Below, piece after piece: positions 1 to 64,000 of a stretch of 64,000 bases of DNA. The translations under genes were made by a program, and so were the position numbers. How positions within the stretch are numbered: position 1 is the first letter of the stretch; the number at the start of each line of letters is the position of its first letter. The stretch comes from Darksidea phi (taxonomy: Eukaryota > Ascomycota > Dothideomycetes > Pleosporales > Lentitheciaceae), in contig JASJFT010000208.1 in NCBI GenBank assembly GCA_030770425.1, forward strand, positions 1 to 64,000, written 5' to 3'. The notes beneath the pieces were generated by a model. It worked only from the letters and a program-made list of their open reading frames with translations. It did not search any database and had not been told where the DNA came from.

Positions 1-254
1 TCTATACCTATAGATCTACTAAGCTATAGCTCTATAGCTCTATCTTAATAGATCTACTAAGCTATTATATAATCCTTAGATCTATCCTTACTAAGGTATA
101 AATCTATTATATAACTTTCTAGTAAAGCTATCTATACTAATTATTATTTATACTATAGTCGTAGTCGTTATATTCCGTATTAAAGCTAGTAATAGATTTA
201 ATCTTAGGTAGCTCTTCTTACTACTATTTTATAATATATATTTAGTTTATAATA
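1..254 (-). repeat. 3' LTR of the split chromovirus (partial)
   Basis: Matches the LTR at 54227-54691 from about position 54438 onward and ends at the same terminus (complement of TATTATAAAC, originally TGTT-like). It carries the AGATCT/CTATAG palindromic repeats seen in all LTRs of this family. The outer about 211 bp lie beyond the window start. Confidence 0.9.
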
Positions 255-639
255 CTATCTCCCCTCTTTAAACCTTTAGCTTAAAGGTTATTCTAGTTCT
301 AGTATTCGGCTATATTAATATTAGGGCCCTATCTTAAGAGGTTATTATTATTTATTATAATATTATATAAAACTCGAGAATATATTACTCTTATTAATAA
401 AATTCTTTATTATAGTTCTAAAATATTTCCTTATAGTTATTATTCGTAGTTAGAAGTACTATATATTACCTTATTTAAGGATAGTAGATATTATAAAATA
501 TATATTTATACTAATATATAAGATTCTTATTATATATCTAGTATCTTATTATTAAAAGATTTATCTATATTAAGTAGTAAAACTCGTATATTAGGGCTTA
601 TTACTATTAGTAAGATCTATTAACTATATAGAAGAGAAA

Positions 640-1973
640 CTTTAATAATAACTAGAGGAGGCTTAAAAGGTCTAGGACGAGCTTCTTAATAAGCTAGTAG
701 AGGCTCGGATATAAGTATATTATTTAAAGAAGTAGAGGGTAGTTCTTTATAAGAAGTCGGTAGCGTAATTTTAGATACTAAAAGCTAAGCTAGATAAAGA
801 GAAGACGGAGCTCCGGTAGCTAGAATAGTAGAAGAATCTAGAGATCTTTTTAACTACTTTAGACGTTACTTATAATATTATAAATAATATTATTTCTCTT
901 AACTTATTAAATATTTCTTATTATATTATAGGTAATACTAATCTTCTTAACTTATTATAAGATAAATTTATCTTATTTCTAAATTTTTTTAAGATTATAG
1001 TTTTAGTACTCTATAAGCTTCTTAAGATAATTAAGATTATCTTTAAGTTTTTAGATTTATTTTTATAATTTTCTATTCTTATCTATCTCTTACTATTAGA
1101 TTAAATAATAATTTTTTCTATTTCTAATATTTTTATCTAAAATCTCTTTTACTTTTTATTCTTTATTATTTTTTCTATATATATCTACTTCGTATACTAC
1201 TAGTTTAGTATTCTATAGTACTTTTTCTAGTAAGCTAATATAGAATATAAAATAAATTTTTATTTATAGAAGTAGTCTTAGTTAATAATTTATAAGTAAA
1301 ACTTATTTTTTAATCTCGTAGAATTCGATTTTAGTATAGTCTAGTTTACTATTAGATTACTTACTCTTAATATTTTTTTATAGTAATTATATCTTTTCTT
1401 TCTTTTTAAAAGTAAGTACTTCCTTTTACTTCTTATTATAGTACTTACTTATTCTATTTTAAAGAAATTTTATATCTTTCTTAAGCTATTAGTATATTTA
1501 TAGAATAATTTTTATTATTTCTTTTTTATTTTAGCTATAAGACTAAAGTTATTTAGATTCTTTATATATTTTTAGTTTAATTCTATAATTTATAAAAAAG
1601 GGTATTATTTTTATTATACTATATTATAAACTATTATATATAAATTATACTATAAATAAAAGTATAACCTAATTATTTTAATAGTAGTTTAAATAATATC
1701 TAAGATATTACTTTACTATTTAGTTTATTTATTTAGTTAGTCTATTTATTTATAGATAATAAGTAGTTAATATACTATATTTTATTTCTAGTTTAACTAT
1801 AAAGGTCTATTAGAACTTTACTATAAATTTAATATCTTTATTTAAAATAATCTTATCTAGTATTTTATACTTATTAAATATATATCTTAGTAGAATATAG
1901 ATAAGTTATTTTATAGTATTTCTTTTATCTATATATAAGATAAAGTAAGTATACTTTATAAACTTATTTACTA
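640..1973 (-). pseudogene. RIPped gag-pol, integrase C-terminus and chromodomain part
   Basis: The minus strand reads, with TAA/TAG passed through, the integrase core end, the SH3-like integrase tail (PIFYISLLEK-type motif) and then a chromodomain (EEILD..IRNRK.YYLI motif, about 1165-1075), the order known for fungal chromoviruses. Chromodomains of this group are known to target integration to heterochromatin. The frame is full of stops produced from CAA/CAG/TGG. The upstream part of the same gene is at 49830-54180. Confidence 0.85.
1972..1973. repeat. TA target-site duplication, left
   Basis: Intact chromovirus copies read TTTACTACTACTAG at this site. Here the left part ends TTTACTA and the right part (from 49828) begins TACTACTAG, so exactly TA is duplicated. 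Confidence 0.85.
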
Positions 1974-1992
1974 TATCGGTAAAAAGTTCGCT
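1974..1992 (+). repeat. Left terminal inverted repeat of the giant element
   Basis: Reads TATCGGTAAAAAGTTCGCT; the complement of 49809-49827 is identical except for one A/G difference. Confidence 0.85.
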
Positions 1993-2144
1993 CTAAAAAA
2001 ATCGTAAGAAACGTAGTATAGTACTATACGGTATAGTATATATTATATAAGCGTTCTATATTAGCTCGTATCTATAGTATATTTATTCTATACCTCTAAT
2101 ATTATTAAATATTAGCCCGTACCTATAGTATACCTCTAACGTCG

Positions 2145-2394
2145 TTCTATATTTACTTATACGTATTATATACTTATATAATAGCCTCTACGCCGCGTAT
2201 ATACCTTATACGAGTACTAGTAAACTATTTAATATATTATATTCTATTTATTAAATAAGTATTAGGGTATTCTATATTTACTTATATATATTATATACTT
2301 ATATAACGGCCTCTACGCTACGTATATACCTTATATAAGTACTAGTAAACTATTTAATATATTATATTCTATTTATTAGATAAGTATTAGGGTA
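2145..2394 (+). repeat. 125-bp tandem duplication near the left end
   Basis: Two adjacent 125-bp units begin with TTCTATATTTACTTATA at 2145 and 2270 and end with TAAGTATTAGGGTA. They differ mainly at CG versus TA positions (for example ACGCCGCG against ACGCTACG). The position, 170 bp inside the terminus, fits a subterminal repeat of a large DNA transposon. No gene is recognised between 1993 and about 3400. Confidence 0.85.
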
Positions 2395-3160
2395 TATTAT
2401 TAATTTACTATATTATATTTTCGTTAAAATCTAGAATAATAGACCTCGGCTTCTATCCTCGCCTCTAAATACTAGTAATAATAGACTACTCGGTATATAT
2501 TATATCGAAGTATACTATTATATATAGTATAATTAATAAAAGCTATTAAGATTATAAGCCCTTTATATACCTAAGTCCTATAAAAGGAGCCTATAACTAG
2601 ATAGTTAAATATAAGTACCGGTATATTAGCTACTATTCTACTAGGTACTAGTAGTTAGAGTATAGAGGGTTATATTATAGAATCTTATAATATAAAAGTA
2701 TAATATAATATTTAAATAAGTAGTAGCTATTACGTTATTAAACTCGTAGGTATAAATTCTATACCCTTATTATAGAAGAGACCGTTATTAAGGATTATAC
2801 CTTATAAGGTACTAATATACCTAGTTTCGGAAATAAGATATTCTAGACTATAGAAACTAGTAATAGCCCGGCTCTAAAGTAGGGTAAGTATATATAGTAG
2901 TAGCGAGGAGCTTATTATTCGTATAAGCCTTATATAGCTAGAGAGAATATAATCTTTTAAGTATACTAGTATAGATATTCTTAAGTAGAATAATCTACTT
3001 CTAGATCTTATATATATCGAACGTATAGTCTACCTAAAGAATAGATAGGGGGTTAGTATTATTTTCTACTTAGATAAACTACGCTAACTACTAGACCGTT
3101 TTACGGTCTACTAGAGGGGTTTATAGAAACCTTTTAAGATTTAGTACTACTTAGTAAAAT

Positions 3161-3250
3161 AGGCTATATTTATATCAATCTATAAGCTCTATAAGCTTAT
3201 TATTACTTAATACTCTCTATAAAGCTTATAGATTAATATAAATATAGCTT
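3161..3250. repeat. Inverted repeat, 28-bp arms
   Basis: The left arm 3161-3188 and right arm 3223-3250 pair with two mismatches around a 34-bp loop. The left arm holds one of the rare surviving CA dinucleotides (TATATCAATC) where the right arm has TA. Confidence 0.75.
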
Positions 3251-3464
3251 ATCTTAGAGAATATCCTTATTTTTTTACTATAGTCTTTTAATAATACTTT
3301 ATATATACCCTCTAGTAATTACCTCTTATTCTTAAACTAGTAGACTAGGTACCTAAAAAAATAATAGGCCCTCTATTCCGAATCTAGATTCTAGTTATAA
3401 AGAAGAGATATAGTTAGAAGGAATATAGTATACTTTTCTTTTAATTTAAGATAATATAGTCTAA

Positions 3465-3736
3465 TATACCTCTTATAGGGTAGAAGATAATAGAATACTA
3501 CTTTAAAGAGTATATCCTTTAAACCTTCTATAGACTTTAGGCTCGGTTTATTAACTTAGGTTTACTTAGGTATCCTATTAATAAGAATTAGAAAGAATAT
3601 TATACCTCTTATAGGGTAGAAGATAATAGAATACTATCTTAAAGAGTAAATCTTTAAATCTTCTATAAGCTTTAGACTCGATTTATTAACTTAGGTTCGC
3701 TTAGATATCCTATTAATAAGGGTCGAGAAGGGTATA
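3465..3736. repeat. 136-bp direct repeat, two units
   Basis: Units start at 3465 and 3601 with TATACCTCTTATAGGGTAGAAG-like sequence and share the block ending TATCCTATTAATAAG. They lie next to the 111-bp array. Confidence 0.8.
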
Positions 3737-3749
3737 GGCTTAGTTTATA

Positions 3750-4350
3750 TTAGCTAGTCTATATACGATAGTATACTTTAATATAATATATACTAAGTAG
3801 TCTACTATTACTAGTACTTAGAGGTAAGAATAGAAGTAATAAGTTTATAAAGTCTAGATTAGAATTATACTATATATAATAGTATACTTTAATATAATAT
3901 ATACTAAGTAGTCCGCTATTACTAGTACTTAGAGATAAGAATAAAAGTAATAGATCTATAAAGTCTAGGTTAGAATTATACTATATATAATAGTATACTT
4001 CGATATAATATATACTAAGTAGTCTACTATCGCTAGTACTTAGAGGTAAGGATAGAAGTAATAGGTCTATAAAGTCTAGGTTAGAATTATACTATATATA
4101 ATAGTATACTTCGATATAATATATACCGAGTAGTCCGCTATTATTAGTACTTAGAGGTAAGAATAGAAGTAATAGATTTATAAAGTCTAGGTTAGAATTA
4201 TATTATATATAATAGTATACTTCGATATAATATATACTAAATAGTCTACTATTACTAGTATTTAGAAGTAAAAATAGAAGTTAAGGGTTTATAAAGTCTA
4301 AATTAGAATTATACTATATATAATAGTATACTTCGATATAATATATACCG
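3750..4350 (-). repeat. 111-bp tandem array (37-residue repeats), copy 1
   Basis: AGAATTATACTATATATAAT recurs at 3861, 3972, 4083, 4194 and 4305, an exact 111-bp spacing, with a partial unit before. On the minus strand each unit is one 37-codon repeat with the shared core YYIEVYYYI, so the array is coding in origin. The same array with the same period is at 28077-28565. Confidence 0.9.
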
Positions 4351-5479
4351 ACTATTATTAGCTATAATAATCTTACTCTAATTAGCTAACTACGCCTTAT
4401 TAAGATAGACCTTCTAGATAAGAGAGTAGATAGTCTATATAGTATTACTAATTATAATATAGATAATAATAGTCCTATAATTAGTAATAGTAGTAGAATC
4501 GTCTAGTAGTATTACGCGCGCTATTTTACTAGCTACTAAGTTATCTCTAATTAAGTTAATAAACTTATTAATAAATACTTATTAAGAGTTAAGTAGTTAT
4601 TAGACTCGAGCTTTATAGAAGAGTTAAGATTATAATCCTTATAATAATAGATAAGAGAATTTTATACTTTATTAGTATACGATCTAGGTATAGTAATAAT
4701 AGTACTATATAATAGTACTATAGTTTACTACTATAAATAGTTATCTCTTTTAATAATCTATATAATATCTTAGCGAGGCTATATACTCTTATCTCTTATT
4801 TAACTCTTAGTTCTAAAGAAGATACGCGTTAATATAATATAGAGTAGTACTAGTAGAAGTAGATTTATATAGATTACTAGTATAATAAGTCCCTACTATT
4901 TTATTTATACTAATATTCTAATATCTTATTTTATTACCCTATACTTACGCGCTTATAGATAGGATATACTTACTAATAAGGTATATTTATTTCTTTACTT
5001 TATAAAACTTCTATCTAAAATATACCGCGTAGTACTATAGATAAGTACTATAGTAGATATACCTATAAGTACTCTAGTCTAAGACTTATTATTAAAAACT
5101 CTTAATAGTAGACTTATAAGGCTACTAAAACGACCTAGTTAATATAATAATAATACGGTACCGGGCCGAAAAATAAACCTAAGTTAATAAATATCTTTTT
5201 TTTTACTTATAGAATTAATTCTCTCTTAGAGTACTTTTACTCTCTTCTTTTTATACCCCTATATACTCCTTTTTAGTCTAATTACTCCCGATTTATTACT
5301 ATTAGGGGGTAGTAGGGACGTTAAATAGCCCTAATTAATCTCTAAAAGTAATAACTAGGTTATAAAAGTACTAATAATAGATTAATATATCGTCGTTTAT
5401 AATATACTATTAGCTAGAGTATATATTATAGCTATTAGGTATAACTCCTTTACTATAATTATAGTTATCTATAATTATT

Positions 5480-5885
5480 AATAAGAATATCTTATTTATA
5501 AGTATACTATTATCTCTATACTACGTACTATTAGCTATAGTATAGAATAAAGTTTTTAAATAGAGTTTCTTACTATAATTATTATTACTAGTAATAATCT
5601 ACTAGAATACCTTTATAGAGAATATATTATTAGCTATAATATAGAATAAAGTTATTAAATAGAGCTCCTTATTATAATTATTATTACTAGTAATAATCTA
5701 TTAGGATACCTCTATAGAGAATATACTATTAGCTATAGTATAAAATAAAGTTATTAGATAAGGCTTCTTACTATAATTATTATTACTAGTAATAATCTAC
5801 TAGAATACCTCTATAGAGAATATACTATTAGCTATAGTATAGAATAAAGTTATTAGATAGAACTTCTTACTATAATTATTTAGAA
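5480..5885 (-). repeat. 99-bp tandem array (33-residue repeats), copy 1
   Basis: The motif CTTACTATAATTATTATTAC recurs near 5569, 5668, 5767 and 5866, a constant 99-bp period. Read on the minus strand the unit is a 33-codon repeat with the core KKLYLITLFYTIANS. A diverged counterpart is at 30985-31345. Confidence 0.88.
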
Positions 5886-6925
5886 TATAACTATACTCGT
5901 ATAGAGTACTACTAGAACCTATAGTACTATACTATCGACTAAAGTATAGAATTCTAATAATATTTACTATATCTACGTTTCTATTCTAATAGATAGAGTA
6001 AAAGAGCGTATTAAGAATATATTACTACTACCTATACGTATATCTTAGTCTAGATATATAATAGCTTTATCGAGAAGTCTATAAATAGGTACCTTTAGTA
6101 TAGTATAGTTAGTACGCGAGTTAATTAGTCGGATATTAAAGAATATAAGGGATATAATCTATTAAGTAAATAGATAGTAATTACTATATAAAGCTAATAC
6201 CTATAAAAGTACGTCGTATTATTATAGATTCTTACCTAGTTATAGCCTTTAACGTATTAGCCCTAAGCTAAATAACTATAGCTTCTTCTACCTCTTTAGT
6301 CTTTTCTTTTTATATATTTTCTTTCTATATAGTCTTATTAACTTCTATACTCTATATAGACCCTTACTTCTAGTTATTAATACTTTAAGCTCGATAAAGG
6401 ATAATTACGAGTACTAAAGTTATTACTAAAGATATTAATATAGTTAAGATAAGTATAAAGCTAGCTTTTAAGACTACTTTCTTTATTATAATAGATAGGT
6501 AGAACGGGTAGAAGGAAACTAAGCGATAAATATAGTACGGATATAATAGTAGTAAGATAGATATAAAAATAGAGTATATATAGCTATATAATAAGAATTC
6601 TAAAGATATAAGTATAATAGTAATTAGTAAGACTATATACTAAAAAGAGATAATACTATTAATCTAAACGGTAGTAGAGGGTAAATAATAGAGTAGGGTA
6701 GAAGTATAACTAAAGTTCTTAGTATACTATCTTAATACTCTTAGCTCTTATAAAATACTATCTAAATAGGGCTTTCTTATAGTTTTAGATTAAAATAATT
6801 AAATTAACTAATATATTTACGATTTACTACTATATATATCGCTTATTATCTTTATAGAGCGAGGTATAAGCGTAGTATATATATTTAGGTCTACTAAAGT
6901 AGAATATTCCTATTAGTTCTATAGG

Positions 6926-7013
6926 AGGTTAGTATTATTACTATAATAGGTTAGTATTATTACTAGGATAGATTAGTAGTATTACTAGAATAGATTAGTA
7001 GTATTACTATTTT
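6926..7013. repeat. 22-bp x 4 tandem repeat
   Basis: Units of the type AGGTTAGTATTATTACTA begin at 6926, 6948, 6970 and 6992. The stretch from about 6450 to 8000 otherwise holds only this array and the 69-bp array; no recognisable gene was seen. Confidence 0.8.
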
Positions 7014-7589
7014 TAGCTAGATAATATTTAAATATCCTATAGCTAATTATTTTATACTACTACTACGCTATACCTAATTACGAAGACTATAGACTTCTTA
7101 GCTACTTCTCTAGCTATACCCTATTAAAATCTATTATAGTACGCGAATAACTAATAGAGTAACTAATATCTAGACTAATACTTTTTTTTATATAGGCGTT
7201 ACCCTTTCTACTAAGAATCCTCCTATTAAGTACTAATATCTTTAATCTAACCTAATAGCCCCTTCTACGCTTAATATAATAAAGCTCTACTAGCTTCCTA
7301 TAATCGATTTAAGAATAGTAGATAGAAGTACTAGTATTTATTATACTATCTAACTAGATAGAAGAGAGCTTAAACTAGCCGTAATAATAAACCTCCTATA
7401 TAGGGTAGTACCTTCTCTCCCCTATTAAAGTAGCTTAATCTTAGTCTACTTTCTTAACTTCTATTACTAATACTAGTATCTAGCTTAAGTATTCCGAGCG
7501 TATCCTTTATACTATAGACGGGCTCTACTACTTAGTTATTACTACTATCTTAATCGATCTTTTAAGTAAGTAATAATTCGTCTTCCTTT

Positions 7590-7830
7590 TAACTATTACG
7601 CTCTACTTAGTTCGATCTCCTATACGTCGTACTACTTTCTAATAATCTATTCTTCTCTTAGTCGTTATACTCTACTTAGTCTAATCTCCTACGCGTTATA
7701 TTACTTTCTAATAATCTATCTTCCTCTTAGTTATTATATTCTACTTAGTTAGATCTCTTATACGTTATATTACTTTCTAATAATCTATCTTCCTTTTAGT
7801 TATTATACTCTACTTAGTCTAATCTCTAGT
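7590..7830. repeat. 69-bp tandem array, about 3.5 units
   Basis: CTCTACTTAGT-type starts lie at 7601, 7670, 7739 and 7808, a constant 69-bp period, with the shared block TACTTTCTAATAATCTAT. The period is a multiple of three, so a coding origin (23 residues) is possible on either strand. Confidence 0.85.
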
Positions 7831-8299
7831 ATATTATACCGATTTTAGGTAATAGTATAGGTATTAGTTATAATATTAGTCCCGATAAATTTATTCTTAT
7901 TATTAATAACTTTAGGGAAGCTAAATCTTATATATATAACCTCTCTCCTATTCTACCCTAAATTAAATTCGATAAGAATAACTACCTAAATAACTAAGTA
8001 ATATTAGATTTAGATAAAGCTCTAATTAGTAAGTTTTATAAGGAGTTAGATAAAGAGTAGATATAAATATATACTATTTATAATTATTACTAGTTTTAAA
8101 TTAGGATATATAACTATAAATACCTAGTATATTATAATAATAGAGTTAAGTACTCTAATAACTCTAATTAGATTCTACTTTATAGGGCTATAAATAGTAT
8201 AGACCTTAGTCTATTACTAATTACTCTTCTACTTCTAACGAACGTAGAGAAGATATTAATAGCTTAAGTATATATCTTTATAGAAATTCGGTAGTATTA

Positions 8300-11200
8300 T
8301 AGTTTATAGTAAAAGTATAGGAGTTATATCTATTATTTTACTATAAATATTAGTTAGATATTTTATAAGCTTCCTCTTTTATCTTTTAAATTAGATATTA
8401 TTATCCTTAAGCTACCCTAATTAGACGACGATAATAGGGATATAATCGACTATTAGTTTAAGAAGAACTTTAAGGTATACTAATTAGCTATACTTTAGTA
8501 GCTATTCTTTTTAAAGTATAATTACCCTAGTTACTATAATATCGAAATTAATTATAATACTATTTAATAGCTTCCTATAGACGCGTTTATTAATAATTAG
8601 TTTATTAAAATTAAATATAATAATAGACTATACTTAGTACTAAGTACTAGGTCTAATATATAAGTAGACTATTCTAGTCTATTCTATACTTCTATAGGTA
8701 CCCTACTTATATAGACCGTATCTATTCTACTTAGAAACGTAGCTAATATCTTACCTAATACTAGTAGTACTTCTATAGTATTCTCTTCTCTATTAACTAA
8801 TTCTAGTAGACTATATATAAGTTAATCTATACTAAAGGAGTCTATTAATAATATAGAGTCTAACTATAGTAGTCTAGATCTTACTAGCTTAGATAACGAA
8901 GATATAGGGATAGATATATTAGTTATATCTAATCTCCTTCTAGATATAGGGAAATTTAAGACTCTTTACTAGTAAATATAAAGTCGAAGAGAAGCTATAT
9001 ATTTTACTATAGATTCTATCTACTAGATATCTATTATAGAGCTTAATAGTCGGAAGTCTCTTCTTAGTCTTATCTTTCTTACCTTCTATCCGACTAGTAC
9101 TACTAATTTTATACGGTCCTAGTAGTATATAATAAACTATTTTATATATATTTATTATATTATATACTATAAGAACGGGTAATTTATATACTACTCTTAG
9201 TTTCGATTTACTATATTTAATACCCTTTTATAGAGGTAGACTATAGCTAAGACTAGTTTCTTTATTAATTATATAATAGATACTAATTCTATTACTATAA
9301 AGGATATTAGGGCCGCGTTTAATAGCCCTAATAATAGTCTATAACTAATTAATTCTATTATTTATTACTCTACTATAATTTAGAGATCTCGTATATATTA
9401 GATATAAAAGGGTAAAAATCTTAAGGCTATAGTATATTCTATCTTAACTCTCTCTAGATTAGAGACTAATATTAAGACTAATACTAATTATATTATAGAT
9501 TCGCTAGCTATTCTTTCTATATCTCTTTATTATATACTCTACTATAGATTATTATTAGTATAATCTACTATAATTTATACCTTAGTTTAAAGAGTAGAAA
9601 ACTACTACTTCTATACGGCGTACGTAACTCGTTTAAGACTTTATCTAAAACTATTCTTATATTATATTATACTAGTTCTATTAATAATTCGAGCTATTTA
9701 AAAAAAAAATTATTAAGTTAAAGTTTAAGGTTATTAATTTATAGGATTAATATAAGTAGTAAGGACGTAGGAGTACTTATAATTATAGTCTCTATTTCTA
9801 TTATTATACTCTTAACCTAGACTATAAGCTAGGTAGCTAGAGTATAGAGTTTTTAAGGAACTAACTTACTTAGTATTAAAAATATTATATTAGTACTATC
9901 TACTCTAAACTAGATACTTAGAATATACTAGAAGATGGATTACTATTATCGTTACTATTTAAGTAGATAATATTTAACTTTAGAGAGCTAGCCTCTATTC
10001 TTACTCGCTATTATCTCTATTATTATTAGAATTTATATTATAAGAAGAAAAATAAGGTAATTAAATAAGAGGTTTATTACTTCGATATACTATAACTACT
10101 TAACTTAGGTCTATAATTCGAAAAGACTTTAGAAAAGATCTACCTTTATCTTCGACTTTATTAAAATTATTTCTAGTTTAATATATATAACTAGGTTATA
10201 GTCCTTAGCTAGTACGCGAATACGGATATCTAGTTCTATACTAGTATTATTAGAGTAATAGAGTATATAGAGGTTTATACTATAAAGAAAGAAATATTAA
10301 CTCTATTATATAAAGAGATAGTAGTCTAAATTCTTCTTTATTTAAATAATAAAAATATACTCTTCTCTTTTACTTCTAAGCTCCTAAATAGAACTACTAG
10401 TTAGTAGGATTATAGTACCTAGAAAGTCTATTATATTCTCTTTAACTTACCCCTAGTTTACTACTTTTAAGTAATAGTTAATATTAATTATTACTCTAAG
10501 ATAGAGTATCTAATTACTTTCGTCTTTTAAAATTAGTAGTAAGAGATAGCTAATACTCCCGAAGATAATAGCGACGACTAAGTTTCTTTTTAATAAGACT
10601 AGTTACTCTTTACTAAATATAAAGAGTAACTAGCTATACTTAAGAAGATTAATTATCTTAACTTTCTTCTTTATTATATCTACTATCTATCTTTTAAGTA
10701 CTAAGCTCGAGTAAAACTATATATCTTAAAGTACTATTCTCTCTATTCGTCTATAGTATATACTAAAGACTTTACTTATATTATACTAATACTTTATTAT
10801 CCTTTTTATTTAATTAAGAATATTAAGTATATTAATAGTAAGGATTTTATTATTTATATAGAAGTCTACTATAAGTATAAAGCTTTATATACGTATATTC
10901 CTAGTACTTATTATAGACCTATAGAATTAGAGACTAAAGAAGAGAATTCTAAGTAGAAAAATATAGATTTAGAGGATAACTCTTCTTTTAATAAACTAGT
11001 AGCGAGACATCTAGATTTATAAGGATTTATTATAAATAATAATAATATTAAAGACCGATCTATTAATTAAGTAAAAGACTAGAATAATTTTATTTATAAA
11101 GATATATACGGACTCAACCTATTATATTATTAGAAGAATTAGAAGTATCTCTATTCTATTAATTAGGCTATTCGGACTAATATCTTACCTAATATCCTCT

Positions 11201-12660
11201 AGCCTAAGTAGTAGCTATTATATAATATATTAGTAAATTATAATATAGCTTTTTAAAGGGATAGTTCTTCTTCTTAACTTCTTATTAACTTAGATAGTAT
11301 AGATAGTATTAGTAAGATATATATAATAGAGGTAACGTTAGCTATTCTAACGGAGACCGTAGAGACCCTTAGTAAGGGACCCCCTATTACTTATTATATA
11401 CTAACTAGTATAACGGCCTTTCTTATATTAGAGAGAATAATTAATTCTATATTCTAAATTCTAATCTAACTATAGGGTAGTAATCTCTCTCTATTAGTAC
11501 CCGCTACTCTTTAGTAGATCTAAGTATCGTTTAAGAATATCTAATATATTATTATTAATAAGAAATCTATAGTTAGTTTAAGTATTCTCTTCTAGATATA
11601 TATATAATATTATAAGATTTAACTAAAATAATAGTTATTTCCTTTTACTAGAGTAAATATTATATTAGCTAGAGACTTTTATTAACTCCCGCCGGTTATA
11701 TATAGACTATTATTTAATAACTCCTATACTCCGAATCTTATTAATACTAAGGGTCGAGCTCTTTATTTTAAATTTCGTTATATAATTATCTTAGACGTTA
11801 TTATATAGTAATAAGATAATATATAAATAACTTTTTAAGAAGCTCTTATATATATTTATATTAAAGAGCTAAAATAAGCTAACTAGATACTACTTATAAC
11901 TTAATATTATATAGTACTTTCTTCGGCCGAATAAGATTTCTTTAGTAGTACTATATAAATCTATACTAAGAGGTATAAGATTAACTAGATTAATTATTAT
12001 TATATATAGAATTTAGGCTAACTAATAGTTATAATAAGAATATTTTATAAGAACCTATAGGTAGCTATAGTACTCCTAGAAGACGGTAGTAACCTTTCTA
12101 GCGAGCTTTTCCTCTATATTAGTAGACGGGTAATACTTTTTAAAAATATCTAAATAGAGAGAGACTTAATAAATAATACTATTAGGACTATTATTAATAT
12201 TATTTAGGGTATAAACGTTAATAATTATAAGAATATAATATCTCTTATAATTCTAGTTATATTTAATAGGTATATAGGTTCTAGGCTTTATTTAATAGAT
12301 AATAGCTAGATTATAGTACTAGTCTTTACTATTAGTAAAGAGTTTATACTAGACTAGATAATTTATACTTAGGTTTAGTTTCCTTTAGTATCTACTTAGA
12401 CTATTATAGTTTATAAGTCTTAGGACCTAAGTTTAGAAAAGGTAGTAGTCTATATTAATAGGGATTAGGATTATACTTCTAGGCTAATATATATTATACT
12501 TTTATAAGTAAAGATATTAGAGGGTATAATATTAGAGAATAGTTTTTCTTTTTAATATATAAAGTAGCCGAAAAGTAAGATATATACGTGTAGAAAGGTA
12601 AATAAGATTAAAAGAGATTAGTAATATATTTATATTAAGGATACTTTATTTTAGTTTATA
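8300..12660 (+). pseudogene. Helitron Rep/PIF1-like helicase
   Basis: The plus strand encodes a large Helitron replication protein. An N-terminal fungal Helitron helicase-like/Rep region is read at about 8385-9640 (motifs such as FRFTIFNTL). Then follow the SAQEVC-type block read as S.*KVYYILFNLPL (about 10420-10450), a degenerate Walker A (DGTGK-like, now DSISK, about 11300-11315), DFY*LPPV (11674-11700), and the terminal HKS*-like motif VYKS*DLSLEKVV (about 12410-12440). From 10081 to the end the frame is constant; the N-terminal part is one frame off, so a shift lies between about 9640 and 10080, possibly at the run of nine A near 9700. Helitrons move by rolling-circle replication and often capture host genes. 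The HUH motif and the 5' TC / 3' CTRR ends were not located. Confidence 0.85.
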
Positions 12661-13216
12661 AATATAAACTCTATTATTAACTAGACTAATATCTATACTA
12701 ATACCGTATCTATATACCTTTAAATATAATATTACTATACTCTAATAATTACTTATAGTCTAATATCTAGACTAATACTAAATTATACTCTATCTAGATT
12801 CTTATTATTTAGATATTACTATCTTTATCTACTTATACGTTCTACTTCTCTCTATCTAGAAGTATAATCTATAGCGTTATATCTTATAGGATATAATTAG
12901 TAGTATTATAAATTATAGAGAGAATTAACTTAGCTATTAGTAACTTATAATCCCCTATATAGAACTTTAAAAATATAGGAGTAAAAGTACCTTCGAAGGG
13001 CTCTAGTAGTTTAAGCGCCTCTTTATCTCTTACTAGCTTAATTTTATAGTTTAGAAACTTCCTATAATCTTAGTATAAGAAAATAAGAACTAAGATAGTA
13101 TACTCTATATACGAAAATAGTACCTAGAATAGTAAAAATAAAAGACCGGTCTTCTTATTAATAGTTATTCTCTTCTTATAACTATAATAAGTAGCTATCT
13201 CTTTAATAACTAATAG

Positions 13217-13267
13217 CTATAGTTATTAGTAAGACTAGATTAATACTAAGACTAATATTTTACTTAC
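13217..13267 (-). other. Introner-like intron (minus strand)
   Basis: Minus strand: donor GTAAGT at 13267, core ATATTAGTCTTAGTATTAAT, branch-like TTACTAATAAC, acceptor TATAG at 13217; 51 nt. It shares its core with the ten plus-strand introns at 15251-16831, though the surrounding exons are unrelated. Confidence 0.65.
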
Positions 13268-14095
13268 TTATAGTAGTTATAAGCGTACTACTAGTAGAGC
13301 TATAGTCTATTTTTAGAAATAAAACTATATTATATAGTAAGGAAACTATACTTTAAAGTAGACTTCGCGTTATAGTTACTATTAGTATTACTATACTAGT
13401 AGTATACCCTAAAAAAACTTACGTCCTTTAATATAAAATTACTAGCTATATTATAGAAAGGGGATTATAATATATTTTTATATATCTATAAGGTATTAGT
13501 ATTAGTATTAGTCTATTTAATATAATATATAGAACTTATAGTAAAAAGGGATTAACTAATTCTAGACTAGATACTATTTATATATACCTATTAGATATTA
13601 GTATAGATATTAGTCTATTAAGTAGATAAACTTATACTAAAAGTCCTAGATAATATATATAAGATATATACTATAAAGGTTCTAATCTTAAGAGTAATAA
13701 TTTTCTAGTATACTCTAATAATAGCTAATTACTAAAATCCTTATAGGAACTACTAATAGCTAAGTTATAAAATAATTAATATATCCTAATTAAACTAGTA
13801 GAAATACTAAACTATCTCTTTAGATAAATTATTATCTAAGTTACTAGAGGTATAGTTTTAGTTACTATTATCTTCGTCGACTAGTATAGAGGACGAGTTT
13901 AGAAGGGTTCTATTATCTCTATAGATATATAGCTCTTTTACTATACTATAAATAAATATAGATAGTATATACTTATTATTAAGCTAAAATATAATATCTT
14001 AGTAGTTATAATAGACTTTTTATATCTATATATTAACGTCTCTAGACTAGATATAAGCTATAACTTACTATATAAAATATAATCCCGAACTAAAT

Positions 14096-14143
14096 CTATA
14101 GATAGTTAATATAGACTAATACTAAGACTAATATCTTACTTAC
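14096..14143 (-). other. Introner-like intron (minus strand)
   Basis: Minus strand: donor GTAAGTAAG at 14143, core ATATTAGTCTTAGTATTAGTC, branch-like TATTAACTAT, acceptor CTATAG at 14096; 48 nt. Confidence 0.65.
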
Positions 14144-14592
14144 TACTATATAATAGTAATATTCTTAAACTATAGACGTAGTTAGATTTCGATTTTCTCT
14201 TTCTTAAATAGACTTAATATTCTATTAATAATATAGGTAATTAATAGTTAAAATTTCTTCTATATAGTTATATAGTACTTATTAGTTATATTCTTATCTT
14301 TAATTAACTAAAATTATTTATCTATAGCTTTATCGCGTACTTATAGGTTCTTCTTAGTATTCTTATTTAAAGAGTATTCGGTATTAGTCTTATACTTCTT
14401 TTAATCGACTATAGTAAAGGGTATTAATCTTAGTATTAGTCTAGTAGCTAATAATATATAGTCGTAAAAGGCTAATATTAGATATAGTAGTAGTATATAT
14501 TATTATTAAAGTTTAGAAATAAATATTTAGAATTATTTACCTATAGTTATATTTATACTAACTAGTAGTAAAGTCTATAGTAAGACTACTTA

Positions 14593-15102
14593 GTAATCGT
14601 AGTAAGTAGTAAATACTACTAATAAGTTTCTATAATTTTTAATAGCTACTATATCTCCGTCTATAGTACTATTATATTTAAATTTTTTACTAAATTATAA
14701 TTAAAATAAGATTTTACCTAAGGACCTAATACCGCGATTAATACTATAGTCTCCTTCTATAATTTAAAATACTAGCTAGTAGAATTTTAACTTTACTTTT
14801 AAGAACTTTAGTTCTTTTACTTCTACTACTAGCTAACGACTAGTTACGTAATCGTAGTAAGTAGTAAATACTATTAGTAAGTTTCTATAATTTTTAATAA
14901 CTACTATATTTCTATTAATAGTACCGTCGTATTTAAATTTTTTATTAAATTATAATTAAAATAAGATTTTATATAAGGGTCTAATACTACGACTAATACT
15001 ACGGCCTCCTTCTATAAATTAAAATACTAGCTAGTAGAATTTTAATTTTACTTTTAAAAGTTTCGGTTCTTTTACTTTACTTTTAACTTTTACTACTAGT
15101 CT
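14593..15102 (-). repeat. 255-bp tandem duplication, two units
   Basis: GTAATCGTAGTAAGTAGTAA recurs at 14593 and 14848 (255 bp, 85 codons) and both units read the same minus-strand frame. It is an in-frame internal duplication of the unidentified minus-strand gene. Confidence 0.85.
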
Positions 15103-15250
15103 ACTACTAGTTATATAATATTATACTATTTTACTCTATATATATATCTATCTAGTCCCTACTTCTATAAACCTTTTATTACTTTTCTACTAGATTATTA
15201 AGAACTTACTATTATAGTTATAGGTAAACTACTCTCTAAGACTATTAAGA

Positions 15251-16831
15251 GTAAGGTATTAATCTTAGTATTAGTCGTTTACTAACTTTTTATAGTAAGA
15301 ATAATATTAGTAAGCTCTAAGCTACCTAAGCTTTAACTATATATAAATAATCCCTTTACTAATAGCTAGAACCGCGGCGTAGACTTCTCTAATCTACTAC
15401 TATCTACTAGAGTAGACCCCTCTAACCTACTACTATCTACTAGAGTAGATATTATTAACCTACTTCTACCTATTATAGCTAAGTATATAGGTATATATTA
15501 GCCTTAGTATTAGTCTCTCTATTAATTTTAGTAGCGGTATATAGTACGTAGGCTACCGATAGTAATATTCCTATTCCTATCTTACTTAGCGAATAATCTA
15601 GTCCTATTAAACTAAGTAAATAATCTAGTCCTATTAAACTAAGTAAATAATCTAGTCCTACTAAATAAGCGAGGACCGCTTCTAATAACTAGGACGGTTA
15701 AATATATAATATTAGTAGACGATTATCTAGTATTATACCTTCTATAATAGCTAGATAGACTACGAGTAAGGTATTAGTCTTAGTATTAGTCCTTTATTAA
15801 CTTTAGAAGGGGATAGTACTTATTCTAATAATAGTAGATAACTAAGCGAATAATCTAGTTCTAATAAAGTAGCGAGGTCTACTTATACTAGTTAAGGTCT
15901 TAGTACTTATAAGGGTAATAGATAATATTCTAGTCTTCTATCTTAGTAGACTATAAGTAAAGTATTAGTCTTTATATTAGTTCTTTACTAACTTTAGTAG
16001 GGGACGGTACTCGTTTTAATAATAGTAGATAATTATCTATTACTAGACCTTTAATAACTATTAGGTAGACTTCGAGTAAGGTATTAATCTTAATATTAGT
16101 CCTTTATTAACTTTAGTAGGGAGGACTAATAACTAAGAAGAAGATAGTATAGCTCCTTTAGTTTAGGTATTTACGGGGCGTCCCGATCTAAATAACTAAT
16201 AATCTACTTCTATTATAACCTCTATAAAAGTTACGTATACTTTAAGTAAGGTATTAGTCTTAGTATTAGTTCTTTACTAACTTTAATAGGGGATACTACT
16301 TATTCTAATAATAGTAAATAATTATCTATTACCCGATCTTCTATAATAGCTATATAGACTATAAGTAAGGTATTAGTCTTAGTATTAGTCCTTTACTAAC
16401 TTTAGTAGGGAGGACTAATAACTAAGAAGAGGATAGTACTTATTCTAATAATAGTAGATAATTATCTCGTACGGGGTCTTTAATAATAATTAGACGTACT
16501 TTAGGTAAGATATTAGTCTTAGTATTAGTTCTTTACTAACTTTAATAAAGTAGGTCGAAGGTAAAGAATAGGATAGTATCTCTCTAAATCTTATTCTAGA
16601 GTCTAAACTTCTCGATATATCTAAGAGTAATTATAAATCTAATAGTATCTTTAAAATTACTAGGGTAAATATAATATAATAATCTACTATCTTTATAAGT
16701 AAGGTATTAGCCTTAGTATTAGTCCTTTACTAACTTTAATAGGGGCGAGTAGTAAGTAACTATATAAAATACTAGCTATCTCTATAAGTAAGGTATTAGT
16801 CTTAGTATTAGTCCTTTACTAACTTTAATAG
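15251..16831 (+). repeat. Array of about ten introner-like introns in the H3-like gene
   Basis: GTAAGGTATTAGTCTTAG-type sequences start at 15251, 15491 (variant GTATAT), 15766, 15957, 16076, 16246, 16365, 16505, 16699 and 16788. Each is followed by the second core TATTAGTC, a TACTAAC or TTATTAAC branch site and a TTTAG/AATAG acceptor, 41-49 nt in all. Copies are near-identical over the core. The exon between the last two is 45 nt and both flanking sites are phase 1. Several exons between them are also related (GATAGTACTTATTCTAATAA block), so exon-plus-intron duplication contributed; the same introns in an unrelated gene on the other strand argue that the introns also moved on their own. Confidence 0.75.
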
Positions 16832-17086
16832 GGGCGAGTAGTAAGTAGCCGCGTAAAAGGTCTATTATTACTAATAAGTCTATTACTATAAAGTAGCTAT
16901 ATAATAAGCCGCTTAAGAAGCTATATAAGGGTATTAAGAAAGCTAGTAAAGCCTCTACTAGTAATAAGTAATCTAATAAAGATACTTAGTCTAAGTATAA
17001 AAAGTATAACTATACTTTTAATCGTATTAGAGCCTCTATTTTTTGTAGTATTAGTAATAAGTCCCGTTAAGGTTAACTACGTAGTA

Positions 17087-17139
17087 GTAAGTATTAGTTA
17101 CTTTTACTTCTTATCTATTAATACTAATTAAATATATAG
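17087..17139 (+). other. Spliceosomal intron 1 of the histone-fold region
   Basis: Donor GTAAGT (17087), branch site TACTAAT (about 17122), acceptor ATATAG (17139), 53 nt, phase 1. Removing it joins the basic tail to RAL*EI in frame. It lacks the full introner core. Confidence 0.8.
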
Positions 17140-17328
17140 CGAGGGCTCTTTAAGAAATTCGGTACTTTTAAAAGGCTACTAGATTTATTATTCTTTATAC
17201 GGCGCTTAGCTACCTTATATACGAGATTACTAGGGACGTAAAAGATAGTAATAATTTATAATTTTAGGCTAGGACTTTTAATATTCTTTATACTACTACT
17301 AAAGCCTATCTTATTACTATTTTAGAAG

Positions 17329-17379
17329 GTATAGTTATAATATAATATTAGTTCTAGTATTAAACTAACTTTCTTATAG
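17329..17379 (+). other. Spliceosomal intron 2 of the histone-fold region
   Basis: Donor GTATAG, branch site CTAAC (about 17366), acceptor TTATAG at 17379, 51 nt, phase 1. Its removal changes E..[insert]..IAIYAKR to a contiguous E-A-T-N-F-I-A-I-Y-A-K-R that aligns with H3 without a gap. Confidence 0.82.
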
Positions 17380-17899
17380 CTACGAATTTTATAGCTATTT
17401 ACGCTAAGCGTATAACTATTATATAGAAGGATATTTATTCTACTTTCTAAGTTATATCTACTCTTAGATAGTAGTTTAAGCCGGTTAATATATACTAGAA
17501 GGGAGTAATAAATAAGTAGATTTAGACGTTTAAGACTATAAGATACGGACTAGTTTAGCTATTAGTCTATATAGGTTGTATTTTATTCCTTAGGTATTAG
17601 TCTAGGTATTAGCTAACTAGGGCTATAGGCTATAGAATAGGCGTTTAGCGCTATATAATAGGTAATAGCTAGTAATCTAAAGCTTTTATTATAAAATACT
17701 TGCCTCGTAGCTTATATATTTATTATTAAACTTTAAATATTAGACTTATATCTAAATTAATTTCCTTTAATTTATAATTAACTCGCTCCGTATTCTAATT
17801 CTCGTTTACGAAAGATTAGGTAATTTTACTACTTATTCTATCTACTTAGATCTCCTCCTTATCTATTACTTTATTAGTAAGTTTTTTATTCTCCTTAAT

Positions 17900-19260
17900 T
17901 AACTTACTAGTCTATACCGTCTTTAGCTATAAGATAAAGATATCCTTTATTTTATTCTTACGTATAATTATTTCTTCTATAAAAGATAAGCTACGTACTA
18001 ATAAATTTACCTCTACTATTAATACTTCTTATCTAATATAATACTAGTAGTACGCGTTCTATACGATCTTAGTATTAATAGAGTATAGTTTTATTATCTC
18101 TAAGACGTACCCTCTAATTAAGTCGAGCGATTAATAGATAATCTTTAGACTAGCTACTATAAGCTAATAATAATTAGTATACCTATTCTTCTTCTTATTC
18201 TATACTTAATTCTACCGAGTAACCTTAGTATTATAGATTAATAAGTTAAATATAAAAGTAATTACTATAAGTCTAAACTTCCTTATAAAAGTCTATATTC
18301 TTATTAGTATTATAGGTAATAGTATTAATTCTATATAATATTTCTACTTATAGTATATACGATAGTCTTAATTATATATAAGTTTAAGATCTAGATATAC
18401 TTATTTAGATAGTAGAGCTATACGTCTCTTATAGTTAGATACTTTATTATTAATTAAGTTATATATATAAGTCTAGCTTTAGCTATATAATAATATATCT
18501 TCTCGGACCCTATATAGATATTATCTACGTACTACTAGATAAATAATTTCTAAATTAAAAGTAGATTACTAATAGTCTACTTTAATATATCGTTATCTAT
18601 ACCTAAGCTCTTATACTAGTATAATATAGGTCTTATAATTTCTAACTTATCTAGATTCTTTTTCTACTAAGTATAGATAGTATTATAAATATTAGAAAAG
18701 GTTAATAGAAGTTTATATTACTAGTAATTTAGCCTATTAATTATTTCTATAGTTAATATCTTAGGCTTTAGGCCCTTCTAACTATTAGCTTTCTATTTAA
18801 ATATTCGAGCTTAGTAGACTTATCTACAACTTATCTCTATAGTCTATTCGATCTAGTATAAACTAGATTTATATTTATTATAATACTTAATAATAAGTAA
18901 TTTCTTCTTAAGCTTCCCGTCTAGGAGGTTTAAAACTTTACCCTAGTAATCTACTAATATATAATCTCTTATAATAAAAAACTCCTTAAGAATAATAGTA
19001 AAGATATTAAGTAATTCTTTTATATCCTTATTATTCTTAAGTAACTATTTAATAGGTATATTCTAGTTTACCCCTCTTATACTAGTTTCGAACTTAGACT
19101 ATTTTTTAGTAAAGCCCTTCTTATTAATATTACTAAGTTTCTTAATAATAGGATTCTAGATATAGACCTTTCTATATCCTAGAATATATTTTATAGTAAA
19201 GATTATAATAGTATCGATATTATTTAATAGTACTAAGCTCGTAATTCCCGTAAATAAAGG
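17900..19260 (-). pseudogene. Unidentified ORF, about 450 codons
   Basis: I do not recognise the product. From 19260 down to about 18240 the minus strand reads one frame without any frameshift if TAA/TAG are passed, starting PLFTGITSLVLLNN and continuing through a Lys/Ile-rich central part (LDGKLKKKLLIIKYYNKYK region near 18920-18870). Below about 18240 the frame degenerates. It is convergent with the H3-like gene, 0.3 kb away, and is cut off 50 bp from the LTR at 19317. No intron or signal sequence was recognised. Confidence 0.55.
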
Positions 19261-19311
19261 TATTAGACTTAGATTAGATTAATACTTAAATAAGTCTATA
19301 ATCTATATATA

Positions 19312-19316
19312 TATAA
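19312..19316. repeat. Target-site duplication of inner chromovirus A, left
   Basis: TATAA, repeated at 26351-26355 directly after the 3' LTR. The 5-bp length fits Ty3/gypsy, although the sequence is of low complexity. Confidence 0.7.
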
Positions 19317-19766
19317 TATTACGAAGTAAATATATACTATAGAATAGTAGTAAGAAGAGCTATCTAAGATTAAACCTATTACTAGCTTTAATATAGAATA
19401 CGACGACTACGACTATAGTATAAACGATAATTAGTACGAATAGCTTTACTAGGAAGTTATATAATAGATCTATAGATCTATAGGGCTTAGCGAATATAGA
19501 TTTATAAAGTTATAGATCTATAAATTAGTAGATCTATAGGAATATAGAGCTATAGATCCTATAGATCTAGGAAAATTAAATTAATATATAATAACTATAA
19601 ATCTCCTAGATAGTTTTCTTTTATAGTTAATTTCGAATCTAGATTAATCCTTACCTATTAACGTAATTAAACTATTATCTATCTATTTCTACTCCTTCTT
19701 TCCTATCTTAAGTATAAATCCCTAAACGAGGTTAAATAACCTATTAGACCTAGACCCCGTTTAATA
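19317..19766 (+). repeat. 5' LTR of copy A
   Basis: 450 bp, starting TATTACGAAG (TG-start after RIP) and ending CGTTTAATA (CA-end after RIP). Contains AGATCTATAG repeats. The conserved CCTTAACTATCTAGTAGG that follows may be the primer-binding site; no tRNA was matched. Confidence 0.93.
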
Positions 19767-19814
19767 CCTTAACTATCTAGTAGGTAGAAATAGCTAACTA
19801 TAATAGTAGGAGAA

Positions 19815-22800
19815 GAAATCTAATAAAGCGAAGCGACGTAGCCGCTAACTTAGGCCGAACCCTCTAAGATAGGAAGCTACCGGGAATTTAATTTCCTAGA
19901 AGGTAGTATAACTATAGAAAACTTTAAAAGAGTTATTAAGAATTAGTATATATTTAAGAAAAGGGAAGACGTATTAGAAGCTTAGTTTATAAAGTTAACT
20001 ATTTAACTTTAGAGATATATAAGTAAACTATTAAAGCTTAGAGAACTAAAGAAGTTTAATAGAACGAGATTAAAACTTAGAGGATTCCTAACTAATATAG
20101 TAATCTACCTCGACCTTAATAGAATAAAACTACCTACTAAAAGTAATAAAGTATTATTTATAGTAGCTTAATTTATAGGGAAAGCTATTACTTAGTTTAA
20201 GATATATTTAAATAAATAACTATAACTACCTAAAGCTTAGTAAAGTAATAAAATAAAGGCTATCTTCTTAAGTTACGAGTACTTTAAGAATAAGTTATAT
20301 ATTACCTTTAGAGATATTAATTTAGAAAGACTAGTAGAGTAAAAAATTATATATCTTAAGTAGATAAAATCTACTATAATATATACGTCTAAGTTCGAAT
20401 AACTTACTATAAAGATTTAATAGGGAGAGGTAGCTCTTATATTATAATACTACGAAGGACTAAAAGACTATATCTATTATAAAATAATTTAGATAGAACG
20501 ACCCTAGATTATAAGAGGACTAATTAAATAAGCTATTAAGATTAATAATAACCTCTATCTCTAGAACTTAGAAAGAAAGGAAAAGATCGGATTCTACGAA
20601 AAGAAGAAAGAAGAAAAATATTATAGACTAGAGGTAATAGTCCTAGGGGCTAGTTTAGAACCTAAGAAAGAAAAATAGAACTCTAAGAAGTAAGAGCTCT
20701 ACGAAAAATAAGTATACTTTAAATATAAGAAGTAAGGATATCTAGTAAAAGATTATAGATTAGACCTAAGAAAAGAAAAACTCTAATATACCTAGTAGGA
20801 TAAGAAGGATAGAGTAGCTACGATATAAAAATATAATATTATATATTAAACGACTTATATATATAACTAGTATAAGACGTACTATAAAGCTAAGTTAAAT
20901 ACTAGCTATTAGCTATAGAAATAGTAGGTAGCTACGACTTAAAAGTCTTAGAGAAGAGTTTCGTTCTCGCTAGAAGTATAAGAAGAAGTACCTAAGAAAG
21001 ACTTATCTACGAAGTAGGAAGACTTTAATAATACCCTAAATACGCTATTATAAATAGTTAATAATAGTAATAAGTTCTTAGAACTAGAAGATAAAAATCT
21101 AATTATATTATATAAGAATACTAGATACCTATAGATAATTTAACTATCTAAGAAAAAAATAGAACTAGTACTAAAATTTAATACGACTTATACTTAAGCC
21201 TTATAGTTTATAAAGAAAACTACGATATCTATAATAGTATAAGAAATTTATAAGAAATAGTCTAGATTTTACCTAATATATCGACTATTTAAAGATTTTA
21301 AATAATAGGTTAAATAGAACTTTATTATTATAGATCTTATACCTAACTAAGAAATCTAGAAAGAAATATAGTATATTACGAAAATAGTTAATAAAGAATA
21401 ACTATAATATATAGTAATTAAATAATAGATTCCTATATAAATAACCTTTATAAAATATAATAATTAGAGATATAAGGTCGATTTAGAGGACGATCTATAA
21501 TACGAAATAAAATATCTAGTATACTTTAAGATTATATAGATCTTATATATATAAAGAGAATACTAACTCTATAAGAAAGTAAAATAAAAGAATAACTACT
21601 ACTTAATAAAAGACTATAATAAAAGGATTATCTAAGTAGTTATACTAAAAGTAGTATATAAATAGTAATAATTTAAGAATTAGTAACGAAAGGGATATAT
21701 TAGAATTATACTAGGACTACTTCTACTATTAAACTATATTCTAAGAAGACTATAGTATAAATACCTAGAGAATAAATATCTAAAGTATATCTAAACTAAG
21801 ATTAATATAAAATATTAGCTAAAGAAGATAAGAATCTAAGGGACTAGAGGATAGGATTATATTTACCTCTAAGGAACTTACTAAGGAAAAACGATTATCG
21901 CCTTAATTAATAATAAAGCTATATAGAACTTTATTAGTAAGAACTTCGTCTAATAAAAGAAGATTTCTTAATAAAAGAAATAATACCTTAGTATTATATA
22001 TACTATTAAAGGAGAACTCTTTAATAAATCTATAATATATAAAACTAGAGGTAAGCTTAGCTTATATAACTAGAAAAAGGAAAATAAAATACTCGATATT
22101 ATAGAGATATCGGAAGACTAAGATATAATCTTAAGAATACTATAGTTATAAGAAGCTAATCTATATATTTAATAGTTAAATCGATAAGTAATATTTCTAT
22201 AGAAAAGAGCTAATACGACCTAAGAAGATTATAATATTCTAGAATACTATAGAGAATAGAAAGAATTATTTTAAGAACTTAAAGAAAGTCTACTCTAGTA
22301 CTAGTCTTAGGACTATATAATCCTACTATAGGAAGGAAAAACTCTAGGATTTAGACTAATCTATAAGTTAACTAAGGAAGAAGAAAAGATTATAATAAAA
22401 TATCTTAAAGATAACCTTATAAAAAGGTATATCTAATACTCGAACTTATTTATAGGATACCTAGTTCTCTTTATACCTAAAAAGGGTACTATAGAACTAT
22501 AATTATATATTAATTATTAAATACTTAATAATATTATAATTAAGAACTAGTATCCCTTATCTCTAATATTAGAAATATAAGATCGATTAAGAAAAGCTAA
22601 ATAATTTATATAATTAGATATTTGAAACGTATACTACTAAATTAGAATTAAGAAAGGTAAAGAATAAAAAATAGCTTTTAGAACTAAAAAGAGATTATAT
22701 AAGTACTAAGTAATATCCTTTAGACTTACTAATATACCTACGATATTCTAAGAATAAATTAATAATATTTTATAAAATTATCTTAATTAGTTCGTAATAG

Positions 22801-25140
22801 TATATCTTAATAATATCCTAATCTATTCTAAAATAGAAAAGGAATATAAGGAATATATAAAGAAGGTTCTATAGGTACTTAAGAAAGTATAACTATATCT
22901 TTATCTACGAAAATATAAATTCTATATATAGAAAATAGAGTTTCTAAGATTTATTATTAGACTAGGAGAAATTAAAGTAGACCTATAACGAATCGAGAAA
23001 GTTAAAGAATAGCCTACGCCTAGAAACCTTAAAGAGTTATAGTCGTTCCTAGGATTCTATAACTTCTATTAAAAGTTAATACTATAATAGAGTATAATAA
23101 CGGTACCCCTTATATAGCTTACTAAAAAGGACTAGCCTTTCGAGTAGAAGAAGGAATACTAATAAGCTTTCGAAAAAATTAAAGAATAGTTTACTAAGAA
23201 ATCTATAATTAAGATATATAACTCTAAAGAACTATCGATTATTAAAATAGACGTATTAGACTATATAATAGAAGTAGTATTACTATAGAAAGATAATAAA
23301 AATAACCTTAGACTAGTATACTACTTCTTACGAAAGATATTATTAGTTAAACTTAACTATAATATCTATAATAAGGAGTTACTAGTAATTATCGAAGCTT
23401 TAAAGAAATAGAGATCTAATCTATAGGAATCTAAATACTCTATTATAATCTATATAGATTATAAGAATCTAATAGAATTCTTAATAAATAAACCCCTAAT
23501 TAGAAGATAGATATAATAGGTATAAACCCTTATAATCTATAATATTAGAATTATATATACTAAGGGATTAGAAAATAAATAAGTAGACGCGCTTAGTAGA
23601 AGACCTAACTACTAAGGAATAGAGAAATCTAGTATAGTAATCCTTAAACTATAGCTAGACGGAATAATTACTTATAACTACCTAAAGTTAGTAAGAATAC
23701 GAGAAATAATACTTAAACTAGAAGGAAATAAATAGACTTAATAGATCTATATAGCTACTATAGAAGCTACGAACGAATAAAACAAAATTTAAGAAGTAAT
23801 CTAAGAAAAAGATAGAATTATTTATATATTCTAAAAGGTCTATATACCTAAGATAATATAGAAAGAATTTATTAGATAATATTATAAGGTACTAGTATAT
23901 AGATACTAAGAAGTAGAAAAAACTTTTAAATAATTAATAAGAACGTACTATTTCCTATATATAAGATAGCTAGTTACCTAAATACTTTTAGAATATATAG
24001 ATTATTACTATAATAAGTACGCTAGATACGTACTTTATAGAATACTATAACTAATAAAAAATATAGAAGGATTATAGAAGATTATTACTATAGACTTTAT
24101 TACGTAATTACTACGTTCTAAGGAACTAATAATAGAAGTATCCTATAATACTATACTAGTAGTAGTAAATAAGTTTATAAAGTATACTTACTTTATCCTA
24201 TATATAGATAAAGAAAATATAATAGAATAACTTATCTATATCTTACTAAAATATATATTTAGTAAATATAGAATACTAGATAAAATTATCTTAAATAGAG
24301 ATGTTAAATTTATAGTAAAGTTTTAATAAATTCTTATAGCTAAACTAGAAACTAAATATAGTATATTAACCGCGTACTATCTATAGATAGACGAACTAAT
24401 AAAACGAATAAACTAAATAGTAGAATAATATCTTAGATATTATCTAAATTATTATTAGAATAATTAGGTTATACTTTTATCTATAGTATAATTTATATAT
24501 AATAATTTATAATATAGTATAACGAAGATAATACCTTTCTTTATAAACTATAGAATCGAACTAGAAATATATAAAGAACCTAGATAACTTTAGTCTTATA
24601 GCTAGAATAGAGAAGAAATAATAAAAATTATTTTATAAATATACTAATAGCTTAAGGAAGACGTAGAATTCCTTTAAAATAGAATAAGTAAGTACTATAA
24701 TAAGAAGTAAAAGGAAGTACCTACTTTTAAAGAGGAAGAAAAGATATAGTTACTATAAAAAAATATTAAAAGTAAGTAACCTAATAGTAAACTAGACTAT
24801 ACTAAGATCGGATTCTATAAGATTAAGAAATAAGTCTTACTTATAAACTACTAACTAAGACTACTTCTATAAATAAAAATCTATCCTATATTCTATATTA
24901 GCTTATTAGAAAAAGTATTATAGGATATTAAACTAGTAGTATATAAAGTAGATATATATAGAGAAAATAATAAAGAATAAAAAGTAGAAGAAATCCTAGA
25001 TAATAATATTAGAAATAGAAAAAACTATTACCTAATCTAATAGTAGGGAACGGACGAGAATAGAAAACTATAGGAATAAACCTAGAAATCTAAAGATAAT
25101 CTTAATTATCCTAAGAAGCTTACGGAGTACTAAAATCGTA
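19815..25140 (+). pseudogene. RIPped gag-pol polyprotein of copy A
   Basis: One read-through frame. Gag runs from about 19815 and has a zinc knuckle at 20712-20760 in which all Cys and the His have become Tyr. The protease site is read near 21900 (ALINNKA.*NFISK). The reverse transcriptase spans about 22430-23070 with YPLSLI, the QIRIKKGKE*KIAFRT block and the active-site box YLNNILIYSK, where both catalytic Asp codons (22809-22814) are now Asn. RNase H lies near 23240-23600, integrase near 23840-24750 (IDFIT at about 24085), and the chromodomain (EEILDNNIRNRKNYYLI) near 24975-25135. Stops correspond to Gln/Trp codons. Confidence 0.92.
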
Positions 25141-25900
25141 ATTCTAAAGGAAATCTAGAGATAAGATAAGTTCGCCTTATAATAAGTTAAGAAGACTAAT
25201 ACTACCCGTAATATAGTATAAGGTATTTAACGAACTAGAAAGAGTAATATTATCTACGACGTTACGAGCGATATCTAGAATAATTAGAGAGGTCTTTAGA
25301 TTCTCCTACTACCCTAGCTACTAGAGCTCCTCCTTCTTAGTATTAAGTTTAGCCTCGAGGGTATAAGACTATCTAGCTATCTTCTTATTAAGAAACTCTT
25401 TCTATTTCTTTAAATATTAAATTCTTACCTACGTATTAGATAACTCTTAACTAAACTTAGCTATACGATGAAGTAATTCCTTATAATATTCTTTAATCGC
25501 CTATAACTAAGCTTAAAGTTTCTCCTATAAATAGTTAACGAATCGCTCTAATATATATAAGTCTATATATATAAGTTATAGTTAAAAATAGATACTTAGC
25601 TATAGAAACTCTAGATAACTAATAAGAATTTCGTACGTTTACGCGAATATAAGCCTTATAGTATTTACTTTTATTAGAAGAAATAATATAGGGCGTTCCT
25701 AGCCTACTATACTAAGGATAAGGAAATATTTTAGAACTATTACGACTAATATAGTTAATAAGTATAAGATATTCTTTAGTTTTACGAGAAACTATAGAGG
25801 AAGAAGGGTATAACTTAAGAAGATCCCGAGCTAATACTAATATAGCTGAATACCGGATTTAGAACAACCTCTAAGTCGAAGGTTTAAAAAGAGAAGATAA
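25141..25900 (+). other. 3' region and polypurine tract of copy A
   Basis: This stretch between chromodomain and LTR has fragments of open frame (QGVPSL..GQGNILEL near 25690) but no recognised domain. It ends in the purine run AAAAAGAGAAGATAA at 25886-25900, the polypurine tract for plus-strand priming; copies B and C have the same run at this place. Confidence 0.7.
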
Positions 25901-26350
25901 TATTACGAACTAAATATATACTACGGGATAGTAGTAAGAAGAGCTACCTAAGATTAAATCTATTACTAGCTCTAATACGAAATACGACGACTACGACTAT
26001 AGTATAAATAATAATTAGTACGAACGGCTTTATTAGGAAGTTATATAATAGATTTATAAATCTATAGAGCTTAATAAATATAGATCTATAGAGCTATAGA
26101 TTTATAGATTAGTAAATCTATAAGAATATAGAGCTATAGATTCTATAGATCTAGGGAAACTAAATTAATATATAATAACTATAAATCTTCTAGATAGTTT
26201 TCTTCTATAGTTAATTTCGAATCTAGATTAATCCTTACCTATTAACGTAATTAAACTATTATCTACTCGTTTCTATTCCTTCTTTCCTATCTTAAGTATA
26301 AACCCCTAAACGAGGTTAAATAACCTATCGGACCCGGACCTCGTTTAATA
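25901..26350 (+). repeat. 3' LTR of copy A
   Basis: 450 bp, same ends as the 5' LTR. Differences from the 5' LTR are mostly C/T and A/G. Confidence 0.93.
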
Positions 26351-26355
26351 TATAA
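26351..26355. repeat. Target-site duplication of copy A, right
   Basis: TATAA, matching 19312-19316. Confidence 0.7.
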
Positions 26356-26369
26356 TAGTCTCTTCTAAC

Positions 26370-27850
26370 CCCTATAAGTATAGCTTATTAATTATAACCT
26401 AGTTTATATAGTATTAATTAATAACTATAAGTACTAAGTACTTCTTCTCTTTAATATCTATCTATTAGACTATACGTATTATCTAATTAGGTTACTTACT
26501 ATCTTACCCCTTTATTAATAGGTATATTTTTTCTTCCTTCTCTATTATTTTAAACGGAGCGCTATTTAACTTAAGCTTTAGTTTAATAATATTAATTAGT
26601 TAATTATTAAGATACTTCTAGTAGTCTACTCTATACTAGGCGATCTTCTTTATATTTCTAAGATAGTCTCTTATAAATTTAGTATAGTAAGCTTAAAGCT
26701 TAGACTAAGGGGATATATTCTCTAAAATAACTTAATAGACTTATAAGTACTAGGATATATTTATTATTATAATAATAAATTTTATACTTATTAGGCTCGG
26801 CTTTAAGATAGTTATATTACTATATACTATCTAGTCGCTATTATTAGTCTATTCGACGTCCTTTAAGATAAGTTCGTTAGGATAAGTATATACTAAACGA
26901 GCTTTTCTATTCTAGTTAGATATAGGAAGTATTTTAGCCTAGTCTTTCTTAGATAGAGAATAATAGATTCTATTTATATATCTACTATAAGTATATATAA
27001 TCTTTACCCTCTTTTACTTATAGAGTACGACGAGGTAAAGATACTATTTAATATTCGTATTTCTAAGTAATAGACTATTCTATATTATCTTTTTCTAATC
27101 TTACGCCTATATATAGAGGTCTTATAGTAATACTAAGATAAATAATACTCTAATTTATAGTAAGTATCCCTTAAATATACCTATTAGGTCGAGACTAGAT
27201 TATTAGTTTAGCTAAAGTTTATATCTTACTAGTTCTATATATAGTATAAGATTAAGGGTATAAGTATTTAAAACTTATATAGTCTTATTTAGACCTATTA
27301 TATTAGCTTATATATTTACCCTTTTAGGCCCGAATACTATTCTATACTAAATATTAATACTAACTATTTAGTAGGCTATTAATCTAAAGTCTAAGTTCTA
27401 CTCTAGCTTAGGTAGTACCTTAATATAGTAATTTACTAACTTAGATTACTCCTTTAGTCGCTCTAATAGAATACTAAATATATTTATAGCTAACTTCTAC
27501 TTAAGGTAATTAGTACGTATTACTTTAATATCTACTTCTAAATTATTAAGTTTAGCTAATATATTATTACTATTAATTATTATTCGATTAATTTGTATTA
27601 TACTTAATAGTATCGTTAACTTATAATCGTAGTATTACTTTATTAATATTATTCTCTTCCTTTATAAATACGTCCTCCTCTTCTTTAAGAGCTTCTACCT
27701 CTAGAGTATTATACTTAATTAGAATCTTCTCTTTTTTACTTAATAATTCTTCTAATAATAAGACTTTACTACTATATTAGTTATTATAGTTCTTTTTCTT
27801 ATATCCTAAGCTCTACGTAGTAAGTTAGTATAATAGTAAACTATTATTAT
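26370..27850 (-). pseudogene. Unidentified ORF with coiled-coil-like start
   Basis: I do not recognise the product. The minus strand reads a nearly continuous frame from about 27800 to 26400, beginning with a Lys/Glu-rich stretch (LEVEALKEEED near 27700), then NNLEVDIKVIRTNYLK, GPKRVN and VKIIYT.SRYINRIYYSLSKKD. Interruptions are TAA/TAG at likely Gln/Trp/Arg positions. It lies directly downstream of the second repeat-protein gene and could be its C-terminal part or a separate gene; it begins 20 bp from copy A. Confidence 0.5.
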
Positions 27851-28076
27851 CTTCTTAGGTAGGTAACTTTAAGCTATAGCTATTGGTATCTAGTAGGATA
27901 GTAGTAGCTAATATACTAGTATCTATATTTAGCTATCTAGTTATAGACTTCTTTTATAGGACTTAGATAGATAGAGGGTCTATACTCTCGATAACTTTTA
28001 TTAATTTTAGAAAAGAGGTCGCGCTAGTAATATTTATAGGTAGGAATAGAGGTAGAGTATCTATAGGATTAAAGTT

Positions 28077-28565
28077 AGAATTATACTATATATAATAGTA
28101 TACTTCGATATAATACTTACTAAGTAGTCCCTTATTACTAGCTTTCGTAGGTAGATATAGATAAGAAAGGTCTATAAGAATAAGATTAGAATTATACTAT
28201 ATATAATAGTATACTTTAATATAATACTTACTAAGTAGTCCCGTATTACCGACTTTTATAGATAGATATAAGTAAAAGAGGTCTATAAGAATAAAGTTAG
28301 AATTATACTATACGTAATAGTATACTTTAATATAATACTTACCAAATAGTCCCGTATTACCGGCTTTTATAGATAGATATAAATAAGAAAAGTCTATAAG
28401 AATAAAGTTAGAATTATACTATATATAATAGTATACTTCGATATAATACTTACTAAATAGTTTCTTATTACTAGCTTTTATAGATGGGTATAGGTAAAAG
28501 AGATCTATAAGGTCTAAATTAGAATTATACTATATATAATAGTATAATTTAATATAATATATACT
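28077..28565 (-). repeat. 111-bp tandem array (37-residue repeats), copy 2
   Basis: AGAATTATACTATA-type starts lie at 28077, 28188, 28299, 28410 and 28521, exactly 111 bp apart. The minus-strand unit reads NFILIDLFYLYLSIK.. ..YYIEVYYYI, clearly related to the array at 3750-4350. Confidence 0.9.
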
Positions 28566-30111
28566 AAGTAGTTAGTTCTTACTCTTATTCTTACTCTTAC
28601 TTACTATCCGTTTTCGACCTCTTATAGACTATTTTAGTCGTTTTAGTACTAGGCTTAGGAATTAAGACTCTATATAGTACTATCTATTTCTACTCTTAGT
28701 ATCTAGTAGACGTATCTTAAAATTAGAACTTCTTCTAATACTATTTATAAAATTATTTAGTACTACTTTAAGCTTATACTAGTTTTATATATAGTTATTT
28801 ATAGTTATCGTAACTATATTTATAAACTTTCTTCTAGGATTCTTTATAATCCTAAATATTATATTATTAAAGTAGTCGAAGTTAATATTACTAATAGTAA
28901 TAGGCTTAGTCTAATTAGTAGACTAGACCTTATTAGTATAGACTAGATAGATAGAAAAGTAAAAGGTATTTATAGTATTACTAATTATAATATAAATATT
29001 AATAGTTCTAAGATTTATAATAGGTAGGGGGTTATCTAGAAGAGTCGTATATACTATTTTACTTACTACTATACTTACTACTAATTAAGCTAGCGAAGTC
29101 GTTAGTAGATACTTAATAGAAGTCGAGCTATCCTCTAGTTCGAGCTTTATAGAAGAGTTAATATTATATACTATATAGTTAAATATAAGTTTCTAATATA
29201 CTAAGTTTATTACTTTAAATATTATCTTATCGATATATAGAGAGGGTATAGTAGTATTACTAGTTCTAAAGTAAGAGGTAACTACCTATAAAGAGTCTAT
29301 TTATAGCTAATATACTATATAAGTATATACTTTCTTCTATTAGCTTAATTAACTATTTTCTTATATAGCGTTTACTTTACTAGAGTTCTCTATTATCTCG
29401 TAGACTATATCTAAGATAATAGTATTAATTTCTTCTAGCTTAATCTAAAAGACTATATAAATATTCTTCCTATATATAGAATAGGTTTCTACTACCCTAT
29501 CTCTCCCTATATATAGTACTAGATATTTATTATTACTATCGAACTACGAGCTATACGTATATAGATTATATTATATATAACTAGAGGGCGCTATTTTACG
29601 AACTATAGATAGGGATATAGTATAGTTAATATATAGTCGAGATAACTAGAGCGCTAGATATAGGCGTAGATAAATAGATAGTCTAGAATAATTACTTACG
29701 CCGTCGTAGTACTTTAAACTAAAGAGAAGGGATATAAAGAGAGTTTAAATAAGAGTTTATATTTTAAGTAACCTTATTAAGTATAGATGGATTATAGACT
29801 AGCGCGCTATTATATAACTAGACGCTTACTTCTTCTTCTTTACTCTTCTCTTTTAGATTAGATACTTAATAAAAGAAATTATACGGCTTATATAAGCTAG
29901 CTAAATAAGACGTTATATAATCTAATTAGCTAAAATCCTTTATAGACTATCTAATTAGTAAGATAACTTTACTCGCCCTTATAGATAACTAAAAATATTA
30001 TAGCTATCTATATAATAGAACGCTTTAGGACTCTATTTAATAAGGAGATTCTCTAAAAGCTATAGTTAACGTAGTAATATTAAGGAAATAAGAAAATATT
30101 TAATTAAGTCT

Positions 30112-30139
30112 AGTCCCTAGGTAGTCTATACTAGGGACT
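30112..30139. repeat. Short perfect inverted repeat
   Basis: AGTCCCTAG (30112-30120) and CTAGGGACT (30131-30139) pair perfectly around a 10-bp loop. Function unknown; nothing else is recognised nearby at 29700-30950. Confidence 0.7.
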
Positions 30140-30984
30140 CTCTCTATATAATAGCTAGATACTTAGTATTAGACTAGCTTATATACTAGATTAGCTTATA
30201 TAACTACTCCTAGCTATTATACTATATTCTATTCTATATAAGCTACTCTTATATAGAGCTATTATAATTAACTATAATTTTTACTTCTTTTCCTTATAGT
30301 AATTTACCCTAATTTCTTATTATAATATAAAACTATCTTATATTACTTCTACTACTAGTCCTAATCTTAATAAAGAATATACTCTATAGAATAGTATAAA
30401 TTACGGTAGGATTAGATATAATGTATATTAGTTAGATTATTTATATAGTATTATATACGACTTTATTCTATACTAGATTATAATATAATATTTACTATCT
30501 ATCTATTATATAAACTTAAAATAATATCTAAGTTATTATATCTTATTAAGTTTCTTATATTATATAATATATATATATTATCTCTCTTCTCTAACCCGAT
30601 CTTTCTATTATTTATTCTACCCTTTACTTTCTTTTTATCCTAATACTTCTCTTTATAAACGAGTAATCCTACCCGTAGAAATTATTATAGAAGGAATCTA
30701 ATTCCTCGAATCTATACTTATAATTTCCGCCGTCTTCTATTAATATTATACCGGTCTTTTTTTCTTTAAGTTTATTAAGTATCTTAGCTACTACGCGGGA
30801 TTTCTATTTACTTTATAGTACTATAATTCGAGTAGAATAAGAATTTCTACTCTTAAGTATCTACTATAGCCTCGGTTTCTTTATAGACGTTATAGGTATC
30901 TTTACTATTAAACTACGCTTTACTAACGTCTAGTATAATAATAACTTATTCTCTTCTTCTTTAGTTAGAGTATTCCTAAGAACT

Positions 30985-31345
30985 ATATATAATATACTAT
31001 TAGCTAGAGTATAAAATAAACTTATTAGATATAACTCCTTACTACGATTAATAAATTTCTTTTTATTATTCTAAGCGCTGTCTATAATACTATACTATTA
31101 GCTAAAGTATAAAATAGAGTTATTAGATAGAACTTCTTATTATTATTAATATCTATTTTATTTTTACTATTTCGAGCGCCGTCTATAATACTATACTATT
31201 AGCTAAAGTATAGAATAAAGTTATTAGATAGAACTTCTTACTACTATTAAGATCTATTTTAGATCCGCTACTCTAAGCGCCGCTAGAACCTATATACTAT
31301 ACTATTAGCTAAAGTATAGAATAAAGTTATTAGATAGGACTTTTT
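30985..31345 (-). repeat. About 100-bp tandem array, copy 2
   Basis: Blocks of ACTATTAGCTAAAGTATAGA followed by TTATTAGATAG recur about every 98-101 bp, four units. Read on the minus strand they give KSYLITLFYTLANS-like repeats, the counterpart of 5480-5885. Confidence 0.85.
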
Positions 31346-31999
31346 ATTCTTTTTTATACTAGTAGCTTCGTCTAGTAAGATTATAATATATAGATTATAG
31401 TAGTCGCGTAGTCCGTTAATAAAGTTATTAATTTTAGTCGTAAAGATTATATTATTATTAATTTTAATATTATTATAAGTAATAGTTAGAACTTCGTAGT
31501 TCTAGATCTAAGCGAATTTATTATCTACCTTTAAGTATTCTAGAAGTATCTTAGTTAATATTTTAGTAGGGAAATCGCCGTCGTCTATATATATATCTAG
31601 ACCTAGAGGTATATTATTTAGGTTAGAAAACTAGATAAAAGGTACCTTTATAATAGTACTATTAGTATACGAGTTAATAAACTAGATATTAAAAATTATA
31701 AGGGACTTAATTAGTTAAGTAAGAAAATAGTAGTTATTATATAGAACTAATTCTTACTTAACTATAGCTATCGACGAACTAGACTTAAACTAAATAACCT
31801 TTTTACTCTTTTTAGTATCTTCTTTTTTAGTTTTCTTTTAAACTTTTTCTTTAACTATAAATACGATACCGTATACTACCTTTTACTTTAGAAGTTCTTT
31901 AGTATCTAGTATAGGGTAACCTTTAGTCTAGAAGTTCTTACTAAAAATATTAATATAGTTAGGTTAGTTAATTAGCTAATTTTTAATTTTTTTTATTAA

Positions 32000-33350
32000 T
32001 TACTTAAGGCGCTTATATATCTTATACTTCTTTATCGACTTATTACGATTCTCGATAATAAGATATAGTATTCTAGGAGTTTCCTCGATCTTAGCTACTA
32101 TAAGACTAATTAATTCTTTTAAATATTTTTTTATAATTTAAAATAATATTTATATACTAAGTTTAGTTATATAATTAGATCTAGTAAAACCTTTTAAAAT
32201 CTTTTTCTATTCTTTAGGTATTCGTAGGTATAGTAGTATAGTAACTTTTTTTACTATAGAGGGTAGGTAAGGTAGATAGATAATAGAAAAGTAAGTAGCG
32301 AGGTAGCTAAAGGAATTACGTAGTAGTTTAGTAAGAGTACTTAAAAATATAATTATAATAGTAATTAATAAGACTCTATATTAAAAAGAAGTAATACTAT
32401 TAGTACGAGCGGTCGTAGAGATAGTATAGATAGTAGAGGGTAGAGAGAAGGAGTATAAAGAATTTTTTATATTATTACTACGAGGACGTAGTAAAGTACT
32501 TATATAACGTAGTAGATATAAGTTCTTATATTATACTCGTAGTAAAAGCTTAATAGATATTAATATAATAATAAACTATTATAAATACGACTTTTAAAGT
32601 ATAAAAATTATATATATAAAATTATACTATTAAGTATAGTATTAAGTAAAGATAATAAAGGTAGATATATATTAGTTAGAACTATCGTATATATAGTAAT
32701 ATAAATAGCTTTATTAACTATAACCTAAGAATAATACTAGGCTACGAGATATATATATTATATAAGGACTAGTATAAGTAATATCTTATAAAGAAGAAGC
32801 TTAAAAGATATAATATCGAGTATCTATAAACTATATTTAATAAAACTACTTCCTATATTATTATACTTATAGTATTAAATTAAAGGTAGTAAGATATTAA
32901 GAGGTCCTAAGAATAGCCCGGTTACGTATTCTATACTATACTATATAGTATATCTTATACTAATACTATCGTAATCTTTATAATTATATACGCTCTTTAT
33001 ATTATATATAGAATCTATTATATAATATTAACTATTATAATCGACCTTATCTACTAGTACTATACGCGGAGGATTATCTCGTATAGTAGAATAAGATAAT
33101 ACCTCCGTATATATAGAAAGTATCTAGTTAATAATATTAAATAGTTAACGTTTAGTAACCTTTTTACTTATAGACGTAGAGTAAGATTAATCTAGACTAG
33201 TTTTATAATAGTAATCCTTATAATATATACGCTAGAGTAGAATAATATAGTTAGATACCTAATATAATAAAGTATAATTAGAGAGTAGTTATTAAATACT
33301 TTAATTATATTAGCTAAGAACGGAGATAATAGGTTTATATCCTATAGTAA
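32000..33350. other. Divergent intergenic stretch
   Basis: Lies between the minus-strand repeat-protein gene and the plus-strand transposase. No recognisable domain was found. It would hold the promoters of both genes, but no motif can be trusted after RIP. Confidence 0.4.
33062..33110. repeat. Inverted repeat with CGGAGG/CCTCCG arms
   Basis: ATACGCGGAGGATTATCT (33062-33079) pairs with AGATAATACCTCCGTAT (33094-33110), with one bulge, around a 14-bp loop. It retains CG, unlike its surroundings, and lies upstream of the transposase. Confidence 0.65.
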
Positions 33351-33399
33351 AATTAAAATATTCTAGTAATTCTAACTCTTAGATAATAGTACGTATAAT

Positions 33400-35520
33400 A
33401 ATAACGAGTCTACTAAGATAGGGTTAGATAATAGATTCTAAACTAATCTATACCTAGACGACTAACTTTTAAGTACTTTTTAGGTAGTAAATATAAACGA
33501 TATATAAAGAGTAGATAGAGAAGGTAAATTATTATTAGTAACTTCTATATAATTACTTTATAAAGTAGTATATAAATATACTAATATAATAGAAGTAGAT
33601 ACGAGCTTTAAAGCCGTAGATAGTTATAAAGAGTATATAGACTAACATAAACCGCTATTCCTAGCTAATAACTAAATAGGGTTAATCCGAATAACTTCGT
33701 AGCGTATAGATTCTAGTTATAGTTTAATTATACCTTTACCTTCTAGTTATATAAAGTCTAATATACTAAAAGTAATATAAATAGACTATTAGAAGACGGC
33801 CGACTATTAGAACTATATAATAAATTATCGTTTAAGACTAGTAAGTAGTAGTCCGAGCTACTAGAAAGACTATCCTCTAGTATTAATAATAATAGTTTTA
33901 TAACTAGTAAGCTCGAGGTCGTATTAAATATTAAATATATACTACTAGTTATATATAACCTAGTATACTATAATATAGCTAAGGTTATATAATTTCTAAT
34001 TAGATACTAGCTATTCGCGGAGTATATATAGTATACTTCTATTTATCTATTTTAGAATAAATCTTATAACGTATATATATATAACGAGCTAAATATAAAA
34101 AATTAGTAGTAGAATATATAGAGAAAACTACTACCTAGCTCGACTATTCTTCTAGTACTAATATTAGTAGATAAGATATTAATAATAATATTATATAGTA
34201 ATACTATATACTAGCCGGTCTATTTAATAATTAGAAATATTAATAGAGATATTCGAAGAGTATATAATCGATACGAAATTATCCTAATAGGGTTTATTCT
34301 AATTATTAATTATAAAGATAAAGATATTAAGTTTAAAGTATATTATAAGGTAATAGTATATTTACTAAAGTATAAGCTAATCGAATCGAAATAGTACTAT
34401 ACGCGATAGTACGTTTATTCTATACTAATTAATACTAGCTCTTAAGAAACTTACTATAAATAGTAAACTAATACGCTATACTAATAGATAAGTTTAAAAA
34501 TACTATCCTATATTATACGGGATAATTGCGGACTACTAGGAGTAAATACTTATTATAGGTATAAAAAATAATAGATACTATATAATATATAAGGTACTAC
34601 TAGAGAAGAAAGATAATCTTCTCTTTAGGTTATAGGAAATATAAATATATAGTAGTATATAGACTTAAATTTAGAAGTAATATAGGAATAAGATTAAGTA
34701 AACGAACGATAAGTAGATCTATAATATAATATATTTTATATAAAAATACCTATACTTTAATATATACGAGGGTATACTAGTAGACGTATTATATTAACTA
34801 CTAAAGGGTCTTATTATATATATAGTTAAATAGTTATAATAGCTAGTAGAGAATATAATACCGACGAAACGAGCTTATAAGAGTACTAAAAGGCTAGTAG
34901 ACGATATTAGAGGAAAAGTATAGCTAGACTACTAATTTAAAATAGTACTAGAGTATTCTAGTCTATAACGATTCGTCCGTATTAACTTTAGTAAGATATT
35001 CTAGTAAATAGAAAATAAATAGAGAGTAATTATATAATAGCTAGTAGTAGTAATACTAATATTATACGATAAAGAACTATATATTATCTATTTTACTAAA
35101 GTAGTATATAACTTTATTACTATAGTATAATACTAAATATATAATAATAATATATTATTATACTTAGACGACGCGCTTAGATATATTAATATTTTAAAGT
35201 ATATATTTAAAGCCTTTTAACCCTATATAAAAGATATAACTTTAATTAGCTATTTTAACCTCCCGAAGTTATATAGCCTTATTTATTAGAGATATTTTAT
35301 CTAATTAAGAGGAAGTCCGGACGGCTATAATATTAGACTAAATAGAGAGGTATTATATAGTTTCCTTTTTAAGGAAGTATATAAGTTAACTAATAAATAA
35401 GACCCGCTACTATAACTCGAACGGCTAAATAGCTACTTAATAGTAATATTCTCTATAGAAGTATAATTTATATTAAGTAGTAGTACTATTATATCTAGTA
35501 TAGCGAAGTAAATTTATAAT
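33400..35520 (+). pseudogene. Plavaka-type (CACTA-related) transposase
   Basis: A single plus-strand frame (through 33789 and 35505) matches the fungal Plavaka transposases. It reads DIRRVYNRYEIILIGFI after VLILVDKILI and *PVYLIIRNI (about 34170-34290), corresponding to the family's P..SDKT....G....PVYLT.GNI.K..RRKPS...L.GY signature. Further on it has LNLPKLYSL (about 35250), then GSPDGYNIRLNREVLYSFL (about 35310-35370), the family's GS.DGYNTE.PE.LHI motif. Stops fall at Gln/Trp codons and Thr/Met are mostly Ile. N-terminal residues before about 33780 are in a possibly different ORF. A Glu/Gln-rich tail follows to about 36480. TIRs specific to it were not found apart from those of the giant element. 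Confidence 0.8.
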
Positions 35521-36537
35521 ATATATATTACTACTTCGTTAAAGGTACTACTATTATATAATATTAGATAGTAGATAGATTCTAAGGTATAAAAATCGGG
35601 CTAATTATATAGTAAATAGATTATAGTTTAATAAGTAATAGTACTATCTAGGATTACTAACTTAACTAATATCCTTATAATTTTTATTCGTTATGAGAGG
35701 AGGCGCCTTATTAACTCTTAAATACTAATAGCTACTATTAACCTATTAGACGAATCCGTATATAAAGAATATCTAACCTAGATTTATTAAATAATAATAT
35801 AAATATACCCTTTAATATAGTACTAGTATAAAGCTAGAAAGTACCTAATAGATATAGAGGTTATATTATATTAGTTAGTACGCTATTAGCTATAGGAATA
35901 TAAAGGTAATTAGTAGAAGGACTATATTATTATAAATAAGTTTAGTTATAATACTTAGATAGATCTATACCTTATAAATCTAAGATAGAGGCTATATAAA
36001 AAGATTATTAATTAGGTTAATCTAATCTTTACGATATAGAATATAGGTAATAAGAATAATATATATAAACGAATAATATATACTAGAGCCGTAGTAAATA
36101 GACTATAGATAATAGATAAAGGGCGACTATATTCGATCTATAGTATAATTAAACTAACTAAGAATAATATAACGATATTAACTTCTAAGATAACTCTAGG
36201 AAGTAGACGAGCCTTCTTTATATTAATAATATAGAGAGGTATATATATTATACTATTAATTAAGGATTCTAAGAAGATATTTATTAATAATTATATTAAC
36301 TTTAAACTATATAATTAGCTATACTCTTTATTATTCGAATCTAACGGGGATAAGACGATAAAGGCGTTTAAGTAGTATTAGAAATAGAAAATAAAGAAGA
36401 AAAGTAAGAATAAGAGGATATAGACTAGAATTAAGACCGAAGAGGAGGCTAGTAGTAGTTATTATAAAGGGTAACGCCGGGAATATAGATATATCGTAGA
36501 TAGTAAAGATAATATAGCGAATAATATATAACCCTAA
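35521..36537 (+). other. Region between transposase and copy B
   Basis: Contains decayed plus-strand open frames including a Lys/Glu/Gln-rich stretch (about 36370-36450) that may be the tail of the transposase or a separate small gene. No domain was recognised. It is cut by the insertion of copy B. Confidence 0.35.
36533..36537. repeat. Target-site duplication of copy B, left
   Basis: CCTAA, against TCTAA at 43528-43532; one C/T difference. Confidence 0.7.
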
Positions 36538-36965
36538 TATTAAACGGGGTCTAGGCCCGATAGGTTATTCGGCCTCGTTTAGGGTTTATACTCGAGGTAG
36601 AGAGGAGGAGTAGAAATAAGGGGTAATAGTTTAATTACGTTAATAGGTTAGGATTAATCTAGATTCGAATTAACTATATCGAAGTAAAACCTTATCTAGG
36701 AGATTCGTAGTTATTATATATTAATTTAGTTTCCTTAGATCTATAAGATCTATAGCTCTATATTCCTATAGATCTACTAATCTATAGATCTATAGATTTA
36801 TAGAATCTATATTTACTAAGGTCTATAGATCTATAGATCTATTACGTAACTTCCTATTCTCTAATCGCGAGGTCTATATTATACTCCTCGTTAGAACCTA
36901 TAATAGATTCTACCTTAGGTATCTTTATTAACTATTATTCTATAGTTCGTATATAATTTATAATA
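36538..36965 (-). repeat. 3' LTR of copy B
   Basis: 428 bp; on the plus strand starts TATTAAACG and ends TTTATAATA. Contains AGATCTATAG repeats. Confidence 0.92.
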
Positions 36966-37789
36966 CTATCTCCCCTCTCTAAATCTTTAGCTCGGAGGTT
37001 ATTCTAGACCTAGTATTCGGCTATATTAGTATTAGCTTAGGATCTTTCTAAGTTATACCTTTCTCCCTCTATAGTTTCTTATAAAATTAAAGAATATCTT
37101 ATATTTACTAACTATATTAGTTATAATAGTTCTAAAATATTTCCTTACCCTTAATATAGTAGACTAGAGGTATCCTACGTTATTTCTCCTAATAAAAGTA
37201 AATACTACGAGACTTATATTCGCGCGAACGTACGAAATTCTTATTAATTATCTAAGATTTCTATAGCTAAGTATTTATTTTTAACTATAACTTATATATA
37301 TAGGCTTATATATATTAGAGTAATTCGTTAACTATTCGTAAGAAAAACTTTAAGCTTAGCTATAGGCGGCCGAAGAATATTATAAAGAACTACTTCGTCG
37401 TATAACTAAGTTTAGTTAAGAGTTATTTAATATATAAGTAAAGGTCTAATATTTAAAAAAATAAAAAGAGTTTCTTAATAAGAAGGTAGTTAGATAATCT
37501 CGTACTCTTAAGACCGAACTTAATACTAAAGAGGTAGAGCTTCGTCGACTAGAATAGTAGGAGGATCTAGAGGCCTCCCTAGTCGCGCTAGATACTAATT
37601 ATAGTATTATAGATAATATCGCTCCTCTTAATTTATTAAATATCTCTTACTATATTATAGATAGTACCGGTCTTCTTAACTTATTATAAGACGAACTTAC
37701 CTTATCTCTAAGTTTCCTTTAGAATTACGATCTCGGTATTTCGTAAACTTCTTAGGATAATTAAGATTATCTTTAGGTTTCTAGGTTTA

Positions 37790-40700
37790 TTTCTATAATT
37801 TTCTATTCTTATCTATCCCTTACTATTAGATTAGATAGTAGTTTTTCCTATTTCTAATATTATTATCTAGGATTTCTTCTACTTTCTATTCTTCGTTATT
37901 TTCTCTATATATATCTACTTTATATACTACTAGTCTAGTATCTTATAATATCTTTTCTAGTAAGTTAATATAGAATATAGAATAGATTTTTATTTATAGG
38001 GGTAGTCTTAATTAGTAGTTTATAGGTAAGACTTATTTCTTAATCTTATATAGTCCGATCTTAGTATAATCTAGTTTACTATTAGGTCGCTTACTTTTAA
38101 TATTTTTTCTTAGTAACTATACCTTTTCTCCCTCTTTAAAAGTAGGTACTTCTTTTTATTTTTTATTATAGTATTTACTTATTCTATTTTAAAGGAATTC
38201 TATATCTTTCTTAAATTATTAGTATATTTATAAAATAATTTTTATTATTTCTTCTTTATTCTAACTATAAGACTAAAGTTATTAAGATTCTTTATATATT
38301 TCTAGTTTAATTCTATAGTTTATAAAGAAAGGTATTATCTTTATTATACTATACTACGAACTATTATATATAAATTATACTATAGATAAAAGTATAACCT
38401 AATTATTCTAATAGTAGTTTAGATAATATTTAAGGTATTATTCTACTATTTAATTTATTCTTTCTATTAGTCCGTCTATCTACGGATAGTACGCGGTTAA
38501 TATACTATATTTTATTTCTAATTTAGCTATAAGAGTTTACTAGAACTTTACTATAAACTTAATATTTCTATTTAAGATTATTTTATCTAGTATTTTATAT
38601 TTACTAAATATATATCTTAATAGGGTATAGATAAGTTATTTTATAGTATTTTCTTTATCTATATATAGGATAAAGTAAGTATACTTTATAAACTTATCTA
38701 CTATTATTAATATAGTATTATAGAATACTTCTATTATTAGTTCTTTAGAACGTAGTAACTACGTAATAAAGTCTATAATAATAATCTTCTATAGTTCTTC
38801 TATATTTTCTATTAATTATAGTATTCTATAGAGTATATATCTAGTATATTTATTACGATAGTAGTCTATATATTCTATAAGAACTTACGTTACTAATTAT
38901 CTTATATATAGAAAATAGTATATTCTTATTAGTCGTTTAAGAGTTTTTTCTACTCCTTAGTATCTATATACTAGTACTTCGTAGTATTATCTAATAAATT
39001 CTCTCTATATTACCTTAGGTATATAGGCCTTTTAGAATATATAAATAATTCTATTTTTCTTTTAAATTACTTCTTAAATCTCGTTTTATTTATCTATTAC
39101 TTCTATAGTAGCTATATAAATTTATTAAGTCTATTTATTTTCTTTTAATTTAAGTATCGTCTCGCGTATTCCTACTAGCTTAGGGTAGTTATAAGTAATT
39201 ATTCTATTTAGTTATAACTTAAGAATAGTCGTACTAGGCTTCTCTATCCTTTAGTAATTAGGTTTTCTACTAAGCGTATCTACTCTTTTATTTTTTAATT
39301 CTTTAGTATATATAATCTTAATATCGTAGATTATAAGAGTTTATATCTATTATATTTATCTCCTAATTAGAGGTTTATTTATTAGAAATTCTATTAGGTT
39401 CTTATAGTTAGTATAAATTATAATAGAGTATTTAGATCCTTATAAGTTAGATCTCTATTTCTTTAAAGCTTTAATAATTACTAGTAATTCTTTATTATAG
39501 ATATCGTAGTTAAGTTTAGCTAGTAATATCTTCTATAAGAAGTAGTATACTAGTCTAAGGTTATCTTTATTATCTTTCTATAGTAGTACTACTTCTATTA
39601 TATAGTCTAATATATCTATCTTAATAATTAAGGATTCTTTAGAATTATATATCTTAATTACTAGTTTCTTAGTAAACTATTCTTTAATCTTCTTAAAAAC
39701 TTATTAGTACTCTTTCTTCTATTTAAAGGGTTAATCTTTCCTTATAAGTTATATAAGTAGTACTATAGTTATACTCTATTATAGTATTAACTTTTAATAG
39801 AAGTTATAAAATTCTAGAAATAATTATAGCTTCTTAAGATTCTTAGACGTAGACTATTCTTTAACTTTCTCGATCTATTATAGGTCTACTTTAATTTCTC
39901 CTAGTCTAATAATAAATCCTAGAAACTCTATTTCTTATATATAGAATTTATATTTTTATAGATAAAGATATAGTTATACTTTCTTAAACTCTTATAAAAT
40001 CTTCTTTATATATTTTTTATACTCTTTTTCTATTTTAGAGTAAATTAGGATATTATTAAGGTATACTATTATAAACTAGTCGAGGTAGTTTTATAAAATA
40101 TTATTAATTCGTTTCTAGAATATTATAGGTATATTAATAAGTCTAAAGAGTATTACTTAGTACTTATATAGTCCTTTCTTAGTTCTAAAAGCTATTTTCT
40201 ATTCTTTACCTTTCTTAATTTTAATCTAGTAGTATGTATTTCGAATATCTAGTTATATAAATTATTAGACTTTTCTTAGTTAGTTTTATATTTTTAATAT
40301 TAGAGGTAAAGGGTATTAGTTTTTAATTATAATATTATTAAGTATTTAGTAATCGATATATAGTCGTAGTTCTATAGTACCCTTCTTAGATATAAAGAGA
40401 ACTAGGTATCTTATAGATAAATTCGAATATTAAATATACCTTTTTATAAGATTATCTTTAAGGTATTTTATTATAATTTTTTCTTCTTCTTTAGTTAACT
40501 TATAGATTAGTCTAAATCCTAGAATCTTTCCTTCCTATAGTAGGATTATATAGTTCTAGGACTAGTATTAGAGTAGACTTTCCTTTAGTTCTTAAAATAA
40601 TTCTTTCTATTCCTTATAGTATTCTAGAATATTATAATCTTCTTAGATCGTATTAACTCTTTTTTATAGAAATATTATTTATTAATTTAACTACTAGATA

Positions 40701-43050
40701 CATAGGTTAGCTTCTTATAACTATAGTATTCTTAAGATTATATCTTAATCTTTTAATATCTCTATAATATTAAGTATTTTATTTTTCTTTTCCTAATTAT
40801 ATAGGATAAGTTTACCTTTAGTTTCGTATATTATAAGTTTATTAAAGAATTCTCCTTTAATAGTATATATAATACTAGAGTATTATTTCTTCTATTAAGG
40901 AATCTTTTTTTATTAGATAAAGTCCTTACTAATAAAGTTCCTTATAGCTCTACTATTAATTAGAGTAGTAATTATTCTTTCCTAGTAGGTTTCTTAGATA
41001 TAGATATAATTCTATCCTTTAGTTCCTTAAATTCTTATCTTTTTTAGCTAATATTTTATATTAATCTTAGTCTAGACGTACTTTAGGTACTTATTTTCTA
41101 GGTATTTATACTATAGTCTTCCTAGGACGTAGTTTAAAGATAAGAGTAGTTCTAGTATAATTCGTATATATTTCTTTTATTACTAGTTCTTAGATCGTTA
41201 TTATCTATATACTACTTCTAGTATAATTACTTAGATAATTCTTTTATTATAGTCTTTTACTAGGTAGTAGTTATTCTTTTATTTTACTTCCTTATAGAGT
41301 TAGTATTCTTTTTATATATATAAGATCTACGTAATCTTAAAGTATACTAGATATTTTATTTTATATTATAGGTTATCCTCTAGATTAACCTTATATCTCT
41401 AATTATTATATTTTATAGAAATCGTTCGTATAGGAATCTATTATTTAATTACTATATACTATAATTATTCTCTATTAACTATCTTTATAATATACTATAT
41501 TTTCCTCTAAGTCTCTTAGTCGGGTATAAGATTTATTACGATAAAGTTCTATTTAACCTATTATTTAAAATCTTTAAATAGTTATTATATTAAATAAGAT
41601 CTAGACTATTTCTTATAGATCTTCTATATTATTATAGATATTATAATTTTCTCTATAAACTATAAGGCTTAAGTATAAGTTATATCGAGTTCTAGTACTA
41701 GTCCTATTTCTTTCTTTAATAGTTAAATTATTTATAAGTATCTAGTATTCTTATATATTATAACTAGGTTTTTATCTTCTAGTTCTAAGGACTTATTACT
41801 ATTATTAATTATTTATAATAGTATATCTAGGGTATTATTAGAATCTTCCTTTTTTATAGATAAGCCTTTCTTAGATACTTTTTCTTATACTTTTAGTAAG
41901 AATAAAACTCTCTTCTAAGACTCTCGAGTCGTAGTTACCTACTATTTCTATAGCTAATAACTAGTATTTAGCTTAGCTTTATAGTATATTTTATATTAGT
42001 TGTATATATAAGTCGTCTAATATATAGTATTATATTCTTATATTATAGCTACTCTATTCTTTTTACCTTACTAGGTATATCGAGGTTTCTCTTTTCTTAG
42101 ACCTATTCTATAGTCTCTTATTAGGTATCCTTACTTTTTATATTTAAAATACGCTTATTTTTTATAGAGTTATTATTTTTTAGGGTTCTATTTTCCTTTT
42201 TTAGATTCTAAACTAGCTCTTAGAACTATTAGTTCTAGTCCGTAGTATTTTTCTTCTTTTTTCTTTTTATAGAATTCGACTTTTTCTTTCTTTTCCTAGT
42301 TCTAGAGGTAGAGGTTATCGTCGATTCTAATAGCCTATTTAATTATCTCTTATATAGTTTATAGTTTATCTATTTAAATTATTTTATATTAAATATTATT
42401 TTTTAGTCCTTCGTAGTAGTATAATATAAGGGCTACTTCTTCTTACTAAATCTTAGTAGTAAGTTATTTAAACTCTAATATATATATAGTAGTAGATTTA
42501 GTTTATTTAAGATATATAATCTTCTATTCTACTAGTCTTTTTAAGTCGATATTTCTAAATATAATATATAACTTATTCTTAAAGTACTTATAACTTAAGA
42601 AGATAGCTCTAGTTTTATTACTCTAATAGGTTTTATCGAGTCGTAGTCTTTCGTTTAAATAGGTCTCGAATTAAGCGATAGCTCTTCCTACGAACTATAC
42701 TACTATAAATAATACCTTCGAGATCTTATTAGATAGTCGTACCTTATTAAGGTTAAGATAGATTACTATATTAGCTAAGAATCCCTTAAGTTTAGATCGT
42801 ATTCTATCGAACTTTTCTAGTTTTTCTAACTTTAATAGCTTCCTTATATATTTCTTTAATTCTTCTATTAATATTATAATCTATACTTCTAATATATCTT
42901 TCTATTTCTTAAATATATACTAGTTTTTAATAACTCTTTTAAAGTTTTCTATAGTTATATTACCTTCTAGGGAACTAAACTCTTAATAGCTTCCTACCTC
43001 TAAGGGTTCGACTTAAGTTAGTAGCTACGCCGCTCCGCTTTATTAGGTTC
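37790..43050 (-). pseudogene. RIPped gag-pol polyprotein of copy B
   Basis: The minus strand repeats the gag-pol frame of copy A. The chromodomain (EEILDNNIRNRK) is read at about 37890-37800, integrase at about 39000-38000, and the RT active-site box YLNNILI at about 40065-40045, with the two catalytic Asp codons changed to Asn at 40057-40052. Gag, including the Tyr-substituted zinc knuckle (near 42160-42110), lies at about 43050-41800. Stops correspond to former Gln and Trp codons. Confidence 0.9.
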
Positions 43051-43099
43051 CTTCTCTTACTATTATAGTTAGCTATTCCTACCTACTAGATAGTTAAGG

Positions 43100-43527
43100 T
43101 ATTAAATAGGGTCTAGGCCTAATAGGTTATTCGGCCTCGTTTAGGGTTTATACTCGAGGTAAGAAGAAGAAGTAGAAATAAGAGATAATAGTTTAATTAC
43201 GTTAATAGGTTAGGATTAATCTAGATTCGAATTAACTATATTAAAGTAAAACCTTATTTAGGAGATTTATAGTTATTATATATTAATTTAGTTTCCTTAG
43301 ATCTATAGGATCTATAGCTCTATATTCCTATAGATCCGCTAATCTATAGATCTATAAATCTATAGGATCTATATTCGCTAAGACCTATAGATCTATAGAT
43401 CTATTACGTAACTTTCTATTCTCTAATTACGAGGTTCGTATCGTACTCCTCGTTAGAACCTATAATAGGTTCTACCTCGGGTATCTCTATTAGCTATCGT
43501 TCTATAGTTCGTATATAATTTATAATA
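43100..43527 (-). repeat. 5' LTR of copy B
   Basis: 428 bp, same ends as 36538-36965. Followed outward by TCTAA. Confidence 0.92.
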
Positions 43528-43532
43528 TCTAA
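43528..43532. repeat. Target-site duplication of copy B, right
   Basis: TCTAA, against CCTAA on the left. Confidence 0.7.
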
Positions 43533-44012
43533 TATAGATAAGACTATAATAATAGCCCTTTTATAGAATAATATAAGTAGACTCTTTAAAAAAAGTAAAT
43601 TATAGGTAATAGTATAATAATAGCCTTTTTATAGAATAATATAAGTAGACTCTCTAGGAAAAGTAAACTATAGGTAATAGTATAATAATAGCCTTTTTAT
43701 AGAATAATATAAGTAGACTCTTTAGAAAAAGTAAACTATAGACTATAGTATAATAATAGCCTTTTTATAGAATAATATAAGTAGACTCTCTAGGAAAAGT
43801 AAACTATAGATAATAGTATAATAATAGCCTTTTTATAGAATAATATAAGTAGACTCTTTAGGAAAAGTAAACTATAGATAATAGTATAATAATAGTCTTT
43901 TTATAGAATAATATAAGTAGACTCTCTAGGAAAAGTAAACTATAGGCTATAGTATAATAATAGCCTTTTTATAGAATAATATAAGTAGACTCTCTAGAAA
44001 AAAGCGTATTTT
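43533..44012. repeat. 68-bp tandem array, seven units
   Basis: TTATAGAATAATATAAGTAG recurs at 43561, 43629, 43697, 43765, 43833, 43901 and 43969, a constant 68-bp period. Units are almost identical. The period is not a multiple of three, so the array is probably non-coding. It starts directly at the target duplication of copy B, so the chromovirus inserted at its left edge. Confidence 0.92.
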
Positions 44013-44239
44013 AGGTAATAGTATAAAGTAGAAGTTAAAAATAGATCTACGAAGTACTTAGTCGAGGTCTATAGCTATTCTAGCTTTACTAGTAAACCTC
44101 TATTATACTAATCTTCCTATATAATACTCTATACCTATTATAGTAGTAATATAAATAATATATATTTTAGTAAAAAGCTATTATTTATAATAGTAAGTAG
44201 TACGGCGTATAAAACCTACGTACTATAAGATAGTAACCT

Positions 44240-45250
44240 AACGAAAAACTCCGCCTACTAATATTATAAAACGCGAACTTAGACTCGATAATATATAATA
44301 TAAATTAATATATAATAATATAAAGAAATATATAAAGGATTCTAAATTACTAGATATATAACTATATAGTATTAAAGTAAAGATAGAGATAATATAGATA
44401 GAGTAACTTATTAAGATAAAATACTCTTACGTATTAAGTCGCGTACTAGATAGTATTCTAAATTTAAATATAAGATAATTAGTATAACGAGTAAATAGTA
44501 ATATTCGTCGAAATAGACTCTAGATACGGCCGTCGAATAAGATAGAAGATAAGAACGATCGGAAGATAGATAAAAGTATAACTAGGTATACGACGGCTAT
44601 ACCCGTAGAAACCTTTATCCTAACTAAAAATACGTATAGTAAGTATACTAGTTAGACTATACTATTATTACCGATATTATATAGCGGAAGCTAAATAATA
44701 GAATTAATAAAAGTAGAATAAGGGAATATAATAGAAAATTATAAGGGCGAGATACGAATATATAAACCTATATACGACCTATATTTATAACTACTTTAAG
44801 TAGTTCTATATAATATATATATACTATAATAACTAGATAGTTATTCTATCTTAAATAATATAGGTTTATACTATTAGCTATAGTATAGAACTAAGATATT
44901 AAATAGAATAAAAACTATCCTACTATATATTTATTATCTAAAACGTTTATAGCTTTAATACTACTCTAATAGACGAAAAGTAATAAGTAATTATTACGAA
45001 AGAGTATACGAATAAGTTATTCTTAGACGAATATTATTTATTTAAAGCCGTATACTACTTATCTAAAGCTACGTACTACTTATTCTTATTAAGCTAGACC
45101 GGTAATAAAGTAGTACTATATTAGAGTTTATAAAGTAGCCTTTTAGATAAAATACTATTAATCTATTATAGATATTATTAATACGACTATATTTCTACTA
45201 AAGAAATATCTATACCTAGTATACGGTCTAGAAAGTCTAGAAAAGACGAG
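44240..45250 (+). pseudogene. Unidentified plus-strand ORF
   Basis: I do not recognise the product. The clearest part, about 44450-44760, reads DSILNLNIR..., then KIEDKNDRKIDKSITRYTTAIPVETFILTKNTYSKYTS and GEIRIYKPIYDLYL in one frame with TAA/TAG interruptions. The rest of the stretch to 45369 has weaker frames. It lies between the 68-bp array and the Fot1 element. Confidence 0.4.
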
Positions 45251-45369
45251 ATAAGGTAACTAAGAAGACGCCCTCTAGTACGTAATACTAATAGATATAG
45301 ATATATAGATAATAGTATTAATAAAATATAAAGTAACTAGTAATACTATTTCTACTACTAAAAAGTATA

Positions 45370-45422
45370 TAATATATTTTATAAGCGAGCTACTACTATA
45401 AGTAAGCCGCTACCCTTACTAA
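45370..45422 (+). repeat. Fot1 left terminal inverted repeat
   Basis: 53 bp, contains ATAAGCGAGC and AGTAAGCCGCTACCCTTAC; matches the complement of 47174-47226 with two differences (TA against CG). Confidence 0.9.
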
Positions 45423-45589
45423 CTTTCTATATATAAAAAGCTACGTAGTTTAACAACGTATTAGAATTCTATTAAAATAGTACTAGTAATAGATTAAGTA
45501 GTATCTATAGTAGGCTTCTTATACGTTTATAAGTTATACCTAGGTTCTCTATAGTATATATAGTATACTAAAGTCTATCGGCTTATACC

Positions 45590-47150
45590 TAATTACGTAG
45601 TAACTTAATATCTTTCGTTCTCTTACTACTACTTAGTAGCCTTTTAAATAATAATAGCCTCCCCCTCTACCTTAATTAGGATACTCTACTTCTAGATTCT
45701 CTTCTTTTTACGCGCTCTACGTATTATAGCGGCCTCGATTACCTTCTCTAGGCTCGCGATTCGTTCGTATATAAGTATAGCTTTATAAGCTATTACCCTA
45801 GTACCTTTCCTTAGCTAATTAATAGCTATAATAATAGAAGTAGGTAATAAGCTCTTATACCTACGTACGTACTTATAAATTAACGTTAATTAAGCCTCTA
45901 CTTCGCGCGTGTTACTTAGTATTCTAGCCTTCTATATAGCCTTTAGTAGGGCTACTAGTAACGGCGTCCTTAGCTTAATATCGAGCTTTAAGATTACTAC
46001 CTCTAGATTATATAGAAATAGACTAGCGCCTCGAAAGCTCGCGTAGATATTCTTCTCTATAATAGTCTTATTATAGGCTACGCGGAAGATAGATAGAAAT
46101 TTAAGCTTTATAATATAACTAATATAATCGTAAATTAAGCTATTAATCTAGTCCCTATACGCGCGCTTTAACGACGAGAAATAGTCTATATTAAGTAGCT
46201 ATAGGAGGTATAATAAATAAGCTAGTATATAGAGAGTATAGATATTATTCTTCTTATAAAGGTCCTAGAATTCCTTCGAGATATAACTACTATAGCTATT
46301 AAGAATTAGTAGCTAGCGCGCGCCTACTCTACGATCTATTATATATTTAATAAAGTACTTTAGCTAGGTAACTCCTAGATTATTATTCGTCTAGTCGTTA
46401 TTACTAATACCGATAGCCTAATTATCTAGTATATCGTTACCCTCGTACTAGATAGAGAGGTAGTACTAGCTAGTAAAGATAATAAAGGGCGGAATAGTCT
46501 ACCTAGTAACGTTAATTCCTTATATTATAGTAACCTACTCGCGATTACCTAGCTAGATAGCTTTAGCCTATCTACGTCTCTCTAAGCTAGTAACGACTAG
46601 TCGCGCTAATATCTTACCTATTAGGAAGCTAGCTTCGTCGAAGTTATAGATATCCTTATTATAGATACTCTACTTAGCTCTAACGCGTACTATACGCTTA
46701 AACTAGGTTCAAATAATATTAGAATCCTTATAGAGAGCTTACTATCGATTATAAAGTCGATTAAATTATATTTTAATACTATTAGTTTAGTTAACGAAGT
46801 TCCTAGGCTACTACTTATCTACCTACTTAGCGCCGCGCGTAGTAAGTAGTCTATTCGCTATATCTTATATAGTCTCTAGAGTAGGGGTATATCCTCGCGA
46901 ATCTAGATCGAGTATATAGCTAATAATTACCTCCTCCTCTAGCTTAGAAAGCTTCCTTAATTTAGGCTAATAATCGCGTCGTATAGCGATTCTAGCGCGT
47001 CGGTCGCGTAGCGTTAATCGGGAGACGTTAAACGTTACTATAATACGTTTAACGCTCTAGATCTAATTCTAATTAATAGCTAAGATAGCTAGGGAGATAT
47101 CTACTTCGTTATAGGGTAATCGAATAGTAGTTAGTTAAGCTATAAGAGTT
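45590..47150 (-). pseudogene. Fot1/pogo-type DDE transposase
   Basis: The minus strand reads one frame from end to end with no frameshift. An N-terminal helix-turn-helix region (RRARIAIRRDY, about 47000) precedes the CENP-B-type DNA-binding half. Then come IYNFDEASFLIGKI with the first catalytic Asp (about 46650), RLVVTSLERR and GNRE*VTII*GIN (about 46540). The second Asp position is read LLILNSYSSY, where Asp is now Asn (about 46305), followed by NNIYTL and L..LKRAY. The C-terminal Lys/Arg-rich tail ends near 45640. Stops are all at expected Gln/Trp codons. It cut and pasted its own element at TA sites when active. Confidence 0.92.
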
Positions 47151-47173
47151 AATAGGTAACGCGTCGTAAAAAT

Positions 47174-47226
47174 TTAGTAAGGGTAGCGGCTTACTTATAG
47201 TAGCGGCTCGCTTATAAAATATATTA
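47174..47226 (-). repeat. Fot1 right terminal inverted repeat
   Basis: 53 bp, the complement of 45370-45422 with two mismatches. Confidence 0.9.
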
Positions 47227-47479
47227 AAGATAGTACTATCTAAGTTAAGAAAAAAGAATCTTTCTAATAGCTATATATAAGTAAGGTATATAACTAGGTA
47301 CCTATAATCTCTAGTTTCTAACTTTCGCGTAGGGTTTAGTAAGGCTTAAGCCGACTAAGATATTAACTAAGCCGACTAAGGTATTAAATAATATACCTTA
47401 ATTATTATCTAACCTACTACGTAGTAGTTCTAATATCGTCGAACTAAATATCTTATTTACTAGTACTTCTTCCTACGCT

Positions 47480-48900
47480 ATAACTATATATTAAGGTTCG
47501 ATTATTAGAATAAGCCCTATAGAAAAGATAGGACTATAGGAAATTAATATAGATATAGATATAGATAATATATTAATTATAGAGAATAATAACTATAAAT
47601 AACTATATAATAAAATAGATATAAGATTAAAACTTATAAGCTATATAAGCTATATCTTAATTAGTTTAATCCGTCTATTAACCCGTCTATTAAAATACGT
47701 ATATATACGAGAGAATAACCTACCTCTTTATAAACTAGTTAGAATAATAGTACTATTTAGAATAATTTATAATGAGACGTATAATAGTTATACTATTTAT
47801 TTATAGTTTAGCTTAATAAAGGGACTATTTATATACTTTATAGTAAGAGTTTAGTAGGAGGTACGAGATAGCTTAGATATAGAGATTAAAGAGTATACCT
47901 CTAAATTATCTACCTTATAGATAATAGCTAAGATAAGTATTACCTATTAAAAGCTATTATAAAAGAGAGTACGAAAGATAATACCCTACTAGCTAGAGCT
48001 TTAAACTACTACCTTTTATATATAGACTATATAGAAGATATAATAAATAATAAATAGTAAATATAGTTTTAATATAGTAGATAGAGAAAGAACTATAGAA
48101 AGAGTAGAGAAGTTACTTAATAAATTTATCTTTATTATAGAAGATTTAAAAAAGGTAAGATTTAGATATAGTAATATATAGTATATACTAATTAATATAG
48201 TCTAACTAAAGGTAGTTCTTAAATAAGGGTATTTAGTTAGTACTAATATCTACGTTATAGAGAAAGGGCTAAAAGGTATTAATAGTACTTTCTAGAGGTA
48301 TATAATATTTTAGGGTACTAAGTAGTATAATAGTATACTTTATTATAGTTCTAATATAGTAGATAATTAGAGAGTAGAAGTTAGGTATATACTAAGTAAT
48401 ATCTAGGATTAGAATATTACTATAAGGTATATACTAGTTCTAAATATATATAGAGCCTAATATAAAATAAAAGTATATATAATACTACTTATATAGTAGA
48501 ATAATTAATATAAAGAGAGATAAGACCTAGTTACTAAAATAATTAAGAGAGAAATAAGAAGGTATATAAGTAAAGTAGATCTTAAGCTAGTATATATACT
48601 AATTATAGTAAATAACTATATAAATAATATATTAGATTTAGTTAACCTAAGTAGTAATAAAAGTATCTATTAAATAATAGGTACCGAAGAGATAGATCTA
48701 GAGAAGAAGGATATAATATAAGATAATATAGTAAGTTTAAAATCCTCTATACGTAGAAGACTAAATATAGAATAGAATATTAACTATTAGAGCTATCTAA
48801 GATCTTAATTCGACTAGAAAACGTCTATTAAACGATCGCCCTATACTACGATAATAATTCCTAATATCTAAAGTAGATTATAAGGAATATAGTACTAAAG
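47480..48900 (+). pseudogene. Unidentified ORF near the right terminus
   Basis: I do not recognise the product. From about 47620 to 48720 a single plus-strand frame is readable with TAA/TAG passed: RENNLPLYKLVRIIVLF, then a Lys/Glu-rich part (VRDSLDIEIKEYTSKLSTL) and VDRERTIERVEKLLNKFIFIIEDLKKVRFRYS in order. It then runs through a long Ile-rich part to about 48900. A further segment to about 49180 contains ERKEVRVDKDEDKEK. This is the last gene before the right inverted repeat of the giant element. Confidence 0.5.
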
Positions 48901-49526
48901 GATTTTTTTAATATATATATAGTAGATAGGATAATAGTAGTACTATAGGAGGGTAATTATATACTAGCTAATAAGAGTATACTTAATAATTTAAAGAATA
49001 GACTATAGAGTCGATTAAAAAAGAATAAAAGAATAGTAGAGGTTAGTCTATTTATATAGACTAATTTAGAAAAGGATAATAGTATTAAAAGATTCTATAA
49101 TAGGGAATATAACGGTACTTTAGAAAGGAAGGAAGTCCGGGTAGATAAGGACGAGGATAAAGAGAAGTAGTAAATATATAAAGAGTAGGAAGTTAAGGTA
49201 ATAATACTATAGGATATAGTATAGATCTATATAAATAAAGTAATCTAACTATTAAGAATTATAATAGTACGAGAGGCTAATATATCTAATATACTAGTAC
49301 TATAGATAAACTACTAGTAATATAGAAAATATAAGATATAAGAGAAATAAATATAATACCTAGATATTATATTAAGTCTAATATACGTATAATAGCTACT
49401 ATTATCTATATATCTAAAAATAATTAAATTACTATACGTAGTATATAGAAATAAAGCGTAGCTAGTAATATATAGCGCGATAATCTATACTTAATAAATA
49501 TCTACTAAATAATAGTAATTTATACT

Positions 49527-49742
49527 ATAAGCTATAGTACGAATATTACTATATACGATTACTAGAATTATATTTATATTATAAGCTATAGTACGAATAT
49601 TACTATACGCGATTACTAGGATTATATATTTATAATAAAGTTATACGAATAGGTTATATTATATAGACGTTATATAGATATATAATTTAGCGACTAGTCG
49701 TAGAGAATATTAAGTAATATTAAGTAATATTAAGTAGTATTA
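49527..49742. repeat. Subterminal repeats at the right end
   Basis: A 54-bp direct repeat (ATAAGCTATAGTACGAATAT at 49527 and 49581) is followed by a short TAAGTAATATT repeat, three units, near 49708-49742. They lie within 300 bp of the right inverted repeat; no gene is seen from about 49200 to 49808. Confidence 0.8.
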
Positions 49743-49808
49743 GAGGTATAGAGAGTATAGAGCGCGTATACTATAGATATAGACTACCTACTAGCCGTAC
49801 TAACTCGT

Positions 49809-49827
49809 AGCGAACCTTTTACCGATA
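49809..49827 (-). repeat. Right terminal inverted repeat of the giant element
   Basis: Plus strand AGCGAACCTTTTACCGATA, complement TATCGGTAAAAGGTTCGCT. Confidence 0.85.
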
Positions 49828-49829
49828 TA
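49828..49829. repeat. TA target-site duplication, right
   Basis: The chromovirus sequence resumes as TACTACTAGTATAG, overlapping the left part by TA only. Confidence 0.85.
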
Positions 49830-52800
49830 CTACTAGTATAGTATTATAGAATACTTCTATTATTAGTTCTTTAGAACGTAGTAACTATATAATAAAGTTT
49901 ATAGTAATAATCTTCTATAATCCTTCTATATTTTCTATTAGTTATAGTATTCTATAGAGTATATATTTAGTGTACTTATTATAATAATAATCTATATATT
50001 CTAAAAGTATCTAGATAACTAACTATCTTATATATAAAAAATAGTATATTCTTATTAGTTATTTAAGAGTTTTTTCTACTTCTTAGTATCTATATACTAG
50101 TACCTTATAATATTATTTAATAAATTCTTTTTATATTATTTTAGGTATATAGATCTTTTAGAATATATAGATAATTCTATCTTTTTCTTAAATTACTTCT
50201 TAAATTTTATTTTATTTATTTATTACTTCTATAGTAGCTATATAGATCTATTAAGTCTATTTATTTTCTTCTAGTTTAAGTATTATTTCTTATATTTTTA
50301 TTAATTTTAGGTAGTTATAAGTAATCGTTCTATCTAACTATAGTTTAAGAATTACTATACTAGATTTCTTCCTTTTTTAGTAGTTAGATCTTCTATTAAG
50401 TACGTCTACTTATTTATTTTCTAATTCTTTAATATATATAATCTTAATATTATAGATTATAAAGGTTTATATCTATTATATCTATCTTCTAATTAAAAGT
50501 TTATTTATTAAGAATTTTATTAGATTCTTATAATTTATATAGATTATAATAGAGTATTTAGATTTTTATAGATTAGATCTCTATTTCTTTAAAACTTTAA
50601 TAATTACTAGTAACTCTTTATTATAAATATTATAGTTAAGTTTAGCTAGTAATATTTTCTATAAGAAGTAGTATACTAGTTTAAAGTTATCTTTATTATT
50701 TTTCTATAGTAATACTACTCCTATTATATAGTCTAATACGTCTATTTTAATAATTAAGAATTCTTTAAGGTTATATATTTTAATTATAAATTCTCTTATA
50801 AATTATTCTTTAATCTTTTTAAAAGCTTATTAGTATTCTTCCTTTTATTTAAAGGGTTAATCTTTTCTTATAAGTTATATAAGTAGTACTATTATTATAT
50901 TTTATTATAATATTAACTTTTAATAAAAGTTATAAAATTCTAGAAATAATTATAGCTTCTTAAGATTTTTAGATATAGGCTATTCTTTAACTTTTTTAAT
51001 CTATTATAGGTCTACTTTAATTTCTTCTAGTTTAATAATAAATTCTAGAAACTCTATTTCTTATATATAGAATTTATATTTTTATAAATAAAAGTATAGT
51101 TATACTTTCTTAAGTATTTATAAAATCTTTTTTATATATTCTTTATATTTCTTTTCTATTTTAAAATAGATTAGGATATTATTAAGGTATACTATTATAA
51201 ACTAGTTAAAGTAATTTTATAAAATATTATTAATTTATTTCTAAAATATTATAGGTATATTAGTAAGTTTAAAGAATATTACTTAGTACTTATATAGTTC
51301 TTTCTTAGTTTTAAAAGTTATTTTCTATTCTTTACTTTTCTTAATTTAGATTTAATAGTATATATTCTAAATATCTAGTTATATAAATTATTTAGCTTTT
51401 TTTAATTAATCTTATATTTCTAATATTAAGGGTAAGAAGTATTAGTTCTTAATTATAATATTATTAAGTATTTAGTAATTAATATATAATTATAGTTCTA
51501 TAGTACCCTTTTTAGATATAAAGAGAACTAGGTATTCTATAAATAAGTTTAAGTATTAAATATATCTTTTTATAAGATTATCTTTAAAATATTTTATTAT
51601 AATCTTTTCTTCTTTCTTAGTTAACTTATAAATTAGTCTAAATTCTAAAGTCTTTTCTTCCTATAGTAGGATCGTATAGTCCTAGGACTAGTATTAAGAT
51701 AGACTTTTCTTAAATTCTTAAAATAATTCTTTCTATTCCCTATAGTATTCTAGAATATTATAGTCTTCTTAGGTCGTATTAGCTCTTTTCTATAGAAATA
51801 TTACTTATTAATTTAACTATTAGATATACGGATTAGCTTCTTATAGCTATAGTATTTTTAAGATTATATCTTAGTCTTTTAATATTTCTATAATATCGAG
51901 TATTTTATTTTCCTTTTTTTAGTTATATAGATTAAGCTTACCTCTAGTTTCGTATATTATAGATTTATTAAAGAGTTCTCCTTTAATAGTATATATAATA
52001 CTAGGATATTATTTCTTTTTTTAGGAAATCTTTCTTTATTAAATAAAGTCCTTACTAATAAAGTTTTATATAGCTCTACTATTAATTAAAGTAGTAATTA
52101 TTCTTCTTTAGTAGGTTTCTTAGATATAAATATAATCCTATTCTCTAGTTCCCTAAATTCTTATTTTCTTTAACTAATATTTTATATTAATCTTAGTCTA
52201 GATATACTTTAGATATTTATTCTCTAAATATTTATACTATAATCTTTCTAAAATATAGTTTAATAGTAGAAGTAGTTCTAGTATAATTCTTATATATTTC
52301 TTTTATTACTAATTCTTAAATTATTACTATTCGTATATTACTTCTAGTACGACTACTTAAATAATTCTTTTATTATAGTCTTTTATTAGATAGTAGTTAT
52401 TTTTTTATTTTAGTCTTTTATAAAGTCGATATTCTTTTTATATATATAAGATCTATATAATTTTAAAATATACTAGATATCTTATTTTATATTATAGATT
52501 ATCTTCTAGATTACTCTTATATCTTTAATTATTATATTTTATAAAGGTTATTCTTACGGGAATCTATTATTTAATTACTATATATTATAGTTATTCTTTA
52601 TTAACTATTTTTATAATATATTATATTTCTTTTTAGATTTTTTAATTAAGTATAAGATTTATAACGATAAAATTCTATTTAACCTATTATTTAAAATCTT
52701 TAAATAGTCGATATATTAAGTAAGATTTAGACTATTTTTTTATAAATCTCTTATATTATTATAAATATTATAGTTTTCTCTATAAACTATAAGGTTTAAA

Positions 52801-54180
52801 TATATATTATATTAAGTTCTAATACTAGTTCTATTTCTTCTTTAAATAGTTAAATTATTTATAAATATTTAATATTTTTATATATTATAATTAGATTTTT
52901 ATCTTTTAGTTTTAAGAATTTATTATTATTATTAATTATTTATAATAGTATATCTAGGGTATTATTAGAATCTTTCTTTTTTATAGATAAGCCTTTCTTA
53001 AGTACTTCTTCTTATACTTTTAATAAGAATAAAACTCTCTTTTAAGATTCTCGAGTTATAGCTACTTACTATTTTTATAATTAATAACTAATATTTAACT
53101 TAGCTTTATAGTACGTCTTATACTAGTTATATATATAAATTATCTAATATATAATATTATATTCTTATATTATAGCTATTTTATTCCTTTTACTCTACTA
53201 AATATATTAGGATTTCTCTTTCTTTAAATCTAATTTATAGTCTTTTATTAAGTATCTTTACTTCTTATATTTAAAATATACTTATTTTTTATAAAGCTTT
53301 TATTTTTTAAAATTCTATCTCCTCCTCTTAAGTTCTAGACTAGCCTCTAGAACTATTACTTCTAGTCTATAGTATTTTTCTTTCTTCTTTTTTTTATAGA
53401 ATTTAATCTTTTCTTTTCTTTTTAGGTTCTAGAGATAGAGGTTATTATTAATCTTAATAGCTTATTTAATTAGTCCTTTTATAATCTAGAGTTATTCTAT
53501 TTAAATTATTTTATAATAAATATAGTCTTTTAGTCCTTCGTAGTATTATAATATAAGAACTATCTCTTTTTATTAAATCTTTATAGTAAGTTATTTAAAC
53601 TTAGATATATAGGTTATAGTAGATTTTATCTACTTAAGATATATAATTTTTTATTTTATTAATCTTTCTAAATTAATATCTCTAAAGGTAATATATAGTT
53701 TATTTTTAAAATACTTATAATTTAAGAAGATAGTCTTTATCTTATTACTTTACTAAGTTTTTAGTAATTATAATTATTTATTTAGATATATTTTAAACTA
53801 GATAATAGTCTTTTTTATAAATTAGGTAGCTATAAATAATACTTTATTACTTTTAATAGATAGTTTTATTTAATTAAGATTAAGATAAATTACTATATTA
53901 ACTAAAAATCCTTTTAATTTTAATCTTATTTTATTAAACTTCTCTAGTTCTTTAAACTTTAATAGTTTATTTATATATCTTTAAAGTTAGATAGTTAACT
54001 TTATAAGTTAAACTTCTAATATATTCTCCTTCTTCTTAAATATATATTAATTCTTAATAATTTTTTTAAAATTTTTTATAGTTATACTACCTTCTAGGGA
54101 GTTAAACTCCCGATAACTTTCTACCTCTAAAGATTTAGCTTAAGTTAGTAACTATATTATTCTACTTTATTAGATTTCTT
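49830..54180 (-). pseudogene. RIPped gag to integrase part of the split chromovirus
   Basis: Minus-strand frame as in copy A. The RT active-site box is at about 51190-51170, with both Asp codons changed to Asn at 51183-51178. Gag and its knuckle region lie at about 54180-53000. The frame ends at the giant insertion within the integrase core and continues at 1973. Confidence 0.9.
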
Positions 54181-54226
54181 CTTCTATTATTATAATTAAC
54201 TATTTCTACCTACTAAATAGTTAAGG

Positions 54227-54691
54227 TATTAAATGGGGTCTAGATCTAATAGGTTATTTAGCCTCGTTTAGGGTTTATACTTAAGATAGAAAAGAAGAAG
54301 TAGAAATAAGTAGATAATAGTTTAATTATATTAATAAATAAGAATTAATTTAGATTTAAATTAACTATATAGAAGTAAGACTTATTTAGAAGATTTATAG
54401 TTATTATATATTAATTTAGTTTTCTTAGATCTATAGCTCTATACCTATAGATCTACTAAGCTATAGCTCCGTAGCTCTATTTTAATAGATCTACTAAGCT
54501 ATTACGTAACTCTTAGATCTATTCTTACTAAGATATAAATCTATTATATAACTTTCTAGTAAAGCTATTTATACTAATTATTATTTATACTATAGTCGTA
54601 GTCGTCGTATTTCGTATTAAAGCTAGTAATAGATTTAATCTTAGGTAGTTCTTCTTATTACTATTCTATAGTATATATTTAGTTCGTAATA
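54227..54691 (-). repeat. 5' LTR of the split chromovirus
   Basis: 465 bp; plus strand starts TATTAAATG and ends GTTCGTAATA. Equivalent to the 466-bp LTRs of copy C, a longer subtype than the 450-bp and 428-bp LTRs of A and B. Confidence 0.92.
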
Positions 54692-55055
54692 CTTAGTTAA
54701 CTTAATTCTTATTTTAATCTCTATAAGAGAGTCTAATAAAGTCTTACTAAATACTTTTATCTTCTTCTTACTTAAGATAATATAGTTAACTAGAGTTTAG
54801 ATTTACTTTTATTAAATATCTACTATTTTAATTAGATTATTAAGTCTTATATCTAAATTATTCTAAAAAGATTAAATAGCCCTAGACTAGTCTAGAAAGG
54901 GTAGAATTAACTTATATTAATCTTATAATACTTTCTTAAAGTTACTTTATTATAGAGTAGTATTTTAATATTTATATTAATATTCTTAGTAGTAAGTTTA
55001 ACTAGATAGATTTTATAAGTCTTCTTTTATATTTTAGTCTAGTCTAAAACCTTAG
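54692..55055. other. Host sequence between two chromoviruses
   Basis: 364 bp of AT-rich decayed sequence, the left side of the locus that continues at 62104. No gene can be named. Its last five bases, CTTAG, are the target duplication of copy C. Confidence 0.5.
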
Positions 55056-55521
55056 TATTACGAACTAAATATATACTATAGAATAGTAGTAAGAAGAACT
55101 ACCTAAGATTAAACTAATTACTAACTTTAATACGGAATACGATAATTATAACTATAGTATAAATAATAATTAATATAAATAGCTTTATTAGGAAGTTATA
55201 TAATAAATCTATATCTTAGTAAGAATAGATCTAAGAGTTATATAATAGCTTAGTAGATCTATTAGAATAGAGCTATAGAGCTATAGCTTAGTAGATCTAT
55301 AGGTATAAAGCTATAAATCTAAAGAAACTAAATTAATATATAATAACTATAAATCTCTTAGATAAGTCTTATTTCTATATAGTTAATTTCGAATCTAGAT
55401 TAATTCTTATCTATTAATATAATTAAACTATTATCTATTTATTTTAACTTTTTTTCTTCCTATCTTAAGTATAAACTCTAAATAAGGCTAAATAATCTAT
55501 TAGACCTAGACCCTATTAATA
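55056..55521 (+). repeat. 5' LTR of copy C
   Basis: 466 bp, starts TATTACGAAC, ends CTATTAATA. Confidence 0.92.
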
Positions 55522-55559
55522 CCTTAACTATCTAGTAGGTAGGAATAGCTAATTATAAT

Positions 55560-58500
55560 AATAAAAGAAGAAATCTAATAAAGTAGAGTAGTATAGCTAC
55601 TAACTTAGGCCGAACCCTCTAAAATAGAAAGCTACTAGAAATTTAGTTTTCTAGAAGGTAGTATAACTATAAAATTTTTTAAAAGAGTTATTAAGAATTA
55701 GTATATATTTAAGAAGAGGAAGAATATATTAAAAACTTAACTTATAGAGTTAACTATTTAACTTTAAAGATATATAAGTAAACTATTAAAGCTTAAAGAA
55801 TTAAAGAAGTTTAATAGAATAAGATTAAAACTTAAAGGATTTCTAACTAATATAGTAATCTATCTTAACCTTAATAGAATAAAATTATTTACTAAAAGTA
55901 ATAAAGTATTATTTATAATAATTTAGTTTATAGGGAAAGCTATTACTTAGTTTAAAATATATTTAAATAAATAACTATAACTACTAAAGACTTAATAAAG
56001 TAATAAGATAAAGATTATCTTCTTAAGCTATAAGTACTTTAAGAATAAATTATATATTATCTTTAAAAATATTAATTTAAAAAGATTAGTAGAATAAAAA
56101 ATTATATATCTTTAATAGATAAAATTTACTATAACCTATATATTTAAATTTAAATAACTTACTATAAAAATCTAATAAAGAGAGGTAGCCCTTATATTAT
56201 AATACTACGAAGGACTAAAAGACTATATTTATTATAAAATAATTTAAATAAAATAACTCTAGACTATAAGAGGACTAATTAAATAAGCTATTAAGATTAA
56301 TAATAACCTCTATCTCTAGAATCTAAAAAGAAAGAGAAAGATCGAATTCTATAAAAAGAAGAAGGAAGAAAAATATTATAGACTAGAGGTAATAGTTCTA
56401 GAGACTAGTTTAGAGTCTAAGAAAGAAAAATAGAACCTTAAAAAGTAAAAACTTTATAAAAAATAAATATACTTTAAGTATAAAAAATAAGAATATCTAG
56501 TAAAAGACTATAGATTAAGTTTAAAGAAAGAGAAACCCTAATATACCTAGTAGGGTAAGAGGAATAGAGTAGTTATAATATAAGAATATAATATTATATA
56601 TTAGACGACTTATATATATAACTAGTATAAGATATACTATAAGATTAAGTTAAATACTAGTTATTAGTTATAGAAATAATAAGTAGCTACGACTTAGAAG
56701 TCTTAGAGAAGAGTTTTATTCTTATTAAAAGTATAAGAAGAAGTACCTAAGAAAGACTTATCTATAAAAAAGAAAGATTCTAATAATATCCTAAATATAC
56801 TATTATAAATAGTTAATAATAATAATAAGTCCTTAGAACTAGAAGATAAAAATCTAGTTATAATATATAAGAATACTAAATATTTATAAATAATTCGACT
56901 ATTTAAAGAAGAAATAGAACTAGTATTAAAACTCGATATAATATATACTCGAGCTTTATAATTTATAAAGAAAACTATAATATTTATAATAATATAAGAA
57001 ATTTATAAGAAATAGTCTAAATCTTACCTAATATATTAATTATTTAAAGATTTTAAATAATAAATTAAATAAAATATTATTATTATAGATCTTATACTTA
57101 ACTATAGAATCTAGAAAGAAATATAGTATATTATAAAAATAGTTAATAAAGAATAACTATAGTATATAGTAATTAAATAATAGATTTCTATATAAATAAT
57201 CTCTATAAAATATAATAATTAAAGATATAAGATCGATCTAAGGAATAATCTATAATATAAAATAAGATATCTAGTATATTTTAAAATTATATAGATCTTA
57301 TATATATAAAAAGAGTATAAACTCTATAAAAGAGTAAAGTAAAAAAATAACTACTATCTAATAAAAGATTATAATAAGAGGGTTATCTAAGTAATTATAC
57401 TAGAAGTAGTATATAGATAGTAATAATCTAAGAATTAGTAATAAAAAGAATATATATAAATTATACTAGGACTACTTCTACTATTAAACTATATTATAAA
57501 AAGACCTTAGTATAAATATTTAAAGAATAAATATCTAAAGTATATTTAGACTAAAATTAATATAAAGTATTAACTAAAAAAGATAAGGATTTAAGAAACT
57601 AGAGGATAGAACTATATCTATCTTTAAGAAACCTATTAAGGAAAAATAATTACTATCTTAATTAATAGTAAAACTATATAAAACTTTATTAGTAAGAATT
57701 TTATCTAATAAAGAAAGATTTCTTAATAAAAGAAATAATACCCTAGTATTATATATACTATTAAAGGAGAACCCTTTAATAAATCTATAATATATAAAAC
57801 TAGAAGTAAGTTTAGCCTATATAACTAGAAAAAGAAAAACGAAATACTCGATATTATAAAGATATTAGAAGACTAAGATATAATCTTAGAAATATTATAG
57901 CTATAAAAAGCTAATCTATAAATCTAATAGTTAAATTAATAAGTAATATTTCTATAAAAAAGGGCTAATATAATCTAAGAAGATTATAATATTCTAGAAT
58001 ACTATAGGGAATAGAAAGAATTATTTAAAGAACTAAAGAAAAGTCTATTCTAGTACTAGTTCTAGAATTATATAATCCTATTATAAAAAGGAAAAACTCT
58101 AGAATTTAAACTAATCTATAAGTTAACTAAGAAAGAAGAAAGTATTATAGTAAAATACCTCGAAGATAATCTTATAAAGAGATATATTCGATATTTAAAT
58201 TTATTTATAGAATACCTAGTTCTCTTTATACTTAAGAAAGATATTATAGAACTATAATTATATATTAATTACTAAATATTTAACAATATTATAATTAAGA
58301 ACTAATACCCTCTATCTCTAATATTAAAAATATAAGATTAATTAAGAAAAGTTAAATAGTTTATATAACTAAATATCTAAAATATATATTACTAGATTAG
58401 AATTAAGAAAGGTAAGAAATAGAAAATAACTTTCTAAACTAAGAAAAGATTATATAAGTACTAAATAATACTCTTTAAACTTACTAATATACCCGTAATA

Positions 58501-60930
58501 TTTTAAGAATAAATTAATAATATTTTATAAAACTATTTTAACTAATTTATAATAGTATACCTTAATAATATCCTAATCTATTTCGAAATAGAAAAGGAAT
58601 ATAAAGAATATATAAAAAAGATTCTATAGATATTTAAGAAAGTATAATTATATCTTTATTTACGAAAATATAAATTCTATATATAAAAAATAGAGTTTCT
58701 AAAATTTATTATTAAATTAGAAAAAATTAAAGTAGACCTATAATAGATTAAAAAAGTTAAAAAATAGTCTATATCTAAGAATCTTAAGGAGCTATAATTA
58801 TTTCTAGAATTCTATAACTTCTATTAAAAGTTAATACTATAATAGAGTATAATAATAGTACTACTTATATAACTTATAAGAAAAGATTAACTCTTTAAAT
58901 AGAAGAAAAAGTACTAATAAGCTTTTAAAAAGATTAAAGAATAGTTTATAAAAGAATCTATAATTAAGATATATAATTCTAAAGAATTCTTAATTATTAA
59001 AATAGATATATTAGACTATATAATAGAAGTAGTATTACTATAGAAAGATAATAAAGATAACTTTAGACTAATATACTACTTCTTATAGAAGATATTATTA
59101 GCTAAACTTAACTATAATATTTATAATAAAGAGTTACTAGTAATTATTAAAGTTTTAAAAAAATAGAGATTTAATTTATAGGAATCTAAATACTTTATTA
59201 TAATCTATATAGATTATAAGAATCTAATAGAATTCTTAATAAATAAACTTTTAATTAGAAGATAGATATAATAGGTATAAACTCTTATAATTTATAATAT
59301 TAAAATTATATATACTAAAGAATTAGAAAATAAATAAGTAGATATACTTAGTAGGAGACCTAACTACTAAGAAATAAAGAAACCTAGTATAGTAATTCTT
59401 AAACTATAGCTAGATAGAATAATTACTTATAATTACCTAAAATTAGTAGAAATATAAGAAATAATACTTAAATTAGAAGAAAATAAATAGACTTAATAGA
59501 TCTATATAGCTACTATAAAAGTAATAGATAAATAAAATAAAATTTAAGAAGTAATTTAAGAAAAAGACGGAATTATTTATATATTCTAAAAAGTCTATAT
59601 ACTTAAGATAATATAGAAAGAATTTATTAGATAATACTATAAGATACTAATATATAGATACTAAGAAGTAGAAAAAATTCTTAAATAATTAATAAGAATA
59701 TACTATTTTTTATATATAAGATAGTTAGTTATCTAGATAGTTTTAGAATATATAGATTATTATTATAACAAGTATACTAGATATATACCCTATAGAATAC
59801 TATAACTAATAAAAAATATAGAAGAATTATAGAAGATTATTACTATAGACTTTATTATATAGTTACTATATTCTAAGGAACTAATAATAGAAGCGTCCTA
59901 TAATACTATACTAGTAGTAGTAGATAAGTTTATAAAGTACGCTTACTTTATTCTATATATAAATAAAGGAAATATAGTAAAATAACTTACTTATATCTTA
60001 CTAAAATATATATTTAGTAAATATAGAATATTAGATAAAATTATTTTAAATAAAGATATTAAATTTATAGTAAAGTTCTAGTAAACCCTTATAGCTAAAC
60101 TAGAAATAAAATATAGTATATTAACTATCTATTATCTATAGATAGATAGACTAACTAAATAAATAAATTAAATAGTAGAGTAATACCTTAGATATTATCT
60201 AAACTACTAATAAAATAATTAGGTTATACTTTTACCTATAATATAATTTATATATAATAGTTTATAATATAGTATAATAAAGATAATACCTTTCTTCGCG
60301 AATTATAAAATTAAATTAGAAATATATAAAGAATCTAAATAACTCTAATCTTATAGTTAGAATAAGAAAGAAATAGTAAAAATTATTCTATAAATATACT
60401 AATAACTTAAAAAAGACGTAGAATTCCTTTAAAATAGAATAAGTAAGTACTATAATAAGAAGTAAAAGAAAGTACCTACTTTTAAAAAGGGAGAAAAGGT
60501 ATAATTACTATAAAAAAATATTAAGAGTAAGTAACTTAATAGTAAACTAGACTATACTAAGATTAGACTCTATAAGATTAAGAAATAAGTCTTATTTATA
60601 AACTACTAATTAAGACTACCTCTATAAATAAAAATCTATCCTATATTCTATATTAACTTACTAGAAAAAGTACTATAAAATATTAAACTAGTAGTATACG
60701 AAGTAGATATATATAAAGAAGATAATAAAGAATAAAAAGTAAAAGAAATCCTAAATAAAAATATTAGAAATAGAAAAAATTATTACCTAATCTAATAGTA
60801 AGGAATAAATAAGAATAGGAAACTATAGAAATAAATTTAAGAATTTAAAGATAATTTTAATTATTTTAAGAAACTTATAGAGTACTAAAACTATAATTTT
60901 AAAGGAAACCTAGAGATAAGATAAGTTTAT
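55560..60930 (+). pseudogene. RIPped gag-pol polyprotein of copy C
   Basis: Same frame as copy A, more decayed. Gag begins near 55560 and its zinc knuckle, with Tyr replacing Cys/His, is near 56465-56515. Protease is near 57660. RT spans about 58190-58830; its active-site box reads YLNNILIYF, with Asn codons at 58564-58569. RNase H is near 59000-59360, integrase near 59590-60500, and the chromodomain (EILNKNIRNRKNYYLI) near 60735-60890. Confidence 0.9.
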
Positions 60931-61637
60931 CTTATAATAAGTTAAGAAGATTAGTATTATCTATAATATAATAAAAGACGTTTAATAAATTAAGAGAAGT
61001 AATATTATTTATAATATTATAAGTAATATTTAGAGTAGTTAAAGAGACCTTTAAATTCTCTTATTACTCTAGTTACTAAAACTCCGTCTCCTTCTTATCT
61101 AGCTTAGCTTTTAGTACTTAGGATTATACCGCTAACTTCTTATAAAAAACTACTCTTTACTTTTCTAAATAATATACTTATATTTAAGCCTTTACTAGCT
61201 TATTAAGAAGCTCGTTTTAAGTCTTTTAAGTCTTTTTTAGTTACTATTAAAGTTTCTCTTCTATATAGTCGACGGATCTTATTAATAGTAATAAGCCCTA
61301 ATATACGAGTTTTACTACTTAATATAGATAAATCTTCTAATAATAAAATACTAAATATATAATAAGAACCTTATATATTAGTATAAATATACGTCTTATA
61401 ATATCTACTATCTTTAAATAAAATAATATATAGTATTCTTAACTATAAATAATAACTATAGGAAAATATTTTAGAATTATAATAAAGAATTTTATTAATA
61501 AGAGTAACGTATTCTTAAGTTTTATATAATACTATAATAGATAATAATAGCCTCTTAATATAGGGTCCTAATACTAATATAGCTAAATACTAGAACTAGA
61601 ATAACCTCTAAGCTAAAGGTTTAGAGAGAAGAGATAG
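60931..61637 (+). other. 3' region and polypurine tract of copy C
   Basis: No recognised domain. Ends with the purine run TTAGAGAGAAGAGATAG at 61621-61637, the polypurine tract. Confidence 0.65.
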
Positions 61638-62103
61638 TATTATAAACTAAATATATACTATAGAATAGTAATAAGAAGAGCTACCTAAGATTAAACTAAT
61701 TACTAGCTCTAATACGAAATATAATGACTATAACTATAGTATAAATAATAATTAGTATAGATAGCTTTACTAGAAAGTTATATAATAGATCTATATCTTA
61801 GTAAGAATAGATCTAAGGGTTACGTAATAGCTTAGTAGATCTATTAGAATAGAGCTATAGAGCTATAGCTTAGTAGATCTATAGATATAGAGCTATAGAT
61901 CTAAGAGAACTAAATTAATATATAATAACTATAAATCTCCTAGATAAGTCTTACTTCTATATAGTTAATTTCGAATCTAGATTAATTCTTACCTATTAAT
62001 ATAATTAAACTATTACCTATTTATTCTAACTCCTTCTCTTCCTATCTTAAGTATAAACCCTAAACGAGGCTAAATAACCTATTAGGCCTAGACCTCGTTA
62101 ATA
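61638..62103 (+). repeat. 3' LTR of copy C
   Basis: 466 bp, starts TATTATAAAC, ends CGTTAATA. Confidence 0.92.
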
Positions 62104-62329
62104 CCTAGTATCTACGTAAATACTAGAATCTAAATATAATAGAGTCTTAGAAGAGTTAATAAACTTACCTTATATAACCCTATACTAGATTAGTTTAGAT
62201 TATTTTAGATTAGACTAGTATATCTATACTAGGAACTAATTAAGTACCTCCTTACTAGTCTTTTTTACCTAAAGTCTACTCTTTATAAATAAATCTAATA
62301 GATTTAAAATACTTATAATTAGGTATAGA

Positions 62330-63020
62330 TTTAGTAAAATAATTAGTAATATCTTAATTATAATTCTAGTTACTTCTTTTTAAGCCTATACGCCCTAAAT
62401 TAGTCTAGAATCCTAAAGGTCGCCCTAAAACTACTTATCTAGTAGTAGTCTTATCCTTCTAAGCTATACTTAAGGTAGTAGAGAATATCTAGCTAGTCTT
62501 TAGTAGTAATCTAGTCTAATTTAATATAAACTTATTTAGATTATACCTAGAAGTCCTTCTTAAGATAGAATTAATAGAAATAGAGAGATTTCTATTTATT
62601 CTTAATAATATCGTTATAGAGGTTTATAAAGTAGATTATATAAGAATAAAATAAGATTAGTATATAAAGTTTAGTTTTAGTAAAGAGTTTCTTATAAATA
62701 GTACTTAAGAATAATATAGTCTAGTCTAAAAAAATCTTAGCTAGTTTTAATAGATAGTAATTATATTCGTTGAATCTAGGTAAGCTATAAAGTAGAATAA
62801 AGGAACTTAATAAGAGCTAAAGAAATACTAAGAAGATTAATTAGGACTAGATTAGTTTAAATCGGCCTAAAGGTCTATAAGCTATAAAAAGGAGAAAACT
62901 TACTAGACTAAAATGAATTATAGTAGAGGGTTATTATTAAAAAAAAGATCTAGGTAGCTAATAAGTACTATATATATTATAGTCTAGTATACTACTAGAT
63001 TATATAATCTACTAGTATAT
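62330..63020 (+). pseudogene. Unidentified ORF right of copy C
   Basis: I do not recognise the product. A single plus-strand frame, TAA/TAG read through, gives a Ser/Pro/Gln-rich part (about 62350-62560), then RINRNREISIYS, RLYKNKIRLVYKV*F**RVSYK and RAKEILRRLIRTRLV*IGLKVYKL*KGENLL. It belongs to the locus interrupted by copy C and continues outside any chromovirus. Confidence 0.45.
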
Positions 63021-63459
63021 CCTATAAAATAATATTATTATAGACTAATTTTTTTAACCCTATAATTTTCTCTTACTAACTTAGGGCCGAGCCTAGACTA
63101 GACTAGACTAGGGACTTAGGGGCGAGTTTTATAAAGAGAAGGGGCTTTATAATAGATTATATCCCTTCTTTAATCTAGAATACTCTTAGCTAGTCTAAAC
63201 TCTATACTACGTCGGGTTCTACTAGACCTCGACTATATTCCTTAAGAAACTATCTCTATTTAGGGCTAGCTAGATATTTATACCCCCGCTACTTCTAACT
63301 TAGAAGGGTAGAGGTTCGCCTTAAATAGATAGCTATAATCTAGGTCGCTTAAGCCTAATTTATACTAGATTATATTTCTACTACCTAGACTAGTACTATA
63401 AGTACTAATTTTATTTTTATAAAAAGTTAATATTATCTTTTCTAATAACTTAGAGGAAG

Positions 63460-64000
63460 AAGTTTATTTAGACTTTTTATATAAAGAGAAGAGTAGTTTA
63501 AAGTATAACTCTAATATCTTCTCTATAATATTAAAAAATAAAAGCTACTAGAGAAGGGCTTCTTTTTAGCGGTCTATATAGGAGTAATTAAACTCTTTAA
63601 TTATTAATAGCTTATTAAGATACCGTAGCTCGTTAATTTAAAATTATTTATACTTCTTATTTAACTTATAATAAATAGTCTAGCTATATAGCTAAGAGAA
63701 TTAGTAGATAATAATACTAGTATATACTTATTAGTCTACTCTAAATATTTAAAGGTAGTAAAGAAAAAGCTAAAGTCTATCTTCTATTAACTAAAGAAAC
63801 TAATCCCTCTTAATAGATTTAATAGAAAATATAGTTATTTAGTTAATATAGCTATCTAAACTAATCTATTAATCTAGAAAAAGAATATATTTATCTAGTT
63901 CCTCTTCTATAAACTTAGATATTACGATATAATATTTAAAAGAAAATTCTTTAAATAAATCTAGTTCTTAATTAACTATTATAACTAAACTTTATACTAA
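63460..64000 (+). pseudogene. Unidentified partial ORF at the window end
   Basis: From about 63690 a plus-strand frame reads ELVDNNTSIYLLVYSKYLKVVKKKLKSI and continues with LIPLNRFNRKYSYLVNIAI, then KNIFI*FLFYKLRYYDIIFKRKFFK*I, and runs off the window. Family not recognised. Between 63020 and 63460 the sequence is CG/GG-richer than its surroundings (GGGGCGAG near 63120) but no gene is seen there. Confidence 0.35.

What the first reader, a model, noticed from the sequence alone, without database searches (positions are those of the whole stretch)
15230..17560. A CenH3/CENP-A-like histone H3 gene as apparent cargo of a giant transposon
After removing two phase-1 introns with clear donor, branch and acceptor sites, the translation gives a basic tail, RAL*EIRYF*KAT, a loop 1 two residues longer than canonical H3, and TNFIAIYAKRITII*KDI, all in H3 order without gaps. 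It lies inside the 47.9-kb TIR element, far from any living gene. RIP acts on duplicated DNA, so this histone gene must have been present in several copies. A mobile centromere-type histone could influence where kinetochores or heterochromatin form, which is speculation.
Basis: partly seen in the sequence, partly recalled or inferred. Interest (0 to 1): 0.92.

Follow-up and report, generated by a model that had tools for sequence, protein, structure and literature searches.

The report
RIP-killed histone H3-like gene in Helitrons
A fungal genome carries about two dozen mutation-riddled copies of a rolling-circle transposon that had its own unusual histone H3-like gene, as some hAT transposons of related fungi do; it does not look like a centromere histone and does not belong to the giant element around it.

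Summary
After two phase-1 introns the stop-masked translation is a histone (PF00125, E 6.7e-10) with a loop 1 two residues longer than canonical H3. The interpretation changes in two ways. (1) The gene is not cargo of the 47.9-kb TIR element. It sits in a separate 10,975-bp element, window 6853-17827, nested inside. Three empty sites, no target duplication, asymmetric inverted repeats, a 3' ATTTT end, DUF6570 and a helicase-like region point to a non-canonical Helitron (Helitron2/FoHeli-like); a Rep domain was not found. (2) CenH3 is not favoured: in 18 of 18 readable copies, non-RIP differences to the resident H3 are fewer than to the resident CenH3, although loop length leans to CenH3. Twenty-two copies cover the main fold exon; those read are RIP-damaged. 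Of 150 predicted exon lengths in 20 copies, 149 are multiples of three although they vary, so the frame was kept while the tail changed. A single-copy chromosomal H3 variant (C422) shares both intron positions and the loop length. H3-like genes in fungal hAT transposons are published; a Helitron carrying one was not among the papers my searches listed. Function is unproven.

The parts
6853..17827 (+). Helitron2-like element, 10,975 bp, carrying the H3-like gene
   Evidence: Left and right ends shared by other copies with different flanks; three uninterrupted (empty) sites give exact borders and no target-site duplication
6853..6863 (+). 5' terminus and asymmetric terminal inverted repeat, TATAGAGCGAG here, TACGGAGCGAG in the C174 copy
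17782..17792 (-). 3' subterminal partner of the inverted repeat (CTCGCTCCGTA on +), 35 nt before the 3' end
17823..17827 (+). 3' end ATTTT; next base is A in the 21 right-end rows read (20 places besides the window)
8220..8561 (+). DUF6570 domain (stop-masked)
   Evidence: Pfam PF20209 E 9.1e-6, 26.6 bits, cut-off 24.3, on a 200-aa piece; on the whole frame only 20 bits, E 9.7e-4
11404..12573 (+). Helicase-like region (stop-masked), Pif1 type by my reading
   Evidence: phmmer against PDB: 8bns ('AAA ATPase') E 7.1e-9, two stretches; 5fhd (ATP-dependent DNA helicase) 1.2e-3; 7otj (PIF1) 0.063; no Pfam hit
15251..16831 (+). Array of nine near-identical 44-nt introns (starts 15251, 15766, 15957, 16076, 16246, 16365, 16505, 16699, 16788) and short repeated exons coding a long N-terminal tail
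   Evidence: exon lengths multiples of 3 in 149 of 150 cases in 20 of 22 copies
16832..17086 (+). Lys-rich tail exon of the H3-like gene
17087..17139 (+). Phase-1 intron GTAAGT..TACTAAT..TAG
17140..17328 (+). Exon with alpha-N, alpha-1, loop 1 and alpha-2 of the histone fold
17329..17379 (+). Phase-1 intron
17380..17508 (+). Exon with TNFIAIYAKRITIIxKDI and a divergent C-terminus (3' end of the gene not fixed)
1974..49827 (.). Surrounding 47,854-bp TIR element with TA target duplication (context, not the carrier)

Best explanation
The feature is a divergent histone H3-family gene that belongs to one family of non-canonical (Helitron2-like) rolling-circle transposons in a pleosporalean fungus. 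Shown: the gene, the element borders, its presence across the family, the RIP damage. Inferred: a Helitron captured an H3-variant gene beside its 3' end, where 3' end-bypass capture would place it. The variant was of the type still seen on contig C422, with the same two intron positions and the same loop length. The gene was then carried through many transpositions with its reading frame kept while its tail exons were duplicated and lost. RIP later damaged every copy read here. Most likely role, weakly supported: the element made its own H3-like protein, which would enter nucleosomes with a tail different from host H3 and so weaken silencing of the element's chromatin.
For: Histone fold. Borders, no target duplication, inverted repeat, 3' ATTTT; compare FoHeli1/2 and Chaetomium Helitrons in PMC5148889 (passages). 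DUF6570 and helicase-like region. H3 exons present on 17 of 19 places that have one match of about 1,950 nt or more to window 11500-13900. Frame: 149 of 150 exon lengths are multiples of 3, with 19 distinct in-frame lengths. C422 relative. Saturated RIP.
Against: No intact copy or expression was seen. No Rep (PF14214) signal in this family; helicase without a Pfam hit. Transversion-polymorphic sites are 6 of 173, 7 of 172 and 14 of 172 at codon positions 1, 2 and 3 in 19 copies, but only 3 of 46, 0 of 45 and 0 of 130 in the two introns and 3' flank, so no clear selection. Three of 22 copies have a one-base shift in the fold exon. The C422 gene is not closer than H3 in residue counts (29-33 against 26-30). 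The exon-length argument is weakened by shared ancestry and by repeat units that may be multiples of three themselves. No relative was found in the protein collection, where RIP-altered words limit the search.
Confidence: 0.6

Rival explanations
1. Passive passenger: a Helitron captured an H3-variant gene once and multiplied it; the gene never served the element, as concluded for hAT-borne H3 in Pseudocercospora.
For: Position between helicase region and 3' end fits 3' end-bypass capture (described in PMC5148889). A published passenger case exists (PMC6710886). Transversion counts show no clear selection and three copies have one-base shifts in the fold exon.
Against: Frame kept in 149 of 150 exon lengths while lengths vary; present on 17 of 19 places with a long match to 11500-13900; introns and a long tail kept, unlike the mostly truncated, intronless hAT copies of PMC6710886.
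Confidence: 0.3
2. Captured CenH3 that could affect centromeres.
For: Loop 1 (9 residues) is nearer to fungal CenH3 (9-11) than to H3 (7) and 4 of 18 copies score higher with a CenH3 profile; Cse4 is among the PDB hits. The H3 profile rests on only 3 sequences.
Against: 18 of 18 copies have fewer non-RIP differences to H3 than to CenH3; H3 states F and Y at two positions (the Y could also come from RIP of other codons, the F not from W); the resident CenH3 has its intron elsewhere.
Confidence: 0.07
3. The gene is a native part of the giant 47.9-kb TIR element.
For: It lies between that element's ends.
Against: Three places carry the flanking sequence uninterrupted, two between paired giant-element ends (C130, C231), and the H3 element occurs with other flanks elsewhere.
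Confidence: 0.02

Closest known systems
H3L gene of the hAT element of Pyrenophora tritici-repentis (Manning 2013, PMC3538342; section 20 part 1 of 2 read, plus passages)
   Same: H3-like gene multiplied by a DNA transposon; changed tail; described as neither H3 nor CenH3
   Different: hAT with terminal inverted repeats, about 5.6 kb, mostly intact copies and ESTs; here a Helitron-like element, copies RIP-damaged. Sequence homology between the two H3-like proteins not tested
H3 captured by hAT in Pseudocercospora, Cercospora and Sphaerulina (Dhillon 2019, PMC6710886; parts 1-4 of 7 read)
   Same: RIP-killed H3-like copies in AT-rich blocks, intact host H3 kept
   Different: there mostly truncated, intronless copies in a 9.5-kb hAT with 20-bp TIR and 8-bp TSD; here introns, long tail, no TIR or TSD
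FoHeli / Helitron2 of Pezizomycotina (Chellapan 2016, PMC5148889; passages read)
   Same: asymmetric inverted repeat with the 3' partner some 35-50 bp before the end, 3' ATTTT, insertion before A (passage on other fungi), no target duplication
   Different: FoHeli1/2 begin TCAG, this one TACGG; no histone gene is mentioned in the passages read; a 3' hairpin is not supported here

Membership tests
Histone H3 family | Histone fold of H3 type in sequence | tested here: met
   PF00125 E 6.7e-10; best solved chains are H3
CenH3/CENP-A | Closer to CenH3 than to H3 | tested here: not met
   0 of 18 copies closer to resident CenH3 by non-RIP differences; profile scores undecided, 4 of 18 for CenH3
CenH3/CENP-A | Longer loop 1 | tested here: met
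   9 residues against 7 in H3; fungal CenH3s compared have 10 (12 of 15), 9 (1) or 11 (2), the resident one 10
CenH3/CENP-A | Localises to centromeres | not testable with these tools
   Needs ChIP; no intact copy seen
Helitron2 (FoHeli-like) | Insertion without target-site duplication | tested here: met
   Three empty sites, exact join
Helitron2 (FoHeli-like) | Asymmetric terminal inverted repeat | tested here: met
   11 bp at the 5' end, partner 35 nt before the 3' end; 9 of 11 match in the window, both differences RIP-type
Helitron2 (FoHeli-like) | 3' ATTTT and insertion TNAT^A | tested here: inconclusive
   3' ATTTT then A in 21 of 21 right-end rows; 5' flank TNAT in only 4 of 6 copies, not in the window; 5' end is not TCAG
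Helitron2 (FoHeli-like) | Rep (HUH) domain | tested here: inconclusive
   PF14214 gave one sub-threshold place, on C314; RIP damage may hide it
Helitron2 (FoHeli-like) | Pif1-type helicase | tested here: inconclusive
   PDB phmmer E 7.1e-9 to 8bns and weaker helicases; no Pfam PIF1 hit
Helitron2 (FoHeli-like) | Terminal hairpin | tested here: not met
   RIP-altered 3' end folds no better than shuffles, z 0.69. By the passages read, FoHeli3-5 lack a 3' hairpin and the Chaetomium repeats are not hairpins, so it is not required in all
hAT | TIR and 8-bp TSD | tested here: not met
   No terminal partner of the right end in the window; no duplication at the empty sites

The most novel reading that the evidence does not exclude
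H3-like histones are a recurrent transposon gene: unrelated fungal transposons (two hAT lineages in print, a Helitron here) took up H3 variants because a histone whose tail lacks the host's silencing lysines lets the element's chromatin escape heterochromatin. The chromosomal relative on C422 lacks the K4, K9 and K27 contexts but keeps those of K14, K18 and K23 by eye, as such a source would.
Probability: 0.2. Interest if true: 0.88.

Novelty: new variant of a known kind. Interest (0 to 1): 0.52.

Why it matters
Two published fungal hAT cases were read as gene captures. A third case, in a transposon with a different mechanism, where the gene is present across the family and kept in frame, makes chance less likely and suggests that H3 variants may be useful to transposons. 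That is testable in related unRIPed genomes. It also shows that nested elements can make a giant transposon appear to carry a gene that it does not own.

Tried and rejected
CenH3 identity: tested by profiles, residue states and RIP-aware counts; not favoured, though loop length leans to it. Cargo of the giant element: rejected by empty sites. hAT: no TIR partner for the right end in the window, no duplication. Pfam on four of the six read-through frames of the element gave only DUF6570, below its cut-off on the whole frame; the other two frames, both reverse, were not scanned because one search failed. PF14214 and PF05970 over the whole genome found no place in this element family. Protein collection searches with A1 and A2 found no relative; the third found the host's CenH3 93% identical to that of Lentithecium fluviatile, so the host is probably a pleosporalean near it, species unknown. 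3' hairpin: not supported. Selection by transversions: not informative. A long-query search of 1-19700 scored only 2 candidates. Papers: the titles listed by five searches (15 of 32 shown each; 67, 68 and 85, all shown) include no Helitron-borne histone; most subscription papers are not held.

Full report
What is there. The window is one stretch of a 51.35-Mb, 477-contig fungal genome. It is saturated with RIP: 13 CpA and 26 TpG dinucleotides in 64 kb. At 16832-17508 (+) three exons, separated by phase-1 introns of 53 and 51 nt with donor, branch and acceptor sites, give a stop-masked translation that hits PF00125 at E 6.7e-10. The C174 and C358 copies give 3.6e-13 and 4.5e-13. A profile of 7 of 22 copies finds solved H3 chains at 4.5e-14, with Cse4 at 3.1e-13 (60 of 172 matches shown). 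The histone is real.

Which element carries it. The 2.3-kb query has 63 matches in the genome. Twenty-two distinct places, window included, cover the main fold exon (17150-17330). Of these, 20 end at the same right end...GATTAGGTAATTTT|A, with different sequence beyond it; one further place (C173) shares the end but only part of the exon. The pattern of that end occurs 29 times in the genome, with 0 in the reversed control. The left end is shared by five other copies read, beginning TACGGAGCGAG or RIP-type variants of it (TATAGAGCGAG in the window). Three places (C367, C130, C231) carry the window's flanks up to 6852 and from 17828 joined without the insert...TCTT|ACTACTTA.... So the element is 6853-17827, 10,975 bp, inserted without target duplication.

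What kind of element. The 5' end repeats inverted at 17782-17792, 35 nt before the 3' end. The 3' end is ATTTT and the next base is A in 21 of 21 right-end rows; the 5' flank is TNAT in 4 of 6 copies, not in the window. PMC5148889 (passages) gives asymmetric inverted repeats, 3' ATTTT and insertion after TNAT for FoHeli1/2 and related Helitrons; their 5' TCAG start is not matched here. Stop-masked pieces hit DUF6570 (E 9.1e-6, above its cut-off on a 200-aa piece; below it on the whole frame) and helicases of the PDB (8bns E 7.1e-9; 5fhd 1.2e-3; PIF1 7otj 0.063). That DUF6570 accompanies Helitron helicases, and that 8bns is Pif1-like, is my recollection. A Rep domain was not detected, no Pfam helicase hit was seen and a 3' hairpin is not supported. 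I call it Helitron2-like. Seven of the 29 right ends share at most about the last 100-270 nt and not the H3 part within the roughly 2.2 kb fetched; C307 shares the end and the edge of the H3 gene before its contig stops. So the H3 gene marks one family among several. Within it, 17 of 19 places with one match of about 1,950 nt or more to window 11500-13900, which includes most of the helicase-like region, also hold H3 exons on the same contig; C57 and C144 do not in the scored matches.

The giant element. It is real. A 5.5-kb repeat is interrupted at 1973|49828 by 47,854 bp with matching ends and TA duplicated. Its end pattern occurs 31 times in the genome, control 0, including facing pairs about 20.8 kb (C130), 35 kb (C231), 39 kb (C227) and 1 kb apart (C137). 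C130 and C231 hold the empty Helitron site between their paired ends. The H3 gene is therefore part of a nested arrival, not cargo of the giant element.

The gene. Upstream of the fold lie nine near-identical 44-nt introns and short exons in one phase. In 20 of 22 copies (L033 and L035 left out), 149 of 150 predicted exon lengths are multiples of three, although lengths differ between copies (for example 147, 192 and 219; 75 and 96; 255, 267 and 279). The exception is 95 nt in L030. Some values rest on an intron finder that can miss an intron, several loci end before the array does, and copies share ancestry, so this is good but not independent evidence. Transversions are too few to show selection: 6 of 173, 7 of 172 and 14 of 172 sites at codon positions 1, 2 and 3, against 3 of 46, 0 of 45 and 0 of 130 in introns and 3' flank (19 copies). 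Three of 22 copies carry a one-base shift in the fold exon (L025, L030, L031) and L033 is truncated.

H3 or CenH3. Using 18 readable copies (L025, L030, L031 and L033 dropped), first and second codon positions, and setting aside C-to-T and G-to-A differences, the copies differ at 26-30 of 146 positions from the resident H3 and at 30-38 from the resident CenH3; H3 is closer in 18 of 18. H3 is also the slowest to change, so this is not proof. Profiles (H3 from 3 sequences, CenH3 from 15) separate the reference proteins by about 34 to 51 bits but leave the mobile copies undecided: 14 of 18 favour H3, 4 of 18 favour CenH3, mean +1.5 bits. F instead of the CenH3 W (15 of 15), and Y instead of F (14 of 15), are H3 states. 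Against this, loop 1 has 9 residues: H3 has 7, the resident CenH3 10, and the 15 CenH3s 10 (12), 9 (1) or 11 (2), all counted from REI to the residue before the one preceding RF or RW. The C-terminus after KDI matches neither. Manning and others say of Ptr H3L that it belongs to neither group and has tail insertions (PMC3538342).

A chromosomal relative. C422:12,223-12,773 (-) holds an H3 variant whose H3 part has no second DNA match in the genome search, with a PF00125 hit of 3.6e-17 for its middle exon. By eye it has introns at the same two places as the mobile gene, with phase-1 donors, and the same 9-residue loop. The resident H3 (C6) and CenH3 (C454) have introns elsewhere (by eye). Its tail, aligned by eye to H3, keeps the K14, K18 and K23 contexts and lacks those of K4, K9 and K27. 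Its exon 1 and exon 2 do not join in frame at the only good acceptor (by eye), so it may be a pseudogene or carry a sequence error. It lies next to a DDE_1 transposase remnant. Residue counts do not make it closer to the mobile gene than H3 is (29-33 against 26-30).

Mechanism. Shown: gene, element, presence across the family, RIP damage. Inferred: capture at the Helitron 3' side, then retention in frame. Guessed: the protein entered nucleosomes and changed the element's chromatin. The passive-passenger reading remains possible at about 0.3.

Novelty. H3 genes in fungal hAT transposons are published (PMC3538342, PMC6710886). The titles listed by five full-text searches (the first two showed 15 of 32) include no Helitron with a histone gene; only openly licensed papers are held.

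Noticed in passing
window 1974-49827: A 47,854-bp TIR element (TATCGGTAAAAAGTTCGC ends) with TA duplicated; 31 ends in the genome, one facing pair only 1 kb apart (C137), like a short non-autonomous form.
   Followed up: partly
L038 1724-2274 (-), G000:C422:12,223-12,773: H3 variant gene without K4, K9 and K27 contexts, same intron positions and loop length as the mobile H3, possible frame problem at its first intron, next to a DDE_1 transposase remnant.
   Followed up: partly
window 15251-16831: Nine introns of the H3-like gene are near-identical 44-mers, apparently spread by exon-intron tandem duplication; exon lengths differ between copies.
   Followed up: partly
L048-L053 and L055 (C131, C153, C182, C197, C220, C246, C314): Seven places share the Helitron 3' terminus but not the H3 part in the sequence fetched: other Helitron families, non-autonomous or interrupted copies.
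   Followed up: no
window 19717-25256, 37610-43149, 55516-61098: RIP-damaged 5.5-kb repeats in both orientations; a further copy is interrupted by the giant element.
   Followed up: no
window 14584-14827 and 14838-15081: A tandem 244-bp direct repeat upstream of the H3-like gene, found in many copies.
   Followed up: no
window 17561-17639: A 79-bp stretch is duplicated in tandem in most other copies but single in the window.
   Followed up: no
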